Assembly: GCA_948567375.1 (NCBI GenBank)
Contig: CAOYZS010000005.1
Location: 868,001 to 932,000, forward strand
Reading direction: 5' to 3'
DNA from: Lunularia cruciata
Taxonomy: Eukaryota; Streptophyta; Marchantiopsida; Lunulariales; Lunulariaceae
DNA length: 64,000 nucleotides
The stretch's first letter is position 1, and every line of letters begins with the position of its first letter. A model generated the notes under the pieces. The model did no database searches and was not told the DNA's origin. It was given only the letters and a program-made list of their open reading frames with translations. The position numbers were made by a program, and so were the translations under genes. This document shows positions 1 to 64,000 of this stretch, in pieces.

Positions 1-1404
1 TTAGTTCTTCTTGGTTGCATCTTTAATCTCTCAGGTAGAAACACACCCAAAAGAGAGTACAAGGATTGACTTGTAGTCTTGTCACAAGTTACACTCTTAA
101 TCACAAATCCATCAAATCTTTCCAAACAATCTTGATTGTGACGATTCAGTCTCTTCCAAAAATGGCACTTCATTGCACAATGACTTTGCCTTAGAATTAT
201 GTTCCACCCCTCCATTGAAGACACAACTTCCTTGATTGAAATTGCTTCACATCAACTCAACATTGCACTCACAAATGAAAAATACTACCAACACTACAAT
301 TCCTCTCGGATTTGTCAAGGCATTGCTCTGATTGTACTTCACTCAAGATCAAACATACAAAATGAAGATCAAGGCTATGGACTCCAACATCCAACACGCA
401 CTGACTCGCACTTCCAAATTCTCCAAACACTCACAAACACAAACACAAAATTGATACTCGGAATTAAGCTCAAGTGATGAGCACTAAAATCAGCACTTCA
501 CTTTATCTATTCTCAGCTTTATGAGTATTGAACAACAACTTACTATGAATGCCTCCTTTAAATAGGCAAATTCTTTGACAATTATCTAACTTCCTAAACT
601 ACCTACTAAGAATTTTATTAACCTATAGATCCAAAATGACAAACCACCTCTTCATATCTGCCTCTTCAAATCTGAAATCTGTTACTACTCCAATCCAATG
701 TCTACTTCTTCTTCAGCTTTCAATCTTGAAGTAACTTCACATACTACTTTATCCTCAAGTTTACCAACTACCAACTCTTCTACCAATTCTAACACCTCTT
801 CACTCTGATCTGCAATTCCCATCATGGGCAATCTACATGCATCTTCTTCAAACAACCCATTTTTCTCTAATATCTCCAATGTCAACTCCAAAGACATTTG
901 GACTCCTACTTCTTCTATTTTGGGTCTAACTACTATCAATTCCTTTGCTAATTCTTCTATATCCTCATCAAGAATTGTAATTGAAAGCTTGGGTACACTA
1001 TCTACGCCTTCAATTTGTAACCCACTTTCCCCCAATCGCTCATGTAATTGCCTCAAGACACTTATTGTTTGATCTTGAACTTTGGGTTCATTCACTACTA
1101 GTATTTCTCTTCTAATTCTATATTATCTTCAATCAGAACTGAAATTGAAGTCATGTGTATCCTAAATATCTTCTTTCTCTACTCTAACTTCCTCTAATGC
1201 CTCTTGCAAGACTCCTGAAGTCACCTTCACTACACCCCGAGGTCCGACTACCTCGGACATAGTCACCTTCATCCTAAAGCAAAGAAGCTTCTAACCCAAA
1301 GCCATAGAGAACCAAAGTACTATGAACCCAAAGACACTCAACTACTTTATACATCTACTCCTGAAACTACAAATACTTGTAATATACTTGTAATTTCTAT
1401 AATT
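1..1404 (-). mobile_element. Short-type LTR fragment of family 1, cut at both ends
   Basis: Reading on the minus strand, this is the 3' part of an LTR. It holds the end of the U3 reading frame, a TATTTAAAG-type box at about 557-566 and the R-U5 sequence, which runs out of the window at position 1. It aligns by eye with the minus-strand solo LTR at 34923-36786, including the CGAGGTCCGAC stretch, so I place it in the short LTR type. At about 1404 it meets a plus-strand LTR fragment without any LTR terminus, so the junction is a rearrangement and not a clean insertion edge. Confidence 0.8.
685..1272 (-). pseudogene. Short-type U3 protein, coiled-coil domain (decayed)
   Basis: The frame starts at a methionine at 1272 (MKVTMSEVVGPRG...) and ends at the stop at 685. 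A second part in the same frame starts at 1095 (MNEPKVQDQ). Between them a pair of frameshifts and stops breaks the frame, but the intervening sequence still reads as ..MTSISVLIEDNIELEE.. in the next frame. The C-terminus ends ...EVDIGLE. The same order of segments is seen at 35722-36340. The product is charged, helical and heptad-like. No function is known. It differs from the long U3 protein in lacking the WTESDWRLVLG domain. Coding status is supported by conservation between loci, not by an intact frame here. Confidence 0.65.
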
Positions 1405-2728
1405 TCTGTATAAGAAGTCAAGCAAGAGTGAAGGTGAGCCCAAAGTCCAGTCGTTAGTGGACAAAGTGGCTATAGATGAGGAGTTCTATGTGGCAATTGA
1501 TCATATGGAAGGAGGAGATGCCCCACATTTGGAATAACCTATGGTAGAGATGGAGGAAGAGAAAAAAGAAGAACCAAAGATGGTGGTCCAGAATAGAGTG
1601 TGGTCAAAGAGAGGACTATAGACTCCAACTATAGGTCCAAATCAAGTAAAGGATGAAAAAAAAGCTCAAAATAAATGACTTTAAAGGTGAGAAGATCACA
1701 ACTTTGGGGTAAAGCATTGAAGGAGAATTTGCTTGTTAAATCCAAGTAAAAATACCACAAGGACAAGGTAAAAGAGTTCAATGAGGTATAGTATTTGTTG
1801 GTGATCATTTGTCCTTTGTTATTGCAGCTGAAGAAGAAGAAGGAGAAGATACAAAAAGATCATCTAGAGGTGACAAATAAGTTGAAAGTGATGAAGTATC
1901 TCAACAAAGAAGCTCGGGACTTGAAGGAGAAGTTAACCCAAAGAGAAGAAAAAGCCAAAGAACTTTGGGTGGATGTAGTACTTTGGAAGAAGAATCTTGA
2001 GAACTTGCAAGAGAGTTTTGAAAAGTGCAGGAGAGAGCTTGATTGTCAGGCCAAAGAATTGAAGAATTAGAAGGTAATGTTTGACAAAATGAAGTGAAAA
2101 GTTGGTGAAGCATGCATTGAAGTGATGCACTCAAAAGCCATCATAGCAATAATGGAGCAAGAGCTGGAAAGTTTAAGATCAAGTGCAGAAGAGAAAGATC
2201 AAGCATGGCAAAGAGAGTTGACAAGTAGAAATCAAGAGGAGGAAAGATTGTGAGGTCTAGTAAGAAATGCAAAAGGCCGAATTGCTTAGTATGCAAAGGA
2301 GAAGAAGATGTTGATGGTTGAGTACAAAGACAAAATGCAGATGTATCATGAAGATTTGAAGGTGGAGAGAACTTGTGGGTATACATCAGAAGTGGTAGGA
2401 GAGATCCTTGGGAGGATGAAGGCAATGTTGAGTACAGAATAGAAGTAAAGTTGGAGGAAGCTAGACTGCATGAGTTAAAGTTGTTGGTGCAAGAGATAAG
2501 GAAGAGAAAGGTGAAGGATACTAAACTGAATAATCTGTTGATTCACTTGAGAGAGAGGATAGATAGGAAGATATTAGAAGTAGGAGACAAAGTGAGTCTC
2601 AAGTTAGGTTTAGTTAGATCAGAATTAGAATAAACTTTGGAGTGTTGTGGAGGTAGAAGCTAAATGCAAAGTAGCAGAGGTAGGAGTGCAAGTGTCTTTT
2701 GGTGAGTTACTTGAAGTCATTGAATATA
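1405..2728 (+). pseudogene. U3 protein, acidic linker and coiled coil (partial)
   Basis: Readable pieces are an acidic segment (SSKSEGEPKVQ), a coiled coil at 1795-2070 rich in Lys and Glu, and the conserved block at about 2445-2633 (EEARLHELKLLVQE ... DRKILEVGDKVSL). The block matches the same segment in the LTRs at 16257-19904 and 42072-45829. Stops interrupt at several places and the C-terminal DIGSE end is deleted. The N-terminal domain is absent. It would be a fragment of the LTR-encoded protein; function unknown. Confidence 0.7.
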
Positions 2729-3163
2729 TAGAGTGTTGGGAGACTGCAAGTCTGAGTGTGTCAGATGTTGGATTATACAACTTTGATGTTCATTTTATGT
2801 GTTTGATCCTAAGTGGATAACAATCAAAGCAATGCCTTGATGAATATTGTAGTGTTGGTAGTATTTTCCATTGGTGGGTGCAACTCTAGATTGATGAAAA
2901 GCAATTTCAATTGGAGAAGTTGTGCCTTCAATGGAGGAGTGGAACACAATTCTGAGGCAAAGTCATTTCATGGTGAAGTAGCCTTCTTTGGGAAGAATTG
3001 AATCATCACAATGTGTCAATTTAGAAATGATTTGAAGAATTGTGATTTTGGGTCTTGTGATTATGACAAGATTGTGATCTAGTGCTTGTTACTCTCTTCT
3101 AAGTGTGGTTTCTACTCAAGAGATTAAAGACGCAACCAAGAAAGAACTATTTGTGGTATTTTA
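1405..3163 (+). repeat. LTR fragment (5' LTR of the element at 1405-6378)
   Basis: It begins inside the acidic linker of the U3 reading frame and runs into U5, ending near the conserved AGAGATTAAAGACGCAACCAAG stretch, roughly 150 bases short of the usual LTR end. A deletion near 2730 joins the U3 frame straight to R/U5 and removes the TATA box. Confidence 0.8.
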
Positions 3164-3166
3164 TTG

Positions 3167-4475
3167 TACAAAGTATGGGGTATGCAGAAAAATATCATTA
3201 TCCATACTTGCCAATGTCATGTGGGATTGGACCTAGAGCATAGGGCAGTCTTCCTCAAGAAAATGGGACCATACCAGCTAATGCACAAAATTTTATTTAA
3301 AATGTGTGAAGATGAAGTACTTTGGAGATGCTTGGAAGCATACAAAGTTGGAGGAGTAATCAAGTCCTTACACTTGGAAGCATCAGATTACATTATGCCC
3401 TAAAGAACACAATAAGAAATTTTTGCAGTGGAGTATTAGTGGCCTACAATGTATAAGGATACTCAAGCCCATATCCAAAGCTGTGATGTTTGTCAAAGAA
3501 CAAGAAAGCCAATGGCTACTTCCCAATAGACTGTGAGGCCAATTTTTCCATTGGCCCATTCAAGAAATTAGGAATTGATTTTGTGGGTCCAATTCAATTG
3601 GTGGCCCAATTCACAAGGAAAGATACATCTTGGCCTACACTGATTATGCTACCAAGATGGTTGAAGCTGAGGCAACTTGGTGTGATGATGCAAAAATTGT
3701 TGCCAAATTTTTCTTTTGAAAAATCATTTCCCAATACAAATGTCCTCTAGAATTGGTTGAACAAGGGACTGATTTTCTGAACCCACCTGTGGAGGTTTTA
3801 ACCAAGTACTTCCAAATCAAACATCAAAAGATGACGCCTTTCAAACCAAATGTGAATGGATTGATGAAAAAGGTGAGTGGTTTTTTATGTAAGATTTTGA
3901 ATTAGGTGATTGTCAATTATGCCTACAACTAGGACACAAATTTACCTATAGCTTTGTGGGCTTACAGAACCACCAAAAAGATTACAACCAAGCTGACTCC
4001 ATTTTCTTAAAATACGGATTGCCTCCCATACTACTAGTTGAATTTGAAGTCCTATCATATTGGATCCTTTGTGAGGAACAATTATTGGAGGAAGAAAGTC
4101 AAGATCTTTGGATCCATCAATTAATGTGGTTAGAAGAGAAAAGAGATGATGCAATGCAAACCACAAAGAAGATACAAGAATAGCAAAAAGTCAAGCATGA
4201 TAAGTAAAATCAAGCCTGTCATTGTCTAGGAGGGAGATTTGGTCTTGTTGTATGACAATTGCCAAATATTTTTTCTAGGCAAGCTGCACTTAAGGTGGAT
4301 GGGGCCATATTATGTACTGCACATTTATGATAATGGCTCAATTCAACTCATGGACCTAGAATGAAACCCATTTTCCACTCAAGTGAATAGGTGGAGGGTA
4401 AAAAAAATATTGGACCATGGACTCGGACTTGTACAAGAAAAGAGAGCCAATGTTTGTGAGGATGCTCACATTTGA
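3167..4475 (+). pseudogene. pol fragment: integrase and C-terminal tail
   Basis: The fragment starts just before the RNase H-integrase linker (LDLEHRAVFLKKMGPYQL) and continues through the zinc-binding region, where CDVCQRTRKPMAT is visible at about 3484. The core follows with GIDFVGPIQ at about 3570. The tail (GKLHLRWMGPYYVLH) ends with EDAHI-like residues at the stop 4473-4475. Several stops and frameshifts make it non-functional. The stop is followed immediately by the polypurine tract, the same order as in the better copies at 51945 and 55844. Integrase would insert the cDNA into host DNA. No chromodomain is visible. Confidence 0.85.
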
Positions 4476-4484
4476 AGGAGGGGA
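4475..4484 (+). other. Polypurine tract
   Basis: A purine run (AAGGAGGGGA) directly after the pol stop and two to three bases before the LTR start. In this family the tract overlaps or abuts the pol stop codon. It would prime plus-strand DNA synthesis. Confidence 0.75.
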
Positions 4485-5155
4485 TATTTGGTACCCACAT
4501 TTTTTGTTTTTTGATGAGTTTATGTAAGAAGTGTATTTTTGAAACCAAATTGCAGCCCAATGAAGAAGAAAAGAGGAGAATTATGTGTTTGGAGTAGACT
4601 TGAAGAAGTAGATTTTGGGTCAAAGAAAGAAGTACTCAGATTGGACTTATAGAGTGATAGACATGAATAAAGGTGACATTGTATTGGGAAGCTCCAAAGA
4701 ATTTGTAACAACTTTTCTTTGGGTCATGCCATTCAAGAAAGAACAATCAAAGAAATGGCTAAGTTGTGAGAAGGATAATTTGAGAGTGACAAGAAACAAA
4801 CATGCAAAATTTATGAATGTTGATTTCAAATCAATTAATGAATGACCGCATCATGGAGCACTATAAAATTAAGACTTTGTCTAGGGAAATCTGAAATGTC
4901 AAGAAGATATCATGTCCTCTTAGTAGTCATCCCAAATGAATGCAAGTCACAGAGCCAAATGAGAGTGTAATTTTCTGAAGACTAGGGGGAGTTTGAATCA
5001 CGTGTCCAAGAGAGGGGAAAGTGTTCTAATAACCTAGAATTAGTGACCATACAATGGCAAAGATGGATGGTAAAAGAGATCCTCACTTACAATGAGAAGT
5101 CTAGCAATTTGGAAGTTACTAGGGCCTGATAAGATGAACTACTATTGGGGCTCTA

Positions 5156-5515
5156 ATGACAATGTTCAAACCCAAGCAAACCATGTACGTGATGATGAAT
5201 AAGGCAGTGTTCTTTCATCAAATGTTCATGGGAGAAAAGGTGAATTGGCCAAAGTGCTTTAACCAACAAATAAGACAAACAATTATTAATTGGAGAATGG
5301 ATATGTCATCCTACTACTTGGTGATGAAGGTGATGTTGAGTACAAAAGCAGAAGTAATGTTGGAGGAAGCCAGACTACATGAGTTAAAGTTGTTGGTGCA
5401 GGAGATGAGGAAGAGAAAGGTGAAGAACCCTAAACTAAATAATCTGTTGATTTGCTTGAGAAAGAGGGTAGATAGGAAGATGCTAGAAGTAGGAGACCAT
5501 GTGAGTCTTTGTTAG
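5156..5515 (+). pseudogene. U3 protein with in-frame internal deletion
   Basis: A 119-codon open frame reads from the N-terminal domain (FKPKQTMYVMMNKAVFFHQM, then KVNWPKCFNQQIRQ) straight into the coiled coil (MLSTKAEVMLEEARLHELKL ... DRKMLEVGDHVSL). The acidic linker and the first half of the coiled coil are missing. The join near 5326 keeps the frame open. Upstream, N-terminal domain sequence continues to about 4930 with stops. Compared with the 800-codon form it is an internal deletion derivative. Whether it was ever expressed is unknown. Confidence 0.65.
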
Positions 5516-5783
5516 ATTTAGTTAGATCAGAATTAGATAACATTGGATTGGGTTTGTAATAAATTTGAGATCTAAAGAGGCAAGTATGAAAAAGTGCAAT
5601 GTCATTTTGGATCTGTAGGTTGGTAAAGTAGCAATTGAAAGGTTAGGTAACTATCATAATGCTCTACCTATTTAAAGGAAGCATTCACACTAAGAATTTT
5701 ATTTACTACTATTTTTGAAGTTGAGCAAAAGAAAGTGTTGTAACTTCATGCTCGTCATTGTAGCTTAATTCTATGTATCAATC

Positions 5784-5784
<1 letters not shown>

Positions 5785-5832
<48 letters not shown>
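5785..5832. repeat. (TG)24 microsatellite in U5
   Basis: Twenty-four uninterrupted TG units, at a place where other LTR copies have only a few TGTG steps (TGTGTTTGTGAGTG). It arose by expansion within the LTR. Confidence 0.97.
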
Positions 5833-5836
<4 letters not shown>

Positions 5837-6378
5837 TGAGTGTTGGGAGAAATTCAAAGTGTAAGTCTTAGTGTGTTAGATGTTGGATTCTACAACTCTA
5901 ATGTTCATTCTATGTGTTTGATCTTGAGTGGATAGCAATCAAAGCAATACCTTGACAAATCTGTGAGAAATTGTAGTGTTAGTAGTATTTTGCATTGGTG
6001 AGTGCAACTCTAGATTGATGCAAAGCAATTTTGAAGTTGTGCCTTTCATGGGAGAGAATTGTGGAACATAATTCCAAGGTGAAGTCATTTTGTGGTGAAG
6101 TAGCCTTCTTTGGGAAGAATTGAATCATCACAATTAGTGTCAATTTAGAAGAAGTTGAAGACTTTTGATTATGGGTGTTGTGATTTGTGATAAGATTTTG
6201 ATTCAATGCTTGTTACTCTCTTCTGATTGTGGTTTCTACTCAAGAGATTAAAGACACAACCAAGAAGAATTGTTTGTGACATTTTACTTTATATTTGACC
6301 ATTTTTTACTAGTACCTCCATGGGAACAAATTGTTACTTGCTGATTACCTCAAAAGTGATACTTGTTGGGTTGTCACA

Positions 6379-7560
6379 AAGTCCCAATCATCCTCCTCAA
6401 CTACTTCTTTTGCTGACTACTTGAACCCTAGGTTCTCCTTCACTTTCATTGCTTTACTCCTTACTTTGCAAAGTGAGCTCTTCTTCTTCTTCAGAGCCTC
6501 CACAATTAGACTCTGCCTCTCCTTCCAGTTTTGCTCCTAATGATAGGTCCACCACTACCATCTCATGCCTTGAGTTCAGCCTCTAAGTCTTCCTTGTCTA
6601 AACTGGCAATTACATATCATCAAGCCGACTTCTCTTCTCCACCTTTGGAATGGAAATTAACATCATCCTTTTTTTCTTGGTTTAGGCAAAGTTGTCATCT
6701 CCATCTCAAATTACCACCATGTAATTTCTTTTGTCTACATCTGCATCTCAATGAAGATCTGAGTGGAAATGCAACACCATACCTTCTTCTCATCTGAGTT
6801 AGAGCAGATTCTACCCTAAATAGAGATGTGCCATTCATGGTGGTATAATGTAATGTGATTAAATATTCATTCTCCAATTCACAATCATCTGCCTCATCTA
6901 TTGGTGGAAACACTTTGCTTGATTCACCTTCTCTCCTAGAAACATATGGTAAAATAAAATCACATGCTACTTCATCACATAGGTGGTTTGCTCTAGCTTT
7001 AGCGTTGCCATTATAGCTACAACAATACTTCACCTTGTTGGATCTTTGTAGGTATCTACCTTGTACCCATTCTAGGTGCAAGGCGCATTGAAGTTATTCT
7101 TTAACTCATTAGTCCCCTCCGCAAAATCACACTTCCAACAGAAGGTGACTCCCATTGCATCTCCTACTTCTCTCTCCAAGATGAGACTCTAAGTTGGAGT
7201 CCATAAAGCTGGATTTCCTCTCTTCTCCTTTGCCTCAAGACCATCTATACACTTACTATTAGCTATTTTAGCCATAAAACCTAGAAAACTCAAGTTCCCA
7301 ATTCCAAGCCAAAAATATGATCCAAAGTTGATTCAAGACTTCAATCTTAGCTACCATATCCAATCTCCAAGTGATGGAGCCTATCTACTGCCTTTGTTGG
7401 CATCATGCACTCTCTACTTCACAATCTCTCACAAATTAACCCTACTACTTGGTTTGTAAGTATAATTCCTTTAGGATAACTCTTCAGAGGAATAAGATAA
7501 CAATCCAGCAGTGCAAAATTTGCTCAACAAAGTCTAGATTTTATACTTCTTTGATTCTTG
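6379..7560 (-). pseudogene. U3 protein, N-terminal domain and acidic linker (decayed)
   Basis: Fragments of the LTR-encoded protein in shifting frames. They include the FLAWNW-like region near 7300, the GYKVDTY segment near 7050, ARANHLCDEVACDFILP near 6970, the FHPDL-like region near 6810, and the Ser/Glu-rich linker near 6400-6540. Many stops and frameshifts are present. The order matches the frame at 16713-19113 in reverse orientation. No function is known. Confidence 0.6.
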
Positions 7561-7911
7561 GTCATTCTTCAGTCAAATGTCAATTGCAACTCACAACTTC
7601 TATATGACTTGTTCTTGTCACTCTAAAATTTATGCTACTTCCAAAGTAGCCATTTTTTATCATTAAACTATCTTGATTGGTTTGGCTTGAGAAAAAGTTG
7701 TTAAAGTTTCTATGGATCAGGTTGATCATTCCAATGCAAAGTATCCTTACTTTGGGTAAACCACCCTTCAAGTCTGATCTGAGTCCTTCTTCCTCTGACA
7801 CAAAGTTATCTCGATCCAAACACATGATTCTTCTCTTTTTTCTTCATTTGGCTTCAATTTGCCTTCAATAATACACTTGAAGCCAAATTGAATTCCACAA
7901 AAAAAAAATTA
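6379..7911 (-). repeat. LTR fragment, U3 half only
   Basis: On the minus strand this runs from near the LTR start (about 7911, degraded to a poly-A/T run) through the N-terminal domain of the U3 frame into the acidic linker. There it is cut by the end of the plus-strand LTR at 6378. At its other edge it lies against the protease region of a second gypsy family. Confidence 0.78.
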
Positions 7912-8470
7912 GCAATGGCATTTGTAATTTCTTCATTACTATTAGTATGCACTAGGTTCCATATTTCAACGCTAAAACTTGGTTTTGCTTCATGATCAAA
8001 GCTTGAGATAGGTTCCATCGGGTACATGAAAAGCATAATGTGAATTGATTTTCTCCCAAATGTTAAAGTACTAGTCTGCCAAGATGTGACCTTATCAGCA
8101 TCCACCAACCATGGGGCTCCCAATAGAAGTGGAAATTGTGCCAGAGTAGGCGTCACTATTATCAAGTAGTCAACCAATAGGGCTTCTTATCAAAGAGTGA
8201 AATGACCATAGACAACACTCCAAGTGGGTGATATCTTCCCCCATCAGCCATTAAGAGGAGGGTGGAAGTCTTCACCATACCCTCCAAGCCCAATGTTTCC
8301 ATCACACCTTTGGTCATTATGTTCACCAAGGATCCTAAGTCAATGTGACAATTTGGGATAACACTCACTTGGATTGTTATCAAAATGTTTTGGTCATGGT
8401 CCTTTGTATAAAACACATGATGGTTGGTTGGAATTTTGTTGACCATAGTACTATGTAGGACTCTTGTAGT
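7912..8470 (-). pseudogene. Aspartic protease region of family 2
   Basis: The minus-strand frame at 8446-8162 contains CHIDLGSLVNIM, a retropepsin active-site motif with the DLG variant common in plant Ty3/gypsy elements. It is followed by a flap-like MADGGRYHPLGVL. The overlapping frame from 8177 continues with PLLLGAPWLVDADKV, the second conserved loop. One frameshift separates the two and stops follow. The enzyme would cleave the gag-pol polyprotein. The sequence is distinct from the family-1 protease (IPIDLGSGVNVM). Confidence 0.78.
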
Positions 8471-8499
8471 TGAAGTCTATGGTGCTTCTATGAGAGTGC

Positions 8500-9145
8500 A
8501 ACCTTATGGGTGAACACTCTTGGCTAGTCAATCCTTGAAGCACAACACGGGCTGTACTATTTGTAGGAAATGTTTTAGCTTCTTTTGCCTTGTAGATGAA
8601 ACTTTATAGAGTTGTTTGATACTAATATTGGCTCTTAGGTTAGCTAGATAAGCAACAGTCTCATAGCCATGTTTTACCAACGTTGGTGTGCTATTTTGCT
8701 AGTGCCAAACATAGGGACTATGGCTCTATACATTTCTAGAGCATGTTGAGGGCTTTCATCCCACATGGCTTCTTCATCCATACCTTCAAAGGAACAACTC
8801 TGAAAAGTAGAGTTGCTATTTGGATCAAGTACTACATGAATATGGGCATGGGTTGTGTGGAACAAATTTGCCTTTGTGATAGCATCTTTGGCATTTGCTC
8901 TTGTGTTATACATGCAAGAAAACTATCCTCAATCATGATGAAATGCTCATTCTTATTAGGGCCACCATTATTGTGTGGTTCATTCTATGTGCGTGCTTCC
9001 TTGGCTTGAGTAATAAAGTTCTAGAATTCTTGGCATTCTGCTATGGTATGGGCTCTAGAGAAAAATGTGCAATGGGCTATCTTGTTGGGACATTGGTTTG
9101 TATATTGATTCTCAAAGGTGATAGTGCATTTTGGGCCAAGAGGTT
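8500..9145 (-). pseudogene. Family-2 gag C-terminal part and gag-protease linker
   Basis: Minus-strand translation gives a knuckle-like segment near 9085-9040 (HCTFFSRAHTIAEC, second Cys replaced by Phe), followed by a polar linker and the frame 8913-8674 (MYNTRANAKDAITKANLF). It is interrupted by stops. At 9145 it is cut by the solo LTR, and the rest of gag resumes at 10990. Confidence 0.6.
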
Positions 9146-10984
9146 TGTGACAATCCAACAAGTATCACTTTTGTGGTAATCAAGTAAATATGGTTTGTTC
9201 CCGTACAGATACAAGTCAAAAATGGTCAAAGGCAAAGCAACCAATAACAATTCAATTCTTCTTGAGTTTATCTTTAGTCTCTTAGGTAAAAACCACATCC
9301 AGAACAAAGTAACAAGCACTGACTTGCAGTCTCATCAAAAATTACACATCATAATCACAACTCAATCAAATCTTTCCAAACAATCTTGATTGTGATAATT
9401 CAAATTCTCCCAAAGATGGCTATTTCATCACAAAAAATCTCACCTCAGAATTGTGTTCCACCCCACCATTGATAGCACAACTTCCTTAATTGAAATTGCT
9501 TCACACCAAACTCACACTGCACTCACAAATGCACAACACTACCAACACTACAATTCCTCTCAGATCTATCAAGGCATTGCTTCAATTGCACTTCAATCAA
9601 GATCAAACACACAAAATGAAGATCAAGGCTGCGGAATCCAACATCCAACAAGCTCACTAACTTGCACTTTGAACTTCTCCAATCACAAACACAAACTTGA
9701 TACTTGAAATTAAGCTTAAGCAATGAGCATTAATCTTAGCACCTTGCTTTGTCTATCTTCAAAAATTATGAATATTGAACAACACAACACTACAAATGAC
9801 TCCTTTAAATAGGTAGAACATTAATAGTTAACTAACTAATATACTATCCTACAACAACTCTACTAACCTGTAGATCCAAAATTGATAATGCACCTCTTCA
9901 AATCTCAAATCTATTACTACTCCAATCCAATGTCAACCTCATCTTTGGCTTCTAAACCTGATGTTCTTTCAAGAATTTCCCCTTCTTTGGGTCTATCTTC
10001 TTCTACTCATGCCTTCACTATTTGTACTACTTCTTCACTTTGAAATACAATTTCACTCTTGGGTCACCTTTCTATCTCTTTTTATCTTCTGACCCAATCT
10101 CATTCTCTAATGTCTCAGATAATTGATCCAAAGATACCTACAACTTTAGACTTTTTATCTTCCTTCACACTACTCCTAATTCTCTCTAACTCTAAATTTA
10201 CTAAGTTTCATTTGAGACTTACATTGTTTCCTACCTCAATCATCTTCCAATCTACTCGATCTCTCAAGCAAATCAACAATTTACTCAACTCAATGTCTTT
10301 CATTGGTCTTCCTTCACATTTTCTACACTTTGGTCAATTCACTATGGCTATTTTCTCTTCTAATTCTATCCTATCTTCAATCAAGACTAAAATTGAAGTC
10401 ATGGGTATCCTAACACTATATTCTTTCCCTACTCCAAGTTCCTTAGATGACTCTAGGAAGATCTCAAAGTCAATTGTATCCAATGTCTGCCTACCTCGGA
10501 TTGGGTCACCTTCATCTTGAGGTAAAGGCTCTTGACCCGAAGTTGTGTAAACCTGAAGTCATATAAGTCCAAAGTTGTATATACCTGAAGAGCCCAACCC
10601 GAAGTCACTCAACTACTCCATACATCTACTACAAAAACTTTAAAGGCTTGTAACTTCGGCTATAAACCTCAAAACTTTGTGATTTTGGTGGCAACAAAAA
10701 GCCCTGAAGAAGACGCTTCCAACAAGATAGCATGCACAATTTGGACATGTGATCACTAAGATACAGCCCCCACAATAATCCTTACCTGCAACATCCATTT
10801 TGATACAAAGTACCCCTCCTTTGAGTCCAATCCAAGTTCTTCTTTCTCTGACACGAAGTTGACTTCCTTGTGTTGGATCAAAACACAAGCTTCTTCTCAT
10901 TTCTTCTCCATATGGGTTCAATTTGGTTTTAGTAATGTACTTCTTCTTTAAAACTTGTCCAAAATGAAAAATGTGGGTACCACA
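9146..10984 (-). repeat. Solo LTR of family 1 with AGGTT target duplication
   Basis: Minus-strand start TGTGGTACCCACA (complement ending at 10984) and end GGATTGTCACA (complement starting at 9146), 1839 bases. It is flanked by AGGTT at 9141-9145 and again at 10985-10989, a perfect 5-base target duplication. Family-2 gag sequence lies on both sides. This fixes both LTR ends independently of internal element sequence and shows that the U3 coding region lies inside the LTR. It lacks the N-terminal domain of the long U3 protein. Confidence 0.93.
9917..10507 (-). pseudogene. U3 protein of the solo LTR, coiled-coil part
   Basis: On the minus strand a start-like MKVTQSEV lies at about 10520. It is followed by coiled-coil sequence including RVDWKMIEVGNNVSLK (near 10260) and a C-terminus AKDEVDIGLE ending at the stop near 9917. 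Frameshifts and stops break it. The start peptide resembles those of the short-type LTRs at 1-1404 and 34923-36786, whereas the coiled-coil block matches the long type, so this copy is intermediate. Function unknown. Confidence 0.6.
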
Positions 10985-10989
10985 AGGTT

Positions 10990-12535
10990 CTTTGCCTCTT
11001 CTATTTCCTCTCTACCCTTGGAAGGCAGATCTTGCAAGTGTTGGCTGAAGTTGTTATGTTGTGGGACAACATTCATAACAAGTGTTATTTCATCTTGAGG
11101 CTCCCAACATCTCTTGAGTGTTTTGCAGTGTGCCATGATATATCCATACTTACCACAATAGACACAATAATTAGGGATATCTATGTGACACACTTAGCAT
11201 GTATGTTTCTTATCCTAGACAATGTATACAAGAAATCTGTTCCCTAATAAGAGTGTTCATTAGGTTCTTGTCTTGAGGCTATTGTGCTTAGTGAAGATTC
11301 TCATGTTGTTCTAACTTTACCAAGATCCGTCATCTTGGTATTTGTTGCAAGAACATTAGTAGCTATGGGAGGAGTCAATTCCCATAGAGCTAGAAGAGTT
11401 ATAAGAGTAATGGTAGGAATTTCTATAGGCATATAATCATACATGGGAATTGGTTTTGGTATTGTGTATTGAGCCGGTGCAATTGTGGGTGTCCTTCCAT
11501 AAAAGTAATTTGGCTTCTAGAATCCCAAAGGAGCAGCATAGGTGTGTGCATTACACTCCCTTTGAATCTTGGTATTATAGAGCACGGGTCTAGTAAGGCC
11601 ATTTTCAGCTTGTTAGCTTGAGCCCAACATTATGCTTCTTCAAATGCTTGAGCTAGAGTAGTAGCTTTATGGCAGATGAAATTTTTTGGATATCCTTTAG
11701 TTATGCATTCAGAAGTTTCTCCTTAAACCAATTGAGACCAACCTTGAGTTGTCCTTCAACCAATTCAGAGTCATGGAAGGATCTAGAGCTTATGTGATCA
11801 TTAACAGTATGTATTGAAATCATTAAATAAAAGATTGCATCATTTCATTGTGTTCTTTGTAGAGCCTATTTATCTTGTCCTTGAGTTGTTCTTGATGCCT
11901 TGGCAAGATGTAGTCTTTTCACCCTTTAGCTTGTATCAATTTTTAACTTGTTCTCATGATGGAAGCTACGCCACTAAACCAATATTGCACAATGTCAATG
12001 AAACATTGGCCAATATGGCATGCCATGGCAATATTATCCATGATATTTTGTGCCATGTAGACATTCTTGAACATTCAAAGGAATGATTCAAAATCTTCTT
12101 GCCTTGTGAACACTATTGTTCTAGGGTATACAATCCTATCATCTTGACGTTGATGCCATTCTAGTGATAGCTATAGGGGCAATATGAGCTGGGATAGTTG
12201 TTATTGTAGAAGGAGCTTGCATAGCCATAGAGTATAGTGCTATGGCAAACAAATTTCCCTAAGCATAAGTGCTCACCATGAACTAAAACATTTCTTGACT
12301 CTATAAAGAGTGCTTGTAAACACATGAAGTAATGCTCTCCAATTGTTTCTAAAGAATTGGGAGGTAATGACTCTTCTAAATTAAGATCAATAGGATTTGT
12401 GGAAATAGGAGGTACTACTTCCTCCAAACTGAGAGCCTTGTTTGAGAACATGGGAGGTATTGCTTCCCTTGGATTGAAAAAAGCTATCCTTAGAGAAAAG
12501 GGAGGTAATGCTTTCCCCAACCACATCCATGCAGG
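10990..12535 (-). pseudogene. Family-2 gag
   Basis: From the PBS side, the minus strand has a frame at 12526-12161 with four Pro-Pro motifs spaced about 19-20 residues apart (ALPPFS, AIPPMFS, VVPPIS, SLPPNS). Stop-interrupted gag-like sequence follows at 12100-11640. Near 11165-11125 comes a CCHC-type knuckle YCVYCGKYGYIMAHC in which the His is replaced by Tyr. Gag would form the particle and bind RNA. The solo LTR at 10984 cuts it, and it continues at 9145. Confidence 0.65.
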
Positions 12536-12595
12536 TTGGTGTCAAATAAGCACAGCCCTAGTGAGTTGTAGAGGCGGTGGGGAGGATATACACAT

Positions 12596-12613
12596 CAGTT
12601 GGCAATGGCACCA
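12596..12613 (-). other. Primer-binding site, tRNA-Asp type (family 2)
   Basis: The minus strand reads TGGTGCCATTGCCAACTG, five bases inside the LTR edge. It resembles TGGCGCCGTTGCCGGGGA, the complement of plant tRNA-Asp 3' ends, with several transitions. Position and spacing fit a PBS. Confidence 0.75.
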
Positions 12614-12617
12614 AAAA

Positions 12618-13631
12618 TGTTGGTGCATTAGTCCAATCCCATAGTTAAGGGTAGGGACAAGGAAAGTGTGGGACATTCCTATCATGCACTATGAATAGAG
12701 TTCTTATATTGGTCTATGGGGAGAGGTCCCATAGAAACCTTATTTCAACTATAGGATAGGATAGACTTGGACAATTAACTCATCAAATAACTAGCAAGTT
12801 TGTCCTCTTGTGAGTCCTTTGGCTTCCTTGGTTGTCACCATCTGGGTAAGTAGTTAAATGTTATGGGCAATATTGTGAAGCACTCTATGACCTTGACAAG
12901 AATGAAACAAGCACAATGAGAAGCATCACTACACATAATACACATTCATAGGTTGGAGAGTGGACACGACATTCAATCATCATAGTAGATGTAATGGGTT
13001 TTCTTTATAATGGTTGTTGCTTAGTTTAGCCAATATAAAGTTACATTGATCAGCTCTTACAACCACAATTGGCAATAGCTTCAAACTATGGACCAACAAT
13101 TATCCAAGCTCCTTAATTGACTTACTAGCATTTGACTCAATCAAGCAAGATTCTTGTCTAAGAATAGCATAAGAATCCTAATCTCTAACTCTTGGATTAC
13201 AAAACTTAGATTACAAGGGATTTACAATGAATAGTGGCTCTGAAATAAGGATGACAAACCCCCACTAAGTGGCATGATATCACTTATATACTAGGCAACC
13301 TAACCCTAAAACTAAATTTTCTATCTCCTGATGCTACTTATATTATGTCCACCATCTCCCTTTTTGCATCACCACCATTAATTCCAATTGGCTCCTAGTA
13401 CTTCATCTTCTCTCCTGGACTAGAATTAAGACATAGTCAAAGTGATATCTTAGTCCTTTTTTTACATCACCACCATTAATTCCAATTGGCTCCTAGCACT
13501 TCATCTTCTCTCCTAGACAAAAATTCAGACATAGTCAGAGTGATATCCTATCATGCAAGGATTGTCCTACACACTCACTATCCTCTAGCATCTTGTACAC
13601 TCAACTACGGGGCTGGTCTAACACATCAACA
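12618..13631 (-). repeat. 5' LTR of family 2 (1.0 kb)
   Basis: On the minus strand it starts TGTTGATGTGTTAGACC and ends ATGCACCAACA, giving TGTTG/CAACA inverted ends. The PBS follows after AAAAA. It contains a 98-base duplication. No coding region is evident in it, unlike family 1. Confidence 0.8.
13361..13556. repeat. 98-base direct duplication inside the family-2 LTR
   Basis: CATCACCACCATTAATTCC at 13367 recurs at 13465, and the match extends on both sides through the following 80 bases with a few substitutions. Two tandem units. Confidence 0.85.
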
Positions 13632-16256
13632 CTCCTGCATGACAAAATAGTAGCAAAGCTAAAAGGCTAAGGTGGCCTTCCCATGTGAGATTAAGATATA
13701 AGACTAGATTTAAGATTAAACAAGATACATCCAGTGAGGTGTAGATGTAGTAGTTAGATCTCCATGACATTAAAGCCATCAGATTTCTTCATCATCTTTG
13801 GTAATGTAGAAATGGTTTAAGCCTTATGTTCATAAGGTTCACTTGGTGCATCCGATTGCATTCTTTTGCAAGGCAATCAAGTGGATACCATCAAGACAAT
13901 TGACTTAGTGTATGTGCATTCATCTACACCTTGTTTGAATGATTGCATGCTTAATTGAATATAAGTGAGGAATCTTGACAAAGAAGGAGAAGCATTTGAA
14001 CAAAGGGAAGTCATTTGTGTGAAACTAGAGTATTCATATCTAGGGGCTATGTAGAGTTCAAGGATGATATAGAGATAGGCTACCAACTGCCTAGAGTTTC
14101 AAAAAGTAACATGAGTGCATAAGATTAAGCAACACAATCTATTTAGGACTCCTATGACATAGTACCTTTTGGGACGGATTGAAAGCTACTTCATGGTTGT
14201 TGTTGTTAGGGTGATTGGAACACTCAAACCTTTTTGTATGAGCATTCTAGAGTACTAACCATATCAATATGTAATATAACTGATCTCAAACAATCATAAA
14301 CTTTGTGATTTGAACTAGGATCTCAATGCATACATTGCCTCAACAATATTGATCCAGAATATTGTTGTATAAACAAAAGGTAAAGAACTTCATATGCAAA
14401 GTAACCTTCATTATGATTGAACCATCACATTCAAGAGTGAGATTATTTTGGATTTGTCTTTTCATAATGCACCAAGTGTGATGACAATACACTCTTTTAG
14501 GAATGACTCTATCCAAAAGGTCAAAACCAATAGAATTCATCATTGTGACACTTCATCTCATTTTAAGTCATCTCTAACTTGTATCCTTTTAAAGTTGACC
14601 AGTTATTACCACATTATTAAAAATTTGAACACTTTTTCATTACATTTTAGGTGCCATGGCCGGGGATATGCTTATTGGAGTGATTAGGAGTGAGATAGCA
14701 CAAAGCCATAAATTTCATCAAGGAATTGAGTACAAAGAGATATTTAAACCCTTGTGAATGGAAAGCCTTCTTGAGGAACTAGAAGAAAAAGTCAAAGGAT
14801 GTTCTGAACTCAGCAAGAAAGCTCAAGAGGGAGTAGACTATCTTGAGAGAAAAAGAGTAAATGATACCAAACTAGCCTTTTTTCATCTATCTTCCACAAG
14901 GGAGAAGTTGGGTTTAAGAATTTTCAACACCATCTGCTTCTACTTCTACTTCTTCTTTGCTGACCTTCTTGTGCAGTTAGGCGGAGAAGAATTTCATGCA
15001 CTATCCATGTTACCCTTTGATTTTGGGACAGCTGCACAATTGCTCTTATAGTGAGTGTCCTATCAAGGTGAGCAATATTAGCTACAGACTTCTGGAGACT
15101 CTACTAGAAGCTATGGAGAACTTGAGTAGATGTTGAAGACAATGATGATGACAAGTGTTCAAGATAGAAATATTGGTGAATTTCTTTGACATCAGTTTCA
15201 TGCAATATTATGCCAAAAGAATCAATAACAAACTTCATACTGTGGCATAAGATAAGATAACCTTCTATTGTACTCTTTTGCTTGGTAGGTTACAAGATAA
15301 CCATGTTGGAGCTTCACCTACTTTGTGATAAAGCTCTACCCTGCATTGTAGAGTGGTTAGTACTCTATTCTAGTTAATAGTAATTCAGATTCAAAGGAGA
15401 ATTAGTCATATTAAGTGACAAGAATGGTCCTAAATACCTCACCACCAAGGTTACCTCTTTTTCTAAACATCAATGACATATCATTGTTGCAACTCATGCT
15501 GCATATAGCTTGTCATTGACACTAGTATTGCAGAATGTTGAGGATAATGTATATGTAGTGAAATAGAGAGTAGAGTGAGTGGTGTCTAAAAAGCTATGTT
15601 TGGGTCACACAATGGTTTTAGACATGATATGAAATCAAACAATGTTCTATTGCTTTAAGGTTTTGGAGCTCCTATAGAAGCACATTTTCTGTTGCCATGT
15701 AGGTGATAAAGGAGCTTGTGTTGTGAGTTATGCCAAATGATTTCAAGTCCTTGCCTGCATAAGTTTCAAGTTGCCCACCAACTAGCATTTTTAACCAATA
15801 GCTTGTGGTTGAAATGGAAGATAATTGACAAGATTCCAATGAGGGAGAGAGTTCTAAGAAGTCTACACAAGCTCCTCCTTCCACATGGGTAGCTAGAGAG
15901 GGATCTTCCTAGTTGCCCTTACTCATCTCTTTGTCAAAAATTTTGAGTCCAAACACAATGTCCATTCTACATAAGGGGGTACAACTCCCAACTTGATGAT
16001 ATCTAAAGATAACAACTCATGACTATTGTCTAAGGACAAGTAGAATGCTTTCCACATCTTATGTCTACCTACAATGTGTTTACTTGTACCACAAATACTG
16101 ATTGGACATTGCCATCTTTTGGCATGGAAAATCATGCTTCTTTCACCCAACAAAACTACCAAAAATTCAAGGGATGTGATGAGAGGAAGATCCAAATACT
16201 TTCTTAAGGGAATTTAAAGCCATTGGGTTGCAAACAAAGAGATGTAGATGCAAATT
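13632..16256 (+). other. Unresolved region, probably an old third retroelement
   Basis: No convincing long frame is present. A tRNA-Asp PBS-like site at 14649-14666 suggests that 13632-14645 is an LTR and that what follows is the leader or gag of a plus-strand element. Short frames at 14653-14937 read MAGDMLIGVIRSEIAQSH and then, after one stop, a Glu/Lys-rich helical stretch (MESLLEELEEKVKGCSELSK). I recognise neither. From 15650 to 16256 I see nothing identifiable on either strand. Confidence 0.4.
14649..14666 (+). other. PBS-like site, tRNA-Asp type
   Basis: AGGTGCCATGGCCGGGGA matches 14 of 18 positions of TGGCGCCGTTGCCGGGGA. The upstream sequence ends ...ATTACA, a possible LTR end, four bases before. 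No second LTR was found, so the call rests on this motif alone. Confidence 0.5.
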
Positions 16257-16712
16257 TGTGGTGCCCACATTTTTTTGTTTTTTTTTTTGTTTTGTTAGCT
16301 TTTTGAGAAGAAGTAAGCAAGAAAGCCAAATTACAAAGAAAAGAATGGACGAGAGTGTCTTCGGAGTAAACCTGAAGAAGTTGACTTTGGGTCCAATGAT
16401 GGAAGTACTCGGAAGGGGAGTACAAAGAAATAAGTTTAAAGACCATCATCTTCAGATTGGGCAGCAAAGGCCTATACAAAGACCATCTAACAACCTTTCT
16501 ACGTGGCAAGAAAGTACACTTCAAGTAACGGTAGAGGCAGAAGAAGCATGTCTTGATAGTGAAGGACATCAACATGCAAAAGAAGGGAAGTCGATTTTGA
16601 AATCGACTGAAGAATGACTGCAATTCGGGGTGATATAAAATTGTGATTGCATAGGAGAAAATTGAATATGTCAAGAAGATTTCTTGTTCCTCTTAGTAGT
16701 CGTTCTGCAATA

Positions 16713-19113
16713 ATGCGTGTCAAGAAGCCGATTGAGAGTGAAATTTTCCAAAGTCCAGAAGGGGTTAGAGTGTCTCATCCAGGAGAGGGAATAGTGTTCT
16801 AGTGCCAAAGAATGAGAGAGCAGATCATGGTGAAGAAGGTCAAGAATGCCCTCGCAGTAAGAAGTTTTGCAATTTGGAGGTTGGATGTCATAGCCAGGAT
16901 CAAGGTTTTGAATAGACTTTGTATTACTTTTTTAGCTTGGAACTGGTATTTCAATTTCCTAGGAGCCATGGCAGAGATAGCTGCCAGTAATTGTGAGGAA
17001 GGCCCTGAAGTCAAGGGGAAGAGAGGAAATCTGGCTTGATGGACTAAGTCGGATTGGAGGTTAATGTTGGGGAAGGAAGCAAGAGAACCAACAAGGATCA
17101 CCTTCTATTGAAAGTGTGATGCTATAAAGGAGATTGCGGATATACGCAATTTGTTCTTTGCTCCGCACACAACAAATGGGTACAAGGTGGAGTCCAATCG
17201 GGACCCGATTAAATGAAGCATTGTGGGAACAATAATGGAAATGTTCAAACCAAAACAAACAACTTACATGGACATGCAGCGGGTAGTCTTTTTCCATCAG
17301 ATGTTTGCAGGAGTGAATGTGAATTGGGCAAAATGTTTCCACTAGCAAATGAGGCAGATGGTTGTCAATTGGAGGACAAATTTGCCTCCATATTATTTCA
17401 CACCGTTTGCAGCACAATTCTACTTTGGGTTAAATTTGCTGATAGTGGAGGAGCAGCGTCGCATGATGTCCCATTTTCATCCTGATTTGAGAGGAGAGGC
17501 GGATGAAGAAGAACAACAATACATGGCACACTTGCAAGCCAGTGATGATCATTTCTTGAAAACGGGACAACGGGAGATGGAAAAAGTCATAAGCCCAAAG
17601 ACAAAGAAGCAAAATAAACCCGAAGAAGCAGAGCTGTCTCCAGTACAAAGGAAGACCCAAAGACTCTTTCTATAGGGTAAGAAGGCAATGAAAGATGAAC
17701 CTTCAAAAAAAGAGTTTGAAGGGGAGATGGAGTCTAGAGGAGAAGACTCAGAAGAAGCAGAACTCATGTTACAAAGTGGGGAATCTAGAAGTGAGAGTGA
17801 GGGTGAAGACAAAGTTCAGCAATTGGCTGAAGCAAAAGAAGATGAAGATTTCCATGCAATGATTGACAATATAAAGGGAAATGCTAATCCCTGTGTAGCC
17901 TTAGTCATGGAAGAGAAGGGAGCTGGGTGTAAGAAGGAGTACCCTACGGACCCAAGTTCAGCAGGTAAGGAAGAAGGAAGCTTGGATGTAGTAGTGGTGA
18001 AAGTGCAAAGATCAAGACTTCGGAAGAAGTAGCTGGTAGAAGAGGTGAAGTACGAAGACGGGGCCAAAGATGAAGAGCACTTTGGAGGAATACAGTATTT
18101 ATCGCATCTTGTAACTCCACTGTTGGAGCTGTTGAAAGAGCACCAGAAGGTCATCCCACATGATTGTGTGAAGGTGAGGAATGAGTTGCAGGTGGTGAAG
18201 TATCTGCTAGCTGAAGTGAATGGATTGCAGGAGCGCGTAACCCGGAGAGATAAGGAAGTTGAAGAGCTCGGGTTGATGCAATCTTGAGGAAGAAGACTTT
18301 CAAGAAGTTGCAAGAGAGTTGTGAGTCAAGAGGGAGAGAAATGCAGCGACAAGCCAAAGAGTTAAAGGAGCAGGCGATGTTGCTGACCAAGATGAAAGAG
18401 GAGGTAAGAGAAGTGCACATCAAGAGTATTCATGTGAAGGCGATGGCAGCAGTGATGGAGCAGGAGTTAGAAAGCTTGAGGAAGAGTGCAGCCAGGTATG
18501 TGGAGGAGAAGAAGATGCTCGCTGCTCAGTATGAAGATGAGTTGAAGATGTACCGGGAGGAGTTGAAAGCAAAACAATCTAGGGAGTATGCATCAGAGTC
18601 AATAGGAGACGTTGCGGGAAAATTGAGAGCTATGTTGTGCACTGAGGCTGAAGGAAGATTGGAAGAAGCAAGATTACACGAGTTAAAGTTGCTTGTGAAG
18701 GAAACTCGAAAGAGGAGAGCTAAAGATGTTGATACAAACACTCTACTAATCCAATTGAGGGAGCGAGTAGAGAGAAAGATGTTAGAAGTAGGAGACAATG
18801 TCAATCTCAGAACAGATTTAGTGAATTCAAAGTTAGAGGGAATTAGGAGTAGTGTGACAGAGGAGAAAAGTCTGATGTGGTAGAAGTAGGAATTCAGGTG
18901 TCTTTAGACTTGTAATTGGAGACATTAGAGAAGAGTGGGTTGCAAGATGAAGAGATGGAAAGATTACCCATGACCTCAATTGTAGTTCCTAATGAAGAAG
19001 TAGTAGAAATAGTGAAGGAATTAGTAGAATCAGATATACCCAAAGAAGGAGAAGTGGTAGGAAGATCATTGGGTTTGGAAGCCAATGAGGCAATTGACAT
19101 CGGATCGGAGTAG
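16713..19113 (+). pseudogene. LTR-encoded U3 protein, nearly full length
   Basis: The frame starts at MRVKKPIESEIF (16713), a start also seen at 42526 and 52410. Domains in order: N-terminal globular region with SFAIWRLDVIARIKVLNRLC, FLAWNW, WTKSDWRLMLGKEA, then FKPKQTTYMDMQRVVFFHQM and NWRTNLPPYYF (to about 17560); an acidic Ser/Glu linker (17680-18040) with SRSESEGEDKVQQL; and a long coiled coil (18045-18850) with EEARLHELKLLVKE and ERKMLEVGDNVNL. It ends AIDIGSE at the stop 19111-19113. About 800 codons, broken by a handful of stops and frameshifts. No homologue is recognised. The position downstream of pol recalls env-like genes, but no signal peptide or transmembrane segment is visible. 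Confidence 0.8.
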
Positions 19114-19228
19114 AAACAGAGTGAGATTTGAAGAGGCAGATATGAAGAGGTGGTTTGTCATTTGGATCTATAGGTTTGTAGAGTTGTTGTAGAACGGTAT
19201 TTTTGTTAGTTAACTATCAATTGCTCTA

Positions 19229-19238
19229 CTATTTAAAG
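19229..19238 (+). promoter_or_regulatory. TATA box of the LTR promoter
   Basis: CTATTTAAAG, 116 bases after the U3 frame stop. The same motif sits at the same place in LTRs of both orientations (for example 5668, 27335, 45149, and as complement at 557, 9790, 21998, 35590, 39603). It implies that transcription starts about 30 bases further on, so the coding region lies in U3 upstream of the promoter. Confidence 0.75.
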
Positions 19239-19904
19239 GAGGCATTTGTAGTACAATGTTGTTCAATATTCATATTTTTGAAGATAGATAAAGCGAAATG
19301 CTGATTTCAGTGCTCATTGCTTGAGCTTAATTTTGAGTATCAACTTTGTGATTGTGTTGTAAGTATGTGGAGAAATTTGAAGTGCGAGTCAATGTGCTTG
19401 TTGGATGTTGGATTCCGCAGCCTTGATCTTCATTTTGTGTGTTGGAACTTGAGTGAAGTGCAATCAGAGCAATGCCTTGACAGATCTCAGAGAATTGTAG
19501 TGTTGGTAGTATTCTGCATTTGTCAGTGTAGCAGTGTTGATGTGAAGCAATTTAGATTGAGGAAGTTGAGCCTTCAGTGGAGGGGTGGAACACAATTATG
19601 AGGTGAAGTTGTTTTGCAGTGAGGTGCCATCTTTGGGAGAATCTGAATCATCACAATCAAGATTTGTTTGGACAGAATTTGCTATGTTGTGATTATGGGT
19701 GTGTGTATTCGTGACAAGTTGTCAAAATTGTGAGCTTGTTACTCTCTTCTAGGTGTAGTTTCTACCTGAGAGATTAAAGAAGAACCCAAGAAGAACTACA
19801 TTGTTACTATTTGCTTTGTATTTGACCAATTCTGAATCATATCTCCGTGGGAACGATCTTACTTACCCGATTACCACAAAAGTAATATTTGCCGGGTTGT
19901 CACA

Positions 19905-20338
19905 CATTTGCATGTAAATATTTCCAAGTTTGCTAAGGAAGAAAGCAAGAAATTGGTATACTCATGTTAGTTAGGATCCAAGAAATGTAGTGGATTGATC
20001 AACAGTTTGTGGTCAATTCTTGAATGGCTTTCATGAGCAAGACTATGAAGAATATGTTTTTTCAATGCTCAAAAGTTTGTAGCATAAATGAAATGAAAAG
20101 TTGAGACTATATACTAAAGCTCCAAAGCCTTCTAAGTAGAGTACTAAGACAAGTTGCTACTTTAGGCTACTCAAATGATCAAGCAATGGCATGGTTCTTG
20201 GGAGGTTTACCTCTAGAACTTTGTTTCTTCCTTAGTGCATCAAGTGGAATGGACTCCAACATGGTGTTGGTAGGGCTCAATCCTATACTGGGGAATGTAG
20301 GCAGCTACACTAAGGCAAGGAACAATGATATTGCCTTG
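19905..20338 (+). pseudogene. gag fragment of family 1
   Basis: Frame-shifted sequence matching the middle of gag in the copy at 45918-47954. A segment equivalent to ADRLWIFPSLLRKKARSWYT is at 19915-19965. A segment equivalent to VVGYSNAQAITWFPGGLSPE reads ATLGYSNDQAMAWFLGGLPL at about 20160-20215. It begins directly at the LTR end, without PBS or leader, and ends where an LTR start (TGTGGTACCC) interrupts it at 20339. Confidence 0.72.
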
Positions 20339-20421
20339 TGTGGTACCCAAAATTTATGTTTTTGACAAGTTTTAAAGAAAGAGTGTATTCTAGAAACTAA
20401 ATTGCAACCCAATGAAGATCA
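20339..20421 (+). repeat. LTR scrap, first 80 bases of U3
   Basis: It starts TGTGGTACCCAAAATTTATG and continues through AAATTGCAACCCAATGAAGA, matching the beginning of the LTR at 4487. It has no purine tract in front and is joined to gag on one side and integrase on the other. It is the residue of a deletion or inserted LTR. Confidence 0.75.
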
Positions 20422-20429
20422 TATATCAT

Positions 20430-21005
20430 TTTGATTCTTGTCAAGGAATAGAAAAGCCAATGGCTACTTCCCAATGGCCTTTGAGACCAGTTTTCCCCTT
20501 GGCTCCATTTAAGAAATAGGGAATTGATTTTGTGGGTCCAATTCAATCGATGACCTAATTCACAAGGAGGAGATACATCTTGCTTTGCACTGATTTTGCT
20601 ACCAAGATGGTTGAAGCCAAGGCAACTCAGCAAGATGATGCAGAATCTATTGCAGAATTCTTCTTCCATGTTATGGATGTCCTTAGGAATTGGTTAGTGA
20701 CCAAGAGACTCATTTTTGAACTCACTTGTGGAGGTTTGGAAAGCAAATGGGTTGTTATGTAAAATTTCAACAAGATGATTGTCAATTATGCTTATGACTA
20801 GGATACAAAACTATTTGCAGATTTTTGGGTATACATAACCATTGAGAAGATTACAACCAAGCAAACTCCATATTTCTTGACAAACGGATTGCATCCTATA
20901 CGACTAGTAAATTTGAAGTCCCGTCATATTGGATCCTTGTGGGGAACAACTATTAGAGGTAGACAGTCAAGATCTTTGGATCCATCAACTGATGTGGTTT
21001 GAAGA
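20430..21005 (+). pseudogene. Integrase core fragment
   Basis: Readable motifs are RKPMATSQWPLRPVFPLAPF after the zinc site, GIDFVGPIQ (first catalytic Asp, about 20523), ATKMVEAKATQQDDAESIAE and, after a deletion near 20690-20750, VNYAYD and TKQTPYFLTNGLHPI. The region with the second Asp and the Glu is lost. It ends at GAAGA (21001-21005), where the nested insertion begins. The frame continues at 29846. Confidence 0.82.
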
Positions 21006-21320
21006 TTTGACAACCTAACAAGTATCATTTTTGTGGTAATTAGTAAGTAAAGTTTGTTCTCACAAAGAAATGATTCAAAAATAGTCAAATATGAGGTAAA
21101 ATAATAAAAAAAATAATTCTTCTTAATTGCATGTTTAATCTCTCAAGTAGAAATCACATTCAGAAGAGAGTAACAAGCACTCAATAGCAATTCTTGTCAC
21201 AATTATCACACCCATAATCACAATTTAGCTAATTCATTCCAAACAAATCTTGATTATGATGATTCGGAATCTTCCAAAGAAGACTACTTTGCTATGAAAT
21301 GAGTTTGCCTCAAAATTTCG
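21006..21320 (-). repeat. U5 end of the outer minus-strand LTR
   Basis: About 315 bases of U5, clearly more diverged than the next copy (21329 on). It is cut by the start of the second LTR at 21329. Both LTR ends are preceded by TTGAAGAT. Confidence 0.75.
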
Positions 21321-21328
21321 TTGAAGAT

Positions 21329-23478
21329 TGTGACAACCCAACAAATATCACTTTTGTGGTAATCAGGTAAGTAAAGTTTTTTCCCGCAAAGATACTAGTA
21401 AAAAATGTCAAAATATGAAGCAAAAAGTAACAATGTAGTTCTTCTCAGTTGCATCTTTAGTCTCTCAGGTAGAAACCACACCCAGAAGAGAATAACAAGC
21501 ACTGACTCATAGTCTTGTCACCAATTAACACTTCTTAATCACAACTCCATCAAATCTTTCCAAAAAATCTTGATTGTGATGATTCAGTCTCTCCTGAAAA
21601 CAACACTTCACTGTAAAACTACTTTGCTTTAGAATTGTGTTCCACCCCTCCATTGAAGGCACAACTTCCTCCACCAAAATTGCTTCACATCAACACTACG
21701 CTGCACTCACAAATAGAAAATACTTCCAACACTACAATTCCTCTCAAATCTGTCAAGGCATTGCTTTGATTGCACCTCACTTAGGATCAAACACACAGAA
21801 TGAAGATCAAGGCTATAGAATCCAACATCCAACAAACACACTGATTTTCACTTTGAATTTCTACACACAATCACAAACACACACACACAGAGTTGATACT
21901 CGGAATCAAGCTCAAGCAATGAGCACTACTTCACAACACTTTGCTTTATCTTTTCTCAAAAATAATGAGCACTAAACAACATTTTACTGCGAATGCCACC
22001 TTTAAATAGTGAAGCAAATGATAGTTGCTAACAAATACCGTTCTAGAACTCTTCCGACTTGCAAATCCAAACTGACAATGCACCTCTTGATATCAACCTC
22101 TTCCTATCTCAAAATTTGTTACTACTCCAATCCAATGTCTACTTCTTCCTTGGCTTCCAATCCCGAAGGAACTTCACTCACTACTCTGTCCTCAGGTTTC
22201 ACAACTCCTGATTCCTCTACCAATGTTACTACTTCTTCACTCTGATCTACAATTCTTGTCAAAGGTATGCTTTTTAAATCTCTATCTCCTGACCCACTCT
22301 TCTCTAATACCTCCGATGGTAATTCCGAAGACATCTGCACTACTATGTCATCTACTTTGGGTTTTGCTCTTACATCCTTCCAAAGTTTATCTATCTCTAA
22401 TTTCACTAAGTCTAATCTAATTGTGATATTGTCTTCTACTTCCAATATCTTTCTATCTACACAAGTTTTGAGACTGATAAGAAAAGCGTTCAAGTCTTTA
22501 TCCTTTGCATTTTGCCTCCTTGTCTCTTGCACCAACAACTTCAACTCATGCAGTCTTGTCTCTTCAATTTGCACGTTGGCTTTTGTACTCAACATCGCAT
22601 TCATCTTCATCACTATCTCCTTTAATGGCTCCAATCTCATTCTTCTCTCCCGTTCTTGATCTACAAGCTGATCTTCTCTATACATTGCCAATTCTGCTTT
22701 GAACTCGGCTTTCACTGTCTCCTTCTCCTTCTCCTTTGCACAATCTTCTCCTCCAAATTGTGAAGTAACTCCCTTAATCTTTCTTCCTCTCTGTATCTTA
22801 TTGTGAACTCTCTTTGCCAAAGTTGCTTCTTCTCCTCTACACTCTCCATTACTCTATTGAGCTCTTGCTCCTTCTCTGCTATTCTTGCCATAGCATGGAT
22901 AATCTCTAATCTCAAATCAGCAAACTGCTGCTTCAAGATTTCATTCTCTGCTTCTTGTCTTCCTCTTGCTATGAAATTTTGCTCTATAATTCTCTCTCTA
23001 CTCTCCACTTCTCTCTTCAAGTTCTTGATTACTTGATTTTGTACTACTGCATCTACTCGTAGTACTTCCCTTTCCTCCTCACCTCAGATTATACTCTTCT
23101 TCAATACCAAGTTCTCTTCTTCTAATTGAGCTAACACCTGCAATACAGTCTTCACCTCTGGACACTTTGATTGCATCTCCTTCTTCTTGTGTTCTAACTT
23201 CACTAACAATAGGCACACAATCTCCCTCAAATACTCTACTCTTTCACTCGGATTTATCTCAACTTGCGGGCTTGTCTCCTTCTTTGCCTCTTCCTGACTC
23301 AACACTCGCCTTCTGAGCCGCAATCACCTTATAGGAATGAATTCTTTGCTCCCCAAACTTCCATCCTCCTCTTCTCTTACCTTACTCGGCACCGCTTCAT
23401 ACTTTGCATTACATCTGGAACAAACTCCCCTCTGAATTGTAACTCTCTTCTCCTCTTGCTCTGGAACTTCAAAGCATG
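21329..23478 (-). repeat. LTR fragment: coiled-coil half of U3, R and U5
   Basis: The LTR end is clean at 21329 (TGTGACAACCC on the plus strand). It runs on the minus strand back through the coiled coil of the U3 frame and stops at about 23478, where a plus-strand LTR fragment begins. TATA box complement at about 21998. Confidence 0.83.
22122..23323 (-). pseudogene. U3 protein, coiled-coil half
   Basis: Three overlapping frames (23323-23084, 23020-22712, 22820-22122) cover the coiled coil. The longest is 232 codons and uninterrupted: it contains ETRLHELKLLVQETRRQNAK, VDRKILEVEDNITIRLDL, DIVVQMSSELPSEVLEKSG, and ends EAKEEVDIGLE. Upstream pieces read ELNRVMESVEEKKQLWQREF. Two frameshifts separate the frames. 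It is one of the best preserved C-terminal halves in the window. High Glu/Lys/Leu content predicts a long parallel coiled coil. Function unknown. Confidence 0.75.
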
Positions 23479-25695
23479 AGGGGAAGAGAGGAAATCCAGC
23501 TCAATGGACGGAGGCGGATTGGAGAGTAGTTTTGGGAAGAGAAGCAAGAGAAGTAGGAGGTACCACCTTCTATTGGGAGTGTGATGCTTCAGAAGAGACT
23601 GCCAAAGTGAGGAATTTGTTCAATCAACCTCGCACCAAGAATGAGTATAAGGTGGACAGTTATAGAGACCCCGAGCGGAGATGGATAGCAAGCACAATGA
23701 TGGCAATGTTCAAGCCAGAGCAAACCACCTATGTTACTATGCAACAGGCGGTGTTCTTTCACCAAATGTTTACGGGAGAGGCAATAGATTGGGTGAAATG
23801 TCTGCATCAGAGAGTGGGGCAGATGATTTAGAGGTGGAGAATGGATATGCCACCGCATTATTTCATGCCCTTTGCAGCGCACTTTTATTTTGGGTTGAAC
23901 TTGCTGACCTCAAAAGAGAGAAATTGAATGCACTCGCACTTTCATTTGGTTTTGCAAAAGGAGGCAGATGTAGATGAGTGATATTATATGGAGAGAGTGC
24001 AAGATAGGGATGAGTACTATAAGAAGAATGGGAAGGAGAAAATTGTAGCAATTGACCTTCCAAGGGCTAGAAAGAGAGCCAAGCCTAGGAGTTGTGTTGC
24101 GACAGTCCAGCCCTAGAAAGTGCCAAAGCTTAACCCAATTGCGGTGGTGGTGAAGACAAAGGAAGCCACGCCGGAATTGGAAGAAGAGTTGGAAGGAGAA
24201 ACTGGATTGAAGGAAGAAATGTCAAGAGAAGAAGAGGAGTTCATGCTACGAAGTGAAGAATTGAGCAGTGACAATGAAGGCGAGGCAGAGGTTCAGCAAA
24301 CACAAAGGCCAATGGTCGGGGTAGGAAAGCCAAGTCCCAAAGTTTCTACGCTTGAATGAGGAAGTGAGAAGAAGAAAGGAGAGGAAGTCGTGGCACAACC
24401 CCGGACTGCCAAGAGGAAGAATGTTATGATTGCAGCTGAAGTGGGGCCTAGTAAAATTACCCTAGAAGAGGAGGAAAGCTTGGAGGAAGAAACTTTGAAA
24501 GTACAAAGATCATGACTTTGGGGCAAATGCAAGAAGTAGCGTGGTCGGAACCCAAAGGCCAAGCCGATGGTGAAAAGTGCAAAGGAGTGGAATATCTATC
24601 GAAGGTAGTATGTCCGTTGTTGATGTTTCTACAGCAGAAGAAGATGGAGATGGTAAGTGCCAATCTTGAGGTGCGGGATGAGTTGGCAGCAGTGAATACT
24701 TGGAGTACAGAAACCTCATTGTTGCAAAGTAAGTTGATGAGGGTGGAGATGGAAGCCGAAGAACTTCAGGTTGAGAAGGTTCTTTGGAGTAAGCACTTTG
24801 AGGTGATGAGGGAGGATCTAGTAAAGAGTTGCAAGGAGGCAAAGGAGATGACCATGTTGGTTGTAGTGTTGAAGGAGGAAATTGCAAATGCCCGAGTGGA
24901 GTTAATCCACTTGAAAGCAATTACAGTAGTGATGGAGTAAGAGTTGGAGAGTCTCAAGAAGAAGGTAGTGGAGAAAGATCAAGCCTAGCAACAGGAGTTA
25001 GCGGAGTGTGGTAGAGAAGAAGATTGGTTGCAAGGATTGGTGCGGGTAGCAGAGGAGAAAATCTTTGTAAATTGGAGGGAAAAGGAGGCATCGAAGGCCA
25101 AAATTGAAGACAAGCTCCAGATGTATCATAGTGAATTGGAGGAAGAAAGGATGAATGAGAAGCATATGGACGTAGGAGAAGCTGATCAGATAGTCAGAGT
25201 CATCAATGAAATCAAGGCAATTCTAAGCACGGAAGTTGAAGGTAAACTCAAGGAGGTGAGATTGCATGAGCTGAACTTACTAGTGCAAGAGACGTGCAAG
25301 AGAAAGGCAAAGGACACAGAGTTGAATAATTTATTGATTTGTTTGCAAGATCGTGTACATAGGAAGATGTTAGAGGTAGGAGACAATGTATGTCTCGAAC
25401 TAGATCTTGTTAGAACGGAGTTAGATAAAATTTGTTGTGAGGTACAAGAAGTACGAAGACCTAAAGTTGTAGAAGTAGGAGTATAGGTGTCTTCAGAGTT
25501 GTTCTCTGAGACCTTAGAGAAGAGTGGGTGGGGTGAGTTACAAAGATTACCTAGGACCTCATTGTAGTTTGTAGTGCAGAAATTGTAGAAATAGAAGAGT
25601 TAGGAGTAGGATTAGATAGACCTGAGGATGGTGAAATTATCAAAGGATCATCAGGTTTGAAAGCCAAAGCTGAGGTTGACATCATATCGGAGTAG
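23479..25695 (+). pseudogene. U3 protein, missing only its first part
   Basis: In order: N-terminal domain from WTEADWRVVLGREA through FKPEQTTYVTMQQAVFFHQM and PPHYFMPFAAHF (to about 24020), basic and acidic linker (24120-24500), coiled coil at 24512-24940 (LGQMQEVAWS ... ELIHLKAITVVME), and the conserved C-terminal block at 25028-25486 (VRLHELNLLVQE, HRKMLEVGDNVCLELDL). The frame ends VDIISE at 25695. About six stops and frameshifts. The N-terminal domain at 23532-23831 is open for 99 codons. No signal peptide, membrane span or catalytic motif is seen. Confidence 0.78.
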
Positions 25696-26504
25696 TAACA
25701 ATTTTGAGATAGGAAGAGGCAGATATGAAGAGGCAGATATGAAGAGGTGGTTTGTCATTTTGGATCTACAGGTAGGAAAAATTGTTAGAGAATGGTATAG
25801 TTGTTAGATAACTGTCATTTGCTTCAGTATTTAAGGGGAGCATTTGCAGTTGAATGTTATTCAATGCTCATAATTTCTAAGAATAGATAAAGCGAAATGC
25901 TTATTTCAGTGCTTGTCGCTTGAGCTTAATTCTGAATATCAACTCTATGTCTATGTTTGTGAGTGTTTTGGAGAATTTCAAAGTGCAAGTCAGTGTGCGT
26001 GTTGGATGCTGGATTCCATAGCCTTGATCTTCATTTTGTGTGTTTGATCTTGAGTGAAGTTCAATCAAAGCAATGCCTTGACAGATCTGAGAGGAATTGT
26101 GGTGTTTTTAGTATTTTGCATTTGTGAGTGCAGCGCAGTGTTGATGTGAAGCAATTTTCAATCGAGGAAGTTGTGCCTTCAGTGGAGGGGGGAACACAAT
26201 TCTGAGGTGAAGTTATTTTGCAGTGAGGTGCCATTTTTAGGAGAGAGTAAATCATCACAATCAAGATTGTTTGGAAAGATTTGATGGAGTTGTGATTAAG
26301 AAGTGTTAATTCATGATGAGATTGCAAATCAATGCTTGTTACTCTCTTCTAGGTGTAGTTTCTACCTTAGAGATTAAAAGGGAACCCAAGAAGAACTGAG
26401 ATTGTGACATTTGACTTTGTATTTGACTATTTGACCAGTATCTCTATGGGAATGAACTTTACTTACCTGATTACCGCAAAAGTGATATTTGCCGGGTTGT
26501 CACA
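23479..26504 (+). repeat. LTR fragment lacking its first ~900 bases
   Basis: It begins inside the N-terminal domain of the U3 frame (GKRGNPAQWTEADW) and runs to a perfect LTR end (GCCGGGTTGTCACA, 26504). It lies head to head with the minus-strand fragment that ends at 23478. A TATTTAAGG box is at about 25828. Confidence 0.85.
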
Positions 26505-27222
26505 ATGGCCAATAAAGATCAAGCCTGGTAGTGGGAGTTAATAGAGTGTAGTCGCAAGGAAGAATGATTCTGAGGATTGTTGAGAGTAGTGGAAGATCAA
26601 CTCGTGCTGAATCAACAAGACAAGGAAGCAATGAAGGCTGAGTTCAAGGATAAAAATGTATCATAATGAGCGAGGAGAGAAAGAAAGAGAAGGTAGAGCA
26701 GGTTGTAGAATCAATGGTAAACAAGATGAAGGTGCTGCTTAGTACTGAAGTTGAAGGGAAGTTGGAAGAAGCCTGAATGCACGAGTTGAAGTTGTTGGTG
26801 CAAGAGATGAGGAAGATGGAGGCAAAGGACATGGAGTTGAATAATCTATTGATTCATCTACGAGATTGTGTAGGATAGGAAGATGTTAGAGGTAGGGGAC
26901 AATGTCTATCTCAGATTAGATCTTGTTAGAATAGACTTGGATAGACTTCATAGTGAGGTAAAATTAGAAAAGAAGTCTTAAGTAGCAGAAGTAGGAGTGC
27001 AAGTGTCTTTAGATCAATTATTGGAGACATTAGGAGAGAATAGGTTGTGAGATAATGATGTAGATAGAGTAGAGAGGAGTGCAATTGTAGTTTGTAGTGA
27101 AGAGATAGTAGAAATAGAAGAATTAAGAGTAGAATAAGGCAGACTTGAAGAAGGAGAAATACTCAAAGGAACCTCAAGTTTAGAAGCCAAAGTTGAGGTT
27201 GACATTGGATCGGATAAGTAAT
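26505..27222 (+). pseudogene. U3 protein, C-terminal coiled coil
   Basis: A stop-interrupted version of the conserved block: HELKLLVQEMRKMEAKDMEL near 26783, then KMLEVGDNVYLRLDLVR near 26880, then GVQVSLDQLLETLGE and a C-terminus VEVDIGSD-like near 27215. Several nonsense changes and one frameshift. It adds one more copy in which amino-acid pattern outlasts the open frame. Confidence 0.65.
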
Positions 27223-28020
27223 AGATTTGAGATATGAAGAGGCAGATATGAAGAGAAGCATTGTCATTTCGGATCTGTAGGTTGGTAAAGTTGTTGTAGA
27301 ATGGTATACTTGTTAGTAACTAACAATTGCTCTACTATTTAAAGTAGGCATTTGTAATCTATTGTTGTTTTGTGTTCATATTCTTGAGAATAGATAAAGC
27401 AAAGTGCTGAATTCAGTGCTTGTCACTTGAGCTTAATTCTGAGTATCAATCCTATGATTGTGTTTGTGAATGTGTGGAGAATTTTGAAGTGCAAGTTAGT
27501 GTGCTAATTGGATGTTGGATTCCATAGCCTTGATCTTCATTCTATGTGTTTGATCCTAAGTGAATTGCAATCAAAAAATGCCTTGATAGATCTGAGAGGA
27601 ATTGTAGTGTTGGTAGTATTCTGCATTTGTGAGTGCAAAATACTTGTGTTGAGTTGATGTGAAGCAATTTTGATCAAGGAAGTTGTGCCATCAGTGGAGG
27701 GGTGGAATAAAACTCTAAGGCAAAGTTGTTTTACAATGAAGTAGCCATTTTTAGGAAGAACTGAATCATCACAATTGAGTTTGTTTGGAAATAATTGAAT
27801 GATTTATGATTATGGGTGACAAAATGTTGTGACGAGACTACAAAGTAGTGCATGTTAATCTATTTTGGGTGTAGTCTCTACTTGAGAGATTAAAAAGAAC
27901 TCAAGAAGAACTACATTGTTACTATTTGCTTTGTATTTGAACATTTTTTAATTGTATCTCTACGGGAACAAAGTTTACTTACCTAATTACCGCAAAAGTG
28001 ATTTTTTTTGGGTTGCCACA
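26505..28020 (+). repeat. LTR fragment: second half of coiled coil to LTR end
   Basis: It starts at a point equivalent to 24968 in the neighbouring copy (AAAGATCAAGCCTGG) and ends GGGTTGCCACA at 28020 (a GTCACA end with one change). TATTTAAAG box near 27335. Confidence 0.82.
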
Positions 28021-28269
28021 ACACTTTTCTTCAATCTTGCTGCCCTTGGAAATGCCTAGGCAATCTCTCCTTCTCACTCATCTTCCAACTCTACTGCAGG
28101 TAACTCCAAGTAAGGCTTGTCTCTTCCTTCCATGCGGTAGATTGCCACAACACTTTTCTTCAATCTTGCTGCCCTTGGAAATGCCTAGGCAATCTCTCCT
28201 TCTCACTCATCTTCCAACTCTACTGCAGGTAACTCCAAGTAAGGCTTGTCTCTTCCTTCCATGCGGTAG
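28012..28269. repeat. 129-base perfect-looking tandem duplication
   Basis: TTGCCACAACACTTTTCTTC occurs at 28013 and at 28142, offset 129. I see no difference between the two units. A third partial unit (GATTGCCACA) starts at 28270. The unit includes the last bases of the LTR end (TTGCCACA) plus adjoining linker sequence of the next LTR, so it arose after the two were joined. Confidence 0.9.
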
Positions 28270-29845
28270 ATTGCCACATGGAACTCCCATTCTTCTTCTC
28301 CAACAATCTCTTCCCCTGATTGCTGAACTTTGGGTTCTCCCTCACTCTCACTGCTGGACTCTCCCTTTATAAAGTGAGCTCTTCTTCTACCTACAAGTCC
28401 TTACACTTTGACTTGGTTTCTCCTTTTGATTCTTCCTTTGACAATAGGTCCTTCACTACTACCAACGATGGCTTTGGATTCAACCTTCTTGCCTTTTGTG
28501 GCTATATCATTGGTATTTTTCTTTGGGTCTACTTCTCTTTCTTGGCCTAGGGATGTCCACTGACATTATCTTCTCCTTCTTGCTCTTGAGGTAGAGGCAT
28601 TGCCTTCATGGACCTGCTTGATGTAGTATTGCTAATCTCCATCCGCTTCTCTTTGTAAATCAGGGTGAAAGTGGGACACCATCCTCCCTCTCTTCTCCAA
28701 GCTAAGTAAGTTTAATTCAAAGTAGAAGTGGGCTACAAATGCTAGGAAGTAATGGGGCGTCATATCCATTCTCCAATTGGTAATCATCTACCCTAAGCGT
28801 TGGTGCAAGCACTTTGCTCAATCTACCGCCTCTCTTGCAAACATTTGGTGAAAGAACACCACTTGTTGCATCATTACATAGGTAATTTGGTCTATCTTAA
28901 ACATGGCCAGAAATGCACTGACTATCCCCCCTTGTATTGGGTCTCTATAACTATCCACCTTGTATCCATTCTTGGTTCGAGGTGCACTAAACAAATTCTT
29001 CACCTTGGCGGTTTCTTTTGAAGAATCACAATATATTTACAATTCCAATATAAGGTGACTCCTCCTACTTCCCTTTCTTCTCTCCTCAAGACTAATCTCC
29101 AATTGGACTTAGTCCATCCAACAAGATTTCCTCTCTTCTCTTTTGTTTTAGGTCCATCCTTGCAATTGCTAGCAGCAATTTTTGCCATGAATCCTAGAAA
29201 GCTCAAATTCCAATTCCATGCCAAAAAGGTGATACAAACTCTACTCAAGACTTTAATCCTTGCAATACATCTAAGCAACAAATTGCAAGTCCCTTTGTCA
29301 CATTCTTTTTATGTCCCTTTGGAGCCATTATGTGCTTCATCACTCTTGGTATTTGAAAGATCAAAACCACCCCAAAATCCAAGATCCTAACTCCTTTGGG
29401 ACAACTATTGAGAGGCATAAGATGACATCATGACATTTAAGAACTTCCTTGACAAAGTATCAATCTTATAGTCTTTTGCTTATTGGTCATTCTTTAGTAA
29501 ATCTTCAATTGAAATGCCAGTTTTGTGTGTCTATTTTTTGTCACTCTCAATGTCATCTTGATCTCCAGGTAGTTGCTTTCTTTACCCTACTTTCTTGATT
29601 GGCAAGACCCAAGGAAAAGTTGTTATAGGTTCTTTGGATCAGGTTGTGCATCCTCATACAAAGTCCTCTGACTTTGGGTCCATACTTCCGTCCATACAAC
29701 CTGAGTCCTTTTGACTTTGAGGTTGACTTTGGGTTTATGCCAAACACATGATTCTTCTTATTTCTTCCCTATTTAGCCTTCCTTTGGCTGTAACAATGCA
29801 CTTCTTCTGTAAACTCAATAAAAACAAAAAAAATTAGGTACCATA
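28021..29845 (-). repeat. U3 half of the outer minus-strand LTR
   Basis: From the LTR start (TATGGTACCTAATTTTTT, complement at 29845) through the N-terminal domain to the acidic linker, where the plus-strand LTR end at 28020 interrupts. It pairs with 21006-21320 as one LTR through the GAAGA duplication. Confidence 0.82.
28270..29400 (-). pseudogene. U3 protein, N-terminal domain and linker
   Basis: The minus-strand frame 29281-29000 contains RIKVLSRVCITFLAWNWNLS, CKDGPKTKEKRGNL and WTKSNWRLVLRREE. The frame 29003-28818 continues APRTKNGYKVDSYRDPIQGG and YVMMQQVVFFHQMFAREAVD. The linker to about 28300 is Ser/Glu-rich. It is broken by a frameshift at about 29000 and stops further on. The domain order matches the other LTRs. 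Confidence 0.72.
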
Positions 29846-30102
29846 GAAGAGAAAAGAGATGATGCAATGAAAACCACAAAAGAGAAACAAGGTTAGTGGA
29901 AAGCAGGCATGATAAGCAAATAAAGCCTATTGCTCTTTGGGAGGGAGATTTTGTCTTGTTGTATGACAATCACCAAATATTATTTTCTGGCAAGCTGCAC
30001 TTAAGGTGGATGGGGCACTATCATGTTATCCACATTTATGATAATGGCTCTATTCAACTTGTAGATTGGGAAGGCAACCCTTTTGCCACCCAAGTAAGTG
30101 GG
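29846..30102 (+). pseudogene. Integrase C-terminal fragment
   Basis: It continues the integrase interrupted at 21005: EEKRDDAMKTTKEKQ, then RHDKQIKPIALWEGDFVLLY, NHQILFSGKLHLRWMGHYHV and VDWEGNPFATQVSG. It stops at about 30100, where LTR sequence TGTGGTACTC is joined directly. The last ~30 residues of pol (WRVRKYW ... EDAHI) and the polypurine tract are missing, so the LTR junction came from a later deletion. Confidence 0.82.
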
Positions 30103-31816
30103 TGTGGTACTCAGATTTTTCATTTTTTTTAGTTTTTGTTCTATTTTGAAGAAGTGTATAGATGAGTCATATTGAACCCAAATGGCATGGGAGGGAGAAG
30201 AATTGGGTCTTTGGTTTGTAACTCAAAGTAAAGTTACTTTGTATTTGACATGAAGTACTCGGGATCAGATCTGTCAGAGTTCAACCCAAAGTAAGGAGAC
30301 TTCACCTTCGGGTGATCAACCCGATGCAAAGACAATGTAATAGATTTCCTTTGGGTTGGACATTCAAGATTGTATTGCACACAAAAATGGCTAAGGCATG
30401 AGCAAGAGAAATTTGACAATGACAGGAGAAGCGCATGCAGAAGGTGTGATTCCTCTATGGACAAGCATTCAAAGAATTACTAAGAAACATCGGACTATAA
30501 AGTCACATTTTGAATCAAGAAAGAGATGAAATGACAAGTGACTTTCCTTTGCCTTTGTGAAGTTGTCTTGAGGGAGACCAAGGAAGAGGAGAGGTAGTGA
30601 GTGAAGTTTTGAGGAATCCATAGGGATTTAGAGTTGCTAGGGGATGGGAGAATTGTCTTGGAGAAGCATATCATGAAAGAGAATAGAATGAAGGAAATCA
30701 AGAAGTGCCCTACACTGGGAATGAGGAACCTAGTGATTAGGAGGTTAGACATAATGGCTCGCATTGAAGTTCTCAGTAAACTTTGTATTACTTTCCTTGC
30801 ATGGAATTGGAACCTAAGTTTTTCCAATTTCATGGTAGAGATCATGGCCAGTAAGTGTGTAGATGGGCAGGCGACAATAGGGAAGAGAGGCAATCTAGCT
30901 CAATGGACAGAGTCAGAATGGAGATTGGTGTTAGGCAGAAAGAGTGGGGAAGAGCATGGGGCCACATTCTTGGGGAAAGGAGAAGTTGCAGAAGAAACCC
31001 AAGAGATCAGAAATTTGTTCTACCCCAAAGTGTACAAAGAATGGGTACAAGGTGGAGACTTATCGGGGCTAGGTGTGGAGGAGTATTGTTAGTGCGATGA
31101 TGGCCTTCTTTAAATCCAAGCACACTACCTATGTTATGAAGCAGCAGGTGGTGTTATTTCATAAAATGTTTGCAGGAGAGCCGATCAATTGGGTGAAGTG
31201 TTTCTATCAACAAACATAGCAGATGGTGCTGAATTGGAGGAGTTTGACACCATCACACTATTTTGTTCCTTTTGTAGTGCATTTCTACCTCAAGTTGAAT
31301 TTGCTAAGTAGCAATGAGAAGAAGAAGGTGATATCTCACTTCCATCCCGATCTACATCAAGAAGCCAATGAAAAGGAGTTATAGTATATTAGGCAGTTGA
31401 GAAGCAATGACAACCACTATGCAAGAATGGGACAAGATAGAAGGATTTTTGTACCTCTGCCAAGAAACAAGAAGAGAAGTTGACCTAAGGTGGAGAGCTC
31501 ACCAGTGCAGCCCTAAAAATCAAGAAGAAGTGGGCAGAGGGAGAGAAAGAAAATCCAAAAGATTGCACTAGAAGAGGAGGTCAAATTGGAAGGCAAAGTA
31601 GAGTCTCCATCAAAGGGGTTGGAGGAAGAAGAAGTAGAATTAACCCTAGAAAGTGAAGAATCCAGTGAGGAGAGTGAAGATGAAGCTGAGGTGCAAAAAG
31701 ATCATGGGAAGGTAATTTCCCTATAAGAAGACATTGAGCAGCAGGGGGTAGAAGAAAGGACTGTGGCAGAGTTACTGATTGAAGAAGAGGAAGTATTGAT
31801 GGCCGAGCCAAGGCTT
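30103..31816 (+). repeat. 3' LTR, cut in the acidic linker
   Basis: Starts TGTGGTACTCAGATTTTTC. It runs through the U3 leader and N-terminal domain and ends after the linker (VLMAEPRL). There it meets a 131-base piece of a minus-strand LTR start. Confidence 0.82.
30634..31816 (+). pseudogene. U3 protein, N-terminal domain and linker
   Basis: The frame 30634-31092 is open for 152 codons: MRNLVIRRLDIMARIEVLSK, CITFLAWNWNLSFSNFMVE, GKRGNLAQWTESEWRLVLG, then GATFLGKGEVAEETQEIRN. After a frameshift the sequence continues with TYVMKQQVVLFHKMFAGEP, NWVKCFYQQT and HFHPDLHQEANEKE, then an acidic linker EEVELTLESEESSEESEDE near 31630. It belongs to the same N-terminal subtype as 54065-55423 (ATFLGKGEVAEETQE is shared). 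Confidence 0.75.
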
Positions 31817-31948
31817 TGATCCGAGGGTGACTTCAAGTTTACACCAAAACACACAATTCTTCTTGATTCTTTCCCATTTAGCCCTTCTTTGGCTTTACCA
31901 ACATAGTTCTTCTTTAAATCTAAAATAAAATAAAATGTGGATACTACA
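31817..31948 (-). repeat. 3' LTR start (131 bp)
   Basis: On the minus strand TGTAGTATCCACATTTTA follows a polypurine tract (GAAGGAGGAGG, complement of 31951-31961), which follows the pol stop. The LTR is cut after about 130 bases by the plus-strand LTR. Confidence 0.8.
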
Positions 31949-31959
31949 TACCTCCTCCT

Positions 31960-34922
31960 TCAAATGTGAGCATCCCCACAAACATAAGCTTTGGCTTCTT
32001 TATACAAGTCCGGGTCCATGGTCCAATATTTTCAAACTCTCCACCCATTAACTCGGGTCCCAAATGGATTGCCATCCAGGTCTGCAAGTTGAATAGAGCC
32101 ATTGGCATAGATGTGCTTTATATGGAATAAGCCCATCCACCTTAAGTGCAACTTGCCTAGAAAAATATTTGGTGATTGTCATATAACAACACCAAATTGC
32201 CCTCCTAAATAGCAACAAGCTTAATTTTCTTATTGTGCCTGACTTCCATTGCTCTTGTACTTCCTTTGTGGTTTGCATTACATAATCTCTTTTCTCTTCT
32301 AACCACATCCGTTGATGGATCCAAAGATCCTGACTTTCTTCCTCTAACAATTCACAAAGGATCCAATATGATGGTACTTCAAATTCAATAGGTAGTATGG
32401 ATGCAAGCTATATGTTAAGAAATATGGAGGTTGTTTGGTTGTAATATTTTCAGTCATTTGATATGCCCACAAATTTGTAGGTAACTTTGTGTCCCAATCA
32501 TAGGCAGAATTGACCGTCAACTTGTTCAAAATTTTGCACAAAATCCATTTTCTTTCTCTGTTAGGCCATTTGCTTTTGGATTGTAAGGAGTCATCTTTTG
32601 ATGTTTAATATAGAAGTACTTGGTTAATGGTTCCACCATGGAGTTCAAAACTGGGTCCCCCAATCACTGACCAATTCTAGAGGACATATGTAACATGAAA
32701 TGATGGCTTGGAAGAAAAATTCTATGACTATTTCTGCATCATCTCTTTGAGTTGCCTCAACCTCAACCACCTCAACCAACCTAGTATGCATATCAATGCA
32801 TACTAGGATGTATATCTTCCTTGTGGATTGGGTCACAAGATGAATTGGACCCATAGAATCAATTCCTCATTTCTTGAATGGGACCAATAGAAAAATTGGT
32901 CTCAAAGGCCACTAGGAAGTAGCCGTCGGCTTTTTTGTTCTTTGACAAGCATCACAACTTCAGATATAGGCATAAGTGTCCTTTTACATCATAGGCAACC
33001 AATACCTTGATGAAAGAATCTTCTTTATAGTATTCTTCAAGGCATTTTACAATCTTCTTTATAGTATCTTCCCAATGCTTTTGAGTGTAAGGACTCAATT
33101 ACTCCTCTAACTTCATATGCCTCCCAACATCTCCAAAGTACTTTGTCTTTGCCCATTTTAATTAAAATGTTGTGTCTTAGTTGGTATGGTCCTATCTTCT
33201 AAGGAAAACTGCCCTCTGCTCTAGGTCTAGTACTTCAAGACAATAGCAAGTATGTGGATAGTGATATTCTGCTGCATACCTTGTACTTTGCATTGCCATT
33301 AAATGATATAGCTCTTCATCACAAAACCAATCATCTACTTCCAAGTCTTGGTCTTGAGTTTCCAACCTGGATAGGAAATCCACATTTGAATGCAAAGCTC
33401 TCTTCGTTACTTGTACAATGTATGTGAATTATTGTAACAACAAGATCTATCTTGCAATTTGCCTAGACAAATCTGCCTTCTTGACCAGATGTTGCAAAGC
33501 ATAATGGTCCACAAAAAAAGAAAAACTCATATCTCAACAAATAGTAGCAAAACTTCTTGTAGGCATACACCATACCGAGTGCTTCTCTTTCAATCATTTA
33601 ATAATTCTTTTCGCAATTGAAAGTTGTCAGTTGGCATAGTAAATCAGGTATTCTTTCTTCTTCTTGTCCTTCTTACTTAAGACAATTCCAATTGACATGG
33701 ACAATGTGTCCACATACACATGAAAAAGGACATCCCAATTTGGACCTCATAATTGGTGCTTCAATCAATTTCTTCTTCAACACCTAGAAAACTTCTTCTT
33801 GTTCTTCTTCCCACAAGTAGTCTTTGGACTTCTTCAAAGCTTTGTTAGGGGACCAAATAGTTTGATTCAAAGTGTCTATAGTATCAGACATGTCCCAAGA
33901 AGGCCCTCAGCTTCCAATGTTTTTAGGGGACTCCAAAGATGAGATGACTTTCACCTTCTTGACATCAACTTCAATACCTCAGCTTGAGACCCAATGCCCC
34001 AAAAGAATACCTTCCTTCATTGTGAAGAAGCATTTCTTTGGGTGTAAATGACAATGCGGCCAATCAATACCTTTCAAAAGTTTGGCAAATCTAAATGTAA
34101 TTCTCTTTGCCCAAACACAAAAAAATACACAATGAAGACTTTCACAAATTGCACAAAAGTCTTTGAAGATTGCATTCATCATCTTGTTGGAAAGTAAGGA
34201 GAGCATTACACAACCCAAAGGGCATTTGATTGTAAGAAAAAGTGCCCCAATTGGTGGTGAATGTGGTTTTGCCCTTTTCTTCCTCTCAAGTGGATCCTTG
34301 ATTATAAATCTAGAGCCTTGAAAAAACATCAAGAGAGCTATAGCAAGGATGACCAACTACTTGTATTGGTAAAAGGTAAGGGATGATGATCCTTCCTCAT
34401 GATTGCATTCAATTTCTGGAAATCTTGGCACACATGAATCTTGCCTTCTACTTTGGAACAACGAAAATGGGGGAAACCCACTCATTGCTCAAGACAAGAA
34501 ATTTTGTATTGGCCCTTAATTACTTGTCAATTTCATCTTTCACCAAGAGCAAGTACTTTAGGTTCAGTCGATACTATTACTGACATACTGAAATTGCACC
34601 TTTATCAAGATCAATCCAATGTTCTCCAAATTGATGTGGAATACCCAAAATTTGATCAATAGACCAGGTGAATGCATCCTAGTATTCTATAAATAGGAAA
34701 ATGTATCTTGCAAACTCCTCCAAAGTGATTGTCTTCGAGATTTTCAAAATTTTACCTTCAAACAAGACAACATCTTGATAGACATCAAGGTTGATGACTC
34801 CTTTAATGTGACTGACTTGGCCCAACTTGAGTCAAACTATAGGGACCCTCTTCCTCCAAATTATTTTCACCCAAGGTGATGTCATATGGGTCTTTGTCTT
34901 TGATCTCTACCTTGTAGCACTT
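31960..34922 (-). pseudogene. pol: RT (part), RNase H and integrase
   Basis: From the 5' side: RT pieces near 34500-34400 and a frame at 34356-33979 with HLHPKKCFFTMKEGILLGHW. The FIDD catalytic block is scrambled by frameshifts here. RNase H and its linker follow (33395-33192: HSNVDFLSRLETQDQDLEVD). Integrase pieces are at 32854-32645 (MGPIHLVTQ, then HTRLVEVVEVEATQRDDAE, SDWGTQF) and 32541-32344 (NKLTVNSAYDWDTKLPTNLW). The C-terminal tail runs to the stop at 31960-31962. Many stops. The integrase zinc site is near 32950. Non-functional. Confidence 0.8.
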
Positions 34923-35721
34923 TGTGACAACCCGGCAAATATCACTTTTTGCGGTAATCGGGTAAGTAAAGTTAGTTCCCGCAGGGATACTATCTAGAAT
35001 TGGTCAAATACAAAGTCAAAAGTCACAATCTCAGTTCTTCTTGATTGCTTCTTTAATCTCTCAGGTAGAAACTACACCCAGAAGAGAGTAACAAGCTCAC
35101 AATCTTGACAACTTGTCACGAATACACACACACATAATCACAACATAGCAAATTCTGTCCAAACAACTCTTGATTGTGATGATTCAAATTCTCCCGAAGA
35201 CGGCACTTCACTGCGAAGACCGATTTCTTGGAATTGTGTTCCACCCCTCCACTGAAGGCACAACTTCCTTGATCAAAATTGCTTCACGTCAACTTCGTGC
35301 TGCACTCACCAATGCTGAATACTACCAACACTACAATTCCTCTCAGACCTGTCAAGGCATTGCTCCGATGCACTTCACTCAGGATCAAACACACAGAATG
35401 AAGATCAAGGCTGCAGATTCCAACATCCACAAACACATTGACTTGCTCTTTGGAATTCTCCACACACTCACAAACACAAACACAAAATTGACAATTGGAA
35501 TTAAGCTTAAGCGACGAGTACTGAGAACAACACTTCGCTTTATCTATCTTCAGAAATATGAATACTGAATAACATCGTACTATGAATGCTCCACTTAAAT
35601 ACTGAAGCAAATGGCAGACTTGCCTACCTAGGCACCGCTTCCTAACATCTTTTCCTACCTACAGATCCCAAGTGACAATCTATCTCTTCATATCTGCCTC
35701 TTCCTATCTCAAAATTGACTT

Positions 35722-36340
35722 TTATCCCGATCCGATGTCTACCTCATCATCGGCTTCCAAACCCGATGATCTTCCTAGTACTTCTCCTTCTTCAGGTATA
35801 TCTACATCTACCAAATCCTTCACTATTTCTGCTATTTCTTTACTAGAAACAACAATTGCACTAGGGAGTGACTTATCTAACTCATTATCTCCTGACCCAC
35901 TCTTCTCTAATGTGTCAATCATCAAGTCCGATGACACTTGAATTCCTATTTTTGCAACATTGGATCTAATTACAATCAATTCCTTTGCTAATTCTACTAT
36001 ATCCTCATCACAAATTGTAATTGAAAGCATGGGTACACTATCTACGCCTTCAATTTGTAACCCACTTTCCCCTAATCACTCATGTTACTGACACGAAGAC
36101 ACTTACAATCTGATCTTGCACTTCGGGTTTATTCAATACTGCTACTTCTCCTTCAATTCTTGTTCCATCTTCAATCGGAATTGAAATTGAAGTCATGGGT
36201 ATCCTAACTATTTATTCTTTCTCTATCTTAATTCTCTCTAATGCCTCTGGCAAGATTCTGGAAGTCACCTTTGTTGTACTCCGAGGTCCGACTATCTCAG
36301 ATATAGTAATCTTTGTCTTGAGGGCAAAGAAGCTTCTAAC
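35722..36340 (-). pseudogene. Short-type U3 protein
   Basis: The minus strand reads ITISEIVGPRSTTKVTSRIL and PEALERIKIEKE near 36310-36215, then PMTSISIPIEDG and KPEVQDQIVSV near 36200-36090. After frameshifts comes an open 102-codon frame at 36030-35722 (MLSITICDEDIVELAKELIV ... GIQVSSDLMIDTLEKSGSGD ... ADDEVDIGSG). The order equals that of the copy at 685-1272. The C-terminal ~100 residues are shared with the long U3 protein, while the N-terminal part is not. Confidence 0.68.
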
Positions 36341-36354
36341 CCAAAGTTGTGTAA

Positions 36355-36402
36355 ACCTGAAGTCCGAAGACCGAAGTCTGAAGTCCAAAGTCCGAAGACG
36401 CC
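36355..36402. repeat. Short imperfect GAAGTC/CCGAAGAC repeats
   Basis: Six to seven tandem variants of a 7-10 base unit (GAAGTCC, GAAGACC, GAAGTCT, AAAGTCC, GAAGACG) in the leader of the short LTR. The equivalent place at 10540-10600 has only scattered GAAGTC copies. Confidence 0.75.
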
Positions 36403-36786
36403 AACCCAAAGACACTTAACTACTTTGTAAAATTACTCCCCGAACTTCAAATACTTGTAACTTCTTCTAAAAACCTCCAAACTTTGCGATATTGATGGCA
36501 ACAGAAAGCCTTGAACGAGCGCTTCCAACGAGGTATATCATGCTTGATTTGGACTTGTGAAAATTGAGATATAGCCCCCGCAAGAATCTTGACCTGTCAC
36601 TTCCATTCCTCCTTTGGGTCTACCTTCTTTCAATCCGGGCTGAGTCCGTCTTCATTTGACACAAAGTAGACTTCTTTGGGCTTGATCAGAATACAAATTT
36701 CCTCTCGTTTCTTCTCCATTTGGTTTCAATTTGGTTTCAGCAAGGTACTTCAAAACTCGTCCAAACTGAAAAATGTGTGTACCACA

Positions 36787-37400
36787 CACTCCAAGTAATT
36801 AACTTGGACTTTGTCTTTAGAATCTTTGGAAGGCAAAGATGATGAATATTTGGATTCATCTTTGTCTTCCAACAAAGTTGTTTCCCTGATGTGGAGAACC
36901 AATTTGGTCACTGGTCTCAGCACAATGTAATTAAACTTGAAGGGCACCCCTCCAGATCATAGGTATGTTTGATAGCATGCCCAAAGGCCATCTCTTGGTC
37001 TGGTCTGCAAGGCCATCTCTTGGTCTAGGGTGTTGGCTCAAACCTATGGTTCCTTAGCCAGTTTGTGGTGTCCTTGATCATGTCATTCACACCAAACCCA
37101 AATCAATGGGTATCAATGTGATCATGTAACCCGTGATCTCTACATCTACTTTGGGAGATCCCAAATCCTCTTGTTCAATACAATAGATTGTTGGCAAGTC
37201 TTTCTTTGTTATCACTCTTACTTTCTTAAGGGCCAAACTTAGCTATTTCTTGTATAGCTTGTTGTCCTCACATAATTGCTTGAATGTGACATTCACCTTT
37301 GTGGATGCCAAATCTACCACAACATTGTATTGGGGTACTCTCCTCAACTTCACCTTCTTCATCTTTGTCTTTGGTTTGAAGTCTCTCCTCATTCAAATTG
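36787..37400 (-). pseudogene. Protease region of the minus-strand element
   Basis: The sequence equivalent to TKTGYPLLIGRPWLY is degraded near 36890. The active-site region near 37110-37075 reads IPIDLGLGVNDM. Upstream are LPTIYCIEQEDLG-like residues (near 37200) and the Lys-rich LYKKQL segment (near 37260). A small duplication, CATCTCTTGGTCT, is present at 36990 and 37010. It is interrupted by stops and frameshifts. Confidence 0.7.
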
Positions 37401-37499
37401 GACTTTAAGGTGCTTCATGATGGTAACCAGAGTACCAAGGGTCTTGGCCTGAGGTTCTTCAAGTTTGCCCACCTTGGCTTGGATCAGATCCTCGACTTA

Positions 37500-39195
37500 T
37501 CTGATGTCAGCCAGAAAAACTAGAGGTTTCATTTTCATATCTTCCTCCAAACTCATCTCTAGAGTTCTTTGTATTGCCTCTTGAATTTTGTTGTGCAAGA
37601 CCATGGCTTTGGCTTTTGTTATAATCTTCTCTTCCTTCGTAGAAAGAATTGCTTCCTTTATTGCTTTCCCCTCCACTTCTGCACGCTCTCCCCTCCTGCC
37701 CTAACAAAGTGCAACATGCTCAACTAGGGTCTATACATACTTCACTGGTAGCTTTGGGTTAGGTGGCTATGAGCATTGATTTTAGTGTGGCCCAATCCTT
37801 TAAATTTGCACACAATGAAATATACCCAAATTGACACCTCAACTCAAGGCAATTTGGAGACCAATGGCCCATAGAGCCACAATTATTACATGCCCCCGAT
37901 GCAACATTCTGAGGCCTATTTTGGCCGCTTATTGGTGGTCTTTGTTGGGGAGCATTGTTTTTGTACTCCATTGATCCATACCCTAGACCTTGATACAATG
38001 TGCTTGCCTGAGGCTATACCACTTAGATCTGGTACATTGCCTCCTCTTCCTCACTTTGGTCCCATCCTAGAACCCAATCAATTTGTTGCATTAGAAATGC
38101 ATTAGAAATGCATTGTGGATCATACACTCCATGTTGACATGGCCTGATTTGCCACACATAGCGCACCATACATTTGGTTGGCCAAATAAATGAAGCTTAC
38201 TTTGGTCCTTTGCCCCAATCATTTGGATCTTAAATCCAAAAACTCTTTTATAAGTGTCTCTAGCTTATTGTTAGTCTTATTTACAATTTTCACTATGGGT
38301 GTCAATGGTTTCTTTCCTCCCCGCCTTTGTATTCTTTTTGGCTTTGAATCTTCTTTCAATTCTAAAGAAGAACTAGAAGATGTGGAGGATTCCTCTAAAG
38401 AAGTATATGTACTACAAGAAGCTCTTTGTTTCGGCTTCTTGCCTTTCTTCTCCAGATTTCTTTGGTTTTTGGAAAAATGAGAGTAAGTTGCCTCTTATTG
38501 GATGACATATTTGAGTACCTTTATGTAGAGAAGCTACATTCCTCTCCCTAGCAAAGATGCAAATCTTTGGTGACAATCCTCTAAGGAACCAGGTGATGGC
38601 TTGGACATCGGAGTAATCCACCACACCGGATTGCTTCATAAACTTGGTTCAATAGAGCCATTAACCGCCCAGAGTAGTCTCTCAACTTCTCCTTCTTCCT
38701 TATGTCCAAATCATTGAGTGCCACAAAGACACTCGTATCATAATCAACTCGTATCATAATCAACTTCCCAGTCCGCTGGACTGAACCCCTTCTGGGTTAT
38801 GTGAGTGTACCAGCTCTAAGCTTTCTTTTAGAGCAGACTTGGGAAAATTTGCAGTTTGTCAGCAGAGTCATTGGCAAAGGAGATGACTTCAAATTCTTTA
38901 ATTAATTTGTCAAGATCTTCATCTTGCTCCGTATTCTTGTACTCTACAAGGGTACGGATAGGCATGATGGTTAATAGTTAGCAAAGTCATTCTAAAACTC
39001 TAAAAAACAAGTTGTGGTAAAGTGGGGCTTGATGGACCCAAGGTATTGGCTGGTTGAAGTGGTTCCCAAGGTATAAATGGTTGAAGTTGACATTGACTTC
39101 AACCCAAGTCAAAGATAGAGGTTCAATATCTTTGGTTGGCTCTTTTAGATCCCTTCAAACAAGTCAAGGAATAGTATGAAGAAGATATTGACACT
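37500..39195 (-). pseudogene. gag of the minus-strand element
   Basis: Motifs from the N-terminal side: YDTSVFVALNDLDIRKKEKL near 38740, VVDYSDVQAITWFLRGLSPK near 38620, a Ser/Arg-rich basic linker near 38400, and a CCHC knuckle CNNCGSMGHWSPNC near 37895. The third knuckle is degraded (LCANLKDW). Frameshifts separate the pieces. At about 39195 it joins LTR sequence directly, without leader or PBS. Confidence 0.78.
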
Positions 39196-40311
39196 CTCTT
39201 TTAGAGAAGGCTACTTCACTACAAAATAACTTCACCCCAGAATTGTGTTCCACCCCTCCACTAAAGGCACAACTTCCTTGATTGAAATTGCTTTGCATCA
39301 ACCCCGTACTATGCTCACCAATGAAAATGCTACCAACACTACAAGTCCTCATAGATTTGTCAAGGCATTGCTTTGATTGCTATCTACTCAGGATCAAACA
39401 CACAAAATGAAATCAGAATTGTGGAATCCAACATCCAACAAACATTGATTTGTACTTTTTAATTCTCCAAACACTCACAAACACACAAACATGATTGATA
39501 CTCAAAATTAAGCTGCAATGATAAGCACTGAGCTACAACACTTTGCTTTACTCTACTTCAAAAATACAAATACTAAACAACAACACACTACAAATGCTTC
39601 GTTTAAATAGGTAGAGCACTTCAATAATTAACTAAAAAAATTTTGTTCTACAACAACTTTACCAACCTCTAGATCCAAATGACAAACACTTCTTCATATT
39701 TACCTCTTTAGATATCTCAAATCTATTTATTATCCGATCTTATGTCAACCTTGACTTTGGCTTCCAAACCCAATGTTACTCCTATCACTGCCCCCTCTTT
39801 GGGTCTCTCTAATACTACTCCTACATCTTCTATTTCTACTATCTATTCACTCTAAACTACAATTGTAGACATGGGTAACCTATCTATTTCTTTATCTTGC
39901 AACCCATTCTTATAACATCTTAGGTAACACACCCAAAGACACTTTCACTCCTATGTCTACAACTTTGGACTTTATATTCATCTTCATCTCACTACAAAGT
40001 CTGTCTAAATCTGATCTAACATAATCTAATCTGAGACAGACATTGTCTTCTACATCTAACATCTTCCTATCTACTCTATCTCTCAAGCAAATCATCAAAT
40101 TGTTCATATCTACATCCTTTGCCTTCCTCTTTAGAGTTTCCTGCACAATCAGCTTTGACTCATACAGTCTCACCTCTTCTAATTTCCCTTCAGCTTCTGT
40201 ACTCAACATCACTTTCAACTCCTTCACAACTGCTCCGATTGCATCTGACTCCACACTCGGAACTACCTTCTTCTTACTTTGTTCCACTTCCAATTCATTC
40301 CGATACATCAT
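39196..40311 (-). repeat. 5' LTR fragment (coiled coil, R, part of U5)
   Basis: Minus-strand LTR from the middle of the coiled coil to the GTGTTCCACCCCTCC region of U5. The LTR end, PBS and leader are lost on the left. On the right it is cut by a plus-strand LTR start at 40312. TATA complement near 39603. Confidence 0.8.
39736..40311 (-). pseudogene. U3 protein, C-terminal coiled coil
   Basis: The frame 40311-39910 is open for 133 codons: MMYRNELEVEQSKKK, EAEGKLEEVRLYESKLIVQE, VDRKMLDVEDNVCLRLDY, then VVDIGVKVSLG. A frameshift near 39920 separates the last 60 residues, which end EAKVKVDI at about 39736. It is the least mutated stretch of this element, although the gag-pol beside it is badly damaged. 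Confidence 0.75.
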
Positions 40312-42071
40312 TATGGTACCACATTTTTTTTTGTTCTATTTTGAAGAAGAAGTGTACAAAAGAATTTGTATTGAACCCAAATGGTGTTGAAAGAAGATGA
40401 ATTGTGTCTTTGGATTGAAAACTGAAGTAAATTGACTTCATGTCAGAACCAAAGGACTTTGATCAGACTTGGCATAGAGAAATCCAAAGTAAGGGAACTT
40501 CACCTCAAGCTGATCAACCCAATGCAAAGATGGCATAACTACTTCCCTTTGGATGTGTCAATGTAGAAAGGAGAGGTAAGAAAATTGTGGCTAATGTGCA
40601 AATGACTAACCTTGATAATGCAAAGATGAACTCATGCAAAAATGGTGAGTTTCAATGAAGAGAGATAAAAGAATGACCAATCAACAAAGAATTATAAAAT
40701 CAAGACTTCATCGAGAGGATTTTGAAATGTCACACAAGTATCCTAAGCCACTAAGTAGTTGACTTGAAGGAGTGCTTGTAGCAAAGCCAATTGATAGTTT
40801 GATGTTTAACAATTCTGAAGACGTTAGGATCTTGAGACTAGGAGACGATAGAATTATCTTTCAGCTACCACGTGTTAGAGATCACACAATGCCAAAGAAG
40901 GGTGAGAAGAAGAGTCCTTCACTTGCTGTAAGAAATCTGGTTATTCAAAGGTTAGATATGATAGCCATGATCAAAGTATTGAATAGACTGTGGATCACTT
41001 TTTTGGCATGGAACTGGACTTGAGTTTTCCAAGGTTCATGATAGAAGTAGCTTCAAGTGATTGTGAGGAAGGACTTAAGAATGAAGAGAAGCAAGGAAAT
41101 CTTGCTAAATGGACAGAGTAGGATTGGAGATTGGTGCTGGGAAGCAAGGCCAGTGAGGAAGTTAGGGCTACGTTCCTTAGGAAGGGAGAGCCTACGGAGG
41201 AGGCAAATGAAATTTAAAATCTTTTCATTGCGCTATGCACAAAGAATGAGTACAAAGTTGATACCTATTGGGCCCCAGTCAGGCAATGTATCATTGGGGC
41301 AATGATGACATTGTTTAAACCTGATTGCACTACATACATGATGAAGCACCAGGTGGTGTTCTTTCATTAGATGTTTGCAAGAGTGCTAGTGAATTGGGCA
41401 AAGTGTTTTCGCCAAAGAATGAGGTAGATGGTGTGGTGTCAAATAGATCAAGATGCTCCCTACTACTTGGTGCCTTTTGCTGCACATTTTTACTTTGGGT
41501 TGAACTTGATGAAGGAGACTGAGCAAAGGAAGATGGTGTCTCACTTTTATCCAGATCTACAAAAAGCTATGGATGAGAAGGGACAACAATATATCCGACA
41601 CATCTGAAGTAGTGATGAGCATTATGCAAGAATGGGGCAACACATGGTAGCCGTGAAGATCCCAAAGATGAGGAAGAGAAGTCATCTTGAGGAAAGCATG
41701 TTGCCGGTCCAGCCGAAGAAAATAAGGAAGGTGAACTCAAGGCAAGACATTGTGGTAATTGATGAGTTGTTGGGATTAAAAGAGTCAAAAGGCAAAGCTA
41801 AGTACAAGTCAAAAGATTGAGGAGAAGAAGAAGAACTAGAGCTTATGTTGCAAAGCAAAGGGTCAAGCAGTGGGAGTGAAGATGAAGCAGAAGTTCAACA
41901 ATGGGGCAAAGATGATGTAGATACCAAAGAATGAAAGTTCCATGCAACGAGTGATTGCATGGGAGGAGGAGACATTTTGTGTCCAAAATTGCCAAGCATG
42001 GAGATAGAAGAAACTTTGGAAGCCGAGCCAAAGTTGGAGTTTTAGATAGGAAGAAGATTGAGGAGAAGTGT
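40312..42071 (+). repeat. LTR fragment, U3 half
   Basis: Starts TATGGTACCACATTTTTTTT and runs through the N-terminal domain and linker. It is interrupted at 42071 by the LTR start of the plus-strand element. The remainder would lie beyond that element, outside the window. Confidence 0.83.
40772..42030 (+). pseudogene. U3 protein, N-terminal domain and linker
   Basis: Start MLVAKPIDSLMFNNSEDVRI (40772), then KKGEKKSPSLAVRNLVIQRL and RLWITFLAWNW. After frameshifts come FLRKGEPTEEANEI, FKPDCTTYMMKHQVVFFHQM-like residues near 41320, DAPYYLVPFAAHFYFGLNLM and HFYPDLQKAMDEK near 41560, a basic stretch VQPKKIRKVNSRQD near 41710, and an acidic Ser/Glu linker near 41830-41900. About eight stops and shifts. 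Confidence 0.72.
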
Positions 42072-42525
42072 TGTGGTGCCTACATTCTTTTTTTTTTTTC
42101 TGTTTATTAGCATTTAAGGGAAGAAGTAAGCACGGAAAGCCAAATTGCAGAAGAAGTGATGGACGGAAGCGACTTCGGAGGAAATCTGAAGAAGGTGAGA
42201 TCAATTTGATGATGGAGAAACTCAAAAGAGAGGTACAACGTAAAAAGTCCAAAGAGCATCATCTTCGGGTCGGAAAGCGCAGGTGATACAAAGACCGTCT
42301 ATTAACCTTGGTACGTGGAAAGAAAGTACACTTCAAGAAATGGTGGAGGCAGAAGAAGCATGTCTTGACAGTGACAGGACAGCAACACACAGAAGAGGGG
42401 AAGTCGAATTTGAAGTTGACTGAAGAATGACTACAATTTGAGGTAATATAAAATTGCAATTGTGCAAGGACAAGTTGAAAATGCCAAGTAAATTTCCAAT
42501 TCCTTTGTGTAGTCATCTTGTAGTA

Positions 42526-45030
42526 ATGCGTGTCCGAAAGCCAATTGAGAGTGCAATTTTCCAAAATCAAAAAGGGGTTAGAGTGCCTCGTCCAGGAGAA
42601 GGCATAGTCTTTCAATGCCAAAGAATGAGAGAGTAGATCATGGCAAGAAGGTCACAAATGTTATGGCGGTTTGAAGTTTCACAATTTGTAGGTTAGAAGT
42701 GGTAGCCAAAATTAAGGTCTTGAAAAGACTTTGTATTACGTTTTTAGCATGGAACTAGAATTTTAGTTTCCCATGAGTGATGGCAGAGATAGCTACCAGT
42801 AATTGTGAAGAGGGCCCCAAAATCGAAGGGAAGAGAGGGAGTCCGGCTCGATGGACTGAGTCGGATTGGAGGTTAGTGTTGGGGAAGGAAGCAAGAGAGC
42901 TGACGGGGATCACCTTCTATCGGAAGTGTGATGCTAGAGAAGAGATGGCAGAAATCCGAAATTCTTTCTTTCCTCCGAGAACCACAAATGGCCACAAGGT
43001 GGAGTCCTATCGGGATCCAATTAGAAGAAGTATCGTGGGGGCAATTATGGCCATGTTCAAGCCAGAATGAACAACTTATGTGAACATGCAGCAAGCGGTC
43101 TTCTTCCACCAAATGTTTGCAGGGGTAAAGGTAAATTGGGCGAAGTGTTTTCACCACCAAATGAGGTAGATGGTGATCAATTGGACGACATGTTTGCCTC
43201 CACATTATTTTGCACCATTTGCAGCACATTTCTACTTCGGGTTGAATTTGCTAATAGTGGAGGAGAGGCATTGCATGGTGTCACATTTCCATCCTGATTT
43301 AAGTCGGGAAGCAGATGAAGAAGAGCTTGCAAGTGTGTCATATATGACACACCTGCGAGCCAATGATGATCACTTCTTGAAGATGGGACAATGGAAGATG
43401 GAAGAAGTCACAAGTCCAAAGAAGGAGAAGCGTAGTAAACCCCAAAGAAGCAAAGTCACCTCCAGCTCAAAGGAAGACTTGAAGACTAGTTGTGCAGAGT
43501 AAGAAGATGGTGAGAGAAGCATCATCGGAATCAGAGTCTGAAAAAGAAACAAAGTCGCAAGGAGAGGAATGAGCAAAGGATGAACTCACCTTACAAAGTG
43601 AGGAGTCTGGAAGTGAGAGTGAGGGGGACCCTAAGGTTCAGCAAGCGGTTGGAGTCAGTGAAGCTTGTCATGCGATGATTGACAGAGTACCTAGAACAAC
43701 AAGTCATTGTGTAGCCCTAGTGGTAGACAAGCAGAGACCAGAGGAAAAGAAGGAATATCCTAGGGGCCGAGATCAATGGGTAAGGAAAAGAGAGTTCAGA
43801 AGCGGTGTCTCTAAGATATAAAGATCATGACTTCGGCAAAAGGAGCCGATGGAGGAGCCAAAGTACAAAGACAAAGATAGCAACAAAGATGAAGAGAACT
43901 TCAGTGGGATACTATATCTAACAAAGGTTGTCACACCAGTGCTGGAACTACTGAGGGAGCATCAGAAAGTAATTCCCAAAGATCATAGAAAGGTGATGAA
44001 TGAGCTGCAGGTGGTGAAGCATCTATTGAGTGAAGTGAAGGGGTTGCACGAGCAAGAAGTCCGAAGAAATGAAGAAATTGAAGAACTTCAGAGGGATGAA
44101 GTCTTGAAGAAGAAGACTTTCGAGATGTTACAAGAGAGATGCGAGTCAAGAAGGAAAGAACTGCAGAAGCAAGTAGGGGAATTGAAAGAGCAGGCAATGT
44201 TGCTGAGCAAAATAAAGGAGGAACTTGAAGATGTGCGCATCGAGAATATTCATTTGAAGGTGACGGTAGTGATGATGTAGCAGGAGTTGGACAGCTTGAA
44301 GAAGAGTGCAGCTAGGAAGGATCAAGCATGGCAGAGAGAGTTAGCAGTCAGACATGAAGAAGAAGAAAGATTGTGTGAGCTAGTGCAAAGTGCGGAGCTA
44401 CAAAGTTAACAGTATGCGGAGGAGAAGAAGATGCTGGCTGTTGAGTACGAAGAGGAGCTGAAGATGTATTGTGAAGAGCTGAAGGCAAAGCGATCACAAG
44501 GGTATGAGTTGGAATCAGTGGGAGATGTAGCAGGAAAATTGAGAGCTATGCTCTGCATTGAGGCTGAAGGGAGATTAGAAGAAGCACTTTTGCATGAGCT
44601 CAAGTTGCTTGTATAGGAAACTTAGAAGAGGAGAGTTAAAGATGTAGATATGACTATTTTGCTGATCCGATTGAGGGAGAGAGTAGATCGGAAGATGTTA
44701 GAAGTAGAGGACAACGTTAGTCTCAAATTAGATTTAGTCAATTCAAAGTGAGAGAAAATTAGGAGTAGTGTGACAAGGGAGAAGAAGTTTGATGTTGCAA
44801 ACATCAGTATACAGGTGTCATCGGACTTGTTATTTGACACATTAGAGAAGAGTGGGTCAGGAGATAAGGAAGTAGATGGATTACCCATGAGCTTAATTGT
44901 AGTTCCTAGTGTGGAAGTAGTAGAAGTAGTGCAGGAATTAGTAGTTGTAAATATACCGGAAGAAGGAGAAGTACTAGGAAGATCATTGGGTTTGAAAGCC
45001 GATGATGAGGTAGACATCGGATCGGGGTAA
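42526..45030 (+). pseudogene. LTR-encoded U3 protein, full length but broken
   Basis: Start MRVRKPIESAIFQNQKGVRV at 42526. The N-terminal domain (42660-43380) has WTESDWRLVLGKEARELTG, GHKVESYRDPIRRSIVGAIM, MQQAVFFHQMFAGVKVNWAK, PPHYFAPFAAHFYFGLNLL and HFHPDLSREADEEE. A basic then acidic linker follows (43390-43800). The coiled coil (43849-44750) is open for 143 codons at 43849-44280 and includes LQVVKHLLSEVKGLHEQE. The C-terminal part (44770-45030) reads ISIQVSSDLLFDTLEKSGSG and ends DDEVDIGSG. About ten stops or frameshifts. Predicted as a rod-like, highly charged protein. No known enzyme motif, signal peptide or transmembrane segment. Confidence 0.85.
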
Positions 45031-45148
45031 GTAACAATCTTGAGATAGGAAGAGGTACATATGAAGAGGTGGTTTGTCAGTTTGTATCTGTAGGTAGGAA
45101 GAGATGTTAGGAAGCGGTACATCAGTAGGAAGAACTACCGTTTGCTTC

Positions 45149-45158
45149 AATATTTAAG
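45149..45158 (+). promoter_or_regulatory. TATA box of the 5' LTR
   Basis: AATATTTAAG, 118 bases after the U3 frame stop and about 670 bases before the LTR end, the same place as in other copies. It would drive the genomic transcript that reads through R-U5 and gag-pol. Confidence 0.7.
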
Positions 45159-45836
45159 GGGAACATTTGCAGTACTACGTTGTTTAGTATTCAAATTTCT
45201 GAAGATAGATAAAGCAAAGTGCTAGTTTTAAGTGCTTGTCGCTTGAGCTTAATTCCAATGTCAATTCTGTGTTTGTGTTTGTGAGTGTGTGGAGAAATTC
45301 AAAGTGCAAATCAATGTATATGTGGATGTTGGATTTTGCAGCCTTGATCTTCATTTTGTGTGTTGATCCTGAGTGAAGTGCATTGGAGCAATGCCTTGAC
45401 AGATCTGAGAGGAATTGTAGTGTTGGTAGTATTCTGCATTTGTGAGTGCAGCACGAAGTTGATGTGAAGCAATTTTGATCGAGGAAGTTGTGCCTATAGT
45501 GGAGGGGTGGAACACAATTCTGAGGTGAAATCATTCTTTGCAATGAAGTGCCGTCTTCAGGAGAATGTGAATCATCACAATCAAGAGTTGTTTGAACAGA
45601 ATTTGCTATGTTGTGATTATGTGTGTGTGTATTTGTGACAAGTTGTCAAGATTGTGAGCTTGTTACTCTCTTTTGGGTGTAGTTTCTACCTGAGAGATCA
45701 AAGAAGAAATCAAGAAGAACTACAAGTTACTGTTTGACTTTGTATTTGACCAATTCTGAATCGTATCTTTGTAGGAACAAACTTTACTTACCCAATTACT
45801 GCAAAAGTGATATTTTCTGGGTTGTCATATGATTTT

Positions 45837-45854
45837 TGGGGCCGCTGCCAAGGA
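45837..45854 (+). other. Primer-binding site, tRNA-Asp type
   Basis: TGGGGCCGCTGCCAAGGA, seven bases after the LTR end, differs at four positions from TGGCGCCGTTGCCGGGGA. The minus-strand copies at 61962-61979 and 63135-63152 keep a nearly perfect version, which supports tRNA-Asp as primer. Confidence 0.87.
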
Positions 45855-45917
45855 TACAAAACTCGGAAGTGGAAGAATACAAAGCCAAATTCAAAATTGG
45901 GCGTCAAAGCAATATGA

Positions 45918-47954
45918 ATGTCTACATCAAGAGAACAATGGGAAGAGAGAGTTCAAAGACAAATGTTGCATCATGAAGAAGAAGAACATCTGGAGATCTA
46001 ATCTACTTTGGCCAAAACTGAGCAAGAAGCGTTGGACTTTCAACTTCTTCACAAAGTTCAAGAAGCTTTGCAAGAACTCAAACAAAAGAAATGTGAAGGA
46101 GGGTGGCAAGGCTACTTTTTGTCCCCATCTTCCAAGAAGAAGAAAGACTCGAGTAGGTAGACATATGCATTATGACCTAGTATGCCGACTTCCTCCAAAG
46201 TTGTAAAGGAAGTCAAATTCATTAAGAAGTTTGTTCATGAAAAGACAACACAAACACTTACAGAAGAAGAGTGTCAACATCTTGTACGAACGATCCCTTG
46301 GTTGTCCCAAAGGAATTTTGAGGACCATTTGGAAGGTGTGGAACCTCTATCTTCTAATCGGGTTGAAGTTGACACAACCAGAGAAGAAGAAATTGTCGAA
46401 GAAGACCCCACTTTGAATTTGACTAATTGGAACCCTTGGGCAGCCAACATGGCGTCCATACCAAGCAGCTCTTTGGTTCCCTCAAGTTCAAACTTACCTC
46501 AGTCGATTCTCCCGCATCAAATGATGACTTCGTTACTTGTGACCCGACACGCCTATCAAAAGTATAAGGGGACAGAACAAGACAAAGACCCTAATGAATT
46601 AATCAAGGAGTTCGAAGTCATTTCCTTTGCCAACAAGGAACATGAATTTGCGGATCGACTGTGGATTTTTCCAAGTCTGCTCCGAAAGAAAGCTCGGAGC
46701 TGGTACACCCATGTAACTCAAAAGGGGTTCACACCAACAAACTAGGCAGACTTACAAAATGGCTTCCTGGAACAATTTTGGGAAGTGGATTATGATACAA
46801 GTGTCTTTGCAGCACTTAATGATTTGGACCAAGGGAAGAAGGAAAAATTGAGAGATTATTCTGAGCGGTTCATGGCCTTATTGAACCAAGTTCCGAAACA
46901 ATCCAATGTGGTGGGTTATTCCAATGCCCAAGCCATTACTTGGTTTCCTGGAGGGCTTTCACCAGAGATTTGAATCTTTGCCAGGGAGAGGAATGTAACT
47001 TCCCTAGACAAAGTCCTCAAACATGTTGCCCAATATGAGGCAGCTCACTCTCACTCGTCCAGCAACCAAAGAAATCAGGAGAAGAAGGGCAAGAAGCCTA
47101 GACAAAGAGCTTCTCGCAACACCTCTCCTTCTTTGGAGGAATCCTCCACATCTTTGAGTTCTTCTTCAGAATCCAACAAAAAACCCAAGCCGCGAAGAAT
47201 ATGAAGACGTGGAGGAAAGAAGCCAGTAACACCGCCAACAAAGAATGTACCTAAGGCGGATCAGAAGCTGGAAACTCTTATTAAAGAGTTCATGGATTTC
47301 AAGATCCAGATGATTGGGGCTAAGGACCAAAGAAAGCCCCCATCATTTGGTCAACCAAATGTATGGTGCACTACGTGTGGTAAATCTGGCCACGCTAATA
47401 TGGACTGTTTGACCCACATTGCATTTCCAGTGCAACAAATTGATTGGGTCCCTGGTTGGGACCAGAGTGAGGAAGAAGAGGCTATATACCAAACCCAAGA
47501 GATACAATCTCCGACGAGCACATCATATCAAGGTCCCATGTATGGACTAAGAGAGTACAATAATAATGCTCCCTCACAAAGACCACCGATGGGCGGCCAA
47601 AATAGACCTCAAAATGTTGCACTGGGTGCTTGTTACAATTGTGGCTCGATGGGACATTGGTCTCCAAATTGTTTGGAGCCAGGATGGCAAATTGGGTACG
47701 TGCCCCTTTGTGGAAATTGTAAAGGATTGGGGCACACGGGAAATCAGTGCCCGCAACCACCCAATCCAAAGCCCCCTGTAAAGTATGTACAGACCCCCGC
47801 TGAGTGTGTTGCGCTCCAAGCGCAGGGGGATACGAATGTAAATTGTATCACACTTGAAGAAGAGAGACCTCAAGAAGGGAGTCCTGCTTCAGAAGGAGAA
47901 TGGCCAGACCTCAAAATCTTGAAGGTAGAAACCCGCACAGGGAGGAAGAATTGA
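45918..47954 (+). pseudogene. gag with three CCHC zinc knuckles
   Basis: Translation starts at MSTSREQWEERVQRQMLHHE (45918). An N-terminal coiled coil is followed by the capsid-like region (RHAYQKYKGTEQDKDPNELI, KKARSWYTHVTQKGF, DYDTSVFAALNDLDQGKK, AQAITWFPGGLSPE), a basic Ser/Lys/Arg-rich linker (47080-47290) and three knuckles: CTTCGKSGHANMDC (47367-47408), CYNCGSMGHWSPNC (47631-47672) and CGNCKGLGHTGNQC (47709-47750). The frame is uninterrupted by shifts. Only in-frame stops occur, the first at 45999. It stays in phase with the protease and RT downstream, so gag and pol are one polyprotein. It would build the particle and package RNA. Confidence 0.9.
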
Positions 47955-49020
47955 GCTCCCAAAGAAGTGAGTACTATGTCTTTGTCTTCATGAAAAGCAA
48001 AGAGACTCCGAATAAAAGCTATTCTTTTTGCTAAAGACGAAAAGGTCCTAGCAAAAGCTAAAGTAAAAGCCTTGCAGAAAGAAATTAAGGAAGCAGTACT
48101 CCGCACGTAGGAGATGAGTTTGGAGGAGAGTACAAAGACATAACCTCTAGTTTTTCCGGCGGATATCAGGTCCAAAGTAAAAGACTTGATCCAAGCCAAA
48201 GTCGGGCAACCCGATGATCATTGGGTCAAGGACATACGTACTCCGATTACTATCCTTAAGCACCCCAAAGTCCAATTTGAACAAGCATAAACTTCAGATC
48301 CAAAGACAAAGGTGAAGTAGGTGAAATTGGGAGGAGTTCCATAGTATGATATTGTGGCAGATATGGTGTCTACAAGTGCTAATGTCACATTTAAACAATT
48401 GTGGGAGGACAACAAGCTGTACAAAAAGCAGCTAAGTTCAGCCCTCAAGAAAGTAAGGGCGATGACTAAGAAAGACTTGCCCACAATTTATCGTATTGAA
48501 CAAGAAGATTTGGGATCTCCCTTGGTGGATGCGGAGATAGCAGGCTGTATGATCACATCCATACCCATTGATTTGGGGTCGGGTGTGAATGTCATGACAG
48601 AAGACACTGCACATTGATTGGGATATACAACATTTGAACCAACACTCCAAATTCTGAAATTTGCGGATCAAACTAGGAGACGGCCCTTGGGCATATTGTT
48701 GAATATCACCACAAATCATTGGAAGGGTGCTCTTCAAATTGAATTACATTATGTTGCGACCAGTAACCAAAACTGGTTATCCTCTCTTGATTGGAAGACC
48801 CTGGTTGTACAATGCCCAGGTCATGGTGGATTGGCACCAACAAAAATTAAGATTTAAAGACATTTCATCCAAAGAGCAAAAGCTGGTGACTGTAAGTTGG
48901 ACGAAGGTTCCTCACCTTGGGGAAACTACTTTGTTAGAAGACAAAGATGAATCCACAAATTCATCGTCTTCATCTTCCAAAGACTCTAAGATGAAGTCCA
49001 AGTTAATTACCTGGAATGCT
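47955..49020 (+). pseudogene. Aspartic protease domain
   Basis: A Lys-rich linker (VLAKAKVKALQKEIKEA) leads into the open frame 48354-48617 with LYKKQLSSALKKVRAMTKKD, LPTIYRIEQEDLGSPLVD and the active site IPIDLGSGVNVM (48570 on; DLG replaces the usual DSG/DTG). The second loop, TKTGYPLLIGRPWLYNAQ, is in another frame at 48760-48820. A frameshift near 48700 is reversed near 48990. Stops at several Gln/Arg/Trp codons. The enzyme would process the polyprotein. Confidence 0.83.
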
Positions 49021-49166
49021 ACGGGGTAAAGCTCAAAGACAAAGACCCATACAACATTGCCTCGGGTGAACAAGACTTGGAGGAAGGGGGTTTGACGGTA
49101 GTACATCTCGGATTGAGCCGAGTGAGCCTTGTGGAAGGCGCCATCAACCCCGATGACTATTAAGAT

Positions 49167-50195
49167 GTGGTCTTGACTAAAGGAAAATTTTTGAAGATTT
49201 CAAAGTCAGTCACTGTGGAGGAGTTGGTAGGATACACTGCCCTGTTTATAGAATTCCAAGATGTATTCACCTGGTCTATTGATCAAATGTCGGGAATTCC
49301 ACAAGAATTTGGACAACATCAGATTGATCTAGTTGAAGGTGTAGTTCCGGTTCGCCAAAGACAATACCGCCTGAACCCAAAGTACTCCCTCTTGGTGAAA
49401 GATGAAATTGACAAGTACTTAGGGGCCGGAATAATCTTTCCTGTCTTGAGCAATGAGTGGGTTTCCCCCATTATCATCGTTCCAAAGAAGAAGACAGGAA
49501 AGATTCAAGTGTGCCAAGATTTTTGCAAATTAAATGCAGTCACAAGAAAGGATCACCAAGTAGCTAGTCACCCTTGCTATAGTTTTCTCGATGGATTTTC
49601 AAGATATAATCAAGTATCCATTCAAGAAGAGGACAAGGATAAAACTTCATTCACCACCAATTGGGGCACCTTTGCTTACAATCAAATGCCCTTTGGGTTG
49701 TGCAATGCTCCCGCTACTTTCCAACAGATGATGAATGTGATCTTCAAGGATTTCATGCGTAAATTTGTGGAAGTCTTCATTGATGATTTTTGTGTGTTTG
49801 GACAAAGAGATGTACATTTGGATTACCTTCGCCAAACCTTTGAAAGGTTTTATTTTGCCGGTTTGTCATTATACCCGGAGAAATGCTTCTTTGCAATGAA
49901 AGAGGGAATTCTTTTGGGGCATCGGGTGTCAAGCCAAGGTATTGAAGTTGATGCCAAGAAGGTCAAAGTAATCTCAGCTTTGGAATCCTTGAAGAATATC
50001 CGGGAATTGAGAGCCTTCTTAGGACATGTCGGATACTACAGACACTTTGTGTCATCTTATGCGGTGCTGGCTGCACCCCTTACAAAGCTACTGAAGAAAT
50101 CCAAAAACTACTTGTGGGAAGCCATGCAAGAAGATGCTTTCCAAGTATTGAAGCGGAAACTGGTTGAAGCACCAGTTATGAGGGCCCCAAATTGA
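49167..50195 (+). pseudogene. Reverse transcriptase
   Basis: 342 codons without a stop, in phase with gag. Visible motifs: LNPKYSLLVKDEIDKYLGAG, SNEWVSPIIIVPKKKTGKIQ, LDGFSRYNQVSIQEEDKDKT (first catalytic Asp at 49590), FTTNWGTFAYNQMPFGLCNA, the FIDD box (49779-49790; usually YxDD) with FCVFGQRDVHLDYL, and the thumb region up to YRHFVSSYAVLAAPLTKLLK. Compared with the minus-strand copy an 11-residue segment (around PLPFTNTIQ) is missing after KDH at about 49553, removing part of a conserved region, so the enzyme would be impaired despite the open frame. It copies the element RNA into DNA. Confidence 0.93.
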
Positions 50196-50680
50196 GACGC
50201 CCCTTTTCATGTGTATCTAGACACTTTGTCCATGGCAATCAAGGTTGTCTTAAGTCGAAAGGACAAGAAGAAGAAGGACTACCCGGTCTATTAGCCAACC
50301 AACAATTATTAGTCTCAAAAAAGAACTATTCAATGACTAAATGAGAAGCACTCTGGAATGGTGTATGCCTGCAAGAAAGTTTGCTACTACCTACTGGGAT
50401 ACAAGTTCGTCTTCTATGTTGACCATTATGCATTGCAACACTTGGTCAAGAAGGTAGATTTGTCCCGGCAAATTGCATGATGGATCTTGTTGTTACAAGA
50501 ATTCACATACATTGTAAAAGTAAGGAAGGGAGCTTTGCATTCAAATGCGGACTTCTTATCCAAGTTAGAAACTCAAGACCAAGAGTTGGAAATCAATGAT
50601 TGGTTTTCTGATGAAGAGCTATATCATTTGATGGCTGTTCAAAGTACAATGTGTGTGGCTGAATTGCATGTGTCATTGTC
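50196..50680 (+). pseudogene. RNase H and linker
   Basis: FHVYLDTLSMAIKVVLS (first Asp), a stop-ridden middle where YPVYYASRQLSVSEKNY-like sequence is degraded, then VYACKKVCYYLLGYKFVFYV and DHYALQHLVKKVDLSRQIA. The tether ALHSNADFLSKLETQDQELE follows. Five or so stops. A frameshift near 50665 moves the following integrase into another frame. RNase H would remove the RNA template. Only one RNase H domain is present. Confidence 0.83.
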
Positions 50681-51945
50681 CTGAGGGGCTGGACCCGGAG
50701 CAAAGGGCAGTCTTCCTCCAAAAAATGGGACTGTACCAATTAAAACACAACATTTTGTTTAAGATGGGCAAAGATGAAGTACTTTGGAGATGTTTGGAAG
50801 CATATGAAGTCAGAGGAGTCATTGAATCCTTACACTCAGAAGCATTAGGAGGAAATTATGCCCTGAAAAATATGGTGAAGAAAATCCTTTCAGTAGGGTA
50901 TTGGTGGCCTACAATGTATAAAGATACTCACGCCTATATTCAAAGTTGTGATGCTTGTCAAAGAACAAGGAAACCAACGGCGAATTCCCAACGGCCTTTG
51001 AAACCAATTTTGCCCCTGGCCCCATTTGAGAAATGGGGTATTGATTTTGTGGGCCCTATTCAACCAGTGACCCGTGTCATGAGGAAGAGGTACATCCTGG
51101 CATGCACCAATTATGCTACCAAGATGGTGGAAGCAGAGGCAACACGAAGAGATGATGCAAAAACAGTTGCAGAATTTTTCTTCTGAAACATCATTTCCCA
51201 TTATGGGTGTCCTTTGGAATTGGTCAGTGATTGGGGAACCCATTTTTTGAACTTTATGGTGGAAGCGTTAACCAAGTACTTCCAAATTAAACATCAAAAG
51301 ACCATGCCTTACAACCCAAAAGCAAATGAACTCACAAAGAAGGCCAACGGATTGTTGTGCAAAATTTTGAACAAGGTAGCAGTCAATTATGCCTACGAAT
51401 GGGACACAAAGTTACCTGCAGCTTTGTGGGCATTTCGAACAACTCAAAAGATTACTACCAAGCAAACTCCTTACTTCTTGACATACGGATTGCATCCCAT
51501 ATTACCAGTTGAATTTGAAGTACCAACATATCAAATTCTTTGTGAAGAACGCTTGTCGGAGGAAGAAAGCCAAGATCTTTGGATCCATCAACTGATGTGG
51601 TTAGAAGAGAGAAGGAACAATGCAATGCAAACTATGAAGGAAGTCCAAGAACAACAGAAGGTTAGGCACGATAAAAGAATCAAACTTGTGGCTGTTTAGG
51701 AGGGAGACTTGGTATTGTTATATGACAATCGCCGCATATTTTTTCCAGGAAAATTACATTTGAGGTGGATGGGGCTGTATTGCGTGATGCACATATATGT
51801 CAATGGCTCTATTCAACTTGCAAACTTGGACGGCAATCCTTTTGCCACTCGCATCAACGGGTGGAGGGTAAGAAAATATTGGACCACAGACCCAACTTTG
51901 TATAAAGAACCACTTGTCAGTGTTCGCGAGGACGCTCACATTTGA
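50653..51945 (+). pseudogene. Integrase with GPY/F-like tail
   Basis: The zinc region has LHSEALGGNYALKN (second His changed to Asn) and SCDACQRTRKP (50947 on). The core has the first Asp in GIDFVGPIQ (51043) and the second in SDWGTHF (51229). The expected Glu is Lys at 51337 (NELTKKANG, against NGLTERKMG in the minus-strand copy), which would abolish activity. The tail reads GDLVLLYDNRRIFFPGKLHL, RWMGLYCVMHIYVNGSIQL, NGWRVRKYW and ends EDAHI at the stop 51943-51945. Stops occur at about 51184 and 51700. No chromodomain follows; the polypurine tract begins within the stop codon. Confidence 0.9.
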
Positions 51946-51954
51946 GGGAGGGGG
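51944..51954 (+). other. Polypurine tract overlapping the pol stop
   Basis: GAGGGAGGGGG begins on the last two bases of the TGA stop, and TA separates it from the LTR start at 51957. The same arrangement occurs in the minus-strand copies, so no separate gene exists between pol and the LTR. Confidence 0.9.
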
Positions 51955-51956
51955 TA

Positions 51957-53330
51957 TGTGGTGCCCACATTTTTTGTTTTTTCTATTTATTAGCATTTAA
52001 GGGAAGAAGTAAGCACGGAAAGCCAAATTGCGGAAGAAGTAATGGATGGAAGGGACTTTGGAGGAAATCTGAAGAAGGAGAGATCGAATCTGATGATGGA
52101 CGTACTCAGAAGAGGCATACGACGGAAAAAGTCCAAAGAGCATTGTCTTTGGGTTGGAAAGTGCAAGTGATACGAAGACCGTCTAACAACCTTGGTATGT
52201 GGCAAGAAAGTACACTTCAAGAAACGGCGGAGGCAGAAGAAGCATGTCTTGATAGTGACAGGACAGCAACACACAGAAGAGGGGAAGTCAAATTTGAAGT
52301 CGACTGATGAATGACTACAATTTGAGGTAATATAAAATTGCAATTGTGCAGGGACAAGTTGAATATGCAAAGTAAATTTCCAATTCCTTTGAGTAGTCAT
52401 CATGCAATAATGCGTGTCCGGAAGCCAATTGAGAGAGCAATTTTCTGAAATCGAGAAGGGGTTAGAGTGTCTCGTCCAAGAGAAGGCATAGTCTTTCAGT
52501 GCTGAAGATCAAGAGAGTAGATCATGGCAAAGAAGGTCACAAATGTTCCGGGGGTGCGAAGTTTCACAATTCGTAGGTTAGATGTGCCTGAATCAAGGTC
52601 TTAAAAAGACTTTGTATTATGTTTTTAGCATGGAATTGGAATTTCAATTTCCAAGAGTGATGGCAGAGATAGCTACCAGTAATTGTGAAGAGGGCCCCGA
52701 AGTAGAAGGGAAGAGAGGGAATTTGGGTCGATGGACTGAGTCGGATTGGAAGTTAGTGTTGGGGAAGGAAGCAAGAGAAGCAACAGGGAGCACCTTCTAT
52801 TGGAAGTGTGATGCTGCAAAAGAGATGGTGGAAATCCAAAATTCTTTCTTTGCTCCAAGAACCACGAATGGGTACAAGGTGGAGTCCTATTGGGATCCGA
52901 TTAGAAGAAGTATCGTGGGGGCAATTATAGCCATGTTTAAGCCAAAACAAACAACTTACGTGAACATGCAGCAAGCGGTCTTCTTCCACCAGATGTTTGC
53001 ATGGGTAAAGGTAAATTGGGCAAAGTGTTTTCACCACCGAACGAGGTAGATGGTGATCAATTGGAGGACAAGTTTGCCTCCACATTATTTTGCACCATTT
53101 GCAACACATTTCTACTTCGGGTTGAATTTGCTAACAATGGAGGAGAGGCATCACATGGTGTCACATTTCCATCCTGATTTAAGACGGGAAGCAGATGAAG
53201 AAGAGCGACAATATATGACACACCTGCAAGCCAATGATGATCACTTCTTGAAGATAGGACAATGAAAGATGGAAGAAGTCACAAGTTTGAAGAAGAAGAA
53301 GAGCAGTAAACCCAAAGAAGCAAAGTCACA
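51957..53330 (+). repeat. 3' LTR, first 1.4 kb, cut by a nested element
   Basis: Starts TGTGGTGCCCACATTTTTTG and aligns with the 5' LTR from 42072 to about 43450, ending AAGCAAAGTCACA where TGTGACAACCC of the minus-strand element begins. TCACA at 53326-53330 is the likely target sequence. Its second copy lies outside the window. Confidence 0.9.
52410..53330 (+). pseudogene. U3 protein of the 3' LTR, N-terminal domain
   Basis: It starts at MRVRKPIEREIF-like sequence at 52410. The frame 52582-53049 is open for 155 codons (CEEGPEVEGKRGNLGRWTES, TGSTFYWKCDAAKEMVEIQN, NGYKVESYWDPIRRSIVGAI, FKPKQTTYVNMQQAVFFHQM). After one stop (53047) it goes on in the same frame with MVINWRTSLPPHYFAPFATH, HFHPDLRREADEEERQYMTH and a stop at 53263. 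This is the best preserved N-terminal domain on the plus strand. It is truncated at the start of the linker by the nested insertion. Confidence 0.83.
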
Positions 53331-55832
53331 TGTGACAACCCGGCAAATATCACTTTTGTGGTAATTGGGTAAGTAAAGTTTGTTCCAGCATAGATACAAG
53401 TCAAAATTAGTCAAAAACAAAGTCAAATAGTAACAATGTAGTTCTTCTTGGTTGCGTCTTTAATCTCTCAAGTAGAAACCACACCCAGAAGAAAGTAACA
53501 AACACTGATTCTCAATCTTGTCATGAATTCACACTCCTTAATCACAACTCCATCAAATCTTTCCAAACAATCTTGATTGTGATGATTCAAGCTCTCCCAA
53601 AAACGGCACTTTACTACAAAATGACTTCACCTCAAAATTTTGTTCCACCCCTCCACTGAAGGCACAACTTCCTTGATCAAAATTGCTTCACATCAACTTT
53701 GCACTGCACTCACAAATGCAGAATACTACCAACACTACAATTCCTCTCAGATCTATCAAGGCATTGCTTCGATTGTACTTCACTTAGGATCAAACACACA
53801 GAATGAAGATCAAGGCTGCGGAATCCAACATCCAACAAGCACACTGACTTGCACTTCAAATTTCTCCACACTCACAAACACAATTGCAAAGCTGATACTC
53901 GGAATCAAGCTCAAGCGACAAGCACTGCTTCATAGCTAGACGAACTCGGCTTTCACAATTTCTTGCAAGTACTCCAGTCCATCACTTGCAACTACTTCAA
54001 CCTACGGAGTGATCTCCTTCTTCACCTCTTGTTCTCCCGATACTTGCCTTCTTCTCTACAGTCATCATATCAGTATAGACGCTTCACTTCCCGAACTAGC
54101 ATTCTCCTCTTCCCTTGCCTTGCTCGGACCCACTTCACACTTTGCCTTGCACTTTGACTGAACTCCCCTCTGAATTGTAATCTTCTTCTCCTCCGGCTTG
54201 GGTACCTCGTCCTCCAACTTTGCATTATTTTCTTCCTCAATCCCCACCTGAACTTCTTCTTCTTCTATAGGTATAGACGTCATCTCCCCACCTTCATTGC
54301 TATCATTACTTGTATCCCCACTTAAGAGTGTGAGCTCAGGTTCTTCCTCGTGTTCTGAGTCTTCAGACTTGCACTTGGCTTTGCCTTCCAAGTCTTCTTC
54401 CAATGACGCGATCACCACCATACCTTTCCTTGGGTTTCCTCTCCTGGTCTTCTGAGGTCTTGTCTTCTCTACGTCTTCACCTTCTCCTTGTCGACTCTAC
54501 TTCTTTGACTTTGGAGTACTTACTTCTACTTGCACACTCTTCCCCGTCTGTGCATAGTACTCATCAGTGCTCCGGATTTGAAGAATATATTGTTGCTCCT
54601 CCACGTCGACTTCTCTTCTCAAGTCGGGATGAAAGTGATACACCATTTTGCTGCACATTGCCGAATTGAGCAAATTCAACCCGAGGTAGAAATGTGATGC
54701 AAACGGCATGATGTAGTGTGGAGGCGACTTATCCCACAAATTCCACACTATTTGCCTTGTCCTCCCATGGAAGCACCTCACCGAGTTGATAGGTTCTCCT
54801 ACAAACATCTTATGGAAGAACACCGCTTGGTGTTTCATCACATAAGTTGTCCTCTCCGGCTTTAGGATTGCCATGAGAGCATTCACAATCCCTCTCTTCA
54901 CCGGATCTTTGTAACTCTTGACCTTATACCCATTCTTCATCCTCTTCGAAGAGAAGGCATCCCTCACTTCTTGGGTTTCTTCCGCTACCTCTCCCTTCCC
55001 CAAGAATGTGGCACCCTGCTCTGTGCTTGCCTCTCTTCCAAGCACCAATCTCCAATCCAACTCTGTCTAGCGAGCCGGATTTCCTCTCTTCTCCTCTTCC
55101 TCGAGGCCATCAAGACACTTACTTTCAATTATCTCGGTCTTGAATCCTGGAAAACTTACATACCAATTCCATGCCAAGAATGTGATTTAAAGTCGGCTCA
55201 AAACTTCAATTATTGTGATCACATCTAACCTCCAAATCGCATGATTTCTCACTACAAATTTGGAGTTCTTCTTTCCTCCTCCCATCTTTCCTGCTTCCTC
55301 ACTATCTCTTGGATTAACTCTCTCAAATTCTCCTCTACACACTAGCACGTCTTCAACTCTACTTCCCTGCCCGTGATCTCCTACAGGACGACTCCTCAAT
55401 AGGGAAGGAAAATTGCTTGACATTGCTTTGTTGTTAGCCCAATTTTTATAGAGTTGCGCCTTCTTTGTCTCTCTTCACTTCGAGTTTCTACTAAGAAATC
55501 ACACTTCTTGCATGCGCTTGTCACTATCAAGTGTACTTCACGCATATGACCGCCGGTTTTTGAACTGTCCCTTCTTGAATTTCTTGCCCCAAAGAAAGGT
55601 AGTTACAATATCTTCACCTCGGGTTGAGTTCCCCCCAATAGGAAGACTTCTTACTTCGGATTGTATGATGACAAGGCAAGTCCAAGTACTTTGCCTTATG
55701 ACCCAAAGCCACGTTACCTTGGGTTTCATCCCAAAGACGCTTTTCTTCGCCTTCTTTGGCCATACAGGCGCAATCTGACTTCTCTATATACTTCTTCTTC
55801 TCCATTTCGAAAAAAAAAATGTAGGTACCATA
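53331..55832 (-). repeat. 3' LTR of the minus-strand element, internally deleted
   Basis: LTR start TATGGTACCTACATTTTT (complement at 55832) and end GCCGGGTTGTCACA (complement at 53331). A deletion near 53937 removes the TATA box and the coiled-coil half of the U3 frame, joining U5/R to the region after the linker, so this LTR is about 2.5 kb and not 3.7 kb. Confidence 0.88.
54065..55423 (-). pseudogene. LTR-encoded U3 protein, best N-terminal copy
   Basis: One frame from 55423 to 54065 (about 450 codons) with only three internal stops (55187, about 55067, 54497) and no shift. It starts MSSNFPSLLRSRPVGDHGQG, continues VVRNHAIWRLDVITIIEVLS, FLAWNWYVSFPG, ATFLGKGEVAEETQEVRD, NGYKVKSYKDPVKRGIVNAL, YVMKHQAVFFHKMFVGEPIN, PPHYIMPFASHFYLGLNLL, HFHPDLRREVDVEEQQYILQ, a basic patch (TRPQKTRRGNPRK), and an acidic linker (SEDSEHEEEPELTLLSGDTS). 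It ends where the coiled coil has been deleted. The conservation of residues without frameshift is the strongest sign that this region was coding. Confidence 0.87.
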
Positions 55833-55834
55833 TA

Positions 55835-55845
55835 CCTCCTCCCTC
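55835..55845 (-). other. Polypurine tract of the minus-strand element
   Basis: Minus strand GAGGGAGGAGG, overlapping the pol stop (55844-55846), followed by TA and the LTR start. Confidence 0.88.
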
Positions 55846-57250
55846 AAATGTGAGCGTCCCCGTGAACATAGGCCTCAGGTGTCTTAGAGACTTCCGAGTC
55901 TATGGTCCAATATCTCCGAACTCTCCACCCGTTTACTCGAGTGGCAAAAGGATTGCCCTCCAGGTCTACAAGCTGCATGGACCCATTTTCATAAAGATGA
56001 AGAACTCGATAGGGCCCCATCCATCTCAGATGCAACTTGCCTGGACAAATATTTGGCGATTGTCATATAACAAAACCAAATCTCCTTCATGCACAGCCAT
56101 AGGCTGGATATGCTCATCATGCCTGACTTTCCTCTGCGCTTGTACTTCCTTTGTTGTTTGCATTGCATCATCTCTTTTCTCTTCTTACCACATTAGTTGA
56201 TGGATCCAAAGATCCTGGCTTTCTTCCTCCAACAGTTGTTCTTCGCAAAGAATCCCATAGGTCGGTACTTCAAATTCAACTGGTAGTATGGGATGCAAGC
56301 TATATGTCAAGAAGTATGGAGTTTTTTTGGTTGTAAACTTTTATGTAGTTTGATATCCCCACAACACGGCTGGTAATTTTGTATCCCAATCATAAGCATA
56401 ATTGATAGTCACCTTATTCACAATTTTGCAAAGTAACCCATTTTCCTTTCTGTTAAGCCATTTGCTTTTGTGTTATAAGGAGTCGTCTTCCGATGTTTAA
56501 TCTGGAAGTACTTGGTTAATGCCTCCATTACAGAGTTCAAAAAATGTGTCCCTCGGTCACTGACCACTTCTTGAGGACACCCATATTGGGAGATGATGTT
56601 TCGAAAGAAAAATTCCTCCATAGTTTTGGCATCATCTCTGTGAGTTGCTTTAGCTTCGACCATCTTGGTAGCATAGTCAGTGCAAACCCAAATGTATCGC
56701 TTTCTTGTGACTCAGGTCATTGGTTGAATGGGACCCACAAAATCAATTCCCCATTTCTCAAATAGGGCCAAAGGCAAAATTGGTCTCAAAGGCCAATGAG
56801 AAGTAGCCATTGGCTTCCCCATTCTTTGACAAGCATCATAGCTTCGGATATGAGCATGCGTGTCTTTGTACATCGTAGGCCACCAATACCCGCCAAAAGA
56901 ATCTTCTTTACAGTATTCTTCAGATCATAGTGTCCTCCCGATGCTTCGGAGTGTAAAGATTCAATTACTCCTCCTACTTCGTATGACTCCAAGCATCACC
57001 AAAGTACTTCATCTTCGCCCATCTTGAATAGAATGTTGTGTTTGAGCTGGTACGGCCCCATTTTCCTGAGAAAGACTGCCCTCTGCTCCAGGTCCATCCC
57101 TTCAGGACAGTGGAGAGTATGCAGATAATGATATTCTGCTGCATACTTTGTACTTTGGATTGTTGTTAATTGATATTATTCTTTGCTAGGGAACCGATTG
57201 TCAATTTCCCACTTTTGGTCTTGAGTTTCTAACCTGGACAGGAAGTCCGC
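55844..57250 (-). pseudogene. Integrase of the minus-strand element
   Basis: Zinc region LHSEASGGHYDLKNTVKKIL (near 56955; both His present), the Cys pair near 56840 degraded by a frameshift. The core reads ATHRDDAKTMEEFFFRNIIS, second Asp in SDRGTHF (56558), and the catalytic Glu in NGLTERKMG (56450) intact. The C-terminal frame is 56035-55844 (MHLRWMGPYRVLHLYENGSM, NGWRVRRYWTIDSEVSKTPE, ending EDAHI-like GDAHI). About five frameshifts and stops. It supplies the residues lost in the plus-strand copy at 51337. Confidence 0.87.
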
Positions 57251-57313
57251 ATTTGAATGCGAAGCTCCCTTCCTTACTTGTATAGTATATGTGAATTCTT
57301 GTAACAACAAGAT

Positions 57314-58860
57314 CTATCTTGCAATTTGCCTGGACAAATCTGCCTTCTTGACCAAATGTTGCAATGCGTAATGGTCAACATAGAAGACAAACTTGTATCC
57401 CAGCAGGTAGTGGCAAAATTTCTTGCAGGCATACACCATCCCAAGTGCTTCTCTTTCAGTCATCAAATAGTTCTTTTCAGAAACTGAAAGTTGTCGGCTG
57501 GCATAATACACCGGGTAGTCCTTCTTCTTCTCATTTTTTTGACTTAAGACGACACCAATGGCCATGGACAAAGTGTCCACATATACATGAAAAGGGACGT
57601 CCCAATTCGGGGCCCTCATAACAGGTGCTTCAACCAGCTTCTTCTTCAACACTTGGAAAGCTTCTTCTTGATTTGCTTCCCATAGATAGTCTTTGGATTT
57701 CTTCAGAAGCTTTGTAAGGGTGCAGCAAGCACCGCATAATTTGACACAAAGTGTTTGTAGTATCCTACATGTCCCAAGAAGGCTCTCAGCTCCCGGATGT
57801 TCTTTGGGGATTCCAAAGCTGTGATAACTTTAACGTTCTAGACATTGACTTCAATACCTTGACTTGACACCCAATGCCCCAAAAGAATTCCCTCCTTCAT
57901 TGCGAAGAAGCATTTCTTTGGGTGTAATGGCAAGCCGGCAAAATGATACCTTTCAAAAGCTTGGCGAAGGTAATCCAAATGTACATCTCTTTGCCCAAAC
58001 ACACAAAAATCATCAATGAAGACTTCCACAAATTTGCACAGGAAATCTTTAAAGATTGAATTCATCATCCGCGAGAAAGTAGCAGGAGCATTACACAACC
58101 CAAAGGGCATTTGATTGTAAGTGAAAGTGCCCCAGTTGGTCGTGAATTTGGTTTTATCCTTGTCCTCCTCTCAAATGGATACTTGATTGTACTCTAAAAA
58201 TCCATCAAGAAACCTATAACAAGGGTGACTAGCTACTTGATCTTGAATTGTATTGGTAAAAGGCAAGGGATGATGATCCTTCCTTGTGACTCCGTTCAAC
58301 TTATGGAAGTCTTGGCACACTCGGATCTTCCCTGTTTTCTTCTTTGGGACAATGACAATGGGGGAGACCCATTCATTGCTTAAGACAGGGATGGCCCCTA
58401 AGTACTTATCGATTTCATCTTTCACCAAAAGCAAGTACTTCGGGTTCAGGTGGTATTGTCTCTACCGAACTGGCCCTGCATCTTCAACCAGATCAATCCG
58501 GTGTTCTCCAAATTCTCATGGAATACCTGGCATTTGATCAATAGACCAGGCGAATACATCCTAGAATTCTATGAACAAGGCAGTGTATCCTGCCAACTCC
58601 TCCAAAGTGACTGTCTCCAAAATTTTTAAAATTTTACCTTCAGTCAAGACAACATCTTGACAGTCATCAGGGCTGATAACTCCTTCAATGTGGCTTACTC
58701 GGCTTAACCCAAGGTGAGCTGCCAGCAAACCTCCTTCCTCCAAGTCAGGTTCACTTGAGGCGAGGTCACATGGATCTTCGTCTTTGACATCCACCTTGTA
58801 GCATTCCAAGTAATTGACTTGAACTTTGTCTGTGGATTCATATGAGGACAAAGATGATGA
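57314..58860 (-). pseudogene. Reverse transcriptase and RNase H
   Basis: RT pieces share one frame (58851-58561, 58434-58171, 58110-57838): SNEWVSPIVIVPKKKTGKIR, VTRKDHHPLPFTNTIQDQ (the segment lost at 49553), LDGFLEYNQVSI, MPFGLCNAPATFSRMMNSIF, and FIDD at 58020-58009 with FCVFGQRDVHLDYLRQAFER. RNase H is an open 112-codon frame at 57652-57314 with FHVYVDTLSMAIGVVLSQ, NYLMTEREALGMVYACKKF and YVDHYALQHLVKKADLSRQ, carrying the expected Asp, Glu and Asp. Single stops replace Gln, Trp and Arg codons. Confidence 0.9.
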
Positions 58861-58879
58861 GTCTTTGGATTCGTCCCCC

Positions 58880-59700
58880 TCTTCTTACAAACTCGTTTCC
58901 TTGAGATGGGGAACTTTAGTCCAACTCACAATCACCAGCTTCTGATCTTTGGATGAAATGTCCTTGAATCGTAACTTCTGCTGATGCTAATCCACCAGAA
59001 CTTGGGCACTGTACAATCAGGGTCTTCCGATCAACAGAGGGTAACCAGTCTTTGTCACTAGTCACAACACAATGTTATTCAACTTGAAGGGCACTCCTCC
59101 GATGATTGTGGTTATGTTTGACAGCATGCCCAAAGGCCGTCTCTTGGTTTGGTCTGCAAATTTCAAAACTTGGAGTGTTGGCTCAAACGTATGATACCTC
59201 AGTCAATTTGCAATATCCTCAGTCATGACATTCACACCGGAACCCAAATCAATGGGTATCAATGTGATCATACACCTTGCAATCTCCGTGTCAACCTTGG
59301 GAGATCCCAGATCTTCTTGTTCAATACAATAGATAGCGGGCAGGTCCTTCTTTGACATTGACCTCACCTTCTTAAGGGCCAAATTCAGCTGCTTCTTGTA
59401 CAGCTTGTTATCTTCCCACAATTGCTTGAATGTAATGTTGTCATTTGTGGCTGCCAAATCCGCTACAATATCATATTGGGGTACTCCTCCCAATTTGACC
59501 GTCTTTGCCTTCGGCTTTGGGTTCAAAGTCTCTCCATGTTCCATTTTGACTTCGGAACGTTTCAAAATGGTGACGGGATTGCTAGTGGCCTTAAACCGAG
59601 GTTCCTTGGGTTGGCCCACCTTGGCTTGGATTAGACCCTTTACTTTGGATTGGATGTCCGCTGAAAAAATTGGAGGCTTCATCTTCGTCTCCTCCTCCAA
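58880..59700 (-). pseudogene. Aspartic protease domain
   Basis: The open 165-codon frame 59700-59203 reads FSADIQSKVKGLIQAKVGQP, KTVKLGGVPQYDIVADLAAT, LYKKQLNLALKKVRSMSKKD, EQEDLGSPKVDTEIARCMIT and the active site IPIDLGSGVNVMTED (59250 on). The downstream loop TKTGYPLLIGRP is at about 59050 and ends in a stop at a Trp codon. It is in phase with gag behind it and RT ahead of it. It has no frameshift, unlike the plus-strand copy. Confidence 0.87.
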
Positions 59701-59742
59701 ACTCAGTTCTCGAGTTTTGAGAAGTGCCTCCTTAAGTTCTTT

Positions 59743-61898
59743 CTACAAGGCTTTAGCTTTGGCTTTCGAGGGGATCTCTTCCTCCTTGGCAGAAAGAATT
59801 GCCTTTGGGTGCAGTCTATTTGCCTTTCTGGAAGACGACAAGGTCATACTCAGTTCTTCGGGATCATGCTTCTTCTTACTTGCGCATGTCTCAACCTTCA
59901 AAATTTCAAGGTCCGGCCATTCCCCTTCCGAGGCCGGACTCCCTTCTTGAGGTCTTTCATCCTCAAGCATGATGCAATTTACATTAGTATCCCTCTTTGC
60001 CTAAATTGTTGCACACTCAGCGGGGCTCTGTACATATTTTACAGGCGGCTTTGGGTTTGGTGGGTGAGGGCATTGGTTGCTCGTATGGCCCAATCCTTTG
60101 CAATTTCGGCATAGGGGAACATACTCAATTTGCCTTCTTGGCTCCGGATAGTTTGGAGACCAATGTCCCATCGAGCCACAATTGTAATAGGCTCCAGGTG
60201 CAACATTCTGAGGTCAATTTTGGTTGCTCATCAGTGGTCTTCATGGAGGAGAATTGGGGTTATACTCCCTTAGTCCAAACCTCAAACTTTGATATGATGT
60301 GCTCACCTGAGGCTGTACCTCTTGCATTTGGTACACAGCCTCTTCTTCCTCATCTTGGTTCCATCCGGAACCCAATCAATCTGTTGCACTAGGAATGCAT
60401 TACAAGTATTGCATTCTGTGTTGCATGGCCTGACTTGCCACATGCGGTGCGCCATACATTTGATCTGCCAAATGCTGGGGCCTTCCTTCTGTCCTTAGCC
60501 CCAATCATCTGGATCTTAAAATCCAAAAACTCCTTGATGAGGGCATCCAGCTTGGTATCCGCCTTATGTACACTCTTTGCTAGAGGAGTCACTGGTTTCT
60601 TACCCCCATGTCTTCTTACTCGTCTTGGCTTTGATTCTTCTTTGGTTTCCGAAGAAGAGCTCGAAGACGTGGAGGATTCCTCCAAAGAAGAGGATTTACT
60701 CTACAAAGCTCTCCTTCTGGGCTTCTTGCCTTTCTTCTCCGATTTCTCTGGTTGCCGGCAGAGTGAGAGTGGGCCGGCTCGTAACGGGCGATATGTTTGA
60801 GTACCTTATCAAAGGAAGTTACATTCCTCTCCCTCGCAAAGATTCGAATCTCCGGTGAAAGTACTCCCAGGAACCAAGTAATGGCTTGGGCATCAGAGTA
60901 ACCCACCACCCCCGATTGCTTTGGAACTCGGTTCAAGAGTGCCATGAACCGCTCAGAGTAGTCTCTCAACTTCTCCTTCTTGCCTCGGTCTAAATCATTG
61001 AGTGCCGCAAAGACACTCGTGTCGTAGTCAACCTCTCGGAATCATTCCAGGAAGTTGTTCCTCAAGTCTGCCCAGTCTGCCAGTACAAACCCCTTCTAAG
61101 TCACATGGGTTTTCCAGCTCCGAGCTTTCTTTCGGAGTAGACTTGGGAAAATTTGCAGTCAATCCGCCAAGTCATGCTCCTTGTTAGCAAAGGAGATGAC
61201 TTTGAATGCCTCGATGAATTCATCAGGGTCTTTGTCTTGTTCTGTCCCCTTATACTTTTGCTAGGCGTGTTGGGTGATAGGCAACAAAGTCATCTTTCAA
61301 TGCATTGGGATTGGCTGGGGTAGAGTTGAACTTGACGGAACCAAGGAATTGGCTGGAATTGACGCCGTGTTGTCAACCTAGGGATTCCAATTCATCAAAT
61401 TCAAGGTAAGGTCTTCTTTGACAATTTCTGATATGAGGGTGTCGACTTCAACCTGGTTAGAAGATTCATGATCAACACCTTCAATGTGTTCTTCAAAATT
61501 CCTTCGGGACAACCGGGGAATCATTCGTAGAAGATGCTGACACTCTTCTTTCGTGAGTGTCCATGCTGTCTTTTCCTGAACAAAGTTCTTTAAGGACGTG
61601 ACTTCCTTTACAGCTTTAGGGGAAGTCGGTGTATTGGGCCATAATGCATATGTTTGGCCACTCGAGTCTTTCTTCTTTTTGGATGAAGGGGGGGATGCGA
61701 AGAAGCCTTGCTAACCACCTTCACGTTTCTTGTGGTCAAGTTCTCGCAGGGCTCTTGCATTTTGTGAAGGAGTTGAAAGTCCAATGCCTCTTGTTCAATT
61801 TCGTCAAAAGTAGATGGGACTTTCAGACATTTGTCTTCTTCACGTTGCAATGCTCGTCTTCAAACTCTCTCTTCTTGTTGTTCTCTCAATGTAGACAT
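59743..61898 (-). pseudogene. gag of the minus-strand element
   Basis: It starts at MSTLREQQEERV (61898), followed by a coiled coil (LQREEDKCLKVPSTFDEIEQ, ALDFQLLHKMQE). One base is missing near 61755 relative to the duplicate at 62930, shifting the frame. The capsid-like region has RDYSERFMALLNRVPKQSGV and AQAITWFLGVLSPEIRIFAR (60969-60616). Of the three knuckles, the first (Cys to Arg and loss of the last Cys) and second (two Cys to Tyr) are broken, and the third, CRNCKGLGHTSNQC, is intact near 60115-60075. The C-terminal linker is Lys-rich (59970-59743). Confidence 0.87.
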
Positions 61899-61961
61899 TC
61901 AAATTGCTTTGATACCTAGTTTCAAATTTGGCTTTGTATTCTTCCACTTCCGAGATTTGTA

Positions 61962-61979
61962 TCCTCGGCAACGGCGCCA
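61962..61979 (-). other. Primer-binding site, tRNA-Asp type
   Basis: Minus strand TGGCGCCGTTGCCGAGGA, one base different from TGGCGCCGTTGCCGGGGA, seven bases from the LTR end at 61987. Confidence 0.93.
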
Positions 61980-61986
61980 AAAATCA

Positions 61987-62699
61987 TGTGACAACCTGGC
62001 AAATATCACTTTTGTGGTAATTGGGTAAGTAAAGTTTGTTCATGCAGAGATACAAGTCAGAATTGGTCAAATACAAAGTCAAACAGTAACAATGTAGTTC
62101 TTCTTGGTTGCATCTTTAATCTCTCAGGTAGAAACCACACCCAGAAGAGAGTAACAAACATTCATTCTCAATCTTGTCACAAATTCACACTCCTTAATCA
62201 CAACTCCATCAAATCTTTCCAAACAATCTTGATTGTGATGATTCAAGCTCTCCCAAAAACGGCACTTCACTGCAAAACAACTTCGCCTCAAAATTGTGTT
62301 CCACCCCTCCACTGAAGGCATAACTTCCTCGATCAAAATTGCTGCACATCAACTTCACACTACACTCACAAATGTAGAATACTACCAACACTACAATTCC
62401 TCTCAAATCTGTCAAGGCATTACTTTGATTGCACTTCACTCAAGATCAAACATACAGAATGAAGATCAAGGCTGCGGAATCCAACATCCAACAAGCACAC
62501 TGACTTGCACTTCAAATTTCTCCACACACTCACAAACACAATTGCAAAGCTGATACTCGGAATCAAGCTCAAGTGACGAGCACCACTTCACAGCACTTTG
62601 CTTTATCTATTCTCAGCAATAATGAGCACTAAACAACATAAGCTTGCAAATGCCATTCTTAAGTAGTGAAGCAATTGACAGTTATCTTCCTAATGCACC
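61987..62699 (-). repeat. LTR piece: R-U5, truncated near the TATA box
   Basis: Minus-strand LTR end (TGTGACAACCTGG at 61987) running right through U5 and R to CCTAATGCACCT, where it breaks and leader/gag sequence begins again. A CTTAAGTAG version of the TATA complement lies near 62658. The equivalent sequence continues uninterrupted at 63869. Confidence 0.87.
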
Positions 62700-63159
62700 T
62701 AGAAGATGCTGACACTCTTCTTTTGTGAGTGTCCGTGCTGTCTTTTCCTGAACAAAGTTCTTTAAGGACGTGACTTCCTTTACAGCTCTAGGGGAAGTCG
62801 GTGTACTGGGCCAAAATGCATATGTTTGGCCACTCGAGTCTTTCTTCTTTTTGGATGAAGGGGGGGATGCGAAGAAGCCTTGCTAACCACCTTCACGTTT
62901 CTTGTGGTCAAGTTCTCGTAGGGCTTCTTGCATTTTGTGAAGAAGTTGAAAGTCCAACGCGTCTTGTTCAATTTCGTCAAAAGTGGATGGGACTTTCAGA
63001 CATTTGTCTTCTTCACGCTGCAATGCTCGTCTTCAAACTCTCTCTTCTTGTTGTTCTCTCGATGCAGACATTCAAATTGCTTTGATACCTAGTTTCAAAT
63101 TTGGCTTTGTATTCTTCGACTTCCGAGATTTGTATCCCCGGCAACGACGCCAAAAATCA
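62700..63159 (-). repeat. Duplicated leader and gag start
   Basis: Repeats 61528-61986: the same gag N-terminus (ALDFQLLHKMQEALRELDHK in an unshifted frame here), the same leader, and a second PBS. It contains scattered substitutions relative to the first copy, so the duplication is not very recent or came from recombination between two related elements. Confidence 0.88.
63135..63152 (-). other. Second primer-binding site, tRNA-Asp type
   Basis: Minus strand TGGCGTCGTTGCCGGGGA, one transition from TGGCGCCGTTGCCGGGGA. Together with the copy at 61962-61979 it gives the full family consensus. Confidence 0.92.
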
Positions 63160-64000
63160 TGTGACAACCCGACAAATATCACTTTTGTGGTAATCAGGTA
63201 AGTAAAGTTTGTTCCCGCAGAGATACGAGTCAAAAATGGTCAAATACAAAGCAAAGTAACAATTTCAGTTCTTCTTGGTTGCATCTTTAATCTCTCAGGT
63301 AGAAACCACGCCCAGAAGAGAGTAACAAGCACTGACTCGCAGTCTTGTCACGAATTAACACTTCTTGATCACAAAACCTTCAATTCTTTCCAAACAATCT
63401 TGATTGTGATGATTCAGGCTCTCCCAAAAACGGCACTTCACTGCAAAACAATTTTGCCTCAAAATTGTGTTCCACCCCTCCACTGAAGGCACAACTTCCT
63501 CGATCAAAATTGTTCCACATCAACCTCGCACTGCACTCACAAATGCAGAATACTACCAACACTACAATTCCTCTCAGATCTGTCAAGGCATTGCTTCGAT
63601 TGCACTTCACTCAAAATCAAACACACAGAATGAAGATCAAGGTTGTGGAATCCAACATCCTACAAACACACTGACTTGCACTTCAAATTTCTTCACACAC
63701 TCACAAACACAATCACAAAGTTGATATCGGAATCAAACTCAAGCGACGAGTACGGCTTCACAGCTCTTCCATTTATCTATTCTCAAAATTATGAGCACTA
63801 AACAACAGGATACTACAAATGCCACTCTTAAGTAGTGAAGCAAATGGCAGTTATCTTCCTAATGCACCTCTTCCTAATAACTCTACAAACTTGCAGATCC
63901 AAAATGACAATGCACCTCTTCATATCTGCTTATTCAAATCTCAAATTGGTTACTAATCCGATCCGATGTCTACTTCTTCTTCGGCTTTCAAACCCAAACC
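63160..64000 (-). repeat. 5' LTR, 3' part, running off the window
   Basis: LTR end at 63160 (TGTGACAACCCGAC), U5, R, a TATA-like complement near 63830 and the end of the U3 frame at the window edge. Full length would extend about 2.9 kb further. Confidence 0.88.
63953..64000 (-). pseudogene. U3 protein, last residues, cut by the window edge
   Basis: Minus strand reads GLGLKAEEEVDIGSD and a stop at 63953-63955. This is the conserved C-terminus of the LTR-encoded protein at its normal distance from the TATA-like box. The rest lies outside the window. Confidence 0.8.

Follow-up and report, generated by a model that had tools for sequence, protein, structure and literature searches.

A putative gene under purifying selection inside the long terminal repeats of a Ty3/gypsy retrotransposon family in Lunularia cruciata

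A Ty3/gypsy family that is abundant in the Lunularia cruciata genome carries a long reading frame inside its LTRs, and comparison of its copies indicates that this frame is a gene, which purifying selection has preserved in two old family lineages. New here is a conserved TATAAAA upstream of the ATG in the gene-bearing LTR. As read from the sequence, the LTR may hold two promoters plus a gene of its own. On balance we favour, with modest confidence, the whole explanation that the family has a gene-bearing LTR with two promoters and that the encoded protein is likely a self-associating nuclear accessory factor. We analysed a window of 64,000 nt (contig CAOYZS010000005.1, positions 868,001 to 932,000), a locus of densely nested elements, together with copies from elsewhere in the genome. 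The window elements are as follows (window coordinates).

42072..45829, plus strand: element A 5′ LTR (3,758 nt), starting with TGTGGTGCC, ending with GTTGTCATA and then the PBS-like stretch, and matching 51957-53329
45837..45853, plus strand: PBS-like stretch TGGGGCCGCTGCCAAGG of element A
46176..51945, plus strand: element A gag-pol, broken
47205-47954, plus strand: element A zinc knuckles
49164-50195, plus strand: element A RT
50632-51186, plus strand: element A integrase zinc-binding region
51700-51945, plus strand: element A end of pol
51946..51956, plus strand: element A polypurine tract GGGAGGGGGTA
51957..53330, plus strand: first 1,374 nt of the element A 3′ LTR, cut by the element B insertion
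53331..55832, minus strand: element B 3′ LTR (2,502 nt), its edge adjoining a polypurine tract
16257..19904, plus strand: solo LTR C with a decayed gene

The LTR start TGTGGTGCC was found at both 42072 and 51957, and its second occurrence abuts the polypurine tract (PPT), which itself abuts the TGA of pol (51943-51945); these 11 nt are the whole gap between pol and the 3′ LTR of element A. Immediately 3′ of the 5′ LTR lies the PBS-like TGATTTTTGGGGCCGCTGCC. Two alignments that had been proposed in the initial annotation bore out the repeats, with a match of 89.1% over 1,390 aligned positions between 42072-45829 and 51957-53329, and of 76% and 81% in two pieces between 42072-45829 and 16257-19902. 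The same annotation placed the frame after both LTR starts of element A. The starts held, and the 3′ LTR repeats only the N-terminal part of the frame because element B (minus strand) was inserted into it at 53330/53331; both copies are broken. In L068/L061, a full element at another genomic site, the LTR starts are 9,955 bp apart, CTGCA stands on both outer flanks and the frame is present in both LTRs, which are 97.3% identical (88 differences in 3,296 aligned positions) over the part compared. That part excludes 29 nt at the beginning and about 220 nt at the end of the L061 LTR, which begins at L061:185. Furthermore, solo LTRs elsewhere in the genome have perfect 5-bp target duplications (AAGCA at L065, CCTCT at L066 and CTCTA at L067), so that the claim that solo LTRs with duplications contain the frame stood for these three; the solo LTR in the window (16257-19904) had no clear 5-bp duplication at its flanks. 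The LTRs thus have the TG...CA ends and short target duplications of Ty3/gypsy elements; 12 copies that had no usable LTR start were dropped from the multi-copy alignment. The repeats are true LTRs, with their edges fixed by the PPT, the PBS-like stretch and the target duplications. Dense nesting at the locus could suggest a shorter LTR with a host gene or another element next to it or inserted into it. However, unlinked copies have the same arrangement, the duplications lie outside the whole repeat and one LTR pair holds the frame in both members, and we give practically no credence to misplaced boundaries: on re-mapping, the frame stayed inside the repeat by the PPT, the PBS-like stretch, the TG...CA ends, the CTGCA pair and the three solo LTRs.

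We assigned the family to Ty3/gypsy because a gag zinc knuckle, RT, an integrase after RT, a PBS-like stretch, a PPT and LTR ends are present; the Pfam matches were zf-CCHC (3.4e-08), RVT_1 (1.1e-18) and, downstream of RT, Integrase_H2C2 (7.3e-12). The nearest named RTs among the best 120 of 3,006 in the protein database were liverwort proteins, from Marchantia (69/59/56%) and Riccia. The PBS-like stretches of element A (TGGGGCCGCTGCCAAGG) and element B (TGGCGCCGTTGCCGAGG) may be of the tRNA-Asp type, which their sequence would fit. A PBS-like stretch a few nucleotides past the LTR (here TGGCGCCGTTGCCGAGG of element B) resembles that of Athila, Calypso and Diaspora, non-chromovirus Ty3/gypsy elements of the OTA superclade; the Diaspora PBS is reported as tRNA-Asp, 5 nt beyond the LTR, and the title of that paper describes the element as lacking env (PMC1142308), which is absent here as well. 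The likeness to this group is in the position of the PBS-like stretch and, for Diaspora, in the absence of env, whereas the nearest named RTs are those of liverworts.

Counted from the 5′ end, the frame lies within the first two thirds to four fifths of the LTR, before a TATA-like TATTTAAG, in agreement with the earlier placement between the LTR start and a TATA box. A protein of about 800 codons had been proposed, and open frames of 799 codons (L061) and 865 codons (L065, a solo LTR) were found, giving 732 and 778 aa when counted from the conserved ATG; in the L061 LTR the frame runs from +553 to +2748. The copies in the window are listed below, with TATAAA positions for the diverged ones.

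42640..45030, plus strand: LTR gene in the 5′ LTR of element A, starting at the conserved ATG and ending with the stop that follows ...EVDIGSG, broken by stops and frameshifts
52524..53262, plus strand: N-terminal part of the LTR gene in the 3′ LTR of element A, broken
54500..55066, minus strand: N domain in element B, a 189-aa stop-free stretch
16827-16829 (ATG) to 19111-19113 (stop), plus strand: gene of solo LTR C
22122..22820, minus strand: a further LTR copy with the C part of the gene, 232 aa stop-free
30780..31474, plus strand: diverged N-domain copy, TATAAA at -411
40922..41676, plus strand: diverged N-domain copy, TATAAA at -420
23451..24074, plus strand: diverged N-domain copy, no TATAAA within 700 nt upstream
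28611..29288, minus strand: diverged N-domain copy, no TATAAA within 700 nt upstream
6634..7370, minus strand: diverged N-domain copy, TATAAA at -342 only

The N-terminal part has ten copies in the window, all of them damaged, and the two parts of the broken frame in the 5′ LTR of element A lie in frames 1 and 2. The 3′ LTR of element B retains the N domain, and neither the C part nor the TATTTAAG motif is present in it. In copy pairs selected for long open frames, differences within the frame were in excess at third codon positions in all five pairs (p = 3e-8 to 1e-25); this excess was absent from the LTR before the frame (5/5 pairs) and after it (all four tested). A dN/dS near 1 had been named as the result that would count against a gene, and we found 0.137-0.260 in six of six within-lineage comparisons, likewise among copies picked for long frames; for the N domain, the value between lineages was 0.13. 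Among 31 B-lineage copies, shared variants fell 36/27/98 and singletons 83/70/94 at codon positions 1/2/3, while upstream of the frame both classes were flat across positions. In the A/C set the skew of shared variants was weak (39/42/55, p = 0.08). Codon constraint begins at the conserved ATG, which is retained in 27/31 B-lineage and 30/31 A/C-lineage copies (duplicate rows wB3 and wC were taken out of the 31-copy sets). Because copy differences crowd in third codon positions and dN/dS is 0.13-0.26, these comparisons point to a gene. It might be argued instead that the frame is now functionless, a remnant of a captured or env-like frame in a family that is dead: every window copy is broken, 93 of 150 scored matches carry a stop and shared variants of the C subfamily, C with L065, show no codon skew (42/41/45, p = 0.66). 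This is very improbable, since codons are strongly constrained across copies and lineages and the frame is open in an element whose LTRs are 97% identical.

To describe how such a gene could be expressed, the TATA motifs of the LTRs are given here.

42447..42453, plus strand: TATAAAA in the 5′ LTR of element A (LTR +376), the candidate promoter of the LTR gene
52331..52337, plus strand: TATAAAA in the 3′ LTR of element A
55444..55450, minus strand: TATAAAA in the 3′ LTR of element B
16634-16640, plus strand: TATAAAA in solo LTR C
45151..45158, plus strand: TATTTAAG, the likely genomic-RNA promoter, aligned over 17 LTR ends
19230-19237, plus strand: TATTTAAA in solo LTR C

TATAAAA lies at LTR +371/+388, 165-192 nt upstream of the conserved ATG, and was exact in 29/31 and 28/31 copies of the two lineages; it was not the most conserved 7-mer before the ATG, ranking 25 of 531 (B) and 5 of 560 (A/C). 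In the window, TATAAA occurs at -384 to -420 in six of nine copies, two of the six being further diverged, and three of the nine are without it at the expected place; in resampled sequences the 7-mer is expected in this 70-nt span in 0.55-0.7% of cases. The promoter of the LTR gene thus seems to be supplied by the LTR itself. The second motif, TATTTAAG, lies 118 nt (L061) and 121 nt (L065) past the stop codon; across the 17 LTR ends it reads TATTTAA in 13, TACTTAAG in three and is lost in one. We propose that TATAAAA would start a short mRNA for the LTR protein, ending at the polyadenylation site of the LTR itself, and that TATTTAAG, about 120 nt past the stop codon, would start the genomic RNA carrying gag-pol. 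In full elements as well as in solo LTRs, each protein would then stand first on a separate mRNA. The gene itself is copied along with the LTR and persists in solo LTRs.

The frame counts as part of U3 only if the genomic RNA starts from the downstream TATA, TATTTAAG, its putative promoter. If TATAAAA at +371/+388 were the only promoter and started the genomic RNA, U3 would be about 400 nt long and the frame would lie in R/U5, translated first, before the PBS and gag. One point for this arrangement comes from rice Retrosat2: its LTRs are longer than 3.2 kb, and its annotated TATA box is close to the LTR start, just after +212 (PMC3485330). A TATA predicted in the 5′ region of the LTR is also reported for the wheat elements Wilma, WHAM and Sabrina, which have a tRNA-Asp PBS (PMC9744471), and the TATAAAA here is strong, with conserved short blocks within the 370 nt upstream of it. 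However, a frame of about 800 codons upstream would be expected to hinder gag translation, and the stretch from the stop codon to the LTR end, where TATTTAAG and a TG-rich part are found, has diverged less than the rest of the LTR in 4/4 pairs, as R/U5 should; a poly(A) site in this stretch would make R about 3 kb. We therefore regard a single upstream promoter as unlikely. Still less likely is a single promoter at TATTTAAG combined with splicing, in which an acceptor in the 3′ LTR would give access to the frame at the 3′ end of the genomic RNA, as is classic for env and sag. The frame does stand at the env position, 3′ of pol, with only the PPT between pol and the LTR, and plant env-like ORFs have been reported to use splicing (PMC7264820), but the conserved TATAAAA would be left unexplained and solo LTRs would be unable to express the frame. 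Two promoters remain our preferred reading.

The protein consists of a conserved N domain that is probably helical, a charged linker with basic clusters and a predicted long helical rod. The rod model shows a 108-residue helix, in which roughly the first 100 residues have pLDDT at or above about 90, and the N-domain model is poor (pLDDT 60.6, pTM 0.33). The initial annotation had described a long coiled coil; a long helical rod was modelled, but the heptad signal did not exceed shuffles (the observed value was reached by 26 and 19 of 100). The highest 19-residue hydropathy was 1.32 and 1.47 in two open frames, and no membrane segment was found in them. Because it has no membrane segment and models as helical with a long rod, the protein does not appear env-like. 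Searches of the protein database, with sensitivity limited to shared 5-residue words, found no relative of the 799-aa frame (7,998 candidates scored) and, for the 189-aa N-domain piece, 27 candidates with none at E ≤ 0.01; the database covers liverworts, since the RT query finds Marchantia and Riccia there. Sequence and profile searches of the PDB with the protein gave no match. In Pfam scans of seven window pieces and three open frames, no family came near its cut-off, including that of the MMTV superantigen; the weak matches to Exo_endo_phos_3 (0.044), Nsp1_C (0.078), YwqJ-deaminase (0.095) and the MTR4 stalk (3.1) were far below cut-offs and differed between copies. A gag origin of the N domain was also rejected: with a single gag piece from the element, hhalign gave a probability of 0.1. 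We would guess that the LTR protein is a self-associating nuclear accessory factor that binds nucleic acid or chromatin of the family and aids its expression or targeting.

Two further kinds of known system are comparable. The MMTV sag protein is much smaller than the 732-778 aa LTR protein, and a relation in sequence would not be expected. The comparison with sag made in the initial annotation fits in position, as both frames lie in the LTR, 3′ of pol, and are copied into both LTRs, with the U3 placement here hinging on the putative start at TATTTAAG. The sag frame lies in the U3 of a betaretrovirus, and a separate U3 promoter (P2) is reported to drive it (PMC9412291), whereas the host element here is a plant Ty3/gypsy retrotransposon and its second promoter is deduced from sequence. 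Conserved extra frames of plant gypsy elements, some with long LTRs, offer the second parallel (the env-like frames of Athila and Bagy2, Grande gene23, RIRE2, Retand and Retrosat2 ORF0). These aORFs and eORFs are reported to be internal, for the most part lying between pol and the 3′ LTR, with gene23 having its own promoter and a nuclear product (PMC7264820), and ORF0 of Retrosat2 is placed upstream of gag-pol (PMC3485330). In contrast, the frame described here is in the LTR, and is therefore duplicated and survives in solo LTRs; it also differs from an Athila env-like ORF, for which a membrane segment and a place between pol and the 3′ LTR would be expected. A phrase search of open-licence PMC papers found, among the matches listed, no description of a gene encoded by a plant LTR.

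LTRs are usually treated as regulatory and non-coding, and genes are sought between them. With a conserved gene of about 730-780 codons in the LTR, a solo LTR is possibly a working gene and not a dead footprint. Tentatively, we suggest that every LTR, solo LTRs included, could be a self-contained gene, complete with promoter, frame and terminator, that also houses the promoter and terminator used by the parent element, and that solo copies could supply an element-supporting factor. If this is true, the LTR recombination that deletes gag-pol would preserve the accessory gene and not remove it, and the host would be left with numerous loci that could provide a factor supporting the element, possibly by countering silencing, which may have aided the burst of the family. 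This raises the testable question of whether an LTR-borne accessory gene acts against host silencing or in the upkeep of expression of the copies. The larger genome of Lunularia cruciata is attributed mostly to Ty3/Gypsy bursts (PMC9985172), and the LTR-gene family may be one of those behind this growth.

The order gag-RT-integrase places element A in Ty3/gypsy on sequence grounds. Its PBS and pol end look Athila/OTA-like. Among the matches listed, the closest named proteins to its RT were from Marchantia polymorpha (69, 59 and 56% identity) and also from Riccia. The PBS and pol end would fit the description of Diaspora in excerpts of the source (PMC1142308), and the genome excess of Lunularia cruciata has been ascribed mostly to Ty3/Gypsy bursts (excerpts of PMC9985172).

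Direct reading found the LTR start TGTGGTGCC at 42072 and again at 51957, as first noted; the second abuts the polypurine tract GGGAGGGGGTA, itself right after the pol TGA. By BLAST against the window, the 5' LTR (42072-45829) was 89.1% identical to 51957-53329 over 1,390 aligned positions, and 76% and 81% identical, in two pieces, to solo LTR C (16257-19902). The initial annotation had a long frame following both LTR starts of element A; it is present at 42072 and 51957, but is broken at the former, where it is spread over two reading frames with stops, and represented within the window by its N-terminal part only at the latter. The minus-strand element B interrupts this 3' LTR beyond 53330 (insertion site 53330/53331). 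In solo LTR C the frame is spread over three reading frames. What element B retains is an N-domain stretch of 189 codons free of stops; its 3' LTR has lost both the C part and the TATTTAAG motif. In element B, the end of the 5' LTR, the PBS and the start of gag are covered by a tandem duplication (61528-62700 and 62700-63869, 92% identical). The N-terminal part recurs at eight more places besides the two LTRs of element A (short matches counted), and 10/10 window copies are decayed or cut. The window by itself is a relic of the gene; since all its copies are broken, copies from the rest of the genome were needed.

The 565,766,749-base assembly containing the window was searched at the protein level with the 189-aa N-domain piece (20,081 first-look candidates) and with a 155-aa piece of element A (18,737 candidates); the best 150 of the former and 150 of the latter were scored, and 150/150 matched in both. 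By hand count, 57 of the best 150 of 20,081 N-domain candidates had no stop inside the match; stops in these scored matches were mostly TAG and TGA. The longest open frames among the scored matches of both searches, 799 codons in L061 (lineage of element B) and 865 codons in L065 (grouped with A and C), bear out the annotated length of about 800 codons, and the proteins of the two lineages share 45% identity where the frame aligns.

L061 is a 3' LTR, with a polypurine tract before it and CTGCA after its end. Its best genome match (98% over 900 nt) is the 5' LTR L068, which lies on the same strand 9,955 bp further upstream and is preceded by CTGCA. These two LTRs share 97.3% identity across 3,296 aligned positions, with transitions making up 83 of 88 differences; L061 is without 240 nt of the frame present in L068, an in-phase deletion inside the gene, and L068 has two stops within an 879-codon frame. 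In a second LTR pair, L069/L070, 3,708 positions could be aligned, at 96.5% identity, and 114 of the 130 differences are transitions. This predominance of transitions in both pairs is as expected from deamination decay of methylated cytosine. Solo LTRs with target duplications also contain the frame, as the annotation had it, L065 being an example.

Solo LTRs with perfect target duplications
L065: 3,698 nt, duplication AAGCA, holds the 865-codon frame
L066: 3,706 nt, duplication CCTCT
L067: 3,691 nt, duplication CTCTA

By eye, the L065 insertion site reads like the RT/RNase H region of another retroelement. Because of the L068/L061 pair, with CTGCA on both sides, and these solo LTRs, the frame sits inside the repeat, and it stays there when the LTR edges are re-mapped.

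Differences between pairs of copies chosen for long open frames were counted by codon position (1/2/3) before, in and after the frame. Within the frame the counts were 86/69/224 for L061-L063 (p = 1e-25), 122/85/254 for L061-L064, 180/158/269 for L061-L062 (p = 3e-8), 90/64/170 for L065-L067 and 85/65/175 for L065-L066. Outside it, before or after, the three positions were alike (all p at least 0.16; after the frame, four pairs, without L062). Eight Nei-Gojobori comparisons were made among copies chosen in the same way. Within lineages dN/dS was 0.137 (548 codons), 0.161 (219; second piece of L063), 0.171 (491), 0.222 (614), 0.193 (531) and 0.260 (506), so that values of 0.137-0.260, not near 1, hold for copies picked for long open frames. 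Between lineages (L061-L065, L061-L067) dS was saturated over the whole frame. For L061-L065, dN/dS was 0.13 over codons 114-330, a rough value since dS was 2.27, and 0.455 over codons 1-113, a part lying mostly ahead of the proposed start; the linker and C part had dN of 0.87 and 0.45, with dS saturated.

Shared variants and singletons were compared in best matches to the search queries plus loci fetched by place. Among 31 copies of the B lineage, variants in at least 20% of rows fell 36/27/98 at codon positions 1/2/3 (p = 1e-13) and singletons 83/70/94 (p = 0.12); in the LTR before the frame both classes were flat. Codon-biased shared variants beside unbiased singletons are the pattern to be expected of selection during replication, then neutral decay. 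The A/C set (31 rows) gave 39/42/55 for shared variants (p = 0.08) and 116/115/148 for singletons (p = 0.02). Codon bias was absent from the shared variants of 26 C copies with L065 (42/41/45, p = 0.66); the skew of their singletons (127/106/167) probably stems from L065 itself. The C copies seem to descend, in decayed form, from a single source and give no support for selection within C. Taken together, pairwise codon positions, dN/dS and shared versus singleton variants agree, weakly in the A/C set, in identifying the LTR frame as a gene from its substitution pattern.

The codon signal sets in at about an ATG in both lineages: at +553 from the LTR start in B (27/31 copies; product MGGGKK...) and at +563 in A/C (30/31 copies; MAKKV...), giving proteins of 732 aa (L061) and 778 aa (L065). 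In B, 29/31 copies also have an in-frame ATG further upstream, at +415; it has no codon signal over it and would lie roughly at the predicted start of transcription. TATAAAA lies 165-192 nt upstream of the conserved ATG, exact in 29/31 B copies (+388) and 28/31 A/C copies (+371). Within the window, TATAAA occurs at -384 to -420 from a fixed codon in 6/9 copies, counting both LTRs of element A and including two further diverged ones; it is missing from that place in three diverged N-domain copies (23451-24074, 28611-29288 and 6634-7370). In 2,000 trials, dinucleotide-resampled LTR starts carried the 7-mer within the 70-nt span at rates of 0.55% and 0.7%, and its conservation ranked 25 of 531 (B) and 5 of 560 (A/C) among 7-mers of the region, among the top, not first. 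Before this TATA, at +1 to +370, both lineages hold short blocks that hardly vary between copies and are putative regulatory sites; examples are CATGTCTTGA in A/C and, in B, ATAAGGC and AGAAATTCAA.

After the stop codon, 13/17 aligned LTR ends carry TATTTAA and 3/17 TACTTAAG; among these ends, the motif is lacking in the 3' LTR of element B. The frame had been placed between the LTR start and the LTR TATA box, and it does end 118 nt (L061) or 121 nt (L065) before this downstream TATA, but the conserved TATAAAA upstream of the ATG is a second one. The part after the frame was the least diverged LTR part in 4/4 pairs tested. The conserved LTR end (last ~650 nt) holds a TG-rich stretch similar to far-upstream polyadenylation elements of plants. 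We infer that the region of the downstream TATA serves the genomic RNA as promoter and R/U5, that this RNA would start there with gag as its first long frame, and that the upstream TATAAAA would start a separate RNA with the LTR gene as its first frame, the LTR thus carrying two putative promoters. By analogy, the upstream TATA could instead be the sole promoter, and the frame would then fall in R/U5: excerpts of the sources put the annotated TATA of Retrosat2, with LTRs over 3.2 kb, just past +212 (PMC3485330) and that of three wheat families in the LTR 5' region (PMC9744471). The two-promoter reading has a precedent in MMTV, where sag lies inside U3 and is reportedly driven by the U3 promoter P2 (excerpts of PMC9412291).

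No relatives of the LTR protein were found in the protein database, in Pfam or in the PDB by sequence and by profile, nor any likeness to one piece of the element's own gag. Many residues of the N domain (~260 aa) are the same in all 7 aligned rows; the AlphaFold2 model of this domain, from window-only pieces, is helical but poor (pLDDT 60.6, pTM 0.33). Charged residues abound in the linker, which also has small basic clusters. For the C part, annotated as a long coiled coil, the model gives a 108-residue helix, then two more helices (mean pLDDT 83.1, pTM 0.35), and the composition is charged and proline-poor, but a crude heptad test was not above shuffles; a coiled coil is therefore likely, though unproven. 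Nowhere does the protein's hydrophobicity suffice for a membrane helix, an argument against an env-like role. Our best guess is a self-associating nuclear accessory factor.

LTR retroelements with an accessory gene are already known, as is the U3 gene of MMTV. Excerpts of the literature place ORF0 of Retrosat2 upstream of gag-pol (PMC3485330) and, in a survey of plant families, describe eORFs and LTRs up to about 5 kb (PMC6317226); among the matches listed from the open PMC literature, as excerpted, no description of a plant LTR-encoded gene was found. As far as these searches go, what is new is that a plant Ty3/gypsy element has a large selected gene within its LTR, a gene that solo LTRs retain and that seems to have a promoter of its own.
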